Below, in pieces: positions 1 to 64,000 of a stretch of DNA of 64,000 nt. A program made the translations under genes and the position numbers. Position 1 is the stretch's first letter. Each line of letters starts with the position of its first letter. The stretch is from an uncultured Erythrobacter sp. (GTDB lineage Bacteria; Pseudomonadota; Alphaproteobacteria; Sphingomonadales; Sphingomonadaceae): positions 2,220,566 through 2,284,565 of the forward strand of contig CANLPY010000001.1 of the NCBI GenBank assembly GCA_947493165.1, written 5' to 3'. The notes below the pieces were generated by a model, which was given only the letters and a program-made list of their open reading frames with translations, did no database searches and was not told where the DNA came from.

Positions 1-792
1 TCATTTGGCGTGAACTTAATCACTATGCACCCGCAGTTGTTTGATTTGATTGCGGTCTGCAAGAGGCATGGTGTCACTCACGTTGTGCTTGCCGGCGGGA
101 TCCCTCCGAAGGGCAGCGTAGAGGCGATCAAGGAATTTGGCGCTAAGGTTATTGTGTTTGCGCCTACCCTTGCGCTGGCGAAGAAGCTGCTTCGCTCCGG
201 CGGAGATGCGCTTGTGATCGAAGGAATGGAGGCCGGCGGACATATCGGTCCCGTTTCAACGAGCGTTCTTGCGCAAGAGTTCTTACCTGAACTTGCCGAA
301 GATCATGTGCTTTTTGTCGCCGGTGGTATTGGTAGAGGGGAAGCTATTGCGAGCTATCTCGAAATGGGTGCTTGCGGAGTTCAGCTGGGCACTCGTTTTG
401 CCTGCGCGAGTGAAAGCATCGCTCATCCTGATTTCAAGAAAGCGTTCATCCGCGCCAAAGCTCGTGACGCAGATGCCAGCGTACAGGTTGATCCGCGCCT
501 TCCAGTCATTCCTGTGCGGGCATTGAAGAATAAAGGCACAGAGGAATTCACCGCGAAGCAAATCGAAGTCGCCGGCATGCTCGACCGCGAAGAGGTCGAC
601 ATGGGTGAAGCGCAATTGCAGATCGAACACTATTGGGCAGGTGCATTGCGCCGCGCGGTAATCGATGGAGATGTCGAAAACGGGTCCCTAATGGCTGGGC
701 AAAGTGTGGGTATGGTCAAGATTGAGGAACCTGTTTCCGACATCATGGCAACATTGATGCTACAGTGCGAACAGGCTTTGGCTCGGCGTTGA
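1..792 (+). CDS. Nitronate monooxygenase (NPD/FabK-like), 5' end cut by window
   Basis: The reading frame is open from base 1, with SFGV read before the GTG listed at 10, so the true start lies upstream of the window. The visible 263 codons match the C-terminal two thirds of the FMN-dependent 2-nitropropane dioxygenase/nitronate monooxygenase family. The [15 protein letters not shown] stretch and the phosphate-binding [27 protein letters not shown] stretch are both present, as is the family tail [24 protein letters not shown]. Members oxidise alkyl nitronates to carbonyl compounds and nitrite; substrate here is unknown. The stop codon is followed two bases later by the purU start, so the two genes are probably co-transcribed. 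The family is clear; the exact substrate is inference. Confidence 0.9.
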
Positions 793-793
793 T

Positions 794-1648
794 ATGCCAG
801 ATGCCTTGATCCTTACTTTGGGCTGCGCCGACCAGCCTGGCATCACAGCGCGGGTGACGGCTTTCTTATTCGAACGTGGCTGCAATGTACTCGAAGCGCA
901 GCAATTCAACGATCAGGACAGCGATCGCTTCTTCATGCGCGTTGCTTTTGATCCGGCGGACTGCCCGGCTGACCAATTGCGCGATGAGTTCGGCGTAGTC
1001 GCAGACGAGTACACCATGCGATGGAAGCTGGCCCCGCGCGACCGACCGCGCCGAGCCCTGATTATGGTCAGCAAATTCGATCACTGCCTCACGGATTTGC
1101 TATACCGTTGGCGCACTGGCGAGCTTAACATTGAGCCGGTCGCTATTGTTTCGAACCATCCTCGCGAAGCAATTTCACACAGCGACATTGGTAATGTGCC
1201 ATTTCATCATTTGCCTGTCACGAAAGAGACAAAGCCCGACCAAGAAGCAGAATTGCGACGGATCGCCGAACAGGCTCAGGTGGAATTGGTCGTTCTCGCG
1301 CGCTACATGCAAATCTTCTCAGATGAACAATCCAATCATTTCGCTGGTCGATGCATAAACATCCATCACAGCTTTCTGCCCGGCTTCAAAGGGGCCAAGC
1401 CCTATCATCAAGCCCATACACGCGGAGTCAAAATCATCGGCGCGACCGCACACTTCGTCACCGCCGACCTCGACGAGGGGCCCATCATCCACCAAGATGT
1501 TGAGCGCATCACCCATGCTGACAGCGCCGACGATCTTGTCCGCAAAGGCCGCGATATTGAACGCCGCGTTCTAGCAGAGGCCGTTCGCATGTTCGTTGAA
1601 GAGCGGGTTCTCCTCAACGGTACGCGCACTGTCGTGTTTCGGGGCTAG
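794..1648 (+). CDS. purU: Formyltetrahydrofolate deformylase
   Basis: 284 aa, the usual PurU length. An N-terminal ACT domain (about residues 5-85, starting [19 protein letters not shown]) is followed by a formyl-transferase fold (about 87-284). Catalytic-type residues are visible as N189 and H191 in [18 protein letters not shown] and D227 in [10 protein letters not shown]. PurU hydrolyses 10-formyl-THF to formate and THF, balancing one-carbon pools. The gene starts one base after the stop of the nitronate monooxygenase, suggesting translational coupling. It faces the PQQ dehydrogenase gene tail to tail, only 3 bases away. Confidence 0.95.
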
Positions 1649-1651
1649 AAT

Positions 1652-3805
1652 CTACTTACTCGCCACCTTCTGAGCGCCGTCAATCGTCTTGTCCTCGTTC
1701 GCGCGGTGGATGACATAAGCGCGGATGGCTTCGATCTCACCCTTGCTCATCGAATCCGAGAACCCGACCATACCATTATCTTTCAGCGCGCCGTCATGCA
1801 CGACCGTTTGCCAGGTCTTGGCATTGCTCAGCGCTCCAGAGCGGCGCAAGTCCGGCAGCAGTGTTGAACCGACCGCAGCTGGTGCGTGACACACCGCGCA
1901 GTAGCGGGCATATTTTTGCTTCCCGAGTGCGATAGTCTCAGTACTGGCACGGCTTGCAGGCGGATCAAGCGGCAGCGCTGCCAGCTCAGGCTCCGTTGGT
2001 AGTTCGGCATCGCCGCCCAGCTTGAATACTAGCAGCCGGCTGATGTTCTTCACAGGCTTTTGGGCATTGATCAATTCGCCATCGGCGGTGATGGCATAGG
2101 CTCCGCCCCATCCAGCCAGAACCGCGACATATTGCTCCCCATCAACTGTGTAGGTGATGGGAGGGGCAACGATGCCAGTCTGCGCTGCGAAGCTCCACAG
2201 CTTGTCGCCGCTAGCTGCGTTGTATGCGCTGAACTCGCTGCCCGAATTGCCTTGGAAGACTAGGTTGCCGCCTGTTGCGAGCAACCCGCCATTCCAAGGG
2301 CCGGGATGTTCGATGGTCCACCGCGGTTCTTGCGTTACAGGATCCCAAGCGACCAGCATCCCTTTGACCGTGCCATAGATTTCGCGCCTGATGCCGAGGT
2401 CTGGCGGCAAATCGCCCGCGCCAAGATCAAAGCCAACGTTGAATCCGCGCGCGCGGTCCGGCTTCCAGTCTGATTCTGGCGCATAAACCATCGCAGCTTC
2501 GAAAGCCGGGATGTAGACCAGATTTTCATCCGGATGGAACGCCATTGGATGCCAATTGTGACCGCCCAGTGCGCCCGGGGTCACAAGTGCTGGTTGTCCG
2601 GTTTTGTCGATCCGTGTTTCGGGATTTTCAACTGGACGGCCATTCTCATCGATCTCGCTTGCCCAATTCACTGATACGTATGGTTTGGCCGAGATAAACT
2701 CACCAGTGGCCCGATCAATCACATAAAAGAAGCCGTTCTTAGGCGCCTGCATCAGCACTTGACGCTTTTCACCCTCGATTTCCATGTCCGCGAGCATGAT
2801 ATGCTGAGTGGCGGTGTAATCCCAGGTTTCGCCCGGCGTTGTCTGGTAATGCCAAACATACTCACCGGTGCTTGGCTTGATGGCGACTATGCTGGAGAGG
2901 TAAAGATTGTCACCTTCACCAGTGCCATCTTCGCCTGGGGAACGGTAGGCGCGGTTCCACGGTGAACCATTGCCCACCCCGATATACAGCAGGTCGAGTT
3001 CTGGATCGTAGGCCATCGAATCCCAAACGGTTCCGCCGCCGCCAATCGCATCTGATCCAGCCAGAGCATCGGTGTTCCATGTCTCGGCTGCAGCCTGCAT
3101 GTATTCAGGCGATCCGTCGTCCTCGCTGCCTTCTGGCACAGTATAGAAGCGCCAAAGCTCCTCACCATTGTCTGCGTCATACGCGGCAACATAGCCGCGC
3201 ACACCGAATTCAGCACCGCCATTGCCAATAATGATTTTGCCATCGATCACGCGTGGTGCGCCAGTGACTGTGTAAGACTGTTCCTGATCGACGGTGATCG
3301 TTTCCCATTCAACCTCGCCGCTATCGCGATTGAGTGCAATTAGGCGTCCGTCGAGCGTTCCTAGGAACAGCTTGTCGTCCCATGCTGCTAGCCCGCGATT
3401 AACGGTGTCGCAGCAAGCCTTAACCGCCGTTTCGCCGGGCACTTCAGGATCGTAGTCCCACAGCGGTGCGCCCGTCGCTGCGTCATAGGCTTTGACTTTG
3501 CTCCAAGCGGTCGTGACATAGAGCCTGCCATCCATGACGAGCGGAGTCGCTTCTTGTCCGCGCGCTGTGTCCATATCTGCAAACCAAGCCAAGCCTAGAT
3601 TGCTGACGCTTTCGGCGTTTACCTGATTGAGCGGAGAGAAACGCTGCTCTGAATAAGTCCGCCCGTGAGTGACCCAATCGGCGTTGTTGTCACCGGCGTT
3701 AATCAAGGTGGCATTGGTGATGCCTTCCGCATTATCTCCGGTCTCCAGCATTCCGCAACTAGCCAGCACTAGAGATGCTGACAAAGCCAATCCCATTCTT
3801 AGCAT
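1652..3805 (-). CDS. Lipoprotein PQQ-dependent alcohol dehydrogenase with C-terminal cytochrome c
   Basis: The ORF track gives 728 aa from 3838. I prefer the ATG at 3805 (MLRMGLALSA, 717 aa), because GGGAGAG sits six bases upstream and the signal peptide then begins correctly. The lipobox VLASC predicts a lipid-anchored periplasmic protein. The eight-bladed propeller carries the vicinal disulfide ACCDTVNRG typical of quinoprotein methanol/ethanol dehydrogenases, the W-docking repeats (GKLFLGTLDGRLIALN-like) and a GGGTVWDSMAYDP segment. The C-terminal haem site is CAVCH. It oxidises alcohols in the periplasm and passes electrons to its own haem c. It is transcribed alone, divergent from the Tat-exported hydrolase. 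Substrate cannot be told from sequence. Confidence 0.92.
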   Translation of the reverse strand: MLRMGLALSASLVLASCGMLETGDNAEGITNATLINAGDNNADWVTHGRTYSEQRFSPLNQVNAESVSNLGLAWFADMDTARGQEATPLVMDGRLYVTTAWSKVKAYDAATGAPLWDYDPEVPGETAVKACCDTVNRGLAAWDDKLFLGTLDGRLIALNRDSGEVEWETITVDQEQSYTVTGAPRVIDGKIIIGNGGAEFGVRGYVAAYDADNGEELWRFYTVPEGSEDDGSPEYMQAAAETWNTDALAGSDAIGGGGTVWDSMAYDPELDLLYIGVGNGSPWNRAYRSPGEDGTGEGDNLYLSSIVAIKPSTGEYVWHYQTTPGETWDYTATQHIMLADMEIEGEKRQVLMQAPKNGFFYVIDRATGEFISAKPYVSVNWASEIDENGRPVENPETRIDKTGQPALVTPGALGGHNWHPMAFHPDENLVYIPAFEAAMVYAPESDWKPDRARGFNVGFDLGAGDLPPDLGIRREIYGTVKGMLVAWDPVTQEPRWTIEHPGPWNGGLLATGGNLVFQGNSGSEFSAYNAASGDKLWSFAAQTGIVAPPITYTVDGEQYVAVLAGWGGAYAITADGELINAQKPVKNISRLLVFKLGGDAELPTEPELAALPLDPPASRASTETIALGKQKYARYCAVCHAPAAVGSTLLPDLRRSGALSNAKTWQTVVHDGALKDNGMVGFSDSMSKGEIEAIRAYVIHRANEDKTIDGAQKVASK

Positions 3806-3907
3806 TTTACTCTCCCTTGGGGACAACTTGCCTCGCAATCGCGCACTTGTCCATCACGCGCTCTCTGGCATAGTTACAATACGGACAATGATCGAAGGAG
3901 CTGCGCT

Positions 3908-4798
3908 ATGTGCGATGACGCAAAACTGGAACTATGGGCCAAGGATCGCTTAAGCCGACGTCAGTTCGGGGCGCTAACAGGAGCGGCTGCTGTTGCTGCG
4001 TGCGCACCCAGCGATGGGACGAGCGACGCTTCCGCTAGTGGTGGCGGCAATGGAATGAGTGAAAGCTTACCGGGTCGCGAAGTGAGGTTTGCGACCGGGA
4101 GCGGCACAATGGATGCGCGTTTCCTTCCAAGTTCTGGCGGTGCTGCACCAGCTGTAATTCATTGGCCTGATATCGCTGGCATTCGACAATCGCACTTGGA
4201 AATGGCGCAGCGCACTGCTGATGAAGGCTATGCCGTTTTGATCGTGAACCCCTATTATCGTGATGCGTCTGGCGTGATCTGGCCTGACTTTGCCGCCTTT
4301 GCAGATGGCGGATGGGGCCGCGCTAGTGAAATGCGGGAGAAGCTCTCATCATTTGCAATCAAGAGTGACACGCGGGCCATCGTCGAATGGCTAGACGCGC
4401 AAGAGGAAGTTGACAGCGCGCGCGGAATTGGCGCGGAGGGTTATTGTATGGGCGGCCCGTTCACCGTTTACTCGGCCCACAGTATGCCAGATCGCATCAA
4501 AGCAGCGGCGAGCTTTCACGGGGGAGGATTGGTGCGTGAGGATGATGAGAGCCCGCACAAGCTGCTTGCTGATACGCAGGCAAGCTACCTTTTCGCTATC
4601 GCTCAAGATGACGATATAGAGGCTCCTGATGCCAAGGGTGCGCTACGCTCTTCAGCGGACGCTGCGGGGCGTCCTGCGGTTGTCGAGGTGTTTTCGGGCG
4701 ACCACGGTTGGACTGTGCCTGATAGCCCAGCTTATGCGAAAGAAGCCGCTGAACGAGCTCACGCTGCCAAGCTGAAGCTGTATCGCGCGGCGCTTTAG
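3908..4798 (+). CDS. Tat-exported dienelactone hydrolase family protein
   Basis: 296 aa. The N terminus has a twin-arginine signal with a lipobox-like Cys (RLSRRQFGALTGAAAVAACAPS), so export by Tat and perhaps lipidation are expected. The mature part is an alpha/beta hydrolase of the dienelactone hydrolase family: nucleophile elbow EGYCMGGP (Cys in place of Ser, as in DLH), and a late histidine in SGDHGWTVPDSP. Family members cleave lactone or ester bonds; the substrate is not evident. It starts at the ATG giving the complete Tat signal. It diverges from the PQQ dehydrogenase and converges on the SDR gene, whose stop is 1 base away. Confidence 0.85.
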   Translation: MCDDAKLELWAKDRLSRRQFGALTGAAAVAACAPSDGTSDASASGGGNGMSESLPGREVRFATGSGTMDARFLPSSGGAAPAVIHWPDIAGIRQSHLEMAQRTADEGYAVLIVNPYYRDASGVIWPDFAAFADGGWGRASEMREKLSSFAIKSDTRAIVEWLDAQEEVDSARGIGAEGYCMGGPFTVYSAHSMPDRIKAAASFHGGGLVREDDESPHKLLADTQASYLFAIAQDDDIEAPDAKGALRSSADAAGRPAVVEVFSGDHGWTVPDSPAYAKEAAERAHAAKLKLYRAAL

Positions 4799-4799
4799 G

Positions 4800-5756
4800 T
4801 CATGACCGAGCTGACCGGGTGTTCTCAAGACCGAACCGGCCAAACTTGCGATAGCGGACCATCCATTTGTCAAGGAAGAGACCAAGCGGCTTTGGCTCAA
4901 TGCCCAGTTCTTTGAAGCCGGGATGGTCTCCAGAGGCCACATTTCCCGGTTTCAGCAGGGACCACTGATCCCGCCTCATAGGTGTGCCAGGAATTGATGC
5001 GAACAGGGAACTGAGGCCATCTGGCAAGGCGACGAATTTCCGTTCACGACCTTGAGCAGCGGCAATCCGTTCATTGATTTCCAACATGGTCAGCTGTTCC
5101 GGGCCGCCCAACTCAAAAATCTTGCCGCCGTGCTTGGCTGGATTTTCGAGCGTGCGCAACACTGCCTCGGCAACATCATCAACATAAACCAATTGCAGTT
5201 TCGCACCCGGTGCAAAAACGGGCAAGGCGGGAAGCGATGAGATCATCTGTCCGAACATGTTGATGAAGTTATCGTCTTTGCCGAACACAATGGAGGGGCG
5301 CAGGATTGTTGCTTTTGGAAATGCTTCGGTAACGCGCCCCTCTCCAAGGGCCTTTGCGCGGGCATACTCCGCGCTCGACTCCGCGCCAGGGCCGATCGCG
5401 CTCACATGCACGAACGCTTTAACCCCTTGTTCGGCGGCCAAGCGTGCCATCGTGCCAGGGGCCTCCCCCATAATTTTCGTCTGGTCGCCCGCAAACACAC
5501 CGACCAGATTAACGACATAGCTTGCGCCGTTGATTGCTGCGGCGACGCTCTGCTCATTGGTGATATCGCAGCGGGCGAATTGCAGCTGACCAAGGTCGGC
5601 AAGTGGCTGCAGCGAGAAACCCTTTTCCGGATTGCGGCTTGCGATGCGCAGGCGAGCGCCGCGCTCAAGCAAGCTTTGCGCGACATAATTGCCGATAAAG
5701 CCCGCGCCCCCAAATACGGTTACGAGCTTGTCTTGAAACGGGTTGGTTTTTGACAT
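4800..5756 (-). CDS. NDUFA9-like atypical short-chain dehydrogenase (complex I-associated family)
   Basis: 318 aa with an N-terminal Rossmann fold: VTVFGGAGFIGNYVAQSLLERGARLRIASRNP. The FARCDITNEQSVAAAINGASYVVNLVG segment is typical of the NDUFA9-like atypical SDRs found in most alphaproteobacteria. The role is usually annotated as a complex I-associated NAD(P)H-binding protein, but direct function in bacteria is weakly established. The gene reads away from the tRNA-Leu locus and is the last clearly chromosomal gene before the integrated element. Confidence 0.85.
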   Translation of the reverse strand: MSKTNPFQDKLVTVFGGAGFIGNYVAQSLLERGARLRIASRNPEKGFSLQPLADLGQLQFARCDITNEQSVAAAINGASYVVNLVGVFAGDQTKIMGEAPGTMARLAAEQGVKAFVHVSAIGPGAESSAEYARAKALGEGRVTEAFPKATILRPSIVFGKDDNFINMFGQMISSLPALPVFAPGAKLQLVYVDDVAEAVLRTLENPAKHGGKIFELGGPEQLTMLEINERIAAAQGRERKFVALPDGLSSLFASIPGTPMRRDQWSLLKPGNVASGDHPGFKELGIEPKPLGLFLDKWMVRYRKFGRFGLENTRSARS

Positions 5757-5939
5757 CTACCTTGGAGCTTTCTCAGCTAGAATCCTTGAGCACTGCCATG
5801 TCTCAAGCCGCGCCGTACTTCAAGCATTGCTATGAGTGTTGGCGTGATTCCCCCGTATGTGCGTTGACATGCTGGCCGACTCTTCGTAGTTGCCCGCGCC
5901 TACCCGCGAACTGGATGACAGCATCTGGGACGCTAGGGT

Positions 5940-6026
5940 GCCCAGATGGCGGAATTGGTAGACGCGCTAGCTTCAGGTGCTAGTATTCGCAAGGATGTGG
6001 AGGTTCGAGTCCTCTTCTGGGCACCA
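5940..6026 (+). tRNA. tRNA-Leu (anticodon CAG), integration target
   Basis: 87 bases with the acceptor pair GCCCAGA/TCTGGGC. The D-arm region is GCGGAATTGGTAGACGC and the anticodon arm is CTAGC-TTCAGGT-GCTAG with CAG at 34-36. The variable arm is long, as in class II tRNAs, the T-arm is GGAGG-TTCGAGT-CCTCT, and the terminal CCA is encoded. An integrase gene starts 166 bases beyond the 3' end. This is the classic arrangement in which a P4-type integrase uses the 3' end of a tRNA gene as attachment site. The tRNA reads intact, as expected if the element restores its 3' end. Confidence 0.95.
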
Positions 6027-6072
6027 TTTGTTCTTCCCTTGTTCTCTCAGATAATCTATAAAAACCGCAGAA

Positions 6073-6096
6073 ATCCAAGGGGTTTGGCCCTTGGAT
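6073..6096. repeat. 9-bp inverted repeat ATCCAAGGG behind the tRNA
   Basis: ATCCAAGGG-GTTTGG-CCCTTGGAT is a perfect inverted repeat with a 6-base loop, 47 bases after the tRNA end. It could terminate tRNA transcription (no T-run follows) or be a recombinase or excisionase arm site. The function is inference; the symmetry is seen directly. Confidence 0.6.
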
Positions 6097-6142
6097 CGTT
6101 CCGGATCGTCCCACCTGTTCTCGGCCGTTCCAGACATTTTTG

Positions 6143-6191
6143 CGGGCCTTTTGTGGGCCTTTTGCAAAAGGCCCAAATGAAAAGGCCCACA
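6143..6191. repeat. Four GGGCCTTTT motifs, two direct and two inverted, centred on a 20-bp palindrome
   Basis: A perfect 20-bp palindrome GGGCCTTTTGCAAAAGGCCC lies at 6155-6174. One more GGGCCTTTT copy lies to its left (6144 onward) and one more AAAAGGCCC copy to its right, ending two bases before the integrase ATG. The cluster sits between the tRNA and int and overlaps the int translation start region. Likely roles are integrase arm-type sites, excisionase sites or an int operator. Confidence 0.7.
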
Positions 6192-6192
6192 C

Positions 6193-7410
6193 ATGCCTCT
6201 GACGGATACCAGACTCCGAGCCCTCAAACCGAAGGCAAAGCCGTACAAGGTCGCTGACGAGCGTGGCCTATATATCGAGGTCACACCCGCTGGTGGCAAA
6301 CATTGGCGGTTTCGATATCGAATTGGAAAAGCGCAAAAGAAGGTGTCGCTCGGCAGCTACCCTGTGGTTAGCCTCAAGGATGCGCGAGAAGCAGCAATGG
6401 AAGCGAGGCAGACCATAGCTTCTGGCGGCGACCCAGCGGTGGAGAAGCGCAAACAGAAGATTAGGGATGAGTTTCTTTCGGCGAGTACTTTCGAGGCGGT
6501 CGCCCGCGAGTACATAGAGCAGATCATGGTTCAGAATGGCCGCGCTGAAGCGACTATCGTCAAGGCGAACTACTTTCTTGATAAGCTGGCACCAGCGATC
6601 GGAAATCGGCCGATCCACGAGATCGAACCTTTCGAAGTGCTCGCGCCTTTGAAACGTCTTGAAGCTACTGGGAAGCACGAGACGGCAAAAAAATGTCGAT
6701 CATTTGCAGGACGGGTATTTCGGTACGGGGTGGCGACAACTCGGTGCAAATCTGATCCAACTTCGCTGTTGAAGGGAGCGCTCATCACGCCAAAGCCGAC
6801 GCACTACGCCGCCATTCTTGATCCAGAGAAGCTAGGCGGGCTGTTGAGAGCTATCGACGACTTTGAAGGTTACACTCTCACAAAGTTTGCGTTGAAGATT
6901 GCCCCGCATGTTTTTGTGCGTCCTGGTGAACTGAGGCATGCTGATTGGGCGGAGTTTGACCTTGATGAAGGCGTCTGGCGGATCCCAGCAGGCAAGATGA
7001 AAGCACGGCGCGCGCACGCGGTTCCGCTCTCAAAGCAGGTCATCAGCCTTTTCGAAGAGCTCGGCACCATGATGGGTAAATCAGGTTATGTGTTTCCATC
7101 AGCCCGGTCCGGTCTACGTCCCATGAGTGAAAACGCTTTGAACGCAGCCTTTAGAAGGATGGGGTTTAGCAAGAAGGAGGTCACCGCGCATGGGTTGAGG
7201 GCGACCGCATCTACCCTGCTCAATGAAAGCGGAAAATGGAGCTCAGACGCGATTGAGCGCGCGCTCGCGCATGGAGACAGTAATGCGATCCGTGGTGTTT
7301 ATCATCGAGGTAAGCACTGGTCTGAGCGCGTAAAGATGTCGCAGTGGTGGAGTGACTATCTTGATAGCCTCAAGTTGGGCGGTGACTTGGTATTGCTGAA
7401 AGCGAGCTAA
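6193..7410 (+). CDS. int: P4-type tyrosine recombinase (ICE integrase)
   Basis: 405 aa. An N-terminal arm-binding DUF4102-like domain (about 1-90; GLYIEVTPAGGKHWRFRYRIGKAQKKVSLG) and a SAM-like core-binding domain (about 100-195) precede the catalytic domain. Catalytic residues are visible: R243 (FVRPGELRHADW), a Lys near 268, H333-x-x-R336 (AHGLRATAS), H360 (ALAHGD) and the nucleophile Y370 (RGVYHRG). It catalyses integration at, and with an excisionase excision from, the neighbouring tRNA-Leu. The start at 6193 follows the palindrome cluster directly and has no strong Shine-Dalgarno. No excisionase gene was recognised nearby. Confidence 0.95.
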   Translation: MPLTDTRLRALKPKAKPYKVADERGLYIEVTPAGGKHWRFRYRIGKAQKKVSLGSYPVVSLKDAREAAMEARQTIASGGDPAVEKRKQKIRDEFLSASTFEAVAREYIEQIMVQNGRAEATIVKANYFLDKLAPAIGNRPIHEIEPFEVLAPLKRLEATGKHETAKKCRSFAGRVFRYGVATTRCKSDPTSLLKGALITPKPTHYAAILDPEKLGGLLRAIDDFEGYTLTKFALKIAPHVFVRPGELRHADWAEFDLDEGVWRIPAGKMKARRAHAVPLSKQVISLFEELGTMMGKSGYVFPSARSGLRPMSENALNAAFRRMGFSKKEVTAHGLRATASTLLNESGKWSSDAIERALAHGDSNAIRGVYHRGKHWSERVKMSQWWSDYLDSLKLGGDLVLLKAS

Positions 7411-7435
7411 CTCTTGAGCTTCTTCAAGATCGCGC

Positions 7436-8023
7436 TCATTGTTTGGCGTATGCCATCCATCGCCGGATAACGTTTCTCACATATCCTGGGGTTTCTCGAT
7501 TTTTCGGAATGCCTCCTGCTCGTGATACGGCACCTGGGCCAGCATTGTAGGCTGCCAATGCGAGATGGATCGCACCGAACTGATCGAGCATCTGCCGCAA
7601 ATATCTTGCGCCGCCATCGATGTTTTGAGCGGGGTCATGCCGATTGGTAACCCCGAGCTCCCGTGCTGTTGCTGGCATGAGCTGGGCTAATCCAGCTGCC
7701 CCTGCTGGGCTGATTGCCATCGGATTGAACCGTGATTCTTGCCAGACTAACGCTTGGAGGAGCCTTGGCGGCAAGCGGTGACGAGCTTCTGCTTGACGGA
7801 TCAGAGGCTCGTAGAGCGCCTCTTTGAAGCTTCGTTCAATCTGCGATTTCTGACTTCTAGGATCGTGTTGAACGTCCGCTCGTCGGTCTGACGCGCTTTC
7901 AACCGACCCCATAACATGATCGAAAATCTGGAATTCTTGCGCGATGGCGCAGCTTGGGACTGCCAGTCCTAGCGTACCTATCCCGATCGCTATTTTCGAA
8001 CTTTTCACTGCGCAATCTCTCAA
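7436..8023 (-). CDS. Lytic transglycosylase (VirB1/SLT-like)
   Basis: 195 aa with an N-terminal signal peptide ([19 protein letters not shown]). A C-terminal soluble lytic transglycosylase domain follows: [30 protein letters not shown] with catalytic E96, and the AYNAGPGAV motif. It opens peptidoglycan locally so that the conjugation machine can cross the wall. It diverges from the primase-like gene, and a GAAC-N7-GAAC box lies between the two starts. Its stop faces the integrase stop with 25 bases between. Confidence 0.92.
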
Positions 8024-8043
8024 TCTTGATAATTCTGGCGTGA

Positions 8044-8058
8044 GAACATATTATGAAC
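8044..8058. promoter_or_regulatory. Candidate SOS (LexA-type) box GAAC-N7-GAAC
   Basis: GAACATATTATGAAC is an exact GAAC-N7-GAAC direct repeat, the alphaproteobacterial LexA box form. It lies 21 bases upstream of the transglycosylase start and 90 upstream of the primase-like start. A second such box lies at 48543 beside the S24 repressor, and both read GAACATA at the left half. Either host LexA or the element's own S24 repressor could bind here. Confidence 0.6.
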
Positions 8059-8072
8059 GTATGGGTGTAGGA

Positions 8073-8088
8073 AACCATATGATTGGTT
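8073..8088. promoter_or_regulatory. Short inverted repeat AACCA-N6-TGGTT
   Basis: AACCATATGATTGGTT lies in the same divergent promoter region, 15 bases after the SOS-type box and 60 before the primase-like ATG. It could be a second operator. Only the symmetry supports it. Confidence 0.35.
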
Positions 8089-8147
8089 GCATCAACAAGA
8101 GGAGAGGGAAGCGACAGAAGGGGCAATTGAGCAACTAAGGAGCTCGC

Positions 8148-9062
8148 ATGTCCTTTTCGAATTCCCATCAGTCTCGCGCGTCTATTGAGGAAACAGCACG
8201 AAAGATCTGCGAAAGCCGAGGCGGTAAGTGGTCTGGCACTAAAGGCATGGCCTGCTGCCCAGCCCATAGCGATCGCACCCCCTCGCTTGGCGTTACCCTT
8301 GGCCGCAAAGCCATTCTGTTCCACTGTTTCGCGGGATGCGATCGACTTGATGTGCTCGCTGCTTTTGCCCGCGAGGGAGTGGAAGCCGCTTCATTATTCT
8401 CCGGCTCGCAAGATTGTGTGAGAATTGAAACCAACGCCACTACGTCGCCTTCAGGAGCGGCACTGCGCATCTGGCGTGAAGCCCGTCCACTTAAAGGGAG
8501 TCTCGCCAAGGCCTATCTTGAGAAACGGGACATTCTTGCGGCATCGCCTGCGCTGCGGTTTCATCCGCGCACACCGCTTGGGCCGAAAGGTCGCGCGCGG
8601 TTCCTGCCCGCGATGATCGCGTCGGTGAGCCTTGATGAAGGGCCCGTCGCCATTCATCGGACATTTCTTTCGGCATCCGGTGACACCAAGGCACACTTCA
8701 AGAAAACGAAACGTGCGCTGGGGTCGCTCGGTGAGGCGGCGGTACGTCTGTTCGCACCTGCTGAGCGAAGGCTCGGTCTCGCCGAAGGCATTGAAAGCGC
8801 GATGTCGGCCTATGCGCTCACCGGTATCCCAACATGGGCGACGCTGGGCAATGAACGCTTCGGCCTGGTTGCGATCCCGGAGTGCGTGAGCGAACTCCAT
8901 CTCTTCGTCGATCACGATGCGGGCGGCGACCTCGCAGCCGACCGAGGGCACGATGCCTATCTGCGTGAGGGGCGACACATCCAAGTTCGACGGCCCAAAT
9001 CGCGCGGGACCGATTGGAACGACGAGCTTCAGTCATGGCTGCGCCGAAAGGGGTCTCGCTAA
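8148..9062 (+). CDS. Zinc-finger/toprim primase-like protein
   Basis: 304 aa. The N terminus has a CHC2-like zinc-binding pattern (MACCPAHSDR near 35 and LFHCFAGCDRLDVL near 62). The C-terminal half carries a toprim core: LGLAEGIESAMSAYALTG, then LHLFVDHDAGGD with the paired acidic residues, then GTDWNDEL. Such proteins of plasmids and ICEs are thought to prime the transferred strand after conjugation. The start follows AAGGAG. It leads the block with the strawberry-notch and parB genes on the same strand, under a shared promoter region with the SOS-type box. Confidence 0.85.
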   Translation: MSFSNSHQSRASIEETARKICESRGGKWSGTKGMACCPAHSDRTPSLGVTLGRKAILFHCFAGCDRLDVLAAFAREGVEAASLFSGSQDCVRIETNATTSPSGAALRIWREARPLKGSLAKAYLEKRDILAASPALRFHPRTPLGPKGRARFLPAMIASVSLDEGPVAIHRTFLSASGDTKAHFKKTKRALGSLGEAAVRLFAPAERRLGLAEGIESAMSAYALTGIPTWATLGNERFGLVAIPECVSELHLFVDHDAGGDLAADRGHDAYLREGRHIQVRRPKSRGTDWNDELQSWLRRKGSR

Positions 9063-9140
9063 GAGGAGAGAGAGCTTTTCGAATTCCTGACCCGGCAGAG
9101 GGCACGTGTCCCGATGCCTCAATCAGGAGGACGACAAGCC
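9063..9140 (+). promoter_or_regulatory. Leader of the strawberry-notch gene, shared in part with the ardC leader
   Basis: GAGGAGAGAGAGCTT (9063-9077) is identical to 22629-22643 upstream of ardC. Both leaders continue with TTCCTGA-CCGG, then TGTCCCG, then ATCAGGAG. AGGAGG at 9125-9130 is the ribosome binding site that fixes the start at 9141. The shared order of short blocks suggests a common post-transcriptional or transcriptional control element. Confidence 0.55.
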
Positions 9141-12100
9141 ATGTTCCAGTCAGACTTTTTCCCCGACAGCGAAACCTCAAGCACGGTTCCGCTCGCTTTC
9201 GCAATCGGTGAGCAAATTTCCCGGCGACTTGCGGATGGATGCCACCTCACCCGATCTGACATTGCCGAGTTCTTCGCCTCTCAAACCGGGGTGCAGGACT
9301 GGGGCAGTGCGTGGACGATCGACGACTATAACAACGCGGTCGAGATTGGAGCCTTGCTCTGGCTTCGCGAGTTCTCACGGATCGAGCTTGATACAAGCTT
9401 CCACGAGACCGCAGCACGGTTCGATTGGCTCGGTGCCGCCTTGCCGCCTCGCCACGTGCGCAGCGAATGCCAGATCGAACTTCAGCAGTTCTCGACGCCG
9501 CCGATCCTTGCCTGGCTCATGGCCAAAGCCGCATGCCTTGGCTCGCGCGATCACGTTCTTGAACCGTCAGCCGGCAATGGCGCCCTTGCGCTCTGGGGCG
9601 ACGTCCGAGGGTGCTCGCTGAGCCTCAACGAGATCGATTCCGGGCGGCGCGATGTGCTAGCGCATATCTTCTCTCGCGCTCGGCTTTCAGCATATGATGG
9701 CGAGTTGATCGCCGAACTCGCCCATGGCCCAAGCCCCAGCGTCATCTTGATGAACCCTCCCTTCGCCCGAAGCCGCGAGCGGGGCGTCGATGGCCGCACG
9801 GCAATGCGCCACCTGCGCAGTGCGCTGAGGGTTTGCGCGGTAGGAGGCCGCCTTGTTGCCATTCTCCCCGACGGCTTTGATGCCACGGCTTTTGTCGGAG
9901 ATCAGGAGCGGGCTACGCTGCTGCTCAATATCCGCCTGTCAGGCGTATTCTCACGAAGCGGAACGGGCATCGCTGTCAGAATGGTCGTCATCGAGAAGGC
10001 GGCTCTTCTGGACGCCTCCACGATCGCGGGGGAGTTCGCCGATCTTACTGAACTCCATTCCTGCTTGGCGAGTTTGCCCGATCGCGTGCCATTGCACGCC
10101 AACCTCCATCGCCTTCCGGTACGCTCGGTTGCGACCTCGGTAGGCGGCGCTGCATCGCGCAAGCCGGTCGCTCCCTTCGTGACTGGAGCCGCCCAAAAAA
10201 GCGCGGCAGTCGCGCTCGACTATCAAGCATTGGACGAGCCAGCACCCGTTCCCGAGCAGGCGGGTATCTACCTGCCCTACAGGCCGAGCCGTGTCATTAT
10301 GCAGGATGCCCTCGTCCACCCGACGCCGCTCGTAGAATCGGTTGCGATGGGCTCGGTCGCAGCACCGGTGCCGAAAGCGCGCCCCTTGCTTCCCGCGAAT
10401 TGGCAGGAGGGCAAACTGCTATCGGCAGCACAGTGCGAAAGTCTGGTCTACGCTTGCGAGGCATTTGCCCGCGACCTTCCCGGGCAGTTTCGACCGAGCC
10501 AACAGGGGACGACGGTCGAACTCGCGGAGGACGGACACTTCTACCGCCAGGGCTTTTTCCTCGGTGACGGTACAGGCGCAGGCAAGGGGCGCCAAATCGC
10601 GGGTGTCATCATGGACCGCTGGCTCTCGGGCGAACGCCGTCACATCTGGATCACCAAGAACGAGGCACTGCTCGAAGATGCGCGCCGCGACTGGGAAGCG
10701 CTTGGCGGGCTACCCCTCGACATCCAGCCGCTCTCCCGATGGAAGCTCGGAAATCTGGTGACGATGCCCGAGGGTATCCTATTCGTAACCTATCCAACGC
10801 TTCGTTCGGGACGCGCCGAAGACACGAGGCTCGATCAAATCCTCGACTGGGCCGCTGAGGATTTTGAGGGCGTGATCGCCTTCGACGAAGCGCATGCCAT
10901 GGCCAATGCGCTCGGCTCTTCGTCCACCCGCGGCAAAGTCAAAGGCTCTGAGCAAGGGATGGCAGGACTCCGGCTTCAGAACCATCTGCCGCGAGCACGT
11001 GTGCTTTACGCTTCCGCAACCGGCGCATCGGACATTGCCAATCTGGGCTACACAGCCCGGCTTGGATTGTGGGGCCCGGAAACTGCATTTCCGACGCATG
11101 AGGCATTCATGACCGAAATTCGCGCCGGCGGCGTCGCGGCGATGGAACTGGTTGCCCGCGATCTCAAGGCACAGGGGCTCTACCTTGCACGCGCATTGTC
11201 CTTTGCCGGGGTCGAATACGAGATCCTCGAACATCAGCTCACCGAAGCGCAGGTGCGGATCTATGATGCCTATGCCGAGGCTTGGGCGATCATCCACCGC
11301 AATCTCGAAGAAGCGCTCGAAGCGACTCGCGTAGTCGACGAGGACAGCGGCGATACGCTCAATCGCAACGCCAAGGCTGCGGCGCTCTCGATATTCGAAG
11401 GTACCAAGCAGCGCTTCTTTGCGCAGCTTCTGCTTTCGATGAAGCTGCCGAGCCTTATTCCGGCGATGGAAGCGGCGCTTAACGACGATAATTCGGTGGT
11501 CGTGCAGCTGGTCTCGACCGCCGAGGCTATGCTCGACCGGCGCCTGGCCGATCTCTCGGACGAAGAACGCGAAGCGCTCGATATCGATCTCTCTCCGCGC
11601 GAATATGTCATCGACTATCTCGCCAATAGCTTCCCCGTGCGCCTGATGCAGGTCTTCACTGACGAAGAGGGCAACTTGCGATCCGAAGCGATGAGCGACG
11701 AGCACGGCAATCCCGTTCTCTGCTCGCGTGCCATCGCCGCGCGCGACGCACTGATCGAGCAGCTCTGCGCGTTGCCGCCCATCGCAACAGCACTCGATGC
11801 CATCATCGAGCACTTCGGGACCGAGGCCGTGGCGGAAGTCACAGGCCGCACGCGCAGGTTGGTCTTGGGGCGCGACGGTCAGCAGCAGCTTGAACGTCGA
11901 AGCGCAAGCGCCAACGTCGCTGAAGCACAGTGCTTCATGGACGGAACCAAACGGATTCTGGTGTTCTCGGACGCAGGGGGTACGGGACGATCCTATCACG
12001 CCGACCTTGATGCAAAGAACCAGCAGCGCCGCGTCCATTTTCTCCTCGAACCGGGCTGGCGTGCCGACAATGCAATCCAGGGTCTTGGCCGGACAAACCG

Positions 12101-13376
12101 CACCAACCAGGCTTCTGCGCCGCTGTTCCGCCCGGTCACTACCGATGTGAAGGGCGAACGCCGCTTCATCTCGACCATCGCGCGAAGGCTCGATGCATTG
12201 GGCGCTCTCACACGCGGTCAGCGTCAGACAGGGGGACAGAACCTGTTCGACCCTGCCGACAATCTCGAAAGCGATTATGCGAAAGACGCGCTCTCGCGCT
12301 GGTTCCACCTGCTTTACGATGGCAAACTCGAGGCGGTCGGTTTCGGGGACTTGGTCGAGAGGACGGGACTCAAGCTCGAGAACCCCGATGGCGGCCTGAG
12401 CGATAACCTTCCCTCCATCCAACGCTGGCTCAACCGCATACTCGCACTTCCCATTGCCCTGCAGAACGGCATCTTCGAGGAATATCTCGGACTTGTTGAA
12501 GCGCGAATCGAGGCCGCACGCGAGGCTGGCACGCTTGATCTGGGGCTGGAAACTGTCCGCGTCGACAGCTTCGCGGTGCCGTCTGATGAAGTGCTCCGCA
12601 CCGATCCTGTTTCGGGGGCCGAAACCCGCCTCGTTTCGCTCGAAGTGGAACGCCAATTGCGTCCGCTGCGCTTCAAGCGTCTCGTGGGGATGCACGAGAT
12701 CGGGTCGCCCCAGGCCATTCCACTGCGCAATGCGCGCTCGGGCAAGGTGGCGCTGTCAATTCCGGCGCGGCGCCTCATTGCCGATGATGGCGCGGTGATC
12801 GAACGCCGTCGCCTTCTCCGACCGCTTCAATCGGTCAACTGGACGCTCGAAGCTCTTGGAGAAAGCTTATGGGAGGAAGTCGGCGTGACCGAGTTCACCC
12901 GTCTATGGACACAAGAAGAAAACGCCGCAGCCGCTTCGCCGGTGACCGAACGAGTGCATCTTGCCGCGGGACTGCTGCTCCCGGTCTGGAAGCGGCTCCC
13001 TGGCGACCATGTTCGCGTCACGCGGCTTGTCGCCGAGGACGGCAGCTCGATCATCGGGCGCGAAGTCCTCGATATCGACCTCACCAAGATCGCGGAAACG
13101 TTCGGCTTGAAAGGTGTGTCCGGCCCGGCTCCAGCCGAACTCGGGAAACTGGTCCTGTCGAGCGGAACGCCCCAGCCGCTTACCAGTCATGACGCACTGA
13201 CCATCAAGCGCTCTCTGGTCGGCGGCGAGCAACGCCTTGAACTCACCGGGTATGCACCTGAGCGACTCGACTGGTACAAGACCAAGGGCTGTTTCACCGA
13301 GATCATTCGTTACCGCACCCGGCTTTTCGTCCCCGTGTCGAAGGCATCCTCCATTCTCCCGACTATTGCAGCCTGA
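9141..13376 (+). CDS. Strawberry-notch-type helicase with N-terminal methyltransferase-like domain
   Basis: The ORF track begins at 9114. I choose ATG 9141 (MFQSDFFPDS, 1411 aa) because AGGAGG lies 10 bases before it. The N-terminal part (about 110-300) has a SAM-methyltransferase-like fold ending in MNPPFARSRERG, an NPPF motif of N6-adenine methyltransferases. The central superfamily-2 ATPase has a Walker A-like GDGTGAGKGRQIAG and a FDEAHAMAN DEAH box; the C-terminal strawberry-notch helicase part has GLGRTNRTNQASAP. This giant protein is common on sphingomonad and rhizobial plasmids and ICEs. Its exact role is not known to me; strand unwinding with modification or anti-restriction is inference. 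Confidence 0.85.
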   Translation: MFQSDFFPDSETSSTVPLAFAIGEQISRRLADGCHLTRSDIAEFFASQTGVQDWGSAWTIDDYNNAVEIGALLWLREFSRIELDTSFHETAARFDWLGAALPPRHVRSECQIELQQFSTPPILAWLMAKAACLGSRDHVLEPSAGNGALALWGDVRGCSLSLNEIDSGRRDVLAHIFSRARLSAYDGELIAELAHGPSPSVILMNPPFARSRERGVDGRTAMRHLRSALRVCAVGGRLVAILPDGFDATAFVGDQERATLLLNIRLSGVFSRSGTGIAVRMVVIEKAALLDASTIAGEFADLTELHSCLASLPDRVPLHANLHRLPVRSVATSVGGAASRKPVAPFVTGAAQKSAAVALDYQALDEPAPVPEQAGIYLPYRPSRVIMQDALVHPTPLVESVAMGSVAAPVPKARPLLPANWQEGKLLSAAQCESLVYACEAFARDLPGQFRPSQQGTTVELAEDGHFYRQGFFLGDGTGAGKGRQIAGVIMDRWLSGERRHIWITKNEALLEDARRDWEALGGLPLDIQPLSRWKLGNLVTMPEGILFVTYPTLRSGRAEDTRLDQILDWAAEDFEGVIAFDEAHAMANALGSSSTRGKVKGSEQGMAGLRLQNHLPRARVLYASATGASDIANLGYTARLGLWGPETAFPTHEAFMTEIRAGGVAAMELVARDLKAQGLYLARALSFAGVEYEILEHQLTEAQVRIYDAYAEAWAIIHRNLEEALEATRVVDEDSGDTLNRNAKAAALSIFEGTKQRFFAQLLLSMKLPSLIPAMEAALNDDNSVVVQLVSTAEAMLDRRLADLSDEEREALDIDLSPREYVIDYLANSFPVRLMQVFTDEEGNLRSEAMSDEHGNPVLCSRAIAARDALIEQLCALPPIATALDAIIEHFGTEAVAEVTGRTRRLVLGRDGQQQLERRSASANVAEAQCFMDGTKRILVFSDAGGTGRSYHADLDAKNQQRRVHFLLEPGWRADNAIQGLGRTNRTNQASAPLFRPVTTDVKGERRFISTIARRLDALGALTRGQRQTGGQNLFDPADNLESDYAKDALSRWFHLLYDGKLEAVGFGDLVERTGLKLENPDGGLSDNLPSIQRWLNRILALPIALQNGIFEEYLGLVEARIEAAREAGTLDLGLETVRVDSFAVPSDEVLRTDPVSGAETRLVSLEVERQLRPLRFKRLVGMHEIGSPQAIPLRNARSGKVALSIPARRLIADDGAVIERRRLLRPLQSVNWTLEALGESLWEEVGVTEFTRLWTQEENAAAASPVTERVHLAAGLLLPVWKRLPGDHVRVTRLVAEDGSSIIGREVLDIDLTKIAETFGLKGVSGPAPAELGKLVLSSGTPQPLTSHDALTIKRSLVGGEQRLELTGYAPERLDWYKTKGCFTEIIRYRTRLFVPVSKASSILPTIAA

Positions 13377-13475
13377 GGAGCAAATCCAAGGTCAAGCGTG
13401 AGAGAGGGGAGGGTGCCGGTGGCTTGTCGGGCCATGCACCTTCGCGTGGCTCTTCAATCCATCAGGAGACAATCC

Positions 13476-15446
13476 ATGATCCAGTCTATTCCCTTGAAGA
13501 AGCTCGTTCAAAGCCCGCGCAATGTGCGCAAGTCGAGCGACGTCCTTGCCGACCTGCAGCTTCGTGCGGACATTGCCGCCCGAGGCCTCTTGCAGAACCT
13601 CGTCGTGCGAAAAGCCAAGCGCGGCAAATTCGAAGTCGAAGCCGGCGGTCGCCGTCTTGCTCAGCTCCAGGCTCTGGCCGAAGAAGGCACACTTCCCAAG
13701 AACCACGAAGTCACTTGCCTTGTCATCGAAGGCGAGGAAAGCGAAGTGCGCGAAGCGAGCCTCGCCGAGAACTTCCAGCGGCTTGCGATGAACCCTGCCG
13801 ACGAAGCGCAGGCTTTCGCCGCAATCATCGAAGCGGGAGCGAGCACCGAAGACGTGGCTCGCCGGTTCGGTCTCACAGTCCGCTTCGTTGAGGGCCGTCT
13901 GCGTTTGGCTGGCCTCGCACCATGTGTCTTCGAAGCGCTCGCCCAAGGCGCGATCACGCTCGACATGGCCCAGGCCTATGGAGCGATCTCCGACATTGAT
14001 CGTCAGGCACACGTCTATGCCGAGCTGCAGGATGCCTGGTACCAAGTCACGCCAGAGACGATCCGCCGCATGGTGCTCGATGCCACTGTTCGTGGCTCCG
14101 ATCCGCGCGCGGTTCTGGTCGGGCGCGATGCGTACCTCGCTGCAGGTGGCCGCATCGAACGCGAACTCTTCGACGACGAAGCCAGCGAGAGTTGGATCGA
14201 TGTCGTGCTGCTCGAAGACCTTGCCCAGAAAGCGATGGATGATGCTGCGAAAAGGGTAGCTGAAGAACACGGACTTGCCTGGGTGCGACCCACGCTTGGG
14301 AACTATGTCAGCCACGACCTCGTCGAGGGTCTCAACCGGCTTCCATGCGAACCGGCTCCGCTCACCGAAGAGGAGGCCCGCGAGCTCAGCGAACTTGAAG
14401 CGGACTACGACCGGACGGCGGCCATCCTCGAAGATGAGGACAGCGACGAAAGCGAGGTCGCGAAGGCGGAAGAAGAACTTGTCTCGATCGACCGCGCGAT
14501 GCGCGATCTCAACGATTGTCCGCCGGTCCTTGCCGACGAGCTCAAGTCGGAGGCTGGAGCCTTCCTTGTGCTTTCTCGCAATGGTGAACCGGCATTGGTG
14601 CCGCAGTACTACACGGAGGCAGAAATCATCGACGAGGATGACGGAGTAGTCGAATCGGTGGATGCAGGTGCCGAATCCAAGCGCAAGAGCGGTGCGCTTT
14701 CGCAGCGCCTGCTCGACGAGCTCGCGATGCAGCGTCGCGATATCCTGGCAATCCACTTGGCCAACGATCCTGCGCTTGCGCTCGACTTCATGGTCTTCAC
14801 GCTCGCAGATGCCGATGGGCATGACTGGCGCGCGAAGAAGGCATCGACGCTGGTCGGCTCGGTAGCATCCGGACCGGTGACCGGTTTCGAGGCCAAGGAT
14901 GCGCCCGCAAGCGCAGCGCTTGCTGAATTCGCCGCTACGCTCGACGAGAGCTGGCGCGCCGGTGAGACCGATGTCGAGCGGTTCGAACGCTTCCGCGCAT
15001 TGAGCGATGAAGCACGTTCCGCCTGGCTCGGCCATGTCGTATCCCGCACCCTGGTCGCGAGCCTTGCCTGTGTAGGCGATCGCTCGGCACCGCTGCACGA
15101 GATCCTCGGGTCGCTGCTTGAGATCGAAACCGCGCATTGGTGGCGGCCAACGGCGGCGAACTTCTTCGATCGTGTGGCCAAGGCGCGCACACTCGAAGCG
15201 CTCGATGCAGCAGGCGGCGCTGAACTCGTCAGCCGCTATGCAGGTTCGAAGAAAGCAGAACTGGCGAGCGCAGCTGAACGCATCTTCTCCGGCAATTTCA
15301 TCGGAGAGGCGGATGTGAAGACGCGAGCGGGAGCGTGGGTGCCGGAGATCATGCGCTTCGGTTCACCTGAGGAACCGGTCGAGGATGAAACTGCGGACCC
15401 GGCTGATGACGAGACCGTGAACGAAATTGCCGAGCAGGCTGCCTGA
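13476..15446 (+). CDS. parB: ParB/RepB-family partition protein
   Basis: The ORF track starts at 13398. I choose ATG 13476 (MIQSIPLKKLVQSPRNVRKS, 656 aa), preceded by ATCAGGAG. The N-terminal ParB/Srx CTPase domain has VEAGGRRLAQLQAL and ASLAENFQRLAMNPADEAQAF. A KorB-like helix-turn-helix follows (STEDVARRFGLTVRFVEGRLRLAGL). The very long acidic C-terminal half (rich in E and D) is characteristic of ParB-like proteins on such elements. No parA is visible in the window, so it may act in element maintenance or gene regulation rather than classical partition. A strong terminator follows. Confidence 0.88.
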   Translation: MIQSIPLKKLVQSPRNVRKSSDVLADLQLRADIAARGLLQNLVVRKAKRGKFEVEAGGRRLAQLQALAEEGTLPKNHEVTCLVIEGEESEVREASLAENFQRLAMNPADEAQAFAAIIEAGASTEDVARRFGLTVRFVEGRLRLAGLAPCVFEALAQGAITLDMAQAYGAISDIDRQAHVYAELQDAWYQVTPETIRRMVLDATVRGSDPRAVLVGRDAYLAAGGRIERELFDDEASESWIDVVLLEDLAQKAMDDAAKRVAEEHGLAWVRPTLGNYVSHDLVEGLNRLPCEPAPLTEEEARELSELEADYDRTAAILEDEDSDESEVAKAEEELVSIDRAMRDLNDCPPVLADELKSEAGAFLVLSRNGEPALVPQYYTEAEIIDEDDGVVESVDAGAESKRKSGALSQRLLDELAMQRRDILAIHLANDPALALDFMVFTLADADGHDWRAKKASTLVGSVASGPVTGFEAKDAPASAALAEFAATLDESWRAGETDVERFERFRALSDEARSAWLGHVVSRTLVASLACVGDRSAPLHEILGSLLEIETAHWWRPTAANFFDRVAKARTLEALDAAGGAELVSRYAGSKKAELASAAERIFSGNFIGEADVKTRAGAWVPEIMRFGSPEEPVEDETADPADDETVNEIAEQAA

Positions 15447-15476
15447 CCCCTCCTGACAGGTCCAGGTCACTCGGCG

Positions 15477-15512
15477 GGCGGTTCGTCCCTCTCGGGACGG
15501 GCCGCCTTTCTT
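15477..15512 (+). terminator. Rho-independent terminator after parB
   Basis: The stem GGCGG-TTC-GTCCC / GGGAC-GGG-CCGCC with a TCTC loop is followed by TTTCTT, 30 bases after the parB stop. It closes the primase/strawberry-notch/parB block and separates it from the MarR/RND cargo. Confidence 0.75.
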
Positions 15513-15650
15513 CATGTCAGTTTTTGGGCCGGAACCTGTCAGTCTGCTTTTCGGTTTGGGTAGTACAGAAGCTGCCATTCCGCTCCCGACCCAATTGCAG
15601 AAGTTTACCTAGGCCAATCCGACAGGTGGCTCGTCCCTGCCAACCAGCGC

Positions 15651-16136
15651 CTAATCGACATCAAGATTATCGCGCATCTTCAGCAAGGCTTTACCGAAGC
15701 ACTCCAGATCGTTGAGCTCCAAACCAGAGAGCAGTCTCTCATATGTAGCGTCCGCCTCCTTGCGCAATGCTGGCAATAACTCGATTGCAGCAGGCAGCAG
15801 GTGTACGTGCCATACGCGCCGATCATTCTGCGCACTTCGTCGTTCGACCAGCTCCATTTTCTCAAGCCTATCGATTGCCTGACCAATGCTGGCGCGCTCG
15901 AGGTCCAGCCGCTTTGCCAGCTGCGTCTGGGTCATTCCGGGTGTCCGGTAGACATAGGCCAAGGTGCGCCACTGCGTGCGAGTGAGGCCAAACTGTTCGA
16001 CCGAAAAATCAAAATTGCGCCGCAATCGCGAGGTCACATCCTCTAGCAGAAATACGAACCGATCAGTGTCGGTCAGAAAGCTCTCTGCGGCTGCGTCAGC
16101 GTCTTGTTTCGAGTTCGATACCATCATCGGACCCAT
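15651..16136 (-). CDS. MarR-family transcriptional regulator
   Basis: The ORF track starts at 16193, but that start would cover the operator region. ATG 16136 (MGPMMVSNSKQD, 161 aa) has GAGGG upstream. The winged helix is clear: GLTRTQWRTLAYVYRTPGMTQTQLAKRLDLERASIGQAIDRLEKMELVERRSAQNDRRVWHVHLL, with the family DRR wing. It is divergent from the hydrolase-thioesterase-RND operon and most likely represses it until a phenolic or lipophilic ligand binds. A 13-bp palindrome lies between the two genes. Confidence 0.88.
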   Translation of the reverse strand: MGPMMVSNSKQDADAAAESFLTDTDRFVFLLEDVTSRLRRNFDFSVEQFGLTRTQWRTLAYVYRTPGMTQTQLAKRLDLERASIGQAIDRLEKMELVERRSAQNDRRVWHVHLLPAAIELLPALRKEADATYERLLSGLELNDLECFGKALLKMRDNLDVD

Positions 16137-16162
16137 ACCAGCCCTCTGAACAAAATAAAATT

Positions 16163-16189
16163 CTTTACTGTAAAGTGCATTACAATGTA
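16163..16189. promoter_or_regulatory. Candidate MarR operator region
   Basis: CTTTACTGTAAAG (16163-16175) is a perfect odd palindrome, followed by TACAATGTA (16181-16189), a second one. Both lie in the 66-base gap between the marR and hydrolase start codons, where an autorepressor would act on both promoters. Confidence 0.6.
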
Positions 16190-16202
16190 GCAACTGACAG
16201 TT

Positions 16203-17090
16203 ATGTCAGACAACGCGCAAACCATCAGAGGCCATGAGGCGATCACGCTCGCCGCCGAGGTCTCAGGAGACGAAAGTGCACCCCCCGTCCTGCTGGCGCA
16301 TGGCGGCGGACAAACCCGCCGCGCTTGGAAACGTGTCACCGGTGAGCTCACCTCGGCTGGCTTCCGCGTCATTGCGCTTGATTTGCGCGGTCATGGTGAC
16401 AGTGCGTGGTCCGAAGACGGCTCCTATGACCTGCGCGATTTCGCGTCTGACCTCGTTGCGGTTTCGTCGCAGCTTGATCGCAAGCCTGCGGTCGTGGGTG
16501 CATCGCTTGGCGGGCTTGCAGGAATGATTGCCGAGGGTGAACTTGCTTCGGGCAGCTTCGCTTCACTCACTCTTGTCGACATAGCACCGCGGATGGAGCC
16601 AAGCGGGGTCATGCGTGTGGTCGGCTTCATGGAGAAGCATATTGATCGCGGGTTTGCTTCCCCACAAGAAGCGGCAGAAATTATCGCCAGCTACATGCCG
16701 CATCGCCAGAAGCGCGGGGCTGGAGGAAACCTCAAACACTATTTGCGGCAAAAGGCCGATGGACGCTTTTATTGGCATTGGGACCCCCAATTTATCCGCA
16801 ACATAATGAGCGAAAAGCGATTGGACCCAGAGCATCAAGAAAGACAGTTTGAAGGGTTGAGCAAGGCGGCGGCGAATCTGTCGCTCCCGCTGCATCTCGT
16901 TCGCGGGGGATCGAGCGACCTCGTCTCTGAGGAGTCAGTCACGCACCTAAGAAAAATGGTTCCCCATGCCGAATACACAGACATTGCCGGTGCAACGCAC
17001 ATGGTGGTCGGGGATTCCAACGATGCATTTTCGGCGGCGATTGTCGGCTTTCTCAAACGCCATCATGGCACGACGGAAAAGGCTACATGA
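16203..17090 (+). CDS. Alpha/beta hydrolase
   Basis: 295 aa. Oxyanion-hole motif LAHGGGQTRRAW, nucleophile elbow VVGASLGGLAGM, and a C-terminal His in AGATHMVVGDSND give a full Ser-His-acid triad pattern. Family members hydrolyse esters, lactones or epoxides. It is the first gene of a four-gene MarR-controlled operon and overlaps the thioesterase start by 4 bases. Together with the thioesterase it may prepare or detoxify the substrate expelled by the RND pump. The substrate is not deducible. Confidence 0.82.
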   Translation: MSDNAQTIRGHEAITLAAEVSGDESAPPVLLAHGGGQTRRAWKRVTGELTSAGFRVIALDLRGHGDSAWSEDGSYDLRDFASDLVAVSSQLDRKPAVVGASLGGLAGMIAEGELASGSFASLTLVDIAPRMEPSGVMRVVGFMEKHIDRGFASPQEAAEIIASYMPHRQKRGAGGNLKHYLRQKADGRFYWHWDPQFIRNIMSEKRLDPEHQERQFEGLSKAAANLSLPLHLVRGGSSDLVSEESVTHLRKMVPHAEYTDIAGATHMVVGDSNDAFSAAIVGFLKRHHGTTEKAT

Positions 17091-17500
17091 CCAAGGAGCC
17101 AGCCCTTATCGAGCGCGAACAGCTGGAAGAGATGTTGCGCATCGCGCCCTTCCACCAATGGCTGGGCGTCGAGATCAAGTCGCATTCAGCCGATCAGCTT
17201 CAGCTCCTAATGCCATGGCGCAATGAGATTGTTTCCAACCCCATGTTAGGCGCTGCTCACGGGGGCGTTCTGGCGGCTCTTATCGATCTTACCGGACTTT
17301 ACACACTCCTTGCGATGGGGACGATGGTCAAAGCGACCGCCGATCTAAGGGTCGATTATCATCGTCCTGCCACATCAGGGCCGCTCACGGCGACGGGGCG
17401 CATTGTGAAGATTGGGCGGCAGATATCCGTTGCAGAGACAAACATTACTGGCCCTGAGGGCAAGCTCGTAGCAAGTGGCCGGGGTGCCTATACATGCTGA
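17087..17500 (+). CDS. PaaI-family hotdog thioesterase
   Basis: 137 aa, typical for single hotdog thioesterases. HGGVLAALIDLTGLYTLLA is the helix motif with the general-base region, and LRVDYHRPA is the second family landmark. It cleaves acyl-CoA thioesters, often of aryl or medium-chain acids. Start and stop overlap the neighbouring genes (4 and 7 bases), so it is translated as part of the hydrolase-RND operon. Confidence 0.85.
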   Translation: MTKEPALIEREQLEEMLRIAPFHQWLGVEIKSHSADQLQLLMPWRNEIVSNPMLGAAHGGVLAALIDLTGLYTLLAMGTMVKATADLRVDYHRPATSGPLTATGRIVKIGRQISVAETNITGPEGKLVASGRGAYTC

Positions 17501-18606
17501 GGCGCGGAGCCCTGTCTTGGCTCGCCATTTGCGCGCTCGCTCTGGCAGCGTGTTCGGACAACTCGGAAACTGTCGATGCGACCGAACCGGCGCAATTAGA
17601 ACTACGCCAAGTCGAAACGATCATCGTAAAGCCTGAACTCTTGGCAGAGCCGGTAAAGGCATTCGGCACCATCGCGGCAAAGCAGCGCAGCGCAATTGGT
17701 GCCTTGGCCGAAGGGCCTGTCGAACGGATATTCGTCAAAGTCGGCGACCGGGTAACACGCGGGCAGCCGCTCTTCCGAATTCGTCAGGCTGATTACCAAA
17801 GGCGCGTCGCAGAAGCTCAGGCGGCAGTTGATCTAACCGACGCACAAGCGATTGAGGCAGAGCGCCGATATGAACGCGTGATCGCGCTGGCCCCCAGAGG
17901 TTTCGTTTCAAAAGCGCAAGTCGACGCTGCCGAAACCGAGTTGGCCGTTGCCCGTGCGCAGATGGCCCAAGCCGAGGCCGTTCTTGGGACCGCAAAGCAG
18001 GCGCTCAGTGATACGATCACGCGCGCACCTTATGACGGCGTTGTAACGGCAAGATTGGTCGATGAGGGCGTTTATCTCAACAACCGGTTTTCGACGGGCG
18101 GGCAATCCGCAGCGCTTGAATTGCAGGAGATTGGGACTGTCGCGGCTATCGTAAATGCCCCGCAGGAATATGTGGATTCCTTCCGTCGCAATATGCCCGC
18201 TCGCGTGTTTATCGAAGGGTTCGATGAGCCGTTCGATAGCATCGTTTACATCATTAATGACCGCGTCGATCCGGAAAGCCGAATGGTTGAACTGCGGCTT
18301 CCGATCAGCAACCCGAATTATCGGATTAGCTCGGGGTTGGCCGCACGTGCTTTGATTGAAGTTTCTCCCGAACCGGCGATCATCCTGCCGGGCACCGCCA
18401 TTCAAGGCGACAATGCATCCGCTATTGTATTGGTGGTCGAAGACGGCAAGGCGCAGCGCCGCGAGGTAACCTACGAGAGTATCGATCTTGACAGAGTTCG
18501 CGTCCAGTCGGGGTTGAACGAGGGAGACGAGGTCATACTCAATCCTCCGGCCACATTGCGTGTAGGCGCTCCAGTCAAGCCGCGCCGCACGCCAAGCGAA
18601 ACCTAA
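17494..18606 (+). CDS. RND efflux periplasmic adaptor (membrane fusion protein), lipoprotein
   Basis: 370 aa. A lipoprotein signal (ICALALAACSDN) anchors it to the inner membrane. The lipoyl half-motifs (GALAEGPVERIFVKVGDRVTRGQPLFRI), an alpha-hairpin of about 60 residues and a beta-barrel domain are in the usual MFP order. The second lipoyl half reads ITRAPYDGVVTARLVDEGVYL. It links the RND pump gene 1 base downstream to an outer-membrane channel that is not encoded in the window, so a host TolC-type protein is probably used. Confidence 0.9.
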   Translation: MLRRGALSWLAICALALAACSDNSETVDATEPAQLELRQVETIIVKPELLAEPVKAFGTIAAKQRSAIGALAEGPVERIFVKVGDRVTRGQPLFRIRQADYQRRVAEAQAAVDLTDAQAIEAERRYERVIALAPRGFVSKAQVDAAETELAVARAQMAQAEAVLGTAKQALSDTITRAPYDGVVTARLVDEGVYLNNRFSTGGQSAALELQEIGTVAAIVNAPQEYVDSFRRNMPARVFIEGFDEPFDSIVYIINDRVDPESRMVELRLPISNPNYRISSGLAARALIEVSPEPAIILPGTAIQGDNASAIVLVVEDGKAQRREVTYESIDLDRVRVQSGLNEGDEVILNPPATLRVGAPVKPRRTPSET

Positions 18607-18607
18607 T

Positions 18608-21600
18608 ATGTGGTTAGCCGACGTATCAATCCGGCGACCGGTCTTTGCGACGATGCTGATTGCATCGCTTGTCGTGCTTGGCATTGTCTCTTTTGGCCGT
18701 CTTGGCGTTGATCTCTTCCCTGAGGTCGAGTTTCCCTACGTATCCGTTACCACCACTCTGCCCGGTGCTTCTCCGGGAACAGTCGAGACTGAAGTCACCG
18801 ATATTATTGAGGAGCAGCTCAACACCATATCCGGCCTCAAAAAGATGCGATCCATCAGCGCCGAAGGTGTCAGCATCGTCAATCTGGAGTTCGAGCTTGA
18901 GGAAGACGCAGACCTGAAAGCGCAGGAAGTTCGCGACAAGATATCCCGGCTGGGAGGGGACCTGCCCGCTGATGCTGAGCCACCGGTGATCGAAAAAGTT
19001 GATCCTGATGCAGCACCGATCCTTTCGGTGCTCCTTTCCGGCGACTTGCCGATCCGTGATCTAACCACATTCGCCGATGAAGGGGTCAAAGAGCGTTTGC
19101 AGCGGGTTCCCGGTGTCGGTTCGGTTGAGCTGGTCGGTGGGCGCGAGCGCGAGATGCGCATATGGCTTGATGCATCAGCAATGCGAGCGCGCGGAGTGAC
19201 AGCGGATGATGTGCTGTCCGCGATCCAGCGCGAGAACGCAGAGCTGCCGGGCGGGCGGCTGGTAACCGATGGCCGGACCCGGCAGTTCGGTATTCGCACA
19301 TTGGCCGAGGCGACAAATGCGGCGGAGTTTGCGGCGATCCCGGTAGCCTATCGGCCCAATGGGCAAACGGTGCGCATTGGCGATATCGGTCGAGTGGAAG
19401 ACTCTGTCGAAGACGAAGATAGCTACGCTCAGCTCGACGGTGAACTCGGCGTGGTACTCGAAGTGCGCAAGCAAAGCGGCGAAAACACAGTCGCCGTCGC
19501 CGAACAGATACGCGCAGAAATCGAGAACATTGAAGCCACCGATTCCGAAGGGGTGAACTTTGTCATCGCACGTGACACCTCGCGATTTATCGAACAGGCG
19601 ATTGGCGATGTTCTGTTCGACCTCTTTATCGCGGTGCTGTTGGTTGTGGCAGTGACCTTCCTGTTTCTGCTGAGTTGGCGTGCGACGATCATTGTGCTGC
19701 TCGCCATTCCAACCTCAATCGTTGCCACCTTTGTTGCCTTTGCAGCGTTCGATTTTACCATCAACATGATCACTCTGCTGGCGCTGACGGTCGCGATCGG
19801 CCTGCTGGTCGATGATGCAATTGTCGTGGTCGAGGCAGTGCAAAATGATGTCGATGAAGGCGTTGACGCCACCGAGGCGGCGCACTCGGCAACCAAACGC
19901 GTGGCGTTAGCGGTCTTGGCCGGGACATTTGCGACGTTGGCGGTATTTGTGCCGATCGCCTTTATGGAGGGGATCGTTGGGCGGTTCTTTTTCCAATACG
20001 GGCTTTCAATCGTCTTTTCGGTCAGCGTGTCGATGCTGGTCGCCTTCACGCTGACACCAGCCATGTCGGCCCGGCTGCTGCGCCCCGAACATCCCGAGAG
20101 TGGCTGGCTAGGCAGGATCGAGAATTTCCATGTCGGGATGCGCAAACGCTACGAACGGTTGGTGGGATGGGCGATTGACCGCCGTTATCTGGTACTCGGA
20201 GGCGCGCTCGCCAGCGTGTTTATTGGCGGACTATTTGCATCCCAAGTTCCCAGCACATTCATGTCGACCACTGATCGGTCCGAATTTCTGACAACGGTTA
20301 AACTGCCACTCGGAACGGGCATTTCGGGCGCGAAGGAAGCTGCAAGGCAGGTCGATGAAACCTTACGAGAGCACCCTGAGGTTGACCTCGTATTTGTAAG
20401 CGCAGGCAGCGGCAGCAACCCGAAGGTGCACGAGCTCGATATCTATGTCGGCCTATCGCACAAACGCTCCCGAGATCTATCACAAGATGATCTGATGACA
20501 TTTGCCCGCGATGCGCTTGGCGAAAGTGTGCCAAGCGCACGCGAAATTGCCATCGGCGAGGTTCCTTGGGTATCCGGGGCAGGTGTTGGACAGACCGCCA
20601 TTGAGCTAATCATCACGGGACGGGATTCCGCCGCAATCAACGACTATGCCCAATTGCTCTCAGGCGAGCTTGCTGCTCAATCCAATTTTGTCGATGTGCG
20701 ATCAACTTTCGAAGGTGGGCGTCCAGAATTGCAAATTGTGGTCGACCGCGACCGAGCGGCAGATTTGGGAATTTCAGCTCGCAGCCTAGCTGCTGCGTCT
20801 CGCACCCTTATCGGGGGCAGTGATGCTGGCACATTCAACGATCAAGAGCGCCGATATGATGTGCGGGTCCGCCTTGATGAAAGCGCGCGGCAAAGCCTTT
20901 CCGATGTCGAAACACTGCCATTGCGCACGGGGCAAGGAACGCTTGTCGACCTCGCTTCGGTTGCCACGGTTGAAGTGAACCAGAGCGCCGCAGAAATAGA
21001 ACGGATTGATCGATCTCGCCAGATTTCAGTATTGGCAAACACCGCGCCTGGTGTGCCTTTAAGCGTCGCCGTTTCACAGGTTGAAGATTTGCTAGCCGCG
21101 AACCCGCCCCCCGCTGGATTGGCCACCCAAATGGAGGGCACCGCCCGCCGTTTGGCCGAAACGGGCGAGGCCATCATCTTTGCCTTCGGACTGGCGCTTG
21201 TGGCGCTCTACATTGTGCTGGCGAGCCAGTTTAACAGCTTTGGTCAGCCGATAATCATTATGCTGACCGCGCCGCTATCATTCTCCGGAGCGTACTTTCT
21301 GATGTGGGCCACAGGCGAAGAGATGAGCTTGTTCGCGCAGATTGGGATGATCGCGCTGATGGGTATTGTGATGAAAAACGGTATCCTGTTGGTCGATCTC
21401 GCCAATCAGTATCGCGACCGAGGCGATGAGGCTGGCGCTGCGATGCGCAGTGCCGCCCCAGAGCGTCTACGACCCGTGCTGATGACTGCGCTGGCAGCCG
21501 TCTTTGGAATGCTACCTGTGGCCCTCGCGCAATCCGACGCCGCCGAATGGCGCAACGCAATGGGGTTCATCATCATCGGAGGTTTAACGACCTCGACTTT

Positions 21601-21721
21601 CCTCACATTGCTCGTCGTTCCTGCAGCATATGCGGCCTCGGCGGACTTGAGGGGCGGCGTAAGTAAGCTACGTACAAAACTTGCGAGATTCTCGTTCATC
21701 CGTTCTAATTCTGGCGCATAG
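18608..21721 (+). CDS. RND efflux permease (HAE1-like)
   Basis: 1037 aa, the full RND length, starting MWLADVSIRRPVFATMLIASLVVLG (TM1). The proton-relay aspartates appear in TM4 as GLLVDDAIVVVEAV, and the TM8-12 block (ALVALYIVLASQFNSFGQPIIIMLTAPLSFSG; GIVMKNGILLVDLANQ) is intact. Two large periplasmic loops lie between. It exports hydrophobic or amphipathic compounds by proton antiport. It belongs to the MarR operon and looks like accessory cargo inserted between parB and the second recombinase. Confidence 0.93.
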   Translation: MWLADVSIRRPVFATMLIASLVVLGIVSFGRLGVDLFPEVEFPYVSVTTTLPGASPGTVETEVTDIIEEQLNTISGLKKMRSISAEGVSIVNLEFELEEDADLKAQEVRDKISRLGGDLPADAEPPVIEKVDPDAAPILSVLLSGDLPIRDLTTFADEGVKERLQRVPGVGSVELVGGREREMRIWLDASAMRARGVTADDVLSAIQRENAELPGGRLVTDGRTRQFGIRTLAEATNAAEFAAIPVAYRPNGQTVRIGDIGRVEDSVEDEDSYAQLDGELGVVLEVRKQSGENTVAVAEQIRAEIENIEATDSEGVNFVIARDTSRFIEQAIGDVLFDLFIAVLLVVAVTFLFLLSWRATIIVLLAIPTSIVATFVAFAAFDFTINMITLLALTVAIGLLVDDAIVVVEAVQNDVDEGVDATEAAHSATKRVALAVLAGTFATLAVFVPIAFMEGIVGRFFFQYGLSIVFSVSVSMLVAFTLTPAMSARLLRPEHPESGWLGRIENFHVGMRKRYERLVGWAIDRRYLVLGGALASVFIGGLFASQVPSTFMSTTDRSEFLTTVKLPLGTGISGAKEAARQVDETLREHPEVDLVFVSAGSGSNPKVHELDIYVGLSHKRSRDLSQDDLMTFARDALGESVPSAREIAIGEVPWVSGAGVGQTAIELIITGRDSAAINDYAQLLSGELAAQSNFVDVRSTFEGGRPELQIVVDRDRAADLGISARSLAAASRTLIGGSDAGTFNDQERRYDVRVRLDESARQSLSDVETLPLRTGQGTLVDLASVATVEVNQSAAEIERIDRSRQISVLANTAPGVPLSVAVSQVEDLLAANPPPAGLATQMEGTARRLAETGEAIIFAFGLALVALYIVLASQFNSFGQPIIIMLTAPLSFSGAYFLMWATGEEMSLFAQIGMIALMGIVMKNGILLVDLANQYRDRGDEAGAAMRSAAPERLRPVLMTALAAVFGMLPVALAQSDAAEWRNAMGFIIIGGLTTSTFLTLLVVPAAYAASADLRGGVSKLRTKLARFSFIRSNSGA

Positions 21722-21870
21722 GAAGGAGCGATCTGGGATGATCTTCCCGACTGATCTGCGTCATGAGATAGTCGCGCAGAATCCCTACACCTATCGCTAG
21801 ACAAAGGCTGGCAATAGCGATCAGAGCCGCCTGCTTTTTCGCGGCGGAGCGGACGCCAGTCCAAGCGAGA
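21705..21870 (-). pseudogene. Possible gene remnant with one membrane segment
   Basis: On the minus strand a frame without any upstream ATG/GTG/TTG reads WNASLAWTGVRSAAKKQAAL, then LIAIASLCLAIGVGILRDYL and a charged tail ending MRQN at a stop (21705-21707). Hydrophobic spacing looks coding-like, but the frame is closed upstream by TGA and lacks a start. It could be the broken 3' end of a gene truncated when the RND cargo or the recombinase arrived. Weak evidence only. Confidence 0.25.
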
Positions 21871-21887
21871 CTGGCGTTCCATAGCGG

Positions 21888-22520
21888 TCAGATCTCGGTC
21901 TTTTCAGCGAGCGTGAGAGCGTCCTCAATGTCAACGCCTAGATATCGAACGGTGTTTTCGATCTTCGAATGACCAAGCAAGATTTGGATCGCCCTTATGT
22001 TGCCTGTGGCCTTGTAAATGATCGAGGCCTTTGTGCGGCGAAGCGAATGGGTTCCATACTCTTCAGGCATTAGGCCAATCCCTTTTACCCACTCGTCAAC
22101 CAGTCGAGCATACTGTCGCGTGCTCAAGTGGCGAGTGGCATCAACTCGGCTCGGAAAGACGAAGTCCTCAACGTCACCTCCTCTGAGCTCCAGCCACGCG
22201 AATAGACTTGCACGTGCGTCTGTCGCAATCTCGAACTGAACAGGCCGACCAGTCTTGCGCTGCGTGATCATCGCTCGTTTCCTGATTTCGGGACCGCTCA
22301 CCAAGTCGCCGATTTTCAACTCAACGAGATCGCAACCACGCAGCTTGCTGTCGATTGCCGAGTCGAACAACGCCCGGTCTCTGATGCGCTCTTCGCGATC
22401 TAGGAAGAAGCGAATGGCCCAGATCTGCTTCTGATTGAAGGGGCGTTTGGGGCCAATCTTCGCGCCGAAATTCCAAGGCACTCGGTTTTGGGCAGCAGGG
22501 TCGAATTGTAAATAGGTCAT
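21888..22520 (-). CDS. Small tyrosine recombinase (second, orphan integrase)
   Basis: 210 aa, essentially a bare catalytic domain without an arm-binding region, similar in size to FimB-type recombinases. The full catalytic set is visible: R61 (DSKLRGCDL), K89 (TQRKTGRP), H158-x-x-R161 (THSLRRTKAS), H184 (LLGHSKIE), Y193 (VRYLGV). Small recombinases of this kind recur on alphaproteobacterial plasmids and ICEs next to ardC. It may resolve multimers or invert or insert cargo; its site is not identified. It is oppositely oriented to all neighbours. Confidence 0.85.
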   Translation of the reverse strand: MTYLQFDPAAQNRVPWNFGAKIGPKRPFNQKQIWAIRFFLDREERIRDRALFDSAIDSKLRGCDLVELKIGDLVSGPEIRKRAMITQRKTGRPVQFEIATDARASLFAWLELRGGDVEDFVFPSRVDATRHLSTRQYARLVDEWVKGIGLMPEEYGTHSLRRTKASIIYKATGNIRAIQILLGHSKIENTVRYLGVDIEDALTLAEKTEI

Positions 22521-22628
22521 CTTCGTTCTCCTAGGCCGGAATGGCCTCGGAGAATGTCTGCTTTCGGGCGCTAAGATCTCGAATGGCTACGTCTTGGTTT
22601 GGGGCGCATATCCGACATAACTGAAGGA

Positions 22629-22693
22629 GAGGAGAGAGAGCTTCGTCTTTCCTGAGCCGGGAAATCTGTGTCCCGGTCATCAGGAGACCTCCA
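22629..22693 (+). promoter_or_regulatory. Structured leader of ardC
   Basis: It opens with GAGGAGAGAGAGCTT, identical to the leader at 9063. CCGGG-AAATCTGTGT-CCCGG (22657-22676) forms a hairpin, and ATCAGGAG is the ribosome binding site. The parallel order of elements with the strawberry-notch leader points to shared regulation. Confidence 0.5.
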
Positions 22694-23623
22694 ATGATTA
22701 AGTCACGCCGCACAGCTTCGATATCGCCAGCTCAGCGCATCACTGCCGCCATTATTGAAAAGTTTGAAGAGGGAACCAAGCCCTGGGTCAAGCCGTGGCG
22801 CGGCGTGCCGCTTTCTCGCCCGCTGCGCTCCTGCGGGACGCCGTATCGCGGCATGAATACCTTCTGGCTCTGGATGGTTGCTGATGCCTGCGGCTACGCC
22901 TCACCATACTGGATGACATATCGCCAGTGCCAGAAACTCGGTGGTCAGGTCCGCAAAGGCGAGAAATCGACCATCGCGATTTTCTACAAAAGCTACACCA
23001 AGGAAGTCGAAAACTCTGAAGGTGGGCAGGATACGGAGAGCCGGCGCGTGCTGAAAGCCTATTCAGTCTTCAATCCCGACCAGTGCGATGGCCTCCCCGA
23101 ATTCTACCATCCCAAGCCACTGGTTGCCGCGCTTGAGCCCGAAGGCCGCGAAGAGCGGCTCGATGCCTTCTTCGCTGAGATCGACGCAGACTTGCGCCAT
23201 CACGGCGCGCAAGCCTACTACGAGCCACTGCGTGATCGCGTCACCATGCCGCCAGCCGAACTCTTCGAAGCCTATGACCATTACTACGCAACACTTGCGC
23301 ATGAGCTGTCGCACTGGACTGGACATTCTTCGCGACTCGATCGAGGCCTCAAGAACCGCTTCGGCAGTGATGCCTATGCCGTCGAAGAACTTGTCGCCGA
23401 GCTGTCCTCCGCCATTCTTGGTGCCGAACTGGGATTGCCCGTCTCGCATCTCGATCATCATGCTAGCTACATCGCGTCCTGGCTCAAGATTCTTAAACAG
23501 GACGGGCGCGCAATCCTGACTGCGGCCGCAAAGGCCGAGGAGGCAGCCACCTTGCTGCTCGAAATGGGCGGTCACCAATCGAGTGCCAATGAAGCTGATG
23601 TCGAATTTTCTGACGCAGCCTGA
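22694..23623 (+). CDS. ardC: ArdC-type antirestriction protein
   Basis: 309 aa. The N-terminal ssDNA-binding DUF1738-like domain (about 10-135: PWVKPWRGVPLSRPLRSCGTPYRGMNTFWLW; YWMTYRQCQKLGGQVRKGEKS) is followed by a zincin domain with H203ELSH207 (LAHELSHWTGHSSRLDR). ArdC protects the incoming single strand from host restriction after conjugation. It is the first gene of the leading-region-like set (ardC, DUF2493, ssb). A conserved-type leader precedes it. Confidence 0.92.
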   Translation: MIKSRRTASISPAQRITAAIIEKFEEGTKPWVKPWRGVPLSRPLRSCGTPYRGMNTFWLWMVADACGYASPYWMTYRQCQKLGGQVRKGEKSTIAIFYKSYTKEVENSEGGQDTESRRVLKAYSVFNPDQCDGLPEFYHPKPLVAALEPEGREERLDAFFAEIDADLRHHGAQAYYEPLRDRVTMPPAELFEAYDHYYATLAHELSHWTGHSSRLDRGLKNRFGSDAYAVEELVAELSSAILGAELGLPVSHLDHHASYIASWLKILKQDGRAILTAAAKAEEAATLLLEMGGHQSSANEADVEFSDAA

Positions 23624-23989
23624 ATAGGAGATTGAACTAAAGCAACTCCGTCAGCCAGCCCGCACGTACTGGCACTTGCCTTCACACCGAGTCAGTTTGG
23701 CCTTGCCGAGCGCTCCCGAACCGATCCTGGATCACTCCCAGACCACTCTTGCACCACTCCGACACGATCCCGCACAGCCTGTTCGCTGGTCCTCGTGCCC
23801 TGGACCGGTCAGGTCCCGCAGCAACCCGCGCAAGGCTGCGGCCCGTGTGGCCCGCGCCAGCCTTGCCTTGCGGGGTTTCCCGCTGACGCGGTGCGGTGGT
23901 CCCTTGTCCCGGTCCTTTTCGGACACGGCGAACAGGCCCGCGCGGAAATTCCTCCGTCGGCATTCGCCGGTCTCAGGAGGACTAAAGAT
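23624..23989 (+). promoter_or_regulatory. 366-base non-coding, C-rich structured leader of the DUF2493 gene
   Basis: No plausible gene on either strand: the in-frame upstream extension of the next ORF and the antisense ORFs have low-complexity composition. The plus strand is strongly C-rich with many short complementary GC blocks, for example a GACCGGTC palindrome and CTTGTCCCGGTCC/GGACACGG-type stretches. It ends in TCTCAGGAGG. Similar leaders precede ssb and the 73-aa gene. Candidate for a structured regulatory RNA or a single-strand promoter region used during transfer. Confidence 0.4.
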
Positions 23990-24922
23990 ATGTATGACAG
24001 TTTCGCCGCCCAGCTTGCCGGCCTCGATCTATCCGGCTTCTCGATCACGCCTGCCCCTTTCAACGAATGCGACTTCCCTTGCGAGGAAGCCATGTCTCAC
24101 ACGCTTGGAGCAGTCTGGTCAGATCTGTTCGCGCTGTTTGCCGACACCGCGCTCGAGGCCGACGCCGAGGATCTCGCCTGGGGCTTCGTCAATCTCTTTC
24201 ACCGTGCAGCCAGCCGCAAAACAACCCAAGTAGATCGAGCTTCGGATGAAATTCGCGCCCTATTGGCATCCGCAGACGGCTCCGAAGTGCATTCGTCAAA
24301 CCTCGAGGAACAGACCCTGCGTGCCCAGTCGGCTGAAGCCAGCATGCAGGTTTTCGAGCAGATGCGTGAGGTTGCAGCAGGTCTCTATCGCGACGAAACC
24401 GGTTCCTCTTGGAAGCCCGTATCGGGATCGCGTGCGCGCCACTCGAAGAACATGACATCGGCATTGATTGATGCCCGCGATTTTTTGCGCGTACGCAAGG
24501 AACGTCGTCAGGCTGCACATTCACCCGAGGGTACTCCGGTCGTGTTTGCCGGTGGTCGCAACCGCTTTGAAAGCGAGGCTGAAGCCAAGACCTACGCGGG
24601 CAACATCTGGGCTACGCTCGACAAGGTTCGCGAGGTCGTTCCTGACCTGTTTCTCGTACATGGCGGAGACGGCAAAGGAGCTGACAGATTGGCTGCGTCC
24701 TGGGCCGAGCGCCATGAAGTGCAGCAGCTAACATTCGGGCTTGAGCGTCGTCTGGGTGCTCGTGCAGGGTTCAAGCGCAACGAGCAAATGCTCGGTCTTA
24801 GTCCTCGCTACGTGGTGGCATTTCCGGGCAACGGCGTGACCGAACGCCTGGTGATCGAAGCCAAGAAGCAGCGCATCACGGTTGTTGATCGTCGCGGGCC
24901 GTTGGGCACTAGTCCCGCTTGA
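23990..24922 (+). CDS. DUF2493 (YspA/SLOG-like) domain protein
   Basis: The ORF track starts at 23795. ATG 23990 (MYDSFAAQLAGLDLSG, 310 aa) has AGGAGG 9 bases upstream and begins where the composition becomes protein-like. The C-terminal third (about 185-300) is a DUF2493 domain: VVFAGGRNRF, LFLVHGGDGKGADRLAASWA, GFKRNEQML and VVAFPGNG, a Rossmann-like nucleotide-binding fold related to the SLOG superfamily. The acidic N-terminal region is of unknown function. Such proteins are routine on alphaproteobacterial conjugative elements. Their biochemical role is unproven, and nucleotide binding is inferred from the fold. Confidence 0.82.
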   Translation: MYDSFAAQLAGLDLSGFSITPAPFNECDFPCEEAMSHTLGAVWSDLFALFADTALEADAEDLAWGFVNLFHRAASRKTTQVDRASDEIRALLASADGSEVHSSNLEEQTLRAQSAEASMQVFEQMREVAAGLYRDETGSSWKPVSGSRARHSKNMTSALIDARDFLRVRKERRQAAHSPEGTPVVFAGGRNRFESEAEAKTYAGNIWATLDKVREVVPDLFLVHGGDGKGADRLAASWAERHEVQQLTFGLERRLGARAGFKRNEQMLGLSPRYVVAFPGNGVTERLVIEAKKQRITVVDRRGPLGTSPA

Positions 24923-25246
24923 CGGGGAAAGAGCAACTAAACCTCTTGGATGATCAATTCCCAATCGCCGAAGAAGGGCGGCCCCATTCAAGGCCGCCCA
25001 TGAGGCGCAGAACTCATTGCTGCTCCGAGTCCTACGGGTCGCAATGGCAGGGGAGTACCGAACGCAATCAATTCCATTGTAGGGTTATGAAATGCCCGAA
25101 TGGATACGCCTCTGAACAGCTTCATTGCTCATCGCGCGTAACCAGCGCGCCTGTGCAGCAATCTTCCTGGACGGACGCGGTTACTGAAAACTGCGGCGCG
25201 GCACTTATCGTTCCCGCATCCGATTTTCCAAGCTACAAGATCGGCA
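24923..25246. other. Intergenic region with one strong hairpin
   Basis: 324 bases without a convincing gene. A perfect hairpin GGGCGGCC-CCATTCAA-GGCCGCCC at 24976-24999 lies about 55 bases after the DUF2493 stop and may end that transcript, although no T-run follows. The rest shows nothing I can name. Confidence 0.5.
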
Positions 25247-25516
25247 ATGCAACTCGATGACCTTCTTCTTCGCTACTTTGCCTCGACCAATTTGTCTAAC
25301 GTGGCGCCAGACACTTTGGCTGCCGGGATCGAGCATTGCCGGGTCGACCTCGGTCTCGAGCAAGACAGGGACAAGCGCTTTGCACTGTGGTCGTTCTTGC
25401 ACATGTTCGGGTCGGCCCCCGACCTCGACGTGGCGTTCGACAACGAGGAAGACCGGGAGGCTGCGCGCAACTTCATGGATCTCCTGGCGGCATCGGGAGG
25501 CGATGGTGTAGGTTGA
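25247..25516 (+). CDS. Small hypothetical acidic protein
   Basis: 89 aa, start MQLDDLLLRYFASTNL. It is helical and acidic (DKRFALWSFLHMFGSAPDLDVAFDNEEDREAARNFMDLLAAS), with amino-acid use like a real soluble protein and no membrane segment or motif. It lies between the DUF2493 gene and ssb on the same strand, in a region where sphingomonad elements usually carry small conserved genes. I do not recognise a family. Confidence 0.6.
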   Translation: MQLDDLLLRYFASTNLSNVAPDTLAAGIEHCRVDLGLEQDRDKRFALWSFLHMFGSAPDLDVAFDNEEDREAARNFMDLLAASGGDGVG

Positions 25517-25786
25517 TTGAAGAGGGGTCACGCGAGCCTTCAGACCCGCACCCGATACCCATCCGGCTTTCTTCGCGAACAGTCCTGAACCAGGTCAGCT
25601 GAGGAGCCGCAACCCGTTCCTTTCCGACCGTGTTGTCGCGCTTCGCGCGCCTGCCCGCACCACCCGTCATGAACAGGTTCCCCTTAGAGCTTCGCTCCTG
25701 CGGTGCAGTCCTCCCATGCCCTGCTTCTTCTGGATGTTCGCAAGCCGGAGATGGTCTCCGGTTTGAGGAACTGAAGGAATACACCC
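25517..25786 (+). promoter_or_regulatory. Structured leader of ssb
   Basis: 270 bases without a gene. GCCGGAGA-TGG-TCTCCGGT (about 25751-25769) forms a hairpin directly before the GAAGGA ribosome binding site. Upstream lie GC-rich blocks resembling the leaders at 23624 and 26516. The hairpin could control ssb translation. Confidence 0.4.
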
Positions 25787-26185
25787 ATGACCAATATCGC
25801 AATCCTCACCGGCCGCATCGCTCGCGATCCCGATACCCGCGAGACCAAGGGCGGCACCAACGTCACCGGGATCACCGTAGTTACTGATCGCCCCGCGCGA
25901 GACAAGGATGGCAAGACCTACAAGGACGAGAACGGCTACACCGCTAAGGAAAGCGAATTCCACCGTGTGACCTGCTTCAATGGCCTCGCCAAGACCGTCG
26001 GACAGTTCTGCTCCAAGGGCCAGCTGGTCAGCGTCCAGGGCCGCATCCACTACACCCAATGGGAAGACAAGGACGGGGTCACACGCTATGGCACAGAGAT
26101 CCTCGCCGACAAGGTCGACTTCCTCTCAAGGGGCAATGGCTCCGGCGAGAACGACGAGAACAAGGATGCTCCCGAGATCGACTGA
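25787..26185 (+). CDS. ssb: Single-stranded DNA-binding protein
   Basis: 132 aa, one OB-fold: NIAILTGRIARDPDTRETKGGTNVTGITVVTDRP, then FHRVTCFNGLAKTVGQFCSKGQLVSVQGRIHYTQWEDKDGVTRYGTEILADKVDFLS. It is shorter than chromosomal SSB, and its acidic tail (DENKDAPEID) lacks the canonical DDDIPF ending. It coats the transferred strand in the recipient. A terminator follows the stop. Confidence 0.93.
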   Translation: MTNIAILTGRIARDPDTRETKGGTNVTGITVVTDRPARDKDGKTYKDENGYTAKESEFHRVTCFNGLAKTVGQFCSKGQLVSVQGRIHYTQWEDKDGVTRYGTEILADKVDFLSRGNGSGENDENKDAPEID

Positions 26186-26206
26186 TCTAAGTCATCCAGC
26201 CTCCCA

Positions 26207-26243
26207 AGAAAGGGCTCTGTCCAAACCGGATAGGGCCCTTTCT
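26207..26243 (+). terminator. Terminator after ssb
   Basis: AGAAAGGGC and GCCCTTTCT form a 9-bp stem around a 19-base loop, 22 bases after the ssb stop. It lies between the convergent ssb and the small coiled-coil gene, so it could serve both. Confidence 0.6.
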
Positions 26244-26254
26244 CGTATTCACTA

Positions 26255-26515
26255 TCAGTGGCTTTGAGCTGTGCGTGATGCGGAGGCTTGCTTTTGAACA
26301 AGCCGCTTTATGGCTTCCTCTTCGCCGAGTTTTCCGAGCTCATTTGCAACTTCGGATAGGCCCCTCTTTGAGAAGGTTTCTAACCCCGTTCCAAGAATAA
26401 CCTGGCCCAGTTCAATGGCTGCCTGTTTCTCGAGTTCTTTCTGACGTTGGTCGAGTGCCAGCCTGTCGGCCTCCAGTTTCTGGAGTGCGGCTACAGCGCT
26501 TCGTTTCGATGGCAT
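26255..26515 (-). CDS. Small coiled-coil protein (TraC/DUF6437-like)
   Basis: 86 aa. The N-terminal half is a heptad-rich helix (SAVAALQKLEADRLALDQRQKELEKQAAIELGQVILG) and the C-terminal half a short helical domain (SKRGLSEVANELGKLGEEEAIKRLVQK). This layout matches small proteins encoded beside mobilisation genes on agrobacterial and sphingomonad elements (TraC of Ti-type, DUF6437). The family call is from memory of the pattern. It is oppositely oriented to ssb. A relaxosome or DNA-processing accessory role is inference. Confidence 0.65.
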   Translation of the reverse strand: MPSKRSAVAALQKLEADRLALDQRQKELEKQAAIELGQVILGTGLETFSKRGLSEVANELGKLGEEEAIKRLVQKQASASRTAQSH

Positions 26516-26859
26516 TGAGGATACTTCTTTCTTCCCCTCCGATGACCCTCTCCTCGGCTGACGTGGACTATCACCCGTCCTGTAGGAAAGCGATTTCCCC
26601 CTTGGTTTTCGCGAATACCTGAGATCGAACGGGAGGGGAGTCTAGCTCACGGACTTTCAAGGATGATGGGCGTGCAGCTGGCGCGTCAAGGACGGCGGGG
26701 CCCCACTATTTTGGCGTCCCTTCGCTTCGCTGCAGTCCGACAAAATCGTTGCCCCCACAGCCGCTTGGCGGTCGCCCAGCCGGGCGATCCCTGACCCGCC
26801 AACCGAACACCCATCTGCCTTCCTCTCGTCGTCTTACCGACAAATATCAGGAGGATTTC
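26516..26859 (+). promoter_or_regulatory. Non-coding structured leader of the 73-aa gene
   Basis: 344 bases without a convincing gene. The stretch about 26690-26800 (GGCGGGGCCCCACTATTTTGG, CAAAATCGTTGCCCCCAC, GGGCGATCC) has complementary blocks and encodes only an arginine-rich antisense ORF of doubtful reality. It ends in ATCAGGAGG before ATG 26860. It resembles the leaders at 23624 and 25517 in style. Confidence 0.4.
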
Positions 26860-27081
26860 ATGACTGCACTTGCATCGTTTCAATCAAACTCGAACAGCTA
26901 CTTCGAAGCACTGGCCACTGCCGAACGGCGGGCCTTGCACAGCTTCTTCGACCAGCACGTCGTGGAAGATAATGACCTAGGATACTTCGCCCTGGACGAG
27001 GGTGACTACAACGCCTTGCCGGCGCATCTGGCCAGCCGGGTGGTGCACACGGTGCACGGCGCAATGCTCGACGAGTTCTGA
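26860..27081 (+). CDS. Small hypothetical protein
   Basis: The ORF track starts at 26749. ATG 26860 (MTALASFQSNSNSYFEAL, 73 aa) has AGGAGG 7 bases upstream. It is a helical acidic protein (AERRALHSFFDQHVVEDNDLGYFALDEGDYNALPAHLASRVVHTVHGAMLDEF) without membrane segments. It carries its own leader and terminator, so it is probably a real single gene. The family is unrecognised. Its place beside the mobilisation region suggests a role in establishment after transfer. Confidence 0.65.
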   Translation: MTALASFQSNSNSYFEALATAERRALHSFFDQHVVEDNDLGYFALDEGDYNALPAHLASRVVHTVHGAMLDEF

Positions 27082-27090
27082 ACGTCCGAT

Positions 27091-27126
27091 GGGGCGGGAG
27101 CCGGTGACGGTTCCTGCCCCTTTTTT
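27091..27126 (+). terminator. Rho-independent terminator after the 73-aa gene
   Basis: GGGGC-G-GGA and TCC-T-GCCCC form a stem, followed immediately by TTTTTT, 10 bases after the stop codon. Confidence 0.8.
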
Positions 27127-27539
27127 GTGTTCGCCGGTGGAAGAAGAGAGAGTGGTGAGGAGCGGTGCTGGTGACGCGCTCGGTCCCGCACCACCTGCGG
27201 CGGCGCTCCTGCGGGCGCGGCGTATATGGTCCCGGCCCCGCATGCACTCCTGAGCGCCAACGGGTCGAAGCGGCGCGAGGCTGACGGGAGCGACAAACCC
27301 CGCTCCCTTATCTCGCACGCGCTTCTTTGCCGTTAGCTTATCAGGGGTGCGTCTTGGCTGGGATGCTTGCTTCCGAACTGGCGCTTGCGGTTCGCTTCAG
27401 CGTCCCGGGCTGTTGCTTTCGCTCGATTGGCACGGATGCCAATGTCCGTTCAAAACCCATTCCCGTCGTTTCTGGACTTAGACCTCGCAGTGGGAAAACG
27501 GTAGCACACCGTACGCAGCGGGGCTGGCAAGTAAGATCA
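27127..27539. other. Intergenic region without a recognisable gene
   Basis: The first half is GC-rich with CCTGCGGGCGCGG-type repeats like the other leaders of the element. The second half contains GGCACGGATGCCA. Short ORFs here lack coding character. Base composition turns AT-richer toward the candidate oriT. Confidence 0.4.
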
Positions 27540-27750
27540 TGAAGTTTATCATGAATTTGGCAATGTCCACTTCTGTGCCAGTCGTGTGCCAATGGCTTTA
27601 TCGACTGTGCCAGAGTGTGCTGAATTCACTTAGCACATTGAATTTCTGTCCTAATTTTCCAGTTTCCTACACCCTATTGCGCGTGCCAGAGTGGCACTCG
27701 CTTTTCCGAAGAGTGAACCAGGTTCTTTTTAGCAAAGGGAACTTGGATTC
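27540..27750. other. Candidate origin of transfer (oriT)
   Basis: An AT-rich, repeat-rich 210-base stretch lies directly upstream of the relaxosome/TraD/relaxase genes. Seen: ATCATGAA twice near its start; TGTGCC or GTGCCA motifs at least four times; TGTGCT-N10-AGCACA (27616-27637); GTGCCA-GAG-TGGCAC (27683-27697). On the minus strand the last repeat is followed by GCGCAATAGGGTGTAGG. GGGTGT resembles the F-type nic core GGGTGT/GG cut by MobF relaxases. Location and repeats fit an oriT; the exact nick site is inference. Confidence 0.5.
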
Positions 27751-28080
27751 ATGCAAAGACATCATCGTTTTGTGACCTATGTCACGCCTCTCATTGCCGA
27801 GTGGATTAAAGCTCAGGCCGATGAGCGGCGGGTAAGTTCAAGCATCGTGATTGGCGATTGCATTTTTGATGCCTGGCAGCGTGACACGGAAGCCGATTTG
27901 AGGACGCCAGCGACCGATCCGGTTCGCCAGAACATCTTCATCACCGTAGCTTTGGATGCGCTGCTCACGCACCATTCTGTGCCCAATCTGCGCGAGCAGA
28001 CTGTCGCGGCCTATCAGCTCCGGCTGGAGCGTTTGGGGCTCGTTGCGCCGCGCCCGCAAGGGGGCCACGATGAAGCATAA
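27751..28080 (+). CDS. Ribbon-helix-helix-like relaxosome accessory protein
   Basis: 109 aa. The first 45 residues follow the ribbon-helix-helix plan: a short beta strand HRFVTYVTP, helix LIAEWIKAQADERRV, a turn with SSS, then helix IVIGDCIFDAW. A helical C-terminal region follows. It is immediately downstream of the candidate oriT and overlaps the traD start by 11 bases. An oriT-binding helper or autoregulator comparable to TraY/TrwA is therefore likely. No named family was recognised, so the function is inference from fold pattern and place. Confidence 0.65.
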   Translation: MQRHHRFVTYVTPLIAEWIKAQADERRVSSSIVIGDCIFDAWQRDTEADLRTPATDPVRQNIFITVALDALLTHHSVPNLREQTVAAYQLRLERLGLVAPRPQGGHDEA

Positions 28081-30397
28081 TCTCGTCAACTTCACTCGTG
28101 GAAGCCAGCTGCTTGGGCACTTTGGTTTCATGTTCGCAGCCGGGCTCAAAGGCCCGCTGATCATCACCCTGCTTGTCATTCTAGGACTGATCTATTGGGA
28201 GGTTACAAGCGGCCTCAGTGACCACCAAACCTACCTTGTCTGGATGCATATCTATTCGTCCTTCTTCGCGTTCATGGAGTTCGATCCCGACAAGCTTGTG
28301 AACCTCACCTTGGCTGATGGAAGCATGGTCGCGTTCCCGCTCAGCGTAGTGACAGAATACCCACCCATGAAGGAGGCAATGACCGCATTTGAGGGGGCGG
28401 TTGAGGCTGCGCTTGTCACCTCGGCGTGGGGTCTCGTTCCTGCCTTCATTGCCTTTTGGTGGGTCGCTGAACATTTCGGTTGGCGCTCCAAGCAAAGGAA
28501 GCATGTGCGCGGCGCATCGCTTGCAAGCCTTGCTGAACTGGAAGGCGAAATCGACGATCACAATCGCCATGAACGCGCTCGCGAATATGGCAGCAATTTG
28601 GGATGGAGGTGGCGGCTTGCAGGCAGCAGCGCGTTAGCTTCAGCCGGTCTCTACAGCTCCGCGCACCTTGCAGGCGTGAGCTGGCCCTGGCGTAAAGAGC
28701 AAAGTCACACCATGCTGGTCGGCACGACAGGCACGGGCAAAACGGTCGCCCTTTTCGAGCTCCTTTCCGAAATCAGACAAAGAGGCGAACGTGCGGTCAT
28801 TTTCGACCTGACCGGCGCCTTCATCGAAACCTTCTTCGATCCCGAACGCGATATCATTTTGAACCCATTGGATACACGCTGCCCAAGCTGGAGCGTCTTC
28901 GATGATTGCACATCGCGCGCGGAGTTTCATGCAGCAGCGGAGTCGCTTGTGCCCCATGATGGAGGCGGCTCGGAACAGTTTTGGGTGCTCGCTGCGCGCA
29001 CACTATTTGTTGAAACATGTATCAAGCTGAAAGAAGCAGGGCGCGGGACCAATGCCGCGCTTGCCGATGAATTGATGAATGCAGATCTCTCGGATCTGCA
29101 CCGCCTGGTAGAGGACACAATGGCTGGACCGATCAGCACGCCTGCCGCTGCTCGCATGGCGGAATCGGTCCGCGCCGTCTTCAATGTGAACGCAAAAGCG
29201 ATGCAAATGCTGCCTCAATCAGGGGACGCTTTTTCGGTGCGGCAGTGGGTGACTGGCGAAGGAAAACCGGGCTCCTTTCTGTTCCTATCCGCGCGCTATG
29301 TAGACATGAGCGTGCTCTCACAATTGCTGACGCTGTGGCTTGATACAGCAATCAACACGCTGATGACGGGTCGCCGGACGCGTGACCTGCAACTGTGGTT
29401 TCTGATTGATGAGCTCGGCGCGCTTCACCGCCTGCCGTCGCTCGAAAAAGGTCTGCAGACTGCGCGCAATTTTGGCGGTGCTATCGTGACGGGTGTCCAT
29501 ACCTTCGCGAAGCTCAAGGAGGTCTACGGCGAGAACATGGCAATGACCTTGTCCTCGCTTGCAAGGACCAAGCTTATCCTTGCAACTGCTGATCGCGAGA
29601 CCGCCACATGGTGCTCCGACATTATCGGCCACCGCGAGGTTCGCGAGATGGAAGAAGGGTACAGCTATGGCTACAACAATGCGCGCGATGCGGTCAGTCT
29701 GACGCCGCGTCGGCAGGTGGTTCCGCTGCTTTTGCCTGATGAGTTTATGGGCCTTCCAAGCCTTGAGGGCTTCATCAAGTTCCCTGATGGTTTTCCGGCG
29801 GCGCCTGTCTCTTTGCAACCCCGAGATTGGCCGCGCCGGGCCGAAGGTTTTATCCCGTACGAGGATGCCAAAGGACCAACGTCAAAGGCAAAGGCTGAAA
29901 CTCTCAAGGAAGGCGAGGAGACTTCCGAGGCTACGGCAAATAAGGGCGGAGAGGAAGGAGAAGACGGCGGCGATCCGCGCAAGATGAAGGAAGCCACGGA
30001 TCGCAAGCGTGAGCCAGCGAAGCGTCCCAAAGCGCAGTCTCGCGCGCGTGACAAGAAGGTAAAGACTGACAAGCGAGAACGTTCGGGGTCTCGCTCTACG
30101 ACAACCCTCAAACAAGCTGTTGAAGCCTCGCTCAGAAGCGAAAGAGCAGCCTCTTTGGGCAAGGTACAAGGCGAGCTTCCGCTTAGGGAGCAGCAAGTCG
30201 ATGACCGTGAATCAGACGCTCTGAAAGAGCCTGCGCCTCGCACTGATCGGCCCGATCCTGACGCCGCGCAGCGTGAAGGTGAGCAACGAGCAAAGACGGA
30301 TAAGACGCTTCAAGAAGAGCAGCAGCGTTCGCTCTTGGGCGGCGCGGCACGCGAAGAATATGATCACGATCTCGGCGACTTCGACGCTGAGATGTGA
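28070..30397 (+). CDS. traD: Type IV coupling protein TraD
   Basis: The ORF track begins at 27956. ATG 28070 (MKHNLVNFTRGSQLLGHFGF, 775 aa) has AAGGGGG upstream and starts where the conserved N terminus begins. Two transmembrane regions (about 25-45 and 110-135) precede the motor domain with Walker A GTTGTGKTV (218-226) and a WFLIDELGALHRLPSLEKGLQTARNFGG Walker B block. The C-terminal 170 residues are a highly charged Lys/Glu/Arg tail of low complexity. The protein connects the relaxosome to the F-type T4SS and pumps the DNA strand. It is coupled to the accessory gene upstream; the relaxase follows 50 bases downstream. Confidence 0.93.
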   Translation: MKHNLVNFTRGSQLLGHFGFMFAAGLKGPLIITLLVILGLIYWEVTSGLSDHQTYLVWMHIYSSFFAFMEFDPDKLVNLTLADGSMVAFPLSVVTEYPPMKEAMTAFEGAVEAALVTSAWGLVPAFIAFWWVAEHFGWRSKQRKHVRGASLASLAELEGEIDDHNRHERAREYGSNLGWRWRLAGSSALASAGLYSSAHLAGVSWPWRKEQSHTMLVGTTGTGKTVALFELLSEIRQRGERAVIFDLTGAFIETFFDPERDIILNPLDTRCPSWSVFDDCTSRAEFHAAAESLVPHDGGGSEQFWVLAARTLFVETCIKLKEAGRGTNAALADELMNADLSDLHRLVEDTMAGPISTPAAARMAESVRAVFNVNAKAMQMLPQSGDAFSVRQWVTGEGKPGSFLFLSARYVDMSVLSQLLTLWLDTAINTLMTGRRTRDLQLWFLIDELGALHRLPSLEKGLQTARNFGGAIVTGVHTFAKLKEVYGENMAMTLSSLARTKLILATADRETATWCSDIIGHREVREMEEGYSYGYNNARDAVSLTPRRQVVPLLLPDEFMGLPSLEGFIKFPDGFPAAPVSLQPRDWPRRAEGFIPYEDAKGPTSKAKAETLKEGEETSEATANKGGEEGEDGGDPRKMKEATDRKREPAKRPKAQSRARDKKVKTDKRERSGSRSTTTLKQAVEASLRSERAASLGKVQGELPLREQQVDDRESDALKEPAPRTDRPDPDAAQREGEQRAKTDKTLQEEQQRSLLGGAAREEYDHDLGDFDAEM

Positions 30398-30447
30398 TTG
30401 CGATAATCGGGGAGGACAGAGGGACTTGAATTGTGTGAGGCCTGCCC

Positions 30448-33357
30448 ATGCTCTCCGTTGCCAATGTCCGCTCGTCCTCCGCAGCGGCCAACTACTTCGC
30501 ATCCGACAACTATTACGCCAAAGCTGATGCTGATCGCTCGGGTGAATGGCTCGGTGAAGGCGCAAAGCGGCTTGGTCTAGAGGGGAAGGTATACGCCAAA
30601 GCCTTCGACGCTTTGTTGCGCGGTGAGCTCCCCGATGGAACGCAAGTTGGCAACCTTGGGCAGGCCCATAGGCCGGGCACCGACCTTACATTCTCTGTTC
30701 CCAAGAGCTGGTCGCTTCTTGCGCTTGTGGGCAAAGATGAGCGCATCCTCAGCGCTTATCGTGAGGCGGTTGTCGAAGCGCTTCAATGGGCGGAAAAGAA
30801 CGCTTCCGAAACCCGCATCATGGCGCAGGGCAAGGTTCAGACCCAAAAGACAGACAATCTGGCAATTGGGCTTTTTCAGCACGACACCAATCGCAACCAG
30901 GAACCCAATCTCCACTTCCACGCCGTGATTGCCAATGTGACGCAAGGCAAGGATGGCAAATGGAGAACGCTCAAGAACGACAGGCTTTGGCAGCTTAACA
31001 CCACACTCAATTCCATCGCGATGGCGCGCTTTCGCGTCGAAGTTGAAAAGCTCGGCTATGAAACCGGACTAACTCTCAAGCACGGCAATTTCGAAGCGCG
31101 CGGGATTTCGCGCCAGGATGTCATGGCCTTCTCTTCTAGGCGCCAAGAAGTGCTAGAAGCAAGGCAAGGTCCAGCCCTTGAAGCGGGGCGGATCGCTGCG
31201 CTTGATACCCGATCTGCCAAAGCGCCGATCGAGGATCGCGATACGCTTGGACGCATGTGGCAGGAAACCGCGCAGTCCATCGGGCTCGATCTAACTCCCA
31301 CGGTTGAGCGCGCGCGCGTGCGATCCTCCATGCCAGAAAAGCCTCATTCGGGTTTCGCGACACTGGTGGAACGGGGCCGAGCTTTGCTTGCCAAGTTTGC
31401 GAGCCATGTTCGAGGGGCAGCTGAAGATCCATTGGTGCCCGCCTCGGTGCTTAAACAGGGCAAGCAGACGATCGCAGCCGCGCAAGCGGTTGCCTCAGCC
31501 GTACGGCATTTGTCGCAGCGCGAGGCCGCATTTGAACGTGAGGCACTTTACAAGGCAGCGTTGGATTTTGGGCTACCAACGACCATCGGAGCAATCGAAA
31601 CGCGCACTCGCGCGCTCGTCAATTCTGGTCATCTTGTAGCGGGACGCGGCGAGCATAAGGGCTGGCTCGCATCGCGCGAAGCGATTGAAACCGAGCAGCG
31701 CATTATTACCGAGGTTCATGCGGGGAAAGGGCAGGTCACGCCTGGCCTTGGCGCTGAAGAGGCAGAAACCCGCGTGCAGGCCTCAGCCGAGATTGGACAC
31801 GGCTTTAGACTGAATGACGGCCAAATCTCGGCTGCGCGCCTTATCCTCACTTCATCGGATCGAACCGTTGCGGTGCAGGGCGTTGCAGGCGCTGGCAAAA
31901 GCAGCGTGCTGGGGCCGGTTGCCAAAGTGCTCGGCGAAGAGGGACGGCCTGTCATTGGTCTCGCAATCCAGAACACGCTCGTCCAAATGCTGGAACGCGA
32001 TACAGGGATTACATCACAAACGCTTGCCCGCTTTCTGGGGGGCTGGAAGCCTTTGCTGGATGATCCCTCCAATCGCACACTCAGAGCCGAAGCGAAGCAG
32101 GCGCTCGGTGGTAGCGTGCTCATTCTGGACGAGGCTTCCATGGTCGCCAACGGCGACAAAGAAAAGCTCGTGACGCTCGTAAATCTAGCCGGCGTCAATC
32201 GCTTGGTGTTTATGGGCGACCGCCAACAGCTTGGAGCTGTCGATGCCGGCAAGCCCTTTGCGCTCTTGCAGAAGGCTGGGATTGCGCAGGCCCAAATGAA
32301 CACCAATCTACGCGCGCGCAATCCCGTTGTTCGCGAAGCCCAAGCCGCTGCGCAGAAAGGTGATGTTCGAACTGCGCTTGCCAAACTTGAGCCCTATACG
32401 ATCGAAGCCAAAGGCGATGGCGCGATTGTTGCTGCCGAGCAGTGGCTTTCGCTGAAGCCAGAGGACCGAGCGCGCACATCAATCTATGCCTCGGGGCGCA
32501 GGATCCGCTCAGCTGTCAATGAGGCTGTGCAAACAGGTCTTCTTGCTAGCGGGCAGATCGGGCCGGAGAAAGCTCGGTTGGCTGTACTGGAGCGCGTGAA
32601 CACCACTTATGAAGAGCTGCGCCATGTTGCAGCCTATCAGACCGGCCGCATTCTTGAGGTTTCAAAGAGACAAAAGGCGCTTGGTCTTATGCCGGGAAAA
32701 TACCGCATCTTAGGCAGCGATCCGAAACGCAAAACGGTCACTTTGGAGAACGCCCGCGGGAAACAATTCAGCTTCGATCCTTCGCGGATAAGGGCAGACA
32801 AGGCCAATGACACTCTGGCTCTATTCAACGACCGACAGCTCGAAATCCATCGTGGCGACAAAATTCGCTGGACGCGAAATGATCACAAGCGCGGGCTGTT
32901 CAACGCTGACCAGGCAAAGGTCATTGCCATCGATAAGGGCAAGGTCACGGTTGAGACATCAAAGGGTGAGCATGTGACGCTTGGAAAGGACGATCCTATG
33001 CTGAAGCGCATCGATCTCGCCTACGCGCTAAACGCTCACATGGCGCAGGGCTTCACCTCAGATCGCGGGATTGCTGTTATGGACAGTAGAGAGCGCAATC
33101 TATCGAACCAAAAGACGTTTTTGGTGACGGTGACCCGGCTGCGCGATCATCTGACTTTGGTCTTGGACAACACTCAAAAGCTGACTGCAGCGGTTGCTCA
33201 CAACAAGGGGGACAAAGCCTCTGCGCTTGAGGTGACATCGCGTCTGCGTGCTGCTGCGGCCAAAGGCGGCGGGGTTGATCAAATTGATCGAGGCGAGAGG
33301 AGCGCTGGCAATGAGCTAGAGCGTACTAAAAGTAGGACGCTTGACCGGGGAATCTGA
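30448..33357 (+). CDS. traI: MobF-family relaxase/helicase
   Basis: 969 aa. The TrwC-type relaxase domain (about 1-290) has the tyrosines Y16, Y22 and Y23 (NYFASDNYYAKAD) and the metal-binding histidines H145, H156 and H158 (FQHDTNRNQEPNLHFHAV). The SF1 helicase domain has Walker A GVAGAGKSS (478-486), VLILDEASMVAN, GDRQQLGAVDAG and a late AYALNAHMAQGFTSDRG. It nicks oriT, stays bound to the 5' end and unwinds the plasmid strand. It is shorter than F TraI (about 1,750 aa) and close to R388 TrwC. The symbol follows F usage; TraA/TrwC would be equivalent. Confidence 0.95.
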   Translation: MLSVANVRSSSAAANYFASDNYYAKADADRSGEWLGEGAKRLGLEGKVYAKAFDALLRGELPDGTQVGNLGQAHRPGTDLTFSVPKSWSLLALVGKDERILSAYREAVVEALQWAEKNASETRIMAQGKVQTQKTDNLAIGLFQHDTNRNQEPNLHFHAVIANVTQGKDGKWRTLKNDRLWQLNTTLNSIAMARFRVEVEKLGYETGLTLKHGNFEARGISRQDVMAFSSRRQEVLEARQGPALEAGRIAALDTRSAKAPIEDRDTLGRMWQETAQSIGLDLTPTVERARVRSSMPEKPHSGFATLVERGRALLAKFASHVRGAAEDPLVPASVLKQGKQTIAAAQAVASAVRHLSQREAAFEREALYKAALDFGLPTTIGAIETRTRALVNSGHLVAGRGEHKGWLASREAIETEQRIITEVHAGKGQVTPGLGAEEAETRVQASAEIGHGFRLNDGQISAARLILTSSDRTVAVQGVAGAGKSSVLGPVAKVLGEEGRPVIGLAIQNTLVQMLERDTGITSQTLARFLGGWKPLLDDPSNRTLRAEAKQALGGSVLILDEASMVANGDKEKLVTLVNLAGVNRLVFMGDRQQLGAVDAGKPFALLQKAGIAQAQMNTNLRARNPVVREAQAAAQKGDVRTALAKLEPYTIEAKGDGAIVAAEQWLSLKPEDRARTSIYASGRRIRSAVNEAVQTGLLASGQIGPEKARLAVLERVNTTYEELRHVAAYQTGRILEVSKRQKALGLMPGKYRILGSDPKRKTVTLENARGKQFSFDPSRIRADKANDTLALFNDRQLEIHRGDKIRWTRNDHKRGLFNADQAKVIAIDKGKVTVETSKGEHVTLGKDDPMLKRIDLAYALNAHMAQGFTSDRGIAVMDSRERNLSNQKTFLVTVTRLRDHLTLVLDNTQKLTAAVAHNKGDKASALEVTSRLRAAAAKGGGVDQIDRGERSAGNELERTKSRTLDRGI

Positions 33358-33465
33358 TGGCTGCTTTTGGGCCCCAATTTCGGTCATCAAACCATACCAG
33401 CTGATTTTCCAAAAGCCGCCGTTCCCCCACTTCCAGATATATCAGCTCTTCAGCCAAGCCTTCTG

Positions 33466-34176
33466 TTAGGGCGTGAAGTTTCGCAGTCCGTAGCGACGAT
33501 AGCACTCTGTGAGGACAAGATTGGGCTCCTTCTCAGCCAGCCAAGTGCACTGCGCCACAGTGCCGATGCTGTAGGAAGCAATCGCCTTCGAGCGGTGGAA
33601 GAGATACAGGCTGAAGAATTTGTCTGTAAACACATAATCCAGACGACCGGGATCATGACTAAGTGAGTGGGATAGCTCATGAGCCATCGAGTTTATTGCA
33701 AGCGAACGCGTGCGAGGATCATCTGATTGCCAATTCGATCGGACCTCGTTCGTCAGATTGATCATCGACCCCGCGCCGGACCCATTATTTGAATTGCCCC
33801 CGCTTGCACCCCATCGGACCTGTGTGGACACGTAGGAGTATGCAGGATCCGAACCAAGCAATAGTGTAAGCACCGTGACCGAACTCACCCGACGCCCGAA
33901 TGGTGACAGCGCGATTGGCTGGTCGATGGAGGTCAAGTTGCGGGCAAAAGTGTCGGACAACACTATTCGAGTGGCCTCATCGATAAGCGATCTCATCTCT
34001 TGCGCTTCGACTGTTCCCGCGTCTGCTTCGGGTTGCGCCGCAACAAACGACGGAGTGTCGCTGAAGGAAGATGAGGCTGTGAGCGGAGCGGGCTTCCCTG
34101 CGCACGCCGAAAGCGAGATCGCCACCGCGACGATTCCCAGATAACCCAAAAGTCTCTTCTCATGCGAAATTATCAT
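33466..34176 (-). CDS. Predicted lipoprotein with HELSH zincin motif
   Basis: 236 aa. Lipoprotein signal with Cys25 (GIVAVAISLSACAGK). The middle region is Ser/Asn/Gly-rich (GASGGNSNNGSGAGSM). It is followed by SMAHELSHSLSHDPGRLDYVFTDKFF: H166-E-L-S-H170, with H174 and D175 close behind, a gluzincin- or metzincin-like metal site. A membrane-anchored peptidase is the natural reading, but I recognise no family. It lies alone between the relaxase and the defence island. Possible roles are surface remodelling, entry exclusion or a host-derived passenger; none can be shown here. Confidence 0.7.
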   Translation of the reverse strand: MIISHEKRLLGYLGIVAVAISLSACAGKPAPLTASSSFSDTPSFVAAQPEADAGTVEAQEMRSLIDEATRIVLSDTFARNLTSIDQPIALSPFGRRVSSVTVLTLLLGSDPAYSYVSTQVRWGASGGNSNNGSGAGSMINLTNEVRSNWQSDDPRTRSLAINSMAHELSHSLSHDPGRLDYVFTDKFFSLYLFHRSKAIASYSIGTVAQCTWLAEKEPNLVLTECYRRYGLRNFTP

Positions 34177-34235
34177 ATCCGATGCCCCCCTCTTCTATGC
34201 CCCAAGCGTTCTTGACAAGTTCTCTCCTGCTGAGC

Positions 34236-36662
34236 TTATCCCAAGGCGTCGAGAAGGTCAGCTGTGTCGAAGTTTAGCAGAAACTGCGCATACGATGACT
34301 TGAATAGGTCCGAGACGTAATCGGCCAGCTGAACGTCGCTGCGACTATGCTCATTGCCCTTCGTCAATTCGTAGCTGCGCGATTTGGTCGTCGCGAAGAG
34401 AAAAAGCGTATGGAAATAGACGGCACTGATATACCTGCGCTCAGCCAGCTCACTCGCTTCGGTAGATTTTGCTCCGCCTCTGAAGTCTTTCAAAACTTTG
34501 CTGTCGATATTGACGATGATCTCAGAGAGCTTGTCGTCGTCGAGCACAGGGTAGACCACTTCAGAATAGTCCATCCCGACACCCAAAGCCTCAATTTCGT
34601 CCCACGATTTGACACCATCACCGCCTTCCTTGGAGCAAAGCACAAGCTCTGGGATCCCAAGCGGTGGAGGCGCGTCGTCTTTTTTGCGCGGCGGCTTGCG
34701 GTCCGGGTCTGAGATTTTCACCAAGACCGTTTCTGTGAGAGGCCCTCGGGGCGACGATAGACTTGCCGTCATTTCGACAGCATCACCGACTTGCATTTCT
34801 TTGGAAGCACGTAGCCCGATCTTGATCGTTCCATCTTTTGGGCTGGAACGCGAGATATCGATTTCATCGCCATCACCACCCGGTAGAGGATCTGGATTAT
34901 CTCCTCTCCCTCCTTCGCCTGGCTTCGCCAAGCTGATAGTCAACGAGCCTGGATCATCGCTGCGATCAAAATACTCGTTTTCGACGTCGGTCGCGAAGGC
35001 GATTGTCCGTGTGCCGCCTTTGGGCAGTTTGAAGAGTTTCAAACCGCCCTTTCCATCCTTCCCGCCCTTAACGTTGAAGGCAGAAGGATATCGTTTTGGA
35101 TCGAAGGGTGGGGCCGCGCGCGGCTCGCTGTCCTTTCGCTTTTCATCCTTTTTGGGTTTGGCCTTCGCATCGCCCGGCTTGGCCTCTGGCAGGTCGAAAG
35201 TCTGACGCAAAATCTGCGTGAGAGCATCGTTCATCGGAAGATTGCGCGTCACCTCGCGCAGCATCTTTCCTGTATCCTCGCTATCCAGACTGAGGTTGGC
35301 TTTTCGACTCTTCGCAATATCGCTGAGCTCACTGTCTGCCAGCAATTTGCGCAAATGCGCTCGCAGGGCATCGGAGGTCGCACTATTTTTTAGGCGATCA
35401 CGCGAGGCCATAAATAGCTCGTTGCGCACCCCGAGATGGAGCTGGGTGCAGTCAACTTGGATAAGAATGTAGTCCTTCAGCAGCGGCATCTTCAGGCTGC
35501 GGGTAATGAACTCGGACGTAAAGCTGCCATGCACCTGGCCATTGAGTGCGAACATCACCGACATGTCGTTCTTAAAATACTCGCGACGAATGTAAGCCTT
35601 CGTCTCTTTAACCCCCTTGCCGCGGGAGCGCGGGCTGAAGACATAGACGGTGAGCACGAGCTTACCGAATTCTTTGCTCGTATCCTCCAGCGAGAACTGC
35701 GCTTCGATTGTGCGGTCATCGCCCTCTAGCCGGCGTTTCAAGCCAGCTACGACAGTCACTGGGTTTACGTTATCAGGATAGCGCTCATTGTTGTCGACCG
35801 TGAGGAACGGCAGCGCAGGCTCGAAAAGGTATTCGTTAAGGCTGAGGTTGAGATCGCGTGAGATGATTGAACGCGCGCCGCGCGGTAGCTCGTAGGAGTA
35901 TAGCTTAACGAAGGAGCCCGTCTTGAACATGCGCTCTTCAAGACCAAGATCAAGTTCATCGATTTCAACGCTCGGTATCTCGCCATCAATGACGAGATAC
36001 TCGTACCAAGTGTTCTTGCGGTTGGCTGCGTCGACCAGATGTGGTGGATGCTGGCGTAGCAAGGTAAAGCCGAGAGGCTTCGAACCATCATAGCGCTTGC
36101 TCGCGATGAGCTGATAACGTTTCGTTCCGCAGAAGACGACTGCGCCTGAGCCGCCCATATTGTACTTTCCTTGTACGAAATGAACATCGTTCTTGTTGCC
36201 GCGAAGGAGCGAGAGAAAGGTGGTCGGAAAGTCCTCCGGCGCCTGGCCGACACCGTCGTCATAGATAAGAAGCGAAGTGTCTTTGCGCGGCCCGCTGGCC
36301 ACGATCTGTAAATCGCGGGCCCGCTCGCGCCGAACTTGTCCAATGTCCCAGTTTTTGTGATTGGGAAAATATCGGTCCAGAGCTTCTGCAATGCTTTGAG
36401 GTGCCTCGGACGAGCGTGGATCGATACCGTCTTCGAGAACCTTCTTTTCAAGAATAGCGTCGATTCCGTTGGTTACCTTCTCGACTAACGCTGGCACTGG
36501 GTTGGCTTGCTGGTTTTCGACCACGCCATAGAAGGCCTCGTTGTCACCATAGGGGCGCCAATACTCAGCTTTTTCAGTCAGCAAGTACTTCTTTAGGATC
36601 CTGTCGACATCATCTTCGCACGATGCCGCAAGAAATTCATCAAAAAGCTGTTTCGCCTGCAA
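34236..36662 (-). CDS. GHKL (Hsp90-like) ATPase, defence-island associated
   Basis: 808 aa. The Bergerat ATP fold is N-terminal: N box PALVEKVTNGIDAIL (E61, N65, D68), G1 IYDDGVGQAPED (135-140), and G2 GKYNMGGSGAVVFCG (165-174). A MutL/Hsp90-like transducer region follows (about 220-460). Then comes a Lys/Asp/Pro-rich linker (about 500-545), a beta-rich Gly/Asp segment and a C-terminal helical domain (about 700-808) unknown to me. No HNH, PD-(D/E)XK or PLD nuclease motif is obvious. The gene diverges from the dual GHKL kinase gene and shares its promoter region. I infer that it is part of the same three-gene module. Confidence 0.8.
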   Translation of the reverse strand: MQAKQLFDEFLAASCEDDVDRILKKYLLTEKAEYWRPYGDNEAFYGVVENQQANPVPALVEKVTNGIDAILEKKVLEDGIDPRSSEAPQSIAEALDRYFPNHKNWDIGQVRRERARDLQIVASGPRKDTSLLIYDDGVGQAPEDFPTTFLSLLRGNKNDVHFVQGKYNMGGSGAVVFCGTKRYQLIASKRYDGSKPLGFTLLRQHPPHLVDAANRKNTWYEYLVIDGEIPSVEIDELDLGLEERMFKTGSFVKLYSYELPRGARSIISRDLNLSLNEYLFEPALPFLTVDNNERYPDNVNPVTVVAGLKRRLEGDDRTIEAQFSLEDTSKEFGKLVLTVYVFSPRSRGKGVKETKAYIRREYFKNDMSVMFALNGQVHGSFTSEFITRSLKMPLLKDYILIQVDCTQLHLGVRNELFMASRDRLKNSATSDALRAHLRKLLADSELSDIAKSRKANLSLDSEDTGKMLREVTRNLPMNDALTQILRQTFDLPEAKPGDAKAKPKKDEKRKDSEPRAAPPFDPKRYPSAFNVKGGKDGKGGLKLFKLPKGGTRTIAFATDVENEYFDRSDDPGSLTISLAKPGEGGRGDNPDPLPGGDGDEIDISRSSPKDGTIKIGLRASKEMQVGDAVEMTASLSSPRGPLTETVLVKISDPDRKPPRKKDDAPPPLGIPELVLCSKEGGDGVKSWDEIEALGVGMDYSEVVYPVLDDDKLSEIIVNIDSKVLKDFRGGAKSTEASELAERRYISAVYFHTLFLFATTKSRSYELTKGNEHSRSDVQLADYVSDLFKSSYAQFLLNFDTADLLDALG

Positions 36663-36809
36663 GTCTAAGCCCCCGATTTACGCTAAGTTGTACAGCCATC
36701 GATCAGGTCAGAAGATGGGTCAAGCCCGAAGACGAGCAACGATTGACAGCTCACGATTGCACCGTTCACTACTACTGGCTACAGACGCCAAAAGAATTCG
36801 GGGGTTTTT
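36663..36809. promoter_or_regulatory. Divergent promoter region of the GHKL module
   Basis: 147 bases between two divergent GHKL genes. A TTGACA at 36743-36748 with TCACTA 17 bases later is a weak plus-strand promoter candidate. CGGGGG five bases before the TTG at 36810 serves as ribosome binding site. Confidence 0.35.
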
Positions 36810-39218
36810 TTGCGTTTTCGGGTTACAGCTCGCACTATGCTGCATCTTGGGTCGGAACTCATTAGTTCCGATGCTATCGCTTTCTACGAGCTCATCAAAA
36901 ACGCTCTGGATGCTCGATCGACAGCAATTACGGTCGATATTCTCCAGCGTTTGCCATTCGAGATTTATGACGAGATCATTCGCGAACTGGGCGAGGATCG
37001 AGAGACACCTGCCAGGATCCGTGAGCGCTTCATTCAGGAACTCGGCGATAAACGTCGCGACTGGGAAGAGTTAAAACAGTATGCGATGGCCAACCTCGTT
37101 GAGGGTTCACCGAAATTAAATAAGTTTCGCGAGAAGCTCAAACGCAGTCGGAGCCGCGCTCGCTTCCTCGATAACTTGAGGCACGCAAACCTCATCGAGA
37201 TCGACGACAATGGGCATGGTATGTCACTCGAAATCTTGGAGGATGTGTATCTGACCATCGGCACCCGGTATCGTGCCAATGAACGCGAAGCCCAAAGTGA
37301 ATCTGACGATCAAGTGATCCTTGGCGAGAAAGGTATCGGGCGTCTGTCTGCCATGCGGCTCGGTGAAATCCTCGAGGTGATTACCGGTGAAGACGGCAAA
37401 GACCATTGGAACCAGCTCGAGGTCGATTGGAACGATTTTGCGGACGCTCAGGAAGACGATCTCTCAAGCGTTGAAATTGAAGCAGGCTTAGGCCGGGAAA
37501 AGGACGAGGATGAGTACGGTACTCGTCTTCGCATTTATGCACTCCGCTCGGAGTGGAGCGTGGAAAAACTTCGGGACCTTGCGGTCAGGCAATTTTCGAA
37601 ACTCACGGACCCGCTGAACGAAGATAGCAGGCTTCCGCTCACCCTTACTTTCAATGGCGAGCCGGTTGAGATACCGCGCTTCGCCGACTTTCTTCTGGAG
37701 CAAGCGCACGGTCACTTTACCGCGTCACTTGAGATCGATGACGACGGCGATGTCGGCGTTCAAGGGCTCATGGAATATCGCTTGCACGATCGGCAGCGTA
37801 CGTTCTCGCTGTCCGCGCTCGAACTCGCGACAATGACCGGTGCGGACGTTGAGACGATCCGCCGGGTGGGCCCATTCGAAGTCGAGATCTATTGGTTCAA
37901 CCGACGCATTCTCACTAAAATCGAAGGGATCGGTACGCTCAAGGTCGTCCGCGAGATTCTGAAGGAGTGGGCGGGCGGTGTCGCAGTCTATCGCGACGGT
38001 TATCGAGTTAACCCATACGGGAGCGCCGACGACGACTGGCTCGATCTTGATCGCGATGCGTTCTCGACCAGTGGTTTCAAGCTCAACCGCGGGCAGATTA
38101 TCGGCGGCGCGAATATCACGTCGCGCGGCAACCCTTTCCTGATTGACCAGACCAATCGCGAAGGCTTGAAAGATAACAGCGAACAACGTGCTTTTCGCGA
38201 TATTCTCGCTGGCATGACGGAGATGTACCGTCTCTACCTTGTCGAAATCGATCGCGACATTGCAGATGCGCGGCGCGAGACCGCGACAACGGCGCTAGAG
38301 CGCTTTCAGGACAAAGATGAGCGCCTGATGGAGCTCATCCCGATGCTCGAAGATGTATTGGGCGATCTTCCCGAGGCGCGCGAGCTCAAGAAGCATTTTG
38401 TCGAGCGGATTGAAGAGCTTCGCACTGCTGCCGATATAATGCAGCAGGTCGGTCGGAGTCAGGCCGAGGAGCGCGGCCGTGTCTTCCATCTGGCCAGCAT
38501 AGGTTTGATGATCGAGTCGCTCGCACACGAGCTTTACCGCGCGACGAGTGCGGGACTTGCAACGATTGCGGATGCTCGGCGCTCCGATAACGAGAGATCG
38601 ACGCAAAGTTCACTGCGCGTGCTGGGATCGCAGCTGCGCACGCTTCAGAAGCGTTTGAAGGTTCTCGATCCGCTATCAACAAATGCGCGGCAGACCAAGG
38701 AGCTCTTCGAACTGGTTTCCTGGGTGGATGAGATTGTCGCTGGCTATGCTCGTCGAAACCAATCGAGAAGTGTCGAGTTCGAGATTTCTGTGCGGCCAAA
38801 GAACGGCAAACTAACCGTCAAGGCCGTGAAGGGCATGTTCGTACAAGTTATCGAGAATCTGCTCGCGAACTCTGTCTTCTGGATTGATGCACAGCATAAG
38901 ATTGATCGAAAAGCCGGTATCGTTGAGGACGATGCTGACAAGCCGATCGGGACAGTGAGCGTCGAGCTCGATCTGCGCACCAATCGTATCACTGTCACTG
39001 ACACGGGTCCTGGAATTCCGGAAGAACGACGCGACCTGGTGTTCGAGCCGTTCTTCAGCACGAAGAAGCAGAAACAAGGCAAGGGGCTCGGCCTCCACAT
39101 TTCGCGAGAGATCGCTGAATATCACGGCGGACAGCTGATTTTGGGGTCTGCCAATGATGACGGCACTATTCACTCGGTTGTTTTCGATTTTGGGGACATT
39201 GCTGTCGATGACGAATAA
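36810..39218 (+). CDS. Dual GHKL protein: Hsp90/MutL-like ATPase plus histidine kinase core
   Basis: 802 aa, starting at TTG 36810; the conserved-looking N terminus (RFRVTARTMLHLGSELISSDAIAFYELIKNALDA) needs this start rather than ATG 36837. First ATPase: N box E27-K30-N31, G1 IDDNGHGMS (132-139), G2 GEKGIGRLS (172-180). A transducer-like middle and a helical region follow. Then comes a histidine kinase core: H box SLAHELYRATSAG with H573, N box VIENLLANSVFW (N683/N687), G1 TDTGPGIPE (731-737), G2 GKGLGLHISREIAEYHGG (757 on). Two complete Bergerat ATPases in one chain is unusual. The receiver protein gene overlaps its stop by 11 bases. Confidence 0.85.
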   Translation: MRFRVTARTMLHLGSELISSDAIAFYELIKNALDARSTAITVDILQRLPFEIYDEIIRELGEDRETPARIRERFIQELGDKRRDWEELKQYAMANLVEGSPKLNKFREKLKRSRSRARFLDNLRHANLIEIDDNGHGMSLEILEDVYLTIGTRYRANEREAQSESDDQVILGEKGIGRLSAMRLGEILEVITGEDGKDHWNQLEVDWNDFADAQEDDLSSVEIEAGLGREKDEDEYGTRLRIYALRSEWSVEKLRDLAVRQFSKLTDPLNEDSRLPLTLTFNGEPVEIPRFADFLLEQAHGHFTASLEIDDDGDVGVQGLMEYRLHDRQRTFSLSALELATMTGADVETIRRVGPFEVEIYWFNRRILTKIEGIGTLKVVREILKEWAGGVAVYRDGYRVNPYGSADDDWLDLDRDAFSTSGFKLNRGQIIGGANITSRGNPFLIDQTNREGLKDNSEQRAFRDILAGMTEMYRLYLVEIDRDIADARRETATTALERFQDKDERLMELIPMLEDVLGDLPEARELKKHFVERIEELRTAADIMQQVGRSQAEERGRVFHLASIGLMIESLAHELYRATSAGLATIADARRSDNERSTQSSLRVLGSQLRTLQKRLKVLDPLSTNARQTKELFELVSWVDEIVAGYARRNQSRSVEFEISVRPKNGKLTVKAVKGMFVQVIENLLANSVFWIDAQHKIDRKAGIVEDDADKPIGTVSVELDLRTNRITVTDTGPGIPEERRDLVFEPFFSTKKQKQGKGLGLHISREIAEYHGGQLILGSANDDGTIHSVVFDFGDIAVDDE

Positions 39219-41202
39219 AGAAAACGGGGCGGACACGGCGGTTGTCGACACTCCCGAGGCTCAGACTGCGGACCCCGCTAACGAAGCGACCGAGCCGCCG
39301 TTCCCGATCCGGGTAGCCATCATTGATGACGGGGTTGCTGTTCCGTCGTTCGATCTGTTTGATGATCCCTCCGATGCCCAGTCCCTGTTGGAAGGCGCCG
39401 ACGACCTCGACGAGGATCTATCGGCGATCGGGGCTGAGCGCGACGGCGATCCGGCTGTCAATCTGGCGGCACTTATAGAGTCGGGACAGCGTTTGGGATC
39501 TCTCGGTGAGCTCGCCGAGAACTCGGACGCATTTCGCGCGCGTTGGGATGACTATCTATTCCACCGGTCACTCCGTGGAAGCCTCCAAAGCCTTGTCGCT
39601 GAGGTGATCTCTGTCGACCCCTCTCAAGGGCTTCCCGATTTGTCCGTATGCGAGGTAATCTTTCTAGACTACTATCTCGAAGACCCTAGCAAAGGGCCCG
39701 TTCTTGCAGAGGAGATCGCTCGTCAATTAATCGCGCAGCCGGGGCGCTCGGCTCTCCAGCAGATCATACTCATGTCCAATCGCGAGAATGTTGCACGCGA
39801 GCGGCGAACTTTTCGAAAGCAAGCGAATATTCGCGGTGCATCGTTTGCCTTCGTTCCAAAGAAAGAGCTTTCCTCGCGGCGCCAAATTTACAGTCATTTG
39901 GCCGTGTTAGATCGCGCCCGCCCCATGGCGCCCAAGATCGATGCCTATCACGACGCACTTACGAGTGCGGTGAAAGACGGAGCTCGGACATTTCTCGAGC
40001 TGGTCGATGAGCTCGACATCGATGACTACGCCCATCTCCAGAACGTCGCCCTCATGAAAGACGGTGACCCGCTGGGCGAATATATCGCAACACTGTTCGC
40101 CGCCGAGTTGGCGTCGCGCACCGTGGAGGCGGACGAGGTCCGTACCGCTGAGCGCGGCCTCGACAAGACCGAGTTCGAGCGGAAGCCGTTTGCAAGCACG
40201 GAGCCATCTACGATCGTCAAACAACTCTACCATAGCGCTCTGATCTGCAGCAATATGGGAGAACTGGGAGACCATCCCAGGGCTGCCCCTGATAGCGACT
40301 TTGCTGGAATGCCGCTTGTTAGGATGGGAGACCTGTTCTTCTCGTCCGACAAGGAGCGCGTGGTCGCAATTCTCAGCGCCGATTGTGATCTTGCCTTCGC
40401 ACCGAACGAGGACCGTCCTCCAAACCCCGATACCGCCGTGTTGCTTGTCCCGGGGACCACCGAGAAACTTGCCGGAGCAGGAAAGGTCATCGACGCCATC
40501 ACGGAAGGGTTCGTCGACGGCGACGAAGTCTTTCGCATTCATTGGGCGTTCTCCAGCTACCGAAGCGTAGCGCTTAAAGAGCTCAAAGACTATCTCAAGT
40601 GCGATGGCTATGACGTGAAGCGCCGCGATCGGCTGCGCGCGCCGTTCTCGTTCCGTCTTCAGCAGGAGTTTGGGGCTAATTTGTTCAGGGTCGGTGCGCC
40701 AGCAATGCCGCCAATGACGCGCGAAGCATCTGCTTCAATCAAGCTATTTTGCAAAGGCGAGGTACAAGAACAGGTTGATATTGACGACCCGCAGCTGCGC
40801 CTCACTTCATACGGCACCGATACCTGTGTGCGGCTCGGCATCGCGGATACCGAAAAACTGTACAGCTTGTGCGAGACGCTCTCTGCCAATTTTGACGATG
40901 AGATTGTGGAGTTGAGCGAGGGGTTGGCAGACCTCAATGAAGGCCAGAGAAAGGCGTTAGAAAAGAAGATTTTCCCGCTCGAAAAGCAGCGCGCGGCGTT
41001 GGACAAAAAACTCTCTGATGACCTTTTTTGGCACGAACTGCACGGTGACCATCCAATTGCGAGAAAACTCACTGCGCTGCGCGGTATCGCTAAGCTCGTT
41101 CTCGGAGACGAGTGGGATCAGGAGCAGCACAACCAAATTATTCTTCATGTGTATGACCCGGCCAAGCCTGACCCCGGCCAGCAATCTACAGCTGACAAAT
41201 AA
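39208..41202 (+). CDS. Receiver-domain protein with long insertion and unknown C-terminal effector
   Basis: The ORF track starts at 39154. ATG 39208 (MTNKENGADTAVVD, 664 aa) fits coupling to the kinase gene, with an 11-base overlap. Residues 33-225 form a degenerate or expanded receiver: acidic pair D40/D41 (VAIIDDGV), then about 110 extra residues, then phosphoacceptor D154 (VIFLDYYLEDPSKG), S190 (IILMSNRENV) and K218/K219 (FAFVPKKE). The rest (about 240-664) matches no family I know. It includes a VVAILSADCDLAF segment and a coiled-coil near 560-615. It is the expected partner of the kinase next door and converges on the sspD-like gene with a 17-base overlap. Confidence 0.78.
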   Translation: MTNKENGADTAVVDTPEAQTADPANEATEPPFPIRVAIIDDGVAVPSFDLFDDPSDAQSLLEGADDLDEDLSAIGAERDGDPAVNLAALIESGQRLGSLGELAENSDAFRARWDDYLFHRSLRGSLQSLVAEVISVDPSQGLPDLSVCEVIFLDYYLEDPSKGPVLAEEIARQLIAQPGRSALQQIILMSNRENVARERRTFRKQANIRGASFAFVPKKELSSRRQIYSHLAVLDRARPMAPKIDAYHDALTSAVKDGARTFLELVDELDIDDYAHLQNVALMKDGDPLGEYIATLFAAELASRTVEADEVRTAERGLDKTEFERKPFASTEPSTIVKQLYHSALICSNMGELGDHPRAAPDSDFAGMPLVRMGDLFFSSDKERVVAILSADCDLAFAPNEDRPPNPDTAVLLVPGTTEKLAGAGKVIDAITEGFVDGDEVFRIHWAFSSYRSVALKELKDYLKCDGYDVKRRDRLRAPFSFRLQQEFGANLFRVGAPAMPPMTREASASIKLFCKGEVQEQVDIDDPQLRLTSYGTDTCVRLGIADTEKLYSLCETLSANFDDEIVELSEGLADLNEGQRKALEKKIFPLEKQRAALDKKLSDDLFWHELHGDHPIARKLTALRGIAKLVLGDEWDQEQHNQIILHVYDPAKPDPGQQSTADK

Positions 41203-41983
41203 GACAGCCGCTCTCCTCCACTTCTTCCACGTCATCGCCGAACACTTGGGCTAGGGTAAGGTTTTCACCGCGCTCCTGCTTCCGTTTGCGGCGGCGTTCA
41301 TTCTCGTCCTTGATGGCTTGCATGCGCTCGGGCTGCTCAAGTTCCGCCAGGCTTTCGCGTTCGCTCCATGTGAAAGTGTTCCCACTGCCCTCGAACGGCT
41401 TCTCGTAGGCCTTGGCTTTCTCAAACAAATCAGGATGTGTTTCTTTCAATCGCACCCATTCGATCTTTTGCTGGTAAAAGCAGAAGAAACAGCCTGACCG
41501 CGTGCGACCCCATTCGGTGTAGGGCGGCAAGCCGATACCCGAACTCATCAGGATCTCGCGGATGTCCGCCAGCTTCAACCCATCTTCTTGGAAAGGATAG
41601 ACGGCCGTAATGTTGGGCTTGTGGCTGATATAGCCTGAACGGTTCTCGTCGGCGCGCAAGCCCACATAATTGACCACCGGATCGTCGCCGACAAACTCCT
41701 CGAATGGCTTGAGCTTGAGCATCTTGGTGCACCAGCGCCGGTGGTTGGAGGGGATCATGCCGCCGTAGACATCGTACCAATGATCGAAGCCTAGTTCTGC
41801 ATTGAGGCGATGAACCCGTTTGCCCAGATAATCTTCGATGCGCTCGAGGTATTCGTAAGTCTCGGGGATCTCTTTACGGGTGTCGGAGAAGATATATTCC
41901 ATGTCCGGCACGCGGTCGCGCATGTAGATGGCCAGTGCCGCGGAATCCTTGCCGCCGGAAAGGCTCAGAATGTGGCGTGTCAT
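41186..41983 (-). CDS. sspD: SspD-like PAPS reductase/ATP-pyrophosphatase
   Basis: 265 aa. PP-loop SLSGGKDSAALAI (9-14), and Cys85 (RRWCTKMLK), C165/C168 (SGCFFCFYQQ) and C260/C263 (SGCLICQL), enough to hold a 4Fe-4S cluster as in DndC/SspD. It activates and transfers sulfur to the DNA backbone. It is the last gene of the ssp-like operon, overlapping the ATPase gene by 4 bases, in the order sspA-B-C-D known from Vibrio. A BREX type-4 BrxP identity is less likely because no pglZ, brxL or methylase is present. Symbol assigned from operon context. Confidence 0.85.
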   Translation of the reverse strand: MTRHILSLSGGKDSAALAIYMRDRVPDMEYIFSDTRKEIPETYEYLERIEDYLGKRVHRLNAELGFDHWYDVYGGMIPSNHRRWCTKMLKLKPFEEFVGDDPVVNYVGLRADENRSGYISHKPNITAVYPFQEDGLKLADIREILMSSGIGLPPYTEWGRTRSGCFFCFYQQKIEWVRLKETHPDLFEKAKAYEKPFEGSGNTFTWSERESLAELEQPERMQAIKDENERRRKRKQERGENLTLAQVFGDDVEEVEESGCLICQL

Positions 41984-44900
41984 TGAGCGTCCTCTTTGTT
42001 TTTGTCCGCCAGCATGGACTGCAAAACCTTAATCAGCACCGCTTCGGGCCGGTCTACACCGGCAAGAAGTTTGCGAAGCTTGGTCGCTGTCTTCTCATCC
42101 GCCTCACTGACTTCGTGGAGGAAATAGGCACGGTCAGCTCCGCCGGACGTGGTTATATGGATCGCGGTGATCGGTGTCGTTCCCGCCGCCTCCTTACGCA
42201 GAATAGCAAGCCTTCTTGCAAGTTCCTGTGCAACGGCATTCACTTCGAACCCGAACTGGTCGAGATGGGTGTCGTCCCAGCCTTCCAGACGCTTTCCGAC
42301 AAGCAGGCTCGCCACCCGGTCTAGCCAAAGCGCCTCGGTAAGGTCTTGGTTCATCGCCCGCTCGACGAAGGCTTTGAGCTTGTAGTCGCCCAGCTTCGCC
42401 AGATGATCTTCGTAGTCCGAGCGCAATTGCTCGCGAAGCTTCTTCAAGGAGCGCGCACCGAAAGCCGACCTGATGTGTTCGGAGGCTCGAATGCGAAGGC
42501 GTGGCAGCGCCTCTTCGAGTTCGCACAATGCCGCATCGAAAGTCTCAATGAAGTGATCGTCGTCAATCCCGGGTTCGTCGACCGCATTGCATGCCTGAGG
42601 GAGCGAAAGGAATACGAACTGGATCGGGTCGCGCGCCTTTTTCAAAGCAAGTCTAACGGACTTCGCGATCCCGCTCACTTCGTTTGTGGTACGAGCGTAA
42701 GCATTGAGATCGCGCCACCAAACGAATATCCGCTCGACCACTGGCTTAAGCTCGGGTTCTGGCCGGTCAGTAGCGAAGATTGAAAGCTCGTTACTCAGTC
42801 GTTGCAGCAGGTCATCATTGTTTTCCGCTGCGACTTTTCGGAGTGCGAAATGCTTTGGGTTCTTCGCAAGCCGCATAAAATGCGCCTGCGACAGCTCGGG
42901 CTGGAAAGTTCCGCGCTCAATCAGGGCGATGGTCGTGCGATGGTGTAGCATGACCGCGGCGATCAGCAACAAAGCAGGCCCCGCACGCAACCCCGTGGGC
43001 GGCTCTGCCAGTTTTTCGATCAGCTCTTCGAAGGAGACTGGATCGTCTGAACGCACCAGGTCTTCGACACGTTTCCAAGCGTGGTGCCAGCCTGGCTCGC
43101 TACTCTTCGCAGGTGGGTGGAAGGCGAGCGTACCTTCTTCTTCCCGGTGCATGCCCGTAGCCTGCAACATCGAGCGGTAAATCGTCTTCTCGGGAGGTGC
43201 GCCCTCCAGGCCCAGTGACTCTTTGCCTTCCTCTTCGATCATCAGCTTCAAGAGGCGCATGCGAGCCGCGGCGATCGCCGTCGACAGCTTGGAGCGATTG
43301 ATAAGCTCGTTGCGCAGCTTCGGCGCCTTTTTAAAAACATCGTCGCAGATTGCGCTCAGTTTGCGGCTCAGTTCCGAGCGGCTCCGGAAAGCCATGGGCG
43401 TTCCGAGATAGAACCAGCTCTCGCCATTCGCATCAAAATCGAACGGCGACAGACGGGATTGGAGCTGCTGCTCTCGTTGAACGATATTGCGCTGCACTTC
43501 ACCTCGCGCGAGATCGTCCATCCGCAGTTCCTTGCAGGCCTCCGCGACCCATCTCCAGCATTTGAGCTCGTGTGATAGGGTTAGATCTGCCTCGGACACC
43601 GGCTTCAAATGAACGAGCGCAAGCGGACCCAAGCGTTCCGAAAGCGCCGTGGCGTGACGCCGGCGGTCTTCGATTTGCTCACCAGGATTTACAGGGATAA
43701 TCGCGATACGGCCATCGATACTATCCGGGAGAACTATTGGCGCTTCTCCGAACGCTGGCAGAAAACTGCGAAGCGTTCCCGCTCGATGATAGTGTCGCTG
43801 TGCAATTACCGGACGAAGCGGGGGTATTGAAGCGATGTCATCATTCAGATGCGATGGCTTGCTGATCGCGCGCTGTGCCTCTGCGTACCAGTGCGATAGA
43901 TCGACACTGCTGTTCGACCACAAGCTATAGTCCCTCGACGACGCACGAGCATAAAGGATACCAGCCCGAGCAAGCTCGGAAAGGGCTTCTTCAACATCAT
44001 CGCATGGGATATCGAGCGCCCATGAAAGCGTGTCTGCGTCACTCCGGAGCCCTGCCAACGGCTCGAGCGCGGCGATGACAGCCACCGATTTCAAAACTCG
44101 TATCTCGACTTTGTCGCCGCAGACCAAGCCCTCGACTGCTTCGCGACCCATGGCCCAGCGGCGATCCCGATCGGCACCGTCGAACCGGAGGCTTCCCAAA
44201 GTGCTCATGTAATCGTAGACTTGGTCGAGCCTATACCACTGGTCTGCCCCATAAGCGGTCGAATGCGCAAATTGCAGATATCCGGCAGGCTCGGAAGACT
44301 GAAGAAAACTGAAGACCGAGCGATCATGCTGGCCGAACCGACTTGCTGCCATCGTCAGGCACGATAGGGCGGCCGGATGCAGTGGATAAAGGTCTCCGCC
44401 CATCCTGACGAGTTCGGCATCATCGATCGCAAAAAGCGAGCGCTTTGCTGCGCTCTCGAAACAGGATTTGGCCGCCTTGCGAACCGCAACTGCATGCTCG
44501 TTTTCTCGCTCGAGTGCATTCGCGACGAGGTAGATCGCCTGCTCGCGTGGCTCGGAAAAGGCAATCTCTTCGTACCGCTCGGCGCTCCGGGCCCACTCCT
44601 GGCTAGTCCAGCCTTCGCTCGAGCCGAGATAATCATCGAAGCGGTGATGGAGAAAGGCGACTACACCTAGTGCCGGATGCGCGCGACCGCTCGCGCGTTC
44701 TGCCAATTGCTGAAAGAGTGCCGGATCTTCGCTGCGCGGGTGAGCCGCAGCGTATTCGAGATAGCGGCCCATCTCATCGACCAGCACCAAGAGACTGCGT
44801 CCGTCCGCTTCCGCAATCGCCGCACCGAGACGCGTCAAATGGGAGAGCACCGCCTTGGTCGATATTGTGTTCGCGTTATCCGCGCTGCGCAGTTGTCCGC

Positions 44901-45327
44901 ACTGCGATGCAATTTCACTATCTTCGCCAAAAAGCGCAGAGGCTTTCTCGCCAACCGCATTGAGCAAGTCGCGCGCCAGGCTGGTCCGACTTCCGGTGAG
45001 GACTAGAATCTCGCAGTCGGGCAGTCCGCTCTTCCCCAGAACGGGCGAGATTATTTCTTCCGCTTTCCAAGCGGCATCTCCGGCGAGCTTGGCGAGCAGC
45101 AATCCAAATGACGATTTGCCCGAGCCATAGGGGCCGGTGATCCTAAAGGCTCTTTGCGTTGAACTCTTCGAAAGCCCTGTCGACAAGCGCATGAGAGCCT
45201 CACGCGCTCGGGAGGTGAGAATATAGCCCTCAAGCGACGCAGGATCGGTCAGATCGCGTTCGATATCGACAGCCCGCACATAGCGCGGGTGAACCTGGAT
45301 GCGATCGGCAATTAGCGTGCGGGCCAT
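41980..45327 (-). CDS. sspC: SspC-like large P-loop ATPase
   Basis: 1115 aa. N-terminal AAA/KAP-like ATPase with Walker A ITGPYGSGKSSFG (65-73) and Walker B LLVLVDEMGRYLEY (181-186). Long helical regions of PglY/BrxC-like style follow. In Ssp systems this ATPase is required for phosphorothioate incorporation together with SspA, B and D. Its start overlaps sspB by 16 bases and its stop overlaps sspD by 4. It could alternatively be called a BREX PglY-like ATPase, but the neighbourhood argues for Ssp. Confidence 0.8.
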   Translation of the reverse strand: MARTLIADRIQVHPRYVRAVDIERDLTDPASLEGYILTSRAREALMRLSTGLSKSSTQRAFRITGPYGSGKSSFGLLLAKLAGDAAWKAEEIISPVLGKSGLPDCEILVLTGSRTSLARDLLNAVGEKASALFGEDSEIASQCGQLRSADNANTISTKAVLSHLTRLGAAIAEADGRSLLVLVDEMGRYLEYAAAHPRSEDPALFQQLAERASGRAHPALGVVAFLHHRFDDYLGSSEGWTSQEWARSAERYEEIAFSEPREQAIYLVANALERENEHAVAVRKAAKSCFESAAKRSLFAIDDAELVRMGGDLYPLHPAALSCLTMAASRFGQHDRSVFSFLQSSEPAGYLQFAHSTAYGADQWYRLDQVYDYMSTLGSLRFDGADRDRRWAMGREAVEGLVCGDKVEIRVLKSVAVIAALEPLAGLRSDADTLSWALDIPCDDVEEALSELARAGILYARASSRDYSLWSNSSVDLSHWYAEAQRAISKPSHLNDDIASIPPLRPVIAQRHYHRAGTLRSFLPAFGEAPIVLPDSIDGRIAIIPVNPGEQIEDRRRHATALSERLGPLALVHLKPVSEADLTLSHELKCWRWVAEACKELRMDDLARGEVQRNIVQREQQLQSRLSPFDFDANGESWFYLGTPMAFRSRSELSRKLSAICDDVFKKAPKLRNELINRSKLSTAIAAARMRLLKLMIEEEGKESLGLEGAPPEKTIYRSMLQATGMHREEEGTLAFHPPAKSSEPGWHHAWKRVEDLVRSDDPVSFEELIEKLAEPPTGLRAGPALLLIAAVMLHHRTTIALIERGTFQPELSQAHFMRLAKNPKHFALRKVAAENNDDLLQRLSNELSIFATDRPEPELKPVVERIFVWWRDLNAYARTTNEVSGIAKSVRLALKKARDPIQFVFLSLPQACNAVDEPGIDDDHFIETFDAALCELEEALPRLRIRASEHIRSAFGARSLKKLREQLRSDYEDHLAKLGDYKLKAFVERAMNQDLTEALWLDRVASLLVGKRLEGWDDTHLDQFGFEVNAVAQELARRLAILRKEAAGTTPITAIHITTSGGADRAYFLHEVSEADEKTATKLRKLLAGVDRPEAVLIKVLQSMLADKNKEDAQ

Positions 45328-46256
45328 GCAAGCGCCTCCAGTTCTTCAAAGTGCTTGTCATCTGGCGAAATCAGCGCCTTTCCCCCGGCGCCGTCGCTTT
45401 CCAGCTCCATACTCGTATTGTGAGCCACTTCTTCCACGAGGATTTGCAAACTGCCTTCATCCAGTCTGAATGCTGCAGCCGGCCCGCGTTTGTCCAATTG
45501 CAGCGTTCGAAGCGAAAGCTGCTGGGACGAAGCGCCGGTGCCGGCCCAGTAGTCGCGAAGCGCAAATGCGAAATCTCCCAAGCGAAGATCAGACTTCGGC
45601 CCGCGGTTGAGACTAACGATGGTTCCTCCGCTCGATTGAGTGGTTTCGAGCAGTTTCAACTCCTGAAACGGCGAGCCTGCGCCTTCTTCGGCTGCGGATA
45701 GCGTGTCGCCGCGCGACCAGTCGTAGGTGCGAAGAAAAATATCGACATGAACGCTAGCCGTACTGGCCGAGATAGCGCCTTTCGTTGCTGCCGCGCCGGC
45801 TTCGACAAGACCAATGAGGTGCTCACGCGTGATCCGCGCATCGAACACGTCCTGCAATGCGATCACCCACGCCCCCAGGCCGCCATGAGCCGCAATCTGC
45901 CAATGCAGTCGCCACAGCGTGCCATTGTCTTCCAGATAGGGGTCAATACCCTTCGTGGGATGCATCAGGCGATGCGCAAGATCGGTGTTGAGCGTCTGGC
46001 CTGATGCGGTTCGCGTCAGTCCAAAAGTCTGCCCCCAGAAACGGATAGACTTGACCATGTTGCGCCCGAGACCAAGCGCCAAAATCGCGCCTTCATCGTT
46101 CGCGAAGAGTTTCGGATTCTCCTCCAACGCTTGGTAGAGCTTGACGAGCCATCCATATCGACACGCAAAGGATTCATGCCCTGAGAAAAGGCGCGATTTG
46201 CCTTCATCAAGAGACCACGGCGTTTGATCTGACACCAGTGTTTCTGTTTTGCTCAT
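45312..46256 (-). CDS. sspB: SspB-like DUF4007 protein
   Basis: 314 aa with the DUF4007 signature near the N terminus (LFSGHESFACRYGWLVKLYQAL, residues 23-44) and AILALGLGRNMVKSIRFWGQTFGLT. SspB of the characterised single-strand phosphorothioation systems carries this domain and is reported to nick DNA to let sulfur in. It overlaps the cysteine desulfurase gene by 4 bases and the ATPase gene by 16. The identification rests on the domain signature plus the operon order. Confidence 0.85.
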   Translation of the reverse strand: MSKTETLVSDQTPWSLDEGKSRLFSGHESFACRYGWLVKLYQALEENPKLFANDEGAILALGLGRNMVKSIRFWGQTFGLTRTASGQTLNTDLAHRLMHPTKGIDPYLEDNGTLWRLHWQIAAHGGLGAWVIALQDVFDARITREHLIGLVEAGAAATKGAISASTASVHVDIFLRTYDWSRGDTLSAAEEGAGSPFQELKLLETTQSSGGTIVSLNRGPKSDLRLGDFAFALRDYWAGTGASSQQLSLRTLQLDKRGPAAAFRLDEGSLQILVEEVAHNTSMELESDGAGGKALISPDDKHFEELEALAWPAR

Positions 46257-47383
46257 GACTTCTCCAGCAAGCGTGAAATCGCATTGGCGATGAGGTCCGC
46301 TGCCTCATCTATTTCGGATTCGAGGCTCATTCTCCCAAAGCCGATCCGTACCGCCGTATTCAGCCGAGCTTCCGGCAGGCCCATAGCGGCGAGCACTATG
46401 GACTTGCCGATCGCCCCGGAACTGCAGGCCGAACCCGTAGCAAGCGCCAGTTGAGGCAACAAGGCCAGTAGCGCATCGGCATCGACTTCATTGAAACTCA
46501 GATTGAGGTTATGCGGAATGCGCTCCGAAGCATTCCCGTTGATCGCAATGCGGACGTCACGCGACCCGAGCCGCTCAAGAAATCGGTCCGTGAGATCCGC
46601 GCAGCGATCCCAGTCGTGAACCCGCTCGGCTATCGCGAGCTCTGCCGCCCGTCCGAACCCAACGGCAAGCGCGGTCGGAACGGTGCCTGGAAACATTCCG
46701 CCCTGTTGTCCGCCACCTGTGACAAGTGGAGTCATTCTTTCGATCATGTCGGGCGAAGCGCAGATTGCTCCGATGCCCTGTGGACCATAAGCCTTATGGC
46801 CGGATAAAGTGATAATGGCGTCAGGCCCGAGCCCATCGATGGGAATACGACCAAGAGCCTGCGCGGCATCGGTATGAAAGATGATACCCTGAGCGTTACA
46901 AAACTCTGCCAACTCGACAATCGGCTGTATGGTTCCAACCTCGTTGTTGACTGCCATAACCGATACAAACGACGCACCGGCGATGAGATCGTAGGCCGCA
47001 TCGAGATTTATTACGCCTTCTTCCGTAACCGGAAGGATATCCAGGGACGCGCCCATAGCTTCGCACCATTTGGCAGTTTCCATCACGCAAGGGTGCTCGA
47101 TAGCGCTCACAGCAATGCGCGCATCAGTTCCAGCAAAGCTTCTTAAAACCTGGTTGCAAGCGAAGGTTGCGCTGGGCGTAAATATGATGCCCTCTGCAGT
47201 CTTGCCAGTTGCGCTGGCGATCTGAGCCCGTGCCTGGTCCACTGCTCTTTCTGCCGCCAAACCTGCCTCGTGTTGCACCGAGTGTGAATTGGCAGGCGCT
47301 CTGAACCAAGGCAGCATCACTTCGAGCACCCGCGCATCCATCGGTGTCGTCGCTTGGAAATCAAGAAAAATGGGCAAGTTCAT
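46253..47383 (-). CDS. sspA: Cysteine desulfurase of the phosphorothioation operon (SspA-like)
   Basis: 376 aa, class V PLP enzyme. PLP lysine K197 in LSGHKAYGPQG; catalytic Cys320 in ATGSACSSGAIGKS, the class II short-loop form; substrate region AIEHPCVMETAKW. It supplies persulfide sulfur to the downstream SspD-like protein. It is the first gene of the operon, ATG 47383 with only a weak GAGAA ribosome binding site. A 459-base non-coding region with an inverted repeat lies upstream. DndA/IscS homologues look alike; the Ssp assignment depends on the three genes that follow. Confidence 0.88.
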   Translation of the reverse strand: MNLPIFLDFQATTPMDARVLEVMLPWFRAPANSHSVQHEAGLAAERAVDQARAQIASATGKTAEGIIFTPSATFACNQVLRSFAGTDARIAVSAIEHPCVMETAKWCEAMGASLDILPVTEEGVINLDAAYDLIAGASFVSVMAVNNEVGTIQPIVELAEFCNAQGIIFHTDAAQALGRIPIDGLGPDAIITLSGHKAYGPQGIGAICASPDMIERMTPLVTGGGQQGGMFPGTVPTALAVGFGRAAELAIAERVHDWDRCADLTDRFLERLGSRDVRIAINGNASERIPHNLNLSFNEVDADALLALLPQLALATGSACSSGAIGKSIVLAAMGLPEARLNTAVRIGFGRMSLESEIDEAADLIANAISRLLEKS

Positions 47384-47842
47384 GAATTTACGCGATTCTC
47401 ACGAATTGCGAGTGGTGATCGCACGAATACATCAAGAAAAGGCGGGCTAATGCTTTAAACATGGTACACGGACCATTGCCGAGCTAGCTGCGAATTACAA
47501 TTGAAAGAGCGATCTTACACCCGCAAAATCGCGCGAAATTGTCGCTCGAGCAGATGTGCCTTCGTCCGCTTTCGCGTGGTACCTGCTGAAGCTTCCGGCC
47601 CGCAAATCGCAATCGTCGAGAGTTGCTCATTCGCCCTGAACCTGTCTGGCTATCGGGCTCAATACTCCTGTCCGAAGTTTGTATACACATTTCGGACAAT
47701 TTCGGTCCCAGCCGGCTTCCGCTGCCATCAAAAGGGTAGCCGGCTCTCAGGTGGTCGTAATGCGGAAGTTCGCGCGAGCTGCTAGGTGCACTTCCTCGCT
47801 GCCGAAAATGACCGGTGCCATCCCGGCTTTTGGCACGCGAGG
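47384..47842. promoter_or_regulatory. 459-base non-coding region upstream of the ssp-like operon
   Basis: No convincing gene. TGTCCGAA-N14-TTCGGACA (47669-47698), with GTATAC inside the spacer, is a strong candidate protein-binding site. CACGAAT occurs twice close to the sspA start (about 47400 and 47424). The region sits between the S24 repressor stop and sspA, so it may also hold the terminator of the repressor gene. Confidence 0.5.
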
Positions 47843-48478
47843 TCATAAAGCCCTCCCAAACCATATGACGCGGCCGATCACCTCAACTCCTTCACGATCC
47901 ACATCATTCCACGAAGGATAGGCGGGGTTGTCACTGGAAATCGTAATCTGCTTTGCGCCCGGCTTGATGGCGATGCGCTTTACAACCAGCGTGTCGTCAG
48001 AGCGCAGCACATAGATTCCATCCCGCAGTCTGGAGCCATGGTCGGACGCATCGACGAGAACCTCATCGCCATCGCTAAGCGTGGGCTCCATGGAATCCCC
48101 CAGGACACTGACGATTGAAAGACTTGCGCCCTTGGCGCCGGTCAATCTCCTGAGCCATTTCTCGTCAAAGCCAAAGCGCGTGTAGCTGGTCTCATTAGAT
48201 GCAATAGCGCCGAATCCGGCTGAGGCATCCACGTCCAAAACGGGAACTTCGATCATTCCGTCCATTGGTGTTTGAGCAGGACCACCGAGCCTTTGTTCAT
48301 CGACGCCAAAGAAGCTTGCAAGTGTCTTGCGATCCTCGGGGTCGAGGACACGCGGCGATCCGCGCTTTATGAATTGCTGGATATAGCTTGGATTGCGTCC
48401 AAGCAGCCTTGAAACCGCTGCGTAGCCGTATCCGCCTTTGGTGATCAGCCGCTCAAGTTCCTCTCTAATATGTTCCAT
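47843..48478 (-). CDS. S24/LexA-like repressor with self-cleavage domain
   Basis: 211 aa. N-terminal helix-turn-helix (YGYAAVSRLLGRNPSYIQQFIKRGS, about 18-42). A C-terminal S24 peptidase domain follows with Ser129 (VLGDSMEPTLSDGDEVLVD) and Lys167 (DTLVVKRIA), and a possible Ala87-Gly88 cleavage site (DASAGFG). CI/LexA-type repressors of this build keep ICE transfer genes silent until RecA filaments trigger self-cleavage. It is divergent from a small HTH-like gene, with a GAAC-N7-GAAC box in between. It is the most likely master switch of this element. Confidence 0.88.
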   Translation of the reverse strand: MEHIREELERLITKGGYGYAAVSRLLGRNPSYIQQFIKRGSPRVLDPEDRKTLASFFGVDEQRLGGPAQTPMDGMIEVPVLDVDASAGFGAIASNETSYTRFGFDEKWLRRLTGAKGASLSIVSVLGDSMEPTLSDGDEVLVDASDHGSRLRDGIYVLRSDDTLVVKRIAIKPGAKQITISSDNPAYPSWNDVDREGVEVIGRVIWFGRAL

Positions 48479-48542
48479 TTGTGTGGTCCTTCAGGATTGA
48501 TCGTAGGATTTCTTCCTAGACTCGCGGAAATCATCCTAGTAA

Positions 48543-48557
48543 GAACATAACAAGAAC
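48543..48557. promoter_or_regulatory. Candidate SOS (LexA-type) box GAAC-N7-GAAC
   Basis: GAACATAACAAGAAC, an exact GAAC-N7-GAAC repeat, lies 64 bases upstream of the S24 repressor start and 32 upstream of the divergent small gene. It shares GAACATA with the box at 8044. Confidence 0.6.
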
Positions 48558-48589
48558 ACAAGGGATTTGCGAGTCGGAGTGAGAAAGGT

Positions 48590-48829
48590 ATGACGCTGCT
48601 GGAACGGATCGAAAAGCATCTGAAGGAAAACCATATTTCGGCAACGCGTTTTGGAAGACGCGCCGTAGGCGATCCCCGATTTGTGCTCGATTTGAGGATG
48701 GGGCGCAGACCACGCCGAAGGACCATTGAGCGACTCAATGCCTATCTGAATACCCCTGAAAGCAGGCGTCCGTCGATCTCCGCTCAGAATTGCGCCAAAG
48801 GCCCGAATGGTTTGACCAACAGACCCTAA
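48590..48829 (+). CDS. Small HTH-like protein
   Basis: 79 aa. MTLLERIEKHLKENHISATRFGRRAVGDPRFVLDLRMGRRPRRRTIERLNAYL reads as a compact helical DNA-binding fold similar to the first half of Cro/XRE-type regulators; the tail after residue 60 is disordered. GAAAGG lies upstream. Divergent from the S24 repressor across the SOS-type box, it may be the counter-regulator (Cro-like) or activator. The family is from pattern only. Confidence 0.7.
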   Translation: MTLLERIEKHLKENHISATRFGRRAVGDPRFVLDLRMGRRPRRRTIERLNAYLNTPESRRPSISAQNCAKGPNGLTNRP

Positions 48830-48933
48830 GTCCAGTTGATTGTCGACCAGATTTTGAGCTTCGCAAAACTTGGCTTACACTCTCGTCTCGGGAGCAGAGG
48901 GGGCTTTGGTTTTTGGCGAAAGGATACTGACAG

Positions 48934-49143
48934 ATGAGCAATGCCGACAAAACTCCGCCAGAGAGCAAAGGCGATTGGGAAGGCTTTCGCGAGATCGACC
49001 GCGCTATCGCTGAGGATCGCCTTACTTCGTACACTTGGAAAAAGATCTGGGCTGATCCTTGGGAACGAAAAGGCATTTACCTCTTCGCAGCCTTATTCAT
49101 CGCATTTGTAAGCTACGTGGTGATCTACGACGGCTTGATCTAG
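48934..49143 (+). CDS. Small single-span membrane protein
   Basis: 69 aa: a hydrophilic N-terminal part (GDWEGFREIDRAIAEDRLTSYTWKKIWADPWERKG) and one C-terminal membrane helix (IYLFAALFIAFVSYVVIYDGLI). AAAGGA precedes the ATG. It ends one base before traG, which is read from the other strand. Position at the end of the T4SS operon and single membrane span would suit an entry-exclusion or immunity protein, but this is inference. Confidence 0.6.
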   Translation: MSNADKTPPESKGDWEGFREIDRAIAEDRLTSYTWKKIWADPWERKGIYLFAALFIAFVSYVVIYDGLI

Positions 49144-51846
49144 CTACCATTCCTTCACATCGTCCGCCGCTTTGGCAGACGCGCCTCGTGCGTCTCGTGT
49201 AGTCCGCTCAAGCTTCCCTCTTCTTTGCTCGATGCTTCGAAAGCCTTCGCTTTGCCTCTGACTAACGTCGCCTGCGATCTCATCTCTGGCATCTGACGGA
49301 TCTTCGAGCGAGCTCGGTAAGCCGCCGAAGCGAACCGAACTGCGCACCCCGCCTGCGCTTCCAACATTAGGCCGCGCCACTGGCGTTGCATCAGGTAGGA
49401 CTAGTTCGCTCGCGATCTCGTCATTGAAGCCATCAGCGTAGCTTTCCACAAAACGGGATTGCAGTTGTTGCCCTTGCGCGCTCATTTGGAAGTCGATGTC
49501 ATCAAAGCGTGCTTGGCCGTAATAATCCCGATTGGCATCGATCTCAGCCATGCCCCATTCGCGGTAGGCTTGGCTTAGATTCAAGGTTCCGGCTGCATTG
49601 GTGCTTTCATACCAGCTGGCCTGGCTCTCCAACCGATTGGCTATCTCTTCAGCCCGCCGTGCTTCGAGCGTGTAGCTTTGCGCTTCAGTCAGTGAGGTTG
49701 TGACACCGGCGGCGCTGCTCGAGACAAGCGCTTCTGAGCTTGAACTCGTTTCGCGCAAGAAACCTTCTCTCGAGTTTGACCAGTTCTGGCTTTCTGAAAT
49801 TTGGCTCAATGCACCTTCGATGCGTGAACGATCTTCCGAGGCGATCCCGATATCGCTGTCGGTCCAGGTCTGGTTCCTTCCGCCACTCAGACCGAGTGAA
49901 CCACGCGTACCCTTTCGTTCTACTCTTCCCTCGGCCCCCGCGTTTCCATTCAGGAACCATGAGACCGTGATGTCGTCCGACGCCCGGCGTGATAGGCCAA
50001 ATTGCTGCTGGAGTGTGTTCGATGCATTATCGAGTTCACTGAAGGTTCTGCCAATGCTGTCATTGCTTGATGTTCCGCTGACCGTCTCATTCGAGCGCGA
50101 CCGGGTGTAAGCATCGCGCAGTTCGCTGAATCGCGTAACCGCCGAGCTCGTCGATTGCTGAGCGAGATTTGAGAAGGTCTCGCTCTGGCTGCGGCTCTCG
50201 CTCGCCATGGTCGAGAGGCGGCTGGAAAAATCTTGCCCAAGCGTCGGTGTGAAGGGATAGCTCGAAGTCGGGACATTTGCGAACTCGGCTTGCGGGAAGC
50301 TGGTTGTCTGGGTGCCGTTCTCGCCAATACCTCGTGTTTGGGCGGCGCCATGAGCGATATTTGGCGCGAGGCTGCCTTGCGCAAATTGCCGAGAGAACAC
50401 GCTCGAATTATCGAGATTGGTGTTGCCGAGCGAGACGTTGCCTGTGCTCGCTTCGCGCGCTGCCTCTTCTGCGGCGTTTTGACTAGGGTTGAGATAACTG
50501 GTCGCTTGACCCGAAATGGCCATCGCGCCGCGCGCAACCCCGCCTGCAAGGAAGGGAATCGAGGCGACAAGATATCCAGCGAGAATGCCGATATCATTGT
50601 TGACGTCGGTCATGCCTGAAAAGGTTGCAAGGCTTAGACCGCTTGAGCCGCTTGCTGCCGCAACATCGCCTGCGCCTTTCAGCATCAAGATCATGTGGAG
50701 GATGACGAAGAGCGGTCCCCAGGCAGCAAGGTAGAAAAAGCCGGTGACATAGCCTCTCAGCGCAATCGGCCCGGTCCTTGGCATGAGAAAAAGCGGGAAG
50801 AGAACAGGAAAGAGCGCATAGAATACCACCGTCAGCACGACATTGAGGATCGGCACCCATTTCATCGCGTTATGCGCGATCGAAGAATAGGTGCGTTCGG
50901 TCTGAATATCGGCTCGGGTCTGGGCAAACACATCAACACTTGAAGCGCCGCTTGATCCGGCAAAGCCATGCATGGCCTGATTCATCGCGTTGATCGTCAG
51001 CACTTGGCGAAAGATGCTGCTCGCATCCTTCGAAATGCCTGTCAGATATTGGTAAGCGACGGGTAAGTCTGCGATGAGCTTGGCCTTGGCTAGCGCTTCG
51101 GTTTGCCTCGGATAGAGCTGGCGGCCGGCAACAAGCGTCATCTCATCGATCATGCTCGCCCATTGACCAGAGAGGCTTGTGTAGGCCTCACGGCAGGTGA
51201 CGATATTCGCTGTCACGCTGTCATCACCTTGGCGGGTCAGGAACTTCTGCGCACGCGCCGGGCTTCCCGGCGCTATCGTGGCCCAGATGTCATCGCTTTC
51301 TGAGAGCTCTTTCATCGAATAGCGGCCAAGCAGCAGATCGTAGAACACGCATTGGCGCACATGCTCATCAAAGTTCGCTGCAAATTCAGGATCAGCGATG
51401 CGCAGGCTCCGCGTCGCTTCGAGGAGGCGCGCGCCATAGATCATACCGTTTTTCGAATAATTGAGATCATCGGGGAGACCGAACACGGTCTCAGCCGAAC
51501 GCGTTAGATAATCGCCAATTTGGCTGGTGAAGCTCGCCATAAGCGCAAGGCCTAGTGGGACATTGGCGACTGTTGCAGGAGCCAGGCTGGGATTGACGCG
51601 GTCTGTCACTTGCACATCCATGCGCGGCACCATCAGGCACATATAGATGAGTGTCGCTCCCAGGAACCAGTTGAGCCAAGCGCGCCAATTCTGATTGAAT
51701 GCAACGACTATAACCGCCAGCGTCATAGCCATAACGAGCGCCACCTGAATCAGGCTCTTATAGCCTCCGGCACCCGTCCAAGCGGCTACGGCGTTCAGGA
51801 CATTGACGATGTATTCGCCGCCGCCCGTGGTGAAGATCTCAACCAT
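49144..51846 (-). CDS. traG: Conjugal transfer mating-pair stabilisation protein TraG
   Basis: 900 aa. Several membrane spans in the first 450 residues (SLIQVALVMAMTLAVIVVAF; WLNWFLGATLIYMCLMV; IVLHMILML-type segments) match the TraG N-terminal domain needed for pilus assembly. The Ser/Asn/Gln-rich periplasmic C-terminal half corresponds to the mating-pair stabilisation region. It is the last gene of the tra operon, 10 bases after traH. Confidence 0.92.
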   Translation of the reverse strand: MVEIFTTGGGEYIVNVLNAVAAWTGAGGYKSLIQVALVMAMTLAVIVVAFNQNWRAWLNWFLGATLIYMCLMVPRMDVQVTDRVNPSLAPATVANVPLGLALMASFTSQIGDYLTRSAETVFGLPDDLNYSKNGMIYGARLLEATRSLRIADPEFAANFDEHVRQCVFYDLLLGRYSMKELSESDDIWATIAPGSPARAQKFLTRQGDDSVTANIVTCREAYTSLSGQWASMIDEMTLVAGRQLYPRQTEALAKAKLIADLPVAYQYLTGISKDASSIFRQVLTINAMNQAMHGFAGSSGASSVDVFAQTRADIQTERTYSSIAHNAMKWVPILNVVLTVVFYALFPVLFPLFLMPRTGPIALRGYVTGFFYLAAWGPLFVILHMILMLKGAGDVAAASGSSGLSLATFSGMTDVNNDIGILAGYLVASIPFLAGGVARGAMAISGQATSYLNPSQNAAEEAAREASTGNVSLGNTNLDNSSVFSRQFAQGSLAPNIAHGAAQTRGIGENGTQTTSFPQAEFANVPTSSYPFTPTLGQDFSSRLSTMASESRSQSETFSNLAQQSTSSAVTRFSELRDAYTRSRSNETVSGTSSNDSIGRTFSELDNASNTLQQQFGLSRRASDDITVSWFLNGNAGAEGRVERKGTRGSLGLSGGRNQTWTDSDIGIASEDRSRIEGALSQISESQNWSNSREGFLRETSSSSEALVSSSAAGVTTSLTEAQSYTLEARRAEEIANRLESQASWYESTNAAGTLNLSQAYREWGMAEIDANRDYYGQARFDDIDFQMSAQGQQLQSRFVESYADGFNDEIASELVLPDATPVARPNVGSAGGVRSSVRFGGLPSSLEDPSDARDEIAGDVSQRQSEGFRSIEQRRGKLERTTRDARGASAKAADDVKEW

Positions 51847-51856
51847 TGCCTTTGCC

Positions 51857-53293
51857 TCAGGGCACTATCGAGCGCGATTGCAGGCCGCGCGACCAGTCGA
51901 GCGCAGCCGACATGGACGGTGACATCGACGCGGCGAGCGCGTTTTCGATCATCGCTGTCTTCTCGATGATCTGCATGATCGCAGAGACTTTGGCTTGGCC
52001 TGTCGCTTGCCGCTGGATGAGACTGCTACGCACTTCGGTCACTTGTCCGCGCCAGATCGCCAACTTGGCTTCGTCCGCAGCAATAAAGCTCGCCATCGAA
52101 CGGCCAGCTTCCGAGACGATCCGGTCAAGGATTGCAAAGAGCAGGTCGACGCTTGCAATCTCAGCCAGCGTGTCGCGGTCATCGGTCGGCATGCCGCGCC
52201 CATAGGCGGCTTGGACAGTTAGTATCTTGTAGAGCGGGATCGAGGCGACCTGAAGCAGCTCCTTTTCGGCATTCCCGATGGCCGTGTCTGTCCGGATCGC
52301 ATCGACCATATTGCCAATGAGCTGCGCCACGCGTGGTCGGATCGCCTTGGCGTTTGACAGGCTCATCTGCTGGAAGGTGGGATTGAGGCAGAGATCGATT
52401 TCATCGCAGCGGAACACGCGCACGCTTTGGCCTTGGGTTCCATCAAGCAGCGCGCTCACCAGCGTCGAAGACGCATCGCCAGCGAAGGGCACAAACTTGC
52501 CCGGCTCGTCATCCTTGGGCGGGACGTAGATAACCGTGCCGATCAGCGTCATGGCGTATTCGGCGAGCTCGCGGTCGAAAGTGCCGCTGGGGTTGAAGAA
52601 GGCGCTCTCTTTAAGGACGTGCCAGGTGTAGTTGCGCGCTACGCCGGGATTGACGTCTGCATAGTCACTACCGGCGCTTTCATTGGTTGAAGCGCGCTGG
52701 CCTCGCGTGCCGCAGCCATGCTTGGCAGCGGCATAGTCGGTGAAGATGCCTTCAGAATTCCCGATCGCTTCGCAGATCGCTTTGTCGGCCAAATCGCCTT
52801 TGGGCCAGAGCCCTCCCACCAGCCCCTGCGCCATCTCACAGGAGTTGATCGAGAGATTGTTCATGAGCTGAGCCTTTTGGCTAAACTCCTGCATGATCTT
52901 ATTACATTCAGGGCAGACGGTATCGATCGCCAGACTGAAGGCGAAGCCGACTGCATTGTTGGCCACTGCCTTCATCAGCGCGACCATCTCGCTTGCATTG
53001 ATAAAGGAAAAGGAGCCGGCAAAGATATCGATCCCGCCGCACCCCGCACGCGCTCTTGGCAATTGCAGATTGGCGATATTGGTCGTCTTTTGCGGAAATC
53101 GCGTCCAAACATTGCCCAGACTATAGTAGCCTGCGGACTGGCCTTCGAAGGCGGTCGGACCAGTGACGTTCGCCGCCGCGCCCATATCATCCATGAAACG
53201 GTCCATGCTGTCGCCGACATTTGCGGCAACAGGCGCTGCGACCATGCTGGCCGCGGCAATGGTGAGCGCTGCATTGCGGATGCTAGTAATCAT
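51857..53293 (-). CDS. traH: Conjugal transfer pilus assembly protein TraH
   Basis: The ORF track starts at 53494. ATG 53293 (MITSIRNAALTIAAASMVAAPVAAN, 478 aa) begins with a proper signal peptide and overlaps the traF stop by 11 bases. Landmarks of TraH are the GCGGIDIFAGSFSFINASEMV motif and paired cysteines (DTVCPECNKIM; INSCEMAQGLVGGLWP). It acts in the periplasm and outer membrane with TraF and TraU in pilus extension. Confidence 0.93.
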   Translation of the reverse strand: MITSIRNAALTIAAASMVAAPVAANVGDSMDRFMDDMGAAANVTGPTAFEGQSAGYYSLGNVWTRFPQKTTNIANLQLPRARAGCGGIDIFAGSFSFINASEMVALMKAVANNAVGFAFSLAIDTVCPECNKIMQEFSQKAQLMNNLSINSCEMAQGLVGGLWPKGDLADKAICEAIGNSEGIFTDYAAAKHGCGTRGQRASTNESAGSDYADVNPGVARNYTWHVLKESAFFNPSGTFDRELAEYAMTLIGTVIYVPPKDDEPGKFVPFAGDASSTLVSALLDGTQGQSVRVFRCDEIDLCLNPTFQQMSLSNAKAIRPRVAQLIGNMVDAIRTDTAIGNAEKELLQVASIPLYKILTVQAAYGRGMPTDDRDTLAEIASVDLLFAILDRIVSEAGRSMASFIAADEAKLAIWRGQVTEVRSSLIQRQATGQAKVSAIMQIIEKTAMIENALAASMSPSMSAALDWSRGLQSRSIVP

Positions 53294-54104
53294 GTCCGGC
53301 TTCCTTTGAAGTGAGGAGATAGATGCGGTCTTGCAGCTCATCAGCGGACAGCACACCGTATCCGATCGGGATCGGCCGTTTGGCCTCGCTGTCCCACAGG
53401 ACCAAAGCGGGCGTTGCTTTGGTCTCAAGGCCCATCCGCTCTCTTTGATTGGTCTCGACCCTGTAGTCGGGGAAATGCCTTGACGGCCCGCCATCGGTTG
53501 AGATCGCGCGTATGGTGATCCCCCAGCGGCTGGCTACGCCTTTTACGATCGGGCTCATCACTTCGCAGGGGCCACAAGTGGCGCTAAAGAAATAGAATAG
53601 GCCATAACGCTCCGAGAGCCTGCCCATCACATTGTCGCGCTCGGCCGCGCGCACATCCTGCCACTGCTTTTTGGCGACTGCTCCAACGGGGCGCTGCAAC
53701 GTGTAGTCAAGTTCAGGATCCTGCCAGATGGCCCGCTGCCAGACGTCGGAGAAGAGCGAAGCACGATCGAGCTGCGCGCGCTGGAAGCGGATGTACGCTG
53801 CGACATTGTCTCTCGTCGGATAGAGGATCGCGCGCGCTTTCAACTCGCGCAGCTCGCTGGTAATTGCTTCCAATTCTTGGGCGGCTGGTATCGCCTCCTG
53901 CTCCGGTACTACCTCTTGCTGTGGCTCGTTTTTGGGGATCGGCTTGGCGCAATAGAACCAATAGCCGAGCTTGCGCTCCTGGCAGTAGAGCGTGTCTGCT
54001 GCAGTGCTTCTCTCGGTGCTCTCAACTCGCTGTGCGCTTGCTGGCGCTGCGCTCACGACTGCCGAGATGAGGATTAGCGCAAGCCGTGATGCTACGCTCA
54101 TCAT
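53283..54104 (-). CDS. traF: Conjugal transfer protein TraF (thioredoxin-like)
   Basis: 273 aa with signal peptide (LALILISAVVSAAPASA). The C-terminal thioredoxin fold keeps a CGPC active site (C177-C180, YFFSATCGPCEVMSP), unlike F-plasmid TraF, which has lost the cysteines. It is probably a working periplasmic oxidoreductase for the Cys-rich TraN, TraU and TraH. It overlaps traN by 4 and traH by 11 bases. Confidence 0.92.
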   Translation of the reverse strand: MMSVASRLALILISAVVSAAPASAQRVESTERSTAADTLYCQERKLGYWFYCAKPIPKNEPQQEVVPEQEAIPAAQELEAITSELRELKARAILYPTRDNVAAYIRFQRAQLDRASLFSDVWQRAIWQDPELDYTLQRPVGAVAKKQWQDVRAAERDNVMGRLSERYGLFYFFSATCGPCEVMSPIVKGVASRWGITIRAISTDGGPSRHFPDYRVETNQRERMGLETKATPALVLWDSEAKRPIPIGYGVLSADELQDRIYLLTSKEAGHDY

Positions 54105-55822
54105 TGACCGCCCCTTGCGTAATAGTCGTCGATCTTTTGCTGGATGAGGATGCTCGTTTCGAGCTCATCGGGGAGGCGCGCCGCTTCGGTGAATTCGGCA
54201 TAGACTTCGCTGAAATCCATGAGGCTCAAATCAAGCTGCGCAAACTCGTCGAGGGTAAATCCTTCGCACTGCTCGTGCTTGGGCTTGTCCCATGGTTTGG
54301 GGAGCTGTTTGCGGCCCTGTTCCTGCAAAATGCGCGAGAGCTTACTCTCAAAGCAGCAATAGGCTTTCTTCTTGGTCAGGCAGACACCAAGGAATTTCTT
54401 CGAACAATAGGTCCCGACATAGGCACAAAGCCCCTGCGCATCGCGTTCATGGAGCAGCACTTCCTCGCGGTCGCAGCCAAGCGCGACCAGCAAGCTGATG
54501 CCGGGGATCAGCGGGAAGCCTTTGCCCTTGCAGCAATTGAGCACGCCAAGGACTTTGGACGAGCAGGTGTTTCTGGTCCCGCGGAATAACGTTAGCGTAT
54601 TGGGATCGAACTGCCCACGCGCCTCATCCATTGCATTGAGCGCGGTGACCGCATCTTTGAACTCATCATTGGGCGTGCGCTCAATGGTCTCGCAGCTTCC
54701 ATCGATGCAATAGACATCGCCATCGCAGACAAATTGCTCAGAGTTCTCGGTTTCTGGAAGCGGGCATTCGTAGATGCGCTCCCAGGTCTCACAGGGAACC
54801 TCCTCTGTGATGCATTCTTCGCGCACAAAGCGGCAGGTGCCGAGCGCTTCGATCTCCGAGCAATCGCTTGCCGCTTCGCGCGATGTGCAAGTGTAGCTTC
54901 GCTCCCATTCCCAGCAGCTCTGGGTGACAGCCACTCCATCAACAATCCGGGTTCGCGGGCTCTCATCGGTGCAGATTTCCGCATCGAGTGTGCAATCTCC
55001 ATCCTCCGCAAAAGGCTGGCACTGGGTTTCATCTGGAGCGGCGTCGACCGTGCTTTGCGTGGTGATCGCATAGGGCGTGTAGCGCGAGTCAGGCGCGTCG
55101 CAGGAAATCTCAGCGATAGGATCGCCCGGTTCAGAGCAGTAACGGTTAAAGCCGTTATCCCACCACTGCAGACATGGGCCTGGTCGATAGCCGGTGATGC
55201 GGCACAAGCCGCTGTTAAATGTAGAGCACCATGGGAGACCTTGTTGGATGCCAGTATCGTTGCAGAGATAGTGCCATTGCTGGCGCTGGGTCACGCTTGC
55301 GACTAGCGGGACAGAGCATTGCCCCTGGGCTTGCTCGACCCGTGTGCCTGTGTTGCATGTTGCTGTGTAAGTGCCAGCGGACCCGGAGCCAGGCGGCAAG
55401 GGGACGCATTCGCCTTGACTGCCCGAGATCGACATACCGCTGGTGTAATCAAGCGGTGCTGTATTGATTGCCAAGCTGCGGGCAATCACCGCTTCAATAT
55501 CATCGCTTTCAAACCGAGCGCGATTGGCCATGCTATCGCGCACCAATCGATGGCCTTGATGATTGCGCGATGCGGCCGTCGCCGTTCCCTCGATCTGGTC
55601 AGGATTGTCAGCAAGCCGCTCGAGATTTCGCACGGCGTTGCGGTCAAAATTGGGAAGCTCGGATGCGTTCGGCTCACTTTTGCTTGCAGCTTGCGCTTCA
55701 CCGCGCAGGCTCTCGCCAAAGGCTTTGCCATCGCTTCTGGCCTCCTGCTGCTGAGCCGAGGCCGGAACCGCGAGCAAAGACAGAGCAAACAATAGCGCTT
55801 TCATGCCTTGGAGCCGGATCAC
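54101..55822 (-). CDS. traN: Conjugal transfer protein TraN
   Basis: 573 aa. Very Cys-rich outer-membrane adhesin (for example CSTFNSGLCRITGYRPGPCLQWW; CRFVREECITEEVPCETWERIYEC; CCFESKLSRILQEQGRKQL), the TraN hallmark. GTG 55822 overlaps trbC by 4 bases; ATG 55804 (MKALLFALSLLAVPASAQ) is the alternative and gives a tidier signal peptide. TraN recognises receptor proteins on the recipient. Confidence 0.92.
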   Translation of the reverse strand: MIRLQGMKALLFALSLLAVPASAQQQEARSDGKAFGESLRGEAQAASKSEPNASELPNFDRNAVRNLERLADNPDQIEGTATAASRNHQGHRLVRDSMANRARFESDDIEAVIARSLAINTAPLDYTSGMSISGSQGECVPLPPGSGSAGTYTATCNTGTRVEQAQGQCSVPLVASVTQRQQWHYLCNDTGIQQGLPWCSTFNSGLCRITGYRPGPCLQWWDNGFNRYCSEPGDPIAEISCDAPDSRYTPYAITTQSTVDAAPDETQCQPFAEDGDCTLDAEICTDESPRTRIVDGVAVTQSCWEWERSYTCTSREAASDCSEIEALGTCRFVREECITEEVPCETWERIYECPLPETENSEQFVCDGDVYCIDGSCETIERTPNDEFKDAVTALNAMDEARGQFDPNTLTLFRGTRNTCSSKVLGVLNCCKGKGFPLIPGISLLVALGCDREEVLLHERDAQGLCAYVGTYCSKKFLGVCLTKKKAYCCFESKLSRILQEQGRKQLPKPWDKPKHEQCEGFTLDEFAQLDLSLMDFSEVYAEFTEAARLPDELETSILIQQKIDDYYARGGQ

Positions 55823-56574
55823 ATCTGTTCTCCTTGTATGCGGCGGAGATGAAGGCGGGCGAGGCGAGCACCGGGACCGCTGCCACTGGCAAAGGTTTCG
55901 AGCACGTCTTCAACGCTGATATTGCCAGCCACGCGGTCATGGGGTGGCACGGCATCGGTGCAGTCGAATCCATCGCAGGGCGCAAAGTCGCTGGCGACCA
56001 TGACGAAGCTCGGTGCAGCTTCGATCTGAAAAGCGCGGAAAAGACGCGGATCGATCCCGAGCGCGCCGGCTTCATCACCATCACTCCAAATTGCTGCAAG
56101 ACGCTGCTTAAAGGCTTTGCTGTCGCCTTGAGGGAAACCTCGAAGGACAGTGATACCGCCCGCTTTGGTCACGTCTCGCACCAGCGCTTTCAGCGAAGCT
56201 TCCGGCATGCCTAGCGAAGCAAAGGCGATGAATTTGGGTGTCTCAGTGAGGCTCGCCGCTTCTGCATCGGCTTGCGCGCGGATCATACCATCCAGATCAA
56301 GCGGGCCTCCATCCACTGCCGCCTGGGCTGTCGCGGCGTAGCCAGCGCGATTGTCATTTGCCTCTTGCTGGGTTTGTTTGGCTTCTTGTGCCAAAATATC
56401 GGCTTTGGTGCGCACTGCGGTGGCGAGCGCTTCGGCGTCGTTCGTGTGTTCGCTTGCGCGCGCTCGGATTTCAGCAAGATCGAGTTCGGGTGAAGCATCC
56501 TGAGCTGATGCGACAGCTACAGTTGCAGCGATCGCAAGACTGGTGATGGCGAAAAGCGGGAAGCCATGTTTCAT
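55819..56574 (-). CDS. trbC: Conjugal transfer pilus assembly protein TrbC
   Basis: ATG 56574 (MKHGFPLFAITSLAIAATVAVASAQ, 251 aa) gives an exact 4-base ATGA overlap with traU and a clean signal peptide, so it is preferred over 56586. TrbC domain landmarks: KFIAFASLGMPEASLKALVRDVTKAGGITVLRGFPQGDSKAFKQRL and APSFVMVASDFAPCDGFDC, a thioredoxin-like fold. In F, TrbC is needed for pilus assembly, interacting with TraW. Confidence 0.92.
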   Translation of the reverse strand: MKHGFPLFAITSLAIAATVAVASAQDASPELDLAEIRARASEHTNDAEALATAVRTKADILAQEAKQTQQEANDNRAGYAATAQAAVDGGPLDLDGMIRAQADAEAASLTETPKFIAFASLGMPEASLKALVRDVTKAGGITVLRGFPQGDSKAFKQRLAAIWSDGDEAGALGIDPRLFRAFQIEAAPSFVMVASDFAPCDGFDCTDAVPPHDRVAGNISVEDVLETFASGSGPGARLARLHLRRIQGEQM

Positions 56575-57584
56575 AGCGCGCAGCAATTCCTTTTGCGCCA
56601 GACGAGATATCCCATGTCTTCGCCAATGGCGGGGATCATCTGTCCGGGGGATTGAAAGGTGGTTGAGGCCCCGATGGGAGGGCAGGCGTAGCGGCCTTTG
56701 GTTGCCGGATTAGGGTTGGTGGCTTGGAAGCGATATTGCTGCTTCCGCATCACAGGCATGAGGTATTTGCCGCAAAGCCCTTTGGAGCCCATCGTGCCCC
56801 ATGAAACGAGCTGGCGGTGCAGCTTGTAAGCAAAGCGTGAAAGAACGAGCCGCGAGGCTTGCACATGACCGATCGAGGCAGAGACATTGCCATTCATCGG
56901 ATACATTGAACCCTGGCAGCCCGCGCACCAGAACATTTCATCAAGCGGAAGATTGGCGGTCGAAGCCGCGCAGTCGGCAGCGCAGGCGGCTAGTGCGAGC
57001 GGATTGGCGAAGAGCACCGCTTCAGGGTTGATGATCGCGGTAAGCTCGCTGTCCTGCCACAGCGGATCAATCTCGGAGATGTAGAGAATGTCGATTGAGC
57101 CGGGTTCGAGGCACAGGAAATCAGCAACGATCTCCATCCAATAGATAAGAGGATAGGCGTACCAGTGGACGTGCCAGCTTGAATAGTACTGGCTTGCTCC
57201 GCCAACCGCAGACGGTCCGGAAATCGAGCGAAAGCCGATATCGAAGCCGGGATCGAGCTTCATCCCGCCCAGATTGACGAAGCACCATGGCTTCATGCTG
57301 ACATCAGCAAGCCGGACAGGCTCCCAGAAACCCATGGCGATGCCGGGCCGGATACCGCACAGGCAAACGGGCAGGTCGGGATTGTCGGGATCGGGCCGAC
57401 TGCTAGGCCAGATTTCTAGCCCGCCCACCGAGATCGGGAACAGGCACGACCAACAAATATCGGTGATCGGATTGACGAATTGCCCGGTGCATTTGCCCGG
57501 CCCGGAATCAGCGGAAGCGGGCGAAGCGAAGGCCAACGACAACGAGGCGATCACGAGAGCCAGGAAAGCGCGGAAACCGCTCAT
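56571..57584 (-). CDS. traU: Conjugal transfer protein TraU
   Basis: 337 aa with signal peptide (LALVIASLSLAFASPASA). Family blocks: CTGQFVNPITDICWSCLFPISVGG, CLCGIRPGIAMGFWEPVRLADV, AADCAASTANLPLDEMFWCAGCQGSMYP. There are many cysteines needing disulfide formation. TraU works in DNA transfer rather than pilus tip assembly in F. It overlaps traW and trbC by 4 bases each. Confidence 0.95.
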   Translation of the reverse strand: MSGFRAFLALVIASLSLAFASPASADSGPGKCTGQFVNPITDICWSCLFPISVGGLEIWPSSRPDPDNPDLPVCLCGIRPGIAMGFWEPVRLADVSMKPWCFVNLGGMKLDPGFDIGFRSISGPSAVGGASQYYSSWHVHWYAYPLIYWMEIVADFLCLEPGSIDILYISEIDPLWQDSELTAIINPEAVLFANPLALAACAADCAASTANLPLDEMFWCAGCQGSMYPMNGNVSASIGHVQASRLVLSRFAYKLHRQLVSWGTMGSKGLCGKYLMPVMRKQQYRFQATNPNPATKGRYACPPIGASTTFQSPGQMIPAIGEDMGYLVWRKRNCCAL

Positions 57585-58216
57585 GGCCGCACCTTCCGCA
57601 CTGGCAAAGCGATCTCGCTTACCTCAAGTATGCGTCCTTGCTGACGCACTCGTGCTGGCACAGCTTTGATGTTGAACTTGGCCGTGAGTTTGCCGGCTTG
57701 ATCGAAATAGAAGCGGCGTTGACGAGCTTTCATGAGTTCGAGCGGTGCGCCTTTGACCAAGATCAGCTTGGCCTTTGAGTCTTGCTCAAGCGCCCATCGG
57801 ATCTGCGCTGGATCATCGCCATCGAGGAACAGAAGGTCAGCGCGCAGCTTCACACTGTCGAGCGGATTGACCCGCGTTCCGGCAGCATGGATGAGCTCGC
57901 CTTTTGCCCCGCGAATATCGGCAGCCAGCGTGATGGTTGGATCGAAGATCCAATTGCGGCTTTCATGCGCGCGGATGAGACCGGGAACAGGATCAGGCCG
58001 ACTAACCCGCGCAATCGTCCGCCGCTTCAATTCCTGATTGAGCCGCGCGGTCTCGCCCGACTTCTCCATTGCCACAAGGCGCGAGTGGATTTGTTCGAGC
58101 AGGTCGCGCTCGACAATCGGAAAGAGCGCGCCGCGCTGACCGTAGTCGCGCGCTTCTGCCTGTGTCGGCAGGATGGCGAAAGAAAGCGCGATGAAAGACA
58201 GAGTGGCGCGCATCAC
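57581..58216 (-). CDS. traW: Conjugal transfer protein TraW
   Basis: 211 aa. Signal peptide (LSFIALSFAILPTQAEA) then the TraW core: GALFPIVERDLLEQIHSRL, NWIFDPTITLAADIRGAKGELIHAAGTRVNPLDSV, DAGDD-like LLFLDGDDPAQIRWAL, and KLTAKFNIKAVPARVRQQG. Periplasmic pilus assembly component paired with TrbC. The operon overlap is 4 bases on both sides. Confidence 0.93.
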   Translation of the reverse strand: MMRATLSFIALSFAILPTQAEARDYGQRGALFPIVERDLLEQIHSRLVAMEKSGETARLNQELKRRTIARVSRPDPVPGLIRAHESRNWIFDPTITLAADIRGAKGELIHAAGTRVNPLDSVKLRADLLFLDGDDPAQIRWALEQDSKAKLILVKGAPLELMKARQRRFYFDQAGKLTAKFNIKAVPARVRQQGRILEVSEIALPVRKVRP

Positions 58217-58719
58217 AGGATGGCCCTCCCGCTGCCAGTGACCTGCCTGCCGCAGACAAAACCTATTTCCGCATAGCGGCTATCAAGACCGCGCGGATGA
58301 TCGGTTCCGGCGTAGAAACACCCTTCCGGGATCTCGCCTTGCGGCCCTTGCGTGAGCGCTATGCCGAGGCTGGTTCTGTCGAGACGCGTAGCAATGGGTT
58401 CGCCATTGATGAAGACTTGGTCGCCTTCATGGCTGACCATATCGCCGGGCATGCCCAGCACGCGCTTGCCGAACATTTGTGGTTCTTTGCCAAAATGGGT
58501 TTCGACGAGCTCGCTTTTTGGTGGCTCGAAGAAGATCAGACTGCCGCGCGTGATCGGTGTCTTCTTGTTTAACCAGAACGCCCAATTGGGCAGGCTTGGG
58601 CTCGCATTGATGAGGAAGGCGTGGCTCTTGCTAAAGGCATCGAGCGGTGCCCATGCGAATGGCAAGAGGATGAGGCCGGTCAGCAGCAACGGGCGCTTGA
58701 AGCGAAGAGGCAGATTCAT
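58213..58719 (-). CDS. S26-family signal peptidase (TraF-peptidase type)
   Basis: 168 aa. One N-terminal membrane span (LLLTGLILLPFAWAPLDAF). Catalytic-type Ser42 in INASPSLPNWAFWL and Lys85 in MFGKRVLGMPGDMVSHEGDQVFINGE, the Ser/Lys dyad of conjugative S26 peptidases. It probably processes the pilin or other exported Tra proteins. Although such genes are often called traF in RP4 terms, that symbol is used here for the F-type TraF, so none is given. Confidence 0.9.
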   Translation of the reverse strand: MNLPLRFKRPLLLTGLILLPFAWAPLDAFSKSHAFLINASPSLPNWAFWLNKKTPITRGSLIFFEPPKSELVETHFGKEPQMFGKRVLGMPGDMVSHEGDQVFINGEPIATRLDRTSLGIALTQGPQGEIPEGCFYAGTDHPRGLDSRYAEIGFVCGRQVTGSGRAIL

Positions 58720-59096
58720 GGCCGTTCTCCCGCTTTGAGCTTTTCAGCGATGCGCGCTTCGAGCTCGGGTGTTGCGTCCTCGGCCGCGCCTGCGAGCACA
58801 GCTTCGGCAACCAGAATGACGCGGCCATCGCGTCCCATATCGTCAACCGCGCTTTCCGCTGCTTTGAGGTAGGCAAGGCTTGCCGCCTGGACCGCCGCAG
58901 GATCCGCATCAGCGCGCGCGGCTTCTTCGACAAATGTCCCGATCGTCTCGGCAAGCCGGACTGTGACGATGCGTTGGACGGGTGGTTCGCTTGTGATCTC
59001 TCGCGTGATCCATACGCCCCAAAAAAAAGCGGCGATGCAGGCTGACATGACAAGCGCTTTGAGAAGGAGCGGGCGGGTTAGGTTTGCATCAGGCAT
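58716..59096 (-). CDS. TrbI-like conjugal transfer protein (F type)
   Basis: The ORF track starts at 59165. ATG 59096 (MPDANLTRPLLLKALVMSACIAAFFWGVWI, 126 aa) places a membrane anchor near the N terminus and overlaps the upstream gene by 8 bases. A periplasmic helical domain follows (QRIVTVRLAETIGTFVEEAARADADPAAVQAASLAYLKAAESAV). Size, topology and position between traC and the S26 peptidase fit F-type TrbI, which affects pilus retraction. Sequence similarity is too loose for certainty. Confidence 0.7.
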   Translation of the reverse strand: MPDANLTRPLLLKALVMSACIAAFFWGVWITREITSEPPVQRIVTVRLAETIGTFVEEAARADADPAAVQAASLAYLKAAESAVDDMGRDGRVILVAEAVLAGAAEDATPELEARIAEKLKAGERP

Positions 59097-59493
59097 GGGA
59101 CACCTCGTCTTCATGGAGGCGGCGCTCAAGCCGACGCAGGAAACCTGGTATTCTAAAGAGGGCAAGCGTCCCCGCGATTATAAGGAAGGCGATCTGCAAA
59201 TCCGATGCAAAGAGCCGCTGCGCTAGGGGTTCAGCGGTTCGGTAATGGTCAGCAAGATTGCCAAGCTGCGCGAACAGCGTGGTGAGATCCCAGCCTGCGA
59301 GCAGCAGAAAAACGAACAGCGGCAGGCCAAGCACCAGTAACAGAGTGCTGGCTGCGAAGATGACGCATTCGATCAGCACAAAGCAGCTGCCTTGAAAGAG
59401 CGCGAGCCAATTGAAGGAGCGCCGCGTACGCTGTGCCCATTTCGTCAGAGGCAACGGTGTGCGATCGACAAGCGTGTTGGTTTCGAGCGTCAT
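59089..59493 (-). CDS. Membrane protein of the tra operon, unknown
   Basis: 134 aa with two or three hydrophobic spans (LALFQGSCFVLIECVIFAASTLLLVLGLPLFVFLLLAGW; IAFLIIAGTLALF) and a charged C terminus. It overlaps traC by 4 bases and the TrbI-like gene by 8, so it is certainly part of the operon. No F-plasmid gene sits at this point with this topology, and I recognise no family. It may stabilise the inner-membrane complex. Confidence 0.8.
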   Translation of the reverse strand: MTLETNTLVDRTPLPLTKWAQRTRRSFNWLALFQGSCFVLIECVIFAASTLLLVLGLPLFVFLLLAGWDLTTLFAQLGNLADHYRTAEPLAQRLFASDLQIAFLIIAGTLALFRIPGFLRRLERRLHEDEVSHA

Positions 59494-62042
59494 TGGCTTT
59501 CTCCCGAAACGCCCGCGACCAAAGAGACTGCACGTTCCAGAGGCATGCCGCTTCCGACATGGCTCTGGATGGCCGCATAGGTTTCAGGATCAGAGGAGAA
59601 GATCGTGGCTGAGAGCGGGTCGAGCACCAGCCTTCCCACCGCTTCTGTCTCCGGGCCCTTCACATAGATCTCGCTATATTCGGTGCCCGAGCGCTTGAGG
59701 CTGCGGATCAGCGTCTCGGTCCGGTCGTCCATATCGAGCCGTGCTTCTTTGCGGAAATCGGCGATGGTCTCGGGCTTTTGCTGGAGCACGAGCATCCAGT
59801 CGCTGTTTTCAAGCGCGGCGCGCGCGCCATCCGATTTGTAATAGTCATTGAGAGATTGGGTGGCGGTCGCGAGAGCGCCGCCATATTTGCGCGCTGTTCG
59901 AGCGTAAGTCTCGACAAACTCGCCCATCGACCCGCCTTTGAGCATGGCCCAGGCTTCATCGATGAGGAGCAGCTTCTTGGTCGCCCTCGAACTGCGCGTC
60001 ATCGCCTGACCGGTCATGAACATGATCGCTGAGAGAACGACGCTCCTCAACTCCTCGCGGCTTGCGAGATCGCTCATCTCAAAGACGGTGAAATCATCTT
60101 CGAGCGCAAAGCTGGCTTTGCCCGAAAAGAACCCGGCATAGCTTCCGCCCTGGCAAAAGGGCGCGATCGCCGTGGCCAATTCCTTGCCCGCTTGGTTCTC
60201 GCTTAAATGAAGCGCGTGGGCGACATCATCCACGGCCCCGCCGCTCCCAAGTGCATCCCATACATGGGTCACGGCCTGGTCGATCAGCCCGCGCTCGGTG
60301 TCCGACGGCGCAGCGCTTGGCCGTGCCATCTGGCCGATGATCGCTTTGATCATGGCGAAGCAATCGAGCCTGTAATCCTCGTCGATCTCGGCGCGCGCAT
60401 CATCGACCATCGAAAAGGGATTGAGCGAGAAGCCCGAAGCGAGCGTAAACTCGACAAAGCGACCGCCCTGCAGCTTTACTGAATGCTCAAAGCTGCGACC
60501 GTCATCAATCACCACAACCTTCGCGCCGGCACCGCGCAAAGCGGTGCAAAGTTCTTGGAGCAGCACCGACTTGCCCGAACCGGATTTACCGCAGATCGCG
60601 ATATTGTGATTGCCCGCATTGTTCTCGAAGGGCGACCAGAAAAAGGGTTGGCCGCGCCTTCCAAGCAGCAAGAGATGCGGGATTTCTCCGCCAAGATACT
60701 CGCCTTGCATCGGCGCGATATTGGCAGCTGTCGTTGAGAGCATCGTCCGAAAGCGTTTGAGACGCGCCATGTCTTGAACAAGGCCGTCTGCAAGGCTCAG
60801 CGGGAACGCAGCGACCAGACCTTGCAATTGCAGGAAGCGTTCGTCGGCCAAATCCCATCCGGCCGCTTTGTAGATTGCCTTGATTGTGCGCTCATGCGCA
60901 TCGCCTTCGCCAAGCGGGGAGATGGTGGTGACACCGTAGAAGAGTTTGACCAGTTTCTTGCCCGCTTGAAGCTCGGCCTGAACGTGTTTCCATTCGGCCG
61001 ATTGCTGCGAGAGATTGGGGAGAAAGCGCGCGCTTTTCGTTTCAGAAAGGCTGGTTGTACGCATGAATTTATAGCCTGCGCGAGCGCTAGCAGCTTCCTG
61101 ATCGGGATAGTGCAGGCACAGCATCGTGGCTGCAGGGCAAGGGAAGCGCAGTTTGTCGGTGAACATATCACCGATAAGGCGCGCACATTCCCACGGCGCC
61201 CAGCGTTCAGGTGTCGAACGCACGCCATAATGGCGAACGTCAAAGCGGTCGGGATAGCATTCGCCCATTTGCGGCACGCCATCGCGGCTTCGCCCGGTTT
61301 CGCGAAAGCGCTCGGTGCGAAGGATCAACCGATCATCTTCGACTTCCAGTTCGATATCGCGTCGGATCGCTTGGGCATCGAGCGTGTCTTCGCGGTTCCA
61401 ATATGTAGTCTCAGGCTCGCGCGCCGTGGTGGGCGATGTGAGTTCATCGATCAGCGCCAAGAGCCCAGCGGGCTCAAGCGGGGTTGACGAAAGGCCCAGC
61501 GAATTGAGCATGCCCATCAGGCCCTTGCGGCATTCGCTAAGCTCTGCGTCGCTCACATTGCTTGGAACTGGCACGCCAAGCGAAATGATCAATCGTGTAT
61601 GGCGGGCATGGAAAGGCGCGTGCTCGGAGCCAGATTGCCAGACAAGATCGTAAAGCCGGTCGGTGCGCGCTTTGGCTATCGCTTCATAGATGCCGCCTTG
61701 CTCGTAACGCGGAGCAAACCAGGGCGCGACAATCGAGCCGATGCGCGGGCTCGCGAAATTGAGCACTTGCAGGCATGCGCCCCGCGGCAGACTTTCAGAA
61801 AAGAACTGGCCCAGGATTTCGCCCGTGCGATCGTCGGCACCGATCAGCGGGGTTACTTCAAGCGCAAAGCCTTTCGAATGGGCGTTGCGATAAAGCCCGG
61901 CGCCTTCATCGAAGACGCGGTAGGGTAGCCAGTCCGACAGCATTTCAAGCGAAAAATGCGCCGCCGTTTGGTCGGCCTTTTTGGCATCGCCGAACAGGCC
62001 TGAAAGAAGCGCATCGCGCGCAGAGCTTAGTGAGAGGGTCAT
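59490..62042 (-). CDS. traC: Type IV secretion ATPase TraC
   Basis: 850 aa. VirB4/TraC-type: N-terminal TraC domain (LSDWLPYRVFDEGAGLYRNAHSKGFALEVTPLIGAD), Walker A AICGKSGSGKSVLLQEL near residue 480, Walker B KLLLIDEAWAMLKGGSMGEFVETYARTARKYGGALATATQS. It powers pilus assembly at the inner membrane. It overlaps traV by 4 bases. Confidence 0.96.
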   Translation of the reverse strand: MTLSLSSARDALLSGLFGDAKKADQTAAHFSLEMLSDWLPYRVFDEGAGLYRNAHSKGFALEVTPLIGADDRTGEILGQFFSESLPRGACLQVLNFASPRIGSIVAPWFAPRYEQGGIYEAIAKARTDRLYDLVWQSGSEHAPFHARHTRLIISLGVPVPSNVSDAELSECRKGLMGMLNSLGLSSTPLEPAGLLALIDELTSPTTAREPETTYWNREDTLDAQAIRRDIELEVEDDRLILRTERFRETGRSRDGVPQMGECYPDRFDVRHYGVRSTPERWAPWECARLIGDMFTDKLRFPCPAATMLCLHYPDQEAASARAGYKFMRTTSLSETKSARFLPNLSQQSAEWKHVQAELQAGKKLVKLFYGVTTISPLGEGDAHERTIKAIYKAAGWDLADERFLQLQGLVAAFPLSLADGLVQDMARLKRFRTMLSTTAANIAPMQGEYLGGEIPHLLLLGRRGQPFFWSPFENNAGNHNIAICGKSGSGKSVLLQELCTALRGAGAKVVVIDDGRSFEHSVKLQGGRFVEFTLASGFSLNPFSMVDDARAEIDEDYRLDCFAMIKAIIGQMARPSAAPSDTERGLIDQAVTHVWDALGSGGAVDDVAHALHLSENQAGKELATAIAPFCQGGSYAGFFSGKASFALEDDFTVFEMSDLASREELRSVVLSAIMFMTGQAMTRSSRATKKLLLIDEAWAMLKGGSMGEFVETYARTARKYGGALATATQSLNDYYKSDGARAALENSDWMLVLQQKPETIADFRKEARLDMDDRTETLIRSLKRSGTEYSEIYVKGPETEAVGRLVLDPLSATIFSSDPETYAAIQSHVGSGMPLERAVSLVAGVSGESQ

Positions 62043-62602
62043 AGCGTCTCTCCATCATCTGTTGGCGATTGGGGCACCCGGCCTGGGGAGGGGGAAAGGC
62101 CGGGTGCCCCTGCGGCCGGCGCTTTCGCGCCGGGCAGCTCCGGAAAAGTCTGGGAGGGGATAACCAGAACGTCCGGGAGCTGCTGGGGGGTAAAACTGGA
62201 AGGTGGAGCAATGGGTTGCTGTTGCTGTGTGCCTTGGCTGGCACGGCCGAGCGCGCGAAGAACCTGGCCCGTTGAGAGTGGCGCCCGCCACTCCGAATGC
62301 GGCGGCTGAGGCAAAGGCACATGGACAATGCGCGCTTCATGCTCATGTCCGCTGGCGTCGCGCCGCGCAGCGACCACAATACGCAGCCTGCGGTCACTGC
62401 TTGGCGAGGCCACCTGAGTGACAGGTTCTTGAGGCAGGCTCGCCTTGGTCGCGGCATCATCAATCGCCGATGTGGGCGCGCAGCTGCCACCCGGCGCGCG
62501 GCAAGCGAAATCACCGCTCACATTGCTGCCCAAGGTTGCGCAGCCACTGATTGTGACAGCGAGCCCAGCAAGGATCGCAAGCTTGTAGGTGCGCGGACTC
62601 AT
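62039..62602 (-). CDS. traV: Outer-membrane lipoprotein TraV
   Basis: 187 aa. Lipobox VTISGC followed by ATLGSNVSGDFACRAPGGSCAPTSAIDD, the TraV signature with paired cysteines. The C-terminal part is Pro/Gln-rich. It forms the outer-membrane core complex with TraK and TraB. The start overlaps the dsbC-like gene by 4 bases. Confidence 0.92.
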   Translation of the reverse strand: MSPRTYKLAILAGLAVTISGCATLGSNVSGDFACRAPGGSCAPTSAIDDAATKASLPQEPVTQVASPSSDRRLRIVVAARRDASGHEHEARIVHVPLPQPPHSEWRAPLSTGQVLRALGRASQGTQQQQPIAPPSSFTPQQLPDVLVIPSQTFPELPGAKAPAAGAPGLSPSPGRVPQSPTDDGETL

Positions 62603-63462
62603 TGGTCTGCTCCGCCTTTGGCAAAACGGATCAGCGTTTGCGCATCGCGGTAGCCGTGAAGCACTGCACCATCTTTCGCGCGAACGATGACGGGCGTTCC
62701 GGAAAAGCCATTGGCTTTGGCAAAGGCCTCATTGGCATCTAGCGCCTCGCTTACATCGCAGCTCGAGGGTATTGGGTGTGTCTGCCCGGCATAAGCCTGA
62801 TGCATCGCTTTGGCGGGATCACGCGCGCAGAGCACGCCTTCAGCCATCAGGCGGCTTGATGCGCCAAAGATCGAGATCGGGCGTTCTTCGATGAAAAGGC
62901 CTGTGTCTTTGAGGGCGCCGGTGAGCTGGCGGCAATAGCCGCATTGAAAGTCTGAAAAGACGATCAGCTTCTCACTCCTGGGATTGCCCCAGTGCACTGC
63001 GCCGTCTTTCGGGAGGCCAGCTGTATCGACTTTGGACTTGGCGGCTTTCGCTGGGTGGTTTTGATCCGCGCTATCAGCGCCTCCACCGCCGCGCGCGGCT
63101 CCTGCGGCCAGAAGATCGGGGTTGAGCTCGATCAGCCGAGTGGCCGTCACATCACGGCGTTTTTCAAGATCATAGAGCCGTCCGACGAAGAGATAGCGCG
63201 CCGCCTCGTCGATATAGAAAAGCGTGTCGCCTGAGACCACTTCGCACCAGGGCGCAAAACTCTTGCAATCTAGCGCATCAATCGGCGTTTTTGGCAGCCG
63301 GAGCTTGAGCGCCTGGCTGACATCGCGCGCAATCGCGGCATGGGCCGGGATGGCGGTCACCATGGCGACACCGCTGGTGAGCACGGCAGCGGCGCTCGCC
63401 GCTGCAATCGAGAAATGAATAGCCCGTGTCATCAGACCGGGACGAAAATCGTGAAAGTTCAT
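62599..63462 (-). CDS. DsbC-like thiol-disulfide isomerase
   Basis: 287 aa. A signal-anchor or signal peptide (IAAASAAAVLTSGVAMVTAIPAHA) is followed by an N-terminal dimerisation-like region and a thioredoxin fold with CGYC (C174-C177, VFSDFQCGYCRQLTG) and a cis-Pro loop SGTPVIVRAKDG. It isomerises disulfides in Cys-rich Tra proteins (TraN, TraU, TraH) and forms a pair with the CGPC-bearing TraF in the same operon. 4-base overlaps on both sides. Confidence 0.92.
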   Translation of the reverse strand: MNFHDFRPGLMTRAIHFSIAAASAAAVLTSGVAMVTAIPAHAAIARDVSQALKLRLPKTPIDALDCKSFAPWCEVVSGDTLFYIDEAARYLFVGRLYDLEKRRDVTATRLIELNPDLLAAGAARGGGGADSADQNHPAKAAKSKVDTAGLPKDGAVHWGNPRSEKLIVFSDFQCGYCRQLTGALKDTGLFIEERPISIFGASSRLMAEGVLCARDPAKAMHQAYAGQTHPIPSSCDVSEALDANEAFAKANGFSGTPVIVRAKDGAVLHGYRDAQTLIRFAKGGADQ

Positions 63463-64000
63463 TGAGAGGGGCTCCTGACATGGACGCCGTCGAGAAAGAC
63501 GATCTCGACTTCGATGCCGGTCGGCATCTCGACGACGGGTTGATATTGTTCGGCGCGTTCGATGAGATATTGGCTAACGGTGTCGGCAGCTTCGCCAGCG
63601 CCTTGACCAAAACCGCCAGCCAGAATGTCGGTGGGTGAAAGCGAGGCGCGCTCGCCATCTTCGCCGATACGACCCGCGAAAATGCCATTGGCGTTGGCAG
63701 AAAAGCCTCGGCCAAATCCGCCGACGATTCCGGCGAGCAGCGCTTGGCTCACAAGACTGCCTTCGCGGCTGACGACGCGGCCGCGCACGCCTGATTTGCC
63801 TGCAAAGGCGATGAAGCCTTTGACTTCGCTGACTGCGTAACGGCCACCCGGCTGCGCGCAGGTCATACGCACCAATTTGACGTAGACTTTCTCCGCTGAG
63901 AGATCGCCGCGCGCCGCGCCATTGACGAGGCAACCGGTCAAATCCGTGGTGAGGAGGCGTTTTCCTTTGAGGACAGAGCGCGCCGGGCCGGTGATGCGCA
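63459..64000 (-). CDS. traB: TraB (VirB10-like) core complex protein, cut by window end
   Basis: The frame is open to base 64000 (RITGPARSVLKGKRLLTTDLTGCLVNGAARGDLSAEKVYVKLVRMTC), so only the C-terminal 180 codons are seen and the TTG at 63941 is internal. Family blocks: EVKGFIAFAGKSGVRGRVVSREGSLVSQALLAGIVGGFGRGF and VEIVFLDGVHV. It spans the periplasm between inner membrane and the TraV/TraK ring. The remaining tra genes should continue beyond the window. Confidence 0.93.
   Translation of the reverse strand, partial: RITGPARSVLKGKRLLTTDLTGCLVNGAARGDLSAEKVYVKLVRMTCAQPGGRYAVSEVKGFIAFAGKSGVRGRVVSREGSLVSQALLAGIVGGFGRGFSANANGIFAGRIGEDGERASLSPTDILAGGFGQGAGEAADTVSQYLIERAEQYQPVVEMPTGIEVEIVFLDGVHVRSPSQ

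Follow-up and report, generated by a model that had tools for sequence, protein, structure and literature searches.

In plasmid R388 (MOBF11), the operon trwA-trwB-trwC, coding for a ribbon-helix-helix (RHH) protein, a coupling protein and a relaxase, lies directly beside the oriT. In MOBF oriTs at large, an inverted repeat 5' of the nick site (nic) is common without being a strict requirement. As for the F-type systems, the nic of an F12 plasmid is GTGGGGTGT/GG (PMC7755788; the slash marks the nick here and below), a sequence that was matched in the F plasmid, where IHF covers positions +23 to +60 (PMC12117103). Concerning the host genus, Erythrobacter ICEs that follow tRNA-Leu-CAG and carry their integrase immediately behind this tRNA have already been described (PMC4919336); the terms "oriT" and "relaxase" are absent from the full text of that paper, and no description of an oriT was found in it. 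Finally, members of the iOriT class are integrase elements that lack a relaxase and possess a copy of their helper's oriT (PMC11389934), and MGIs copy the oriT of SXT (PMC5397120).

The sequence analysed here, hereafter the window, is a stretch of 64,000 nucleotides from an uncultured Erythrobacter sp., in which an oriT had been predicted at positions 27540-27750. The best explanation of this region, held with high confidence on sequence grounds, is that it constitutes the oriT of a MOBF/F-type ICE of the Erythrobacteraceae, with a nic at GGGTGT/AGG. The window belongs to a contig of 2.3 Mb, the genome measuring 2.97 Mb, and the site is therefore chromosomal and not plasmid-borne. On the plus strand, a tRNA-Leu(CAG) followed by a tyrosine integrase (5940-7410) marks the left end of the element, and a near-identical flanking repeat is found ca. 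90.8 kb away, past the right edge of the window, so that attachment repeats are present at both ends. This layout is that of the Erythrobacter ICEs of PMC4919336, and strain AP23 is among the relatives (L098). A piece of the beginning of the integrase gene follows the right attachment site (ca. 96763-97120 from the start of the window, in L090) and may have been left there by an earlier element or by one in tandem.

Inside the element, a leading region on the plus strand (22694-26185) comprises genes for ArdC (22694-23623), a YAcAr-domain protein (23795-24922) and an SSB (25787-26185), while F-type mating-pair genes, including those for TraG, TraH, TraN, TrbC, TraU, TraC, a DsbC-like protein and TrbI, occupy positions 49144-63941 of the minus strand. 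The tRNA-Leu(CAG)/integrase pair, the flanking repeat, the F-type mating apparatus, TraD and the MOBF TraI together identify the host as an ICE, as judged from its gene content: an integrase, a tRNA attachment site with direct repeat, a relaxase and a T4SS are united in one chromosomal element. The original prediction had looked to related sphingomonad plasmids; the relatives proved instead to be chromosomal ICEs and IMEs, neither the oriT DNA nor the accessory protein matching any plasmid record in PLSDB. The cargo includes RND efflux genes (within 15651-21721) and, within 34236-47383, Ssp phosphorothioation defence genes (SspA-SspD, 41186-47383) with large neighbours at 34236-41202, one of them with HATPase domains. 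Past the window (L089/L090), ORFs resembling metal efflux, P-type ATPase and multicopper oxidase genes were observed.

The region directly precedes the relaxosome genes, as had been predicted, and these follow in the order RHH-TraD-TraI on the plus strand. The first (rhh, 27751-28080) encodes a 109-aa relaxosome accessory protein in a TraY/TrwA-like position. It has no Pfam match of its own, and no solved structure was matched by sequence. Its assignment to the RHH type is a prediction based on two indications. In an AlphaFold model of the isolated protein (mean pLDDT 63, of low confidence), the helix pattern fits this fold, and a profile comparison gave a collinear but weak match to RHH_1 proteins of plasmids (probability 17%, E 0.0015). 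The coupling protein TraD/TrwB (28070-30397; PF10412, TIGR02759) starts inside the end of rhh, and the MOBF relaxase-helicase TraI (30448-33357; 969 aa; PF08751, NF041492, TIGR02760) gives an E-value of 3e-78 with PF08751 and 249.7 bits with NF041492, against a cut-off of 100, which links a MOBF (TrwC/TraI) relaxase to the site. The order RHH, coupling protein and relaxase next to the oriT is shared with R388; unlike in R388, F-type models give the highest scores for the relaxase and TraD, and the nic sequence here presumably differs from that of R388. With F, the locus shares an F-type TraD and T4SS, but it differs in having its rhh-traD-traI operon beside the oriT and in that no TraM gene was recognised.

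Just 5' of the rhh start codon, the leader holds an RNA stem-loop (CCAGGTTCTTT...AAAGGGAACTTGG; 27718-27746, plus strand) of the form CCAGGTTCYTT-loop-AAGGAACTTGG, the Shine-Dalgarno of the accessory gene lying in its 3' arm. Pairing holds for 88.7% of the cells over 30 distinct leaders, against at most 57.5% in slid versions, and the covariation score is 0.286 vs. 0.233 in shuffles, none of the 500 shuffles being as high. Folding z has a median of -2.76 in ICE/IME leaders (n = 26) and of -2.51 in plasmid RHH leaders from other sphingomonads (n = 10), compared to -0.29 in control genes (n = 61); the corresponding Mann-Whitney p-values (5e-9 and 2e-5, respectively) overstate independence, the ICE leaders being akin. 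Comparable hairpins precede the RHH genes of plasmids pCAR3, pSHV1, pBAR3 and others. No relevant Rfam match and, in the literature searched, no description of this hairpin were found.

Most likely, the stem-loop is a separate conserved RNA element that would limit translation of the accessory gene. It could also be read as a DNA operator palindrome, given that the inverted repeat adjoins an RHH gene; this is rather unlikely, because the stem is kept through compensatory and G-U changes (of the 180 cells formed by six core pairs in the 30 leaders, 144 are Watson-Crick, 36 are G-U and none is broken), the loop varies in length and pCAR3 has three consecutive G-U pairs. Such G-U pairs in a conserved stem favour an RNA over a DNA operator. 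Concerning the RNA element itself, the start of TraD inside the end of rhh makes translational coupling possible, and we tentatively propose, as an idea somewhat short of even odds, that in the MOBF elements of the Sphingomonadales, ICEs and plasmids alike, a stem-loop burying the Shine-Dalgarno gates rhh-traD(-traI) by such coupling, and would thus be an undescribed RNA switch of conjugation. An antisense control of the hairpin assisted by FinO/ProQ is disfavoured, since no ProQ-family gene was found in the genome and the G-U pairs would become A-C mismatches in the antisense RNA.

Upstream of this leader, all the motifs listed by the original prediction are real, and their chance expectations are near zero. 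GTGCCA/TGGCAC occurs six times within 27428-27697 (27428 on the minus strand, 27575, 27586, 27607 and 27683 on the plus strand, and 27692 on the minus strand), vs. a maximum of two per 270 bp elsewhere in the 64 kb. When the 46 sites of the window were placed randomly, six in 270 bp were reached in none of 5000 trials, and only 3 of 2075 canonical 6-mers attain six copies in any 270 bp. The inverted repeat TGTGCT-N10-AGCACA (27616-27637; one match in the window, 0 expected) is kept in the closest relatives L092 and L095, and not in L120, L124 or L125. The palindrome GTGCCA-GAG-TGGCAC (27683-27697; one match, 0.03 expected), which adjoins the nic, is restricted to the immediate clade of the window and the IME L125. 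As for GGGTGTAGG, it lies on the minus strand at 27674-27666, with two matches in the window for 0.05 expected. The stretch had also been called AT-rich, in line with its G+C content of 45% vs. 57.5% in the window. Its predicted limits were too narrow: the stretch itself is an oriT candidate, but the GTGCCA copy at 27428 and the block GCACACCGTACGCAGCG (27504-27520, plus strand) fall outside. This block forms the distal end of the oriT, its ACGCAGCG core is conserved and it is kept in the IMEs L124 and L125; judged by such blocks, conserved across ICE and IME relatives, the functional region reaches left to 27504, and the oriT is delimited here as 27504-27750.

The position of the nic was sought among ca. 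130 related loci of the Sphingomonadales, in two sets overlapping in genomes, the second collection holding 80 named loci, mostly from Erythrobacteraceae. Fifty-five loci out of 56 in the first set and 78 out of 81 in the second share one arrangement on the minus strand: the anchor [T/G]CG[G/A]AAGG, a gap of 31-34 nt and a GT/ junction continued by AGGAAA or by CAA. In the second set, contig ends truncate two of the loci lacking it, and the remaining one, L124, shows GGGTGT/AGGAAA after a second anchor. The anchor/GT pattern appears in 3.7% of windows of the same size elsewhere upstream. In the window, the anchor is TCGGAAAA (27702-27709, minus strand), at this fixed distance from the nic. The two junction types differ in their surroundings: the ACGCAGCG core stands 140-169 nt from the junction in all 76 oriTs of the TGT/AGG type vs. 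none of the 56 of the GT/CAA type. Nic type follows the relaxase tree, and the conserved nic block has a relaxase-dependent sequence. In this tree, the AGG types form one group (support only 0.53) nested within the CAA types, which makes the resemblance of GGGTGT to F look derived rather than inherited. The F-like core announced by the original prediction therefore equals the F-type 5' side in sequence, but its likeness appears to have arisen within the family, and the 3' side, AGGAAAC, differs from the GGTGC of F. A pattern search did not detect this nic block in plasmids pSHV1, pCAR3, pYT40 and others of sphingomonads, and an exact search for the nic core gave no match in viral contigs. Distant rhh homologues with a GT/CAA block and no recognisable TraD/TraI in the 6 kb downstream were also seen (L076-L079, L083, L087), possibly another group of IMEs.

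From this family-wide conserved block and the comparison with F, the nic is most likely GGGTGT/AGG on the minus strand (27666-27674), between 27669 and 27668, where the original prediction had placed it. An oriT whose nic lies elsewhere in the region or on the other strand is improbable. Such a displacement could be argued from the grounds on which the nic was located, namely conservation and analogy to F, and from the ambiguous register of the GT/CAA types: the distance from the anchor to the IHF-like site, ca. 56 nt, is constant in both types, so that the register of the CAA types is uncertain by ca. 3 nt, that of the window's type being unaffected. Against it, the GGGTGT/AGG block is the only one joining a strict position with dependence on relaxase type, and the minus strand agrees with the orientation of the leading genes. 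To the left of the nic, these are on the plus strand in all relatives having them (ssb 64/64, ardC 35/35, YAcAr 36/36), and the entering minus strand would therefore be their template.

Further into the strand leaving from GGGTGT/AGG, an IHF-like motif is placed at nic+25 in the AGG types or nic+22 in the CAA types, an offset common to most relatives and close to that of F, whose RHH accessory sites likewise lie beyond the IHF site (candidate sites here). The motif of the window, ATTCAATGTGCTA (27631-27643, minus strand), has two mismatches to WATCAANNNNTTR and may bind IHF; at most one mismatch was counted in 7 of 33 representatives vs. 1.2% of shuffles, and the genome carries Bac_DNA_binding (HU/IHF) genes. 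Beyond it, the GTGCCA cluster (27571-27620, plus strand; copies at 27575, 27586 and 27607), in which the TTCTGTGCC and GACTGTG parts are conserved, may bind the accessory protein, whose most promising sites are the GTGCC palindromes. Co-variation of near and far repeats across the family (7.2 vs. 6.6 nt) is too weak to serve as proof of such sites. As for the predicted hairpin-plus-nic layout, it holds for the window, where GTGCCACTCTGGCAC beside the nic folds well (z -4.1), for its immediate relatives and for one IME (L125, z -2.3). It does not extend to the family: the sequence 5' of the nic has a median folding z of +0.38 over 25 diverse representatives, which shows no conserved nic-side hairpin, so that GTGCCACTCTGGCAC should not be taken as a hairpin used by relaxases throughout the family.

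The same blocks were also encountered in elements lacking transfer genes. Five loci (L124, L125, L128-L130) keep the oriT and rhh with no TraD/TraI within ca. 8 kb downstream, and L045-L047 are likewise without TraD/TraI. In L124, L125, L128 and L129, the oriT/rhh pair is adjoined by a convergent tyrosine integrase beside tRNA-Ser; by their gene layout, these four are iOriT-type IMEs, with an integrase and an oriT but no relaxase. The genome of L125 also holds an ICE of the window's type (L095), and an internal stop codon close to the start interrupts the L125 rhh (L125:5821-6150). Together with L130 and L045-L047, these four are candidate IMEs mobilised by the ICE. They resemble the iOriT IMEs and MGIs mobilised by SXT/R391 ICEs in carrying a copy of the helper's oriT and no relaxase, some of the latter elements also having a mobI-like accessory gene (PMC11389934, PMC5397120), but the helper here would be an Erythrobacteraceae MOBF ICE, and the copied pair is oriT and rhh beside tRNA-Ser. 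That exactly these blocks are retained in IMEs without a relaxase is strong indirect evidence of oriT function.

Taken with the conserved block, the RHH-TraD-TraI order, the polarity of the leading region and the IHF-like site at the F position, these IMEs support the original proposal of an oriT belonging to a MOBF system, and the flagged stretch can be regarded as a real oriT with high probability, its exact nic and protein binding being inferred. That the region is only an autoregulated promoter/operator of the rhh-traD-traI operon, with the GTGCCA repeats as operators and no nic, is very improbable: RHH proteins often repress their own promoters and a promoter-like match lies at 27524-27552, but the block is strand-specific, has a fixed spacing, follows the relaxase phylogeny, is kept in IMEs without a relaxase and has the leading region polarised around it. 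An operator role besides that of oriT is compatible with these data, and likely.

As an oriT, the region would function as follows. The ICE would first excise; the RHH accessory protein would bind the GTGCC repeats, IHF would bend the DNA at nic+25, and TraI, encoded 2.8 kb downstream, would nick the minus strand at GGGTGT/AGG (27669/27668, a position suggested by conservation and by F). The strand beginning with AGGAAAC would leave first, toward lower coordinates, with the ssb/ardC leading region as template strand, and the rhh-traD-traI genes would be transferred last.

The oriT proposed here is new for this ICE family, although the kind of site is already known; the leader hairpin and the IMEs are more surprising by-products than the oriT itself. 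A nic open to testing and an oriT with defined limits are thereby available for an ICE family that is widespread: among the 301 genomes searched in the bacterial family, 52 carry relatives of the accessory protein. The motif can also reveal the hidden relaxase-less hitchhikers of these ICEs. With its change of nic type, this one relaxase family supplies natural pairs in which the relaxase residues that recognise the nic can be sought, and the leader hairpin points to an RNA-level control of conjugation in the Sphingomonadales.
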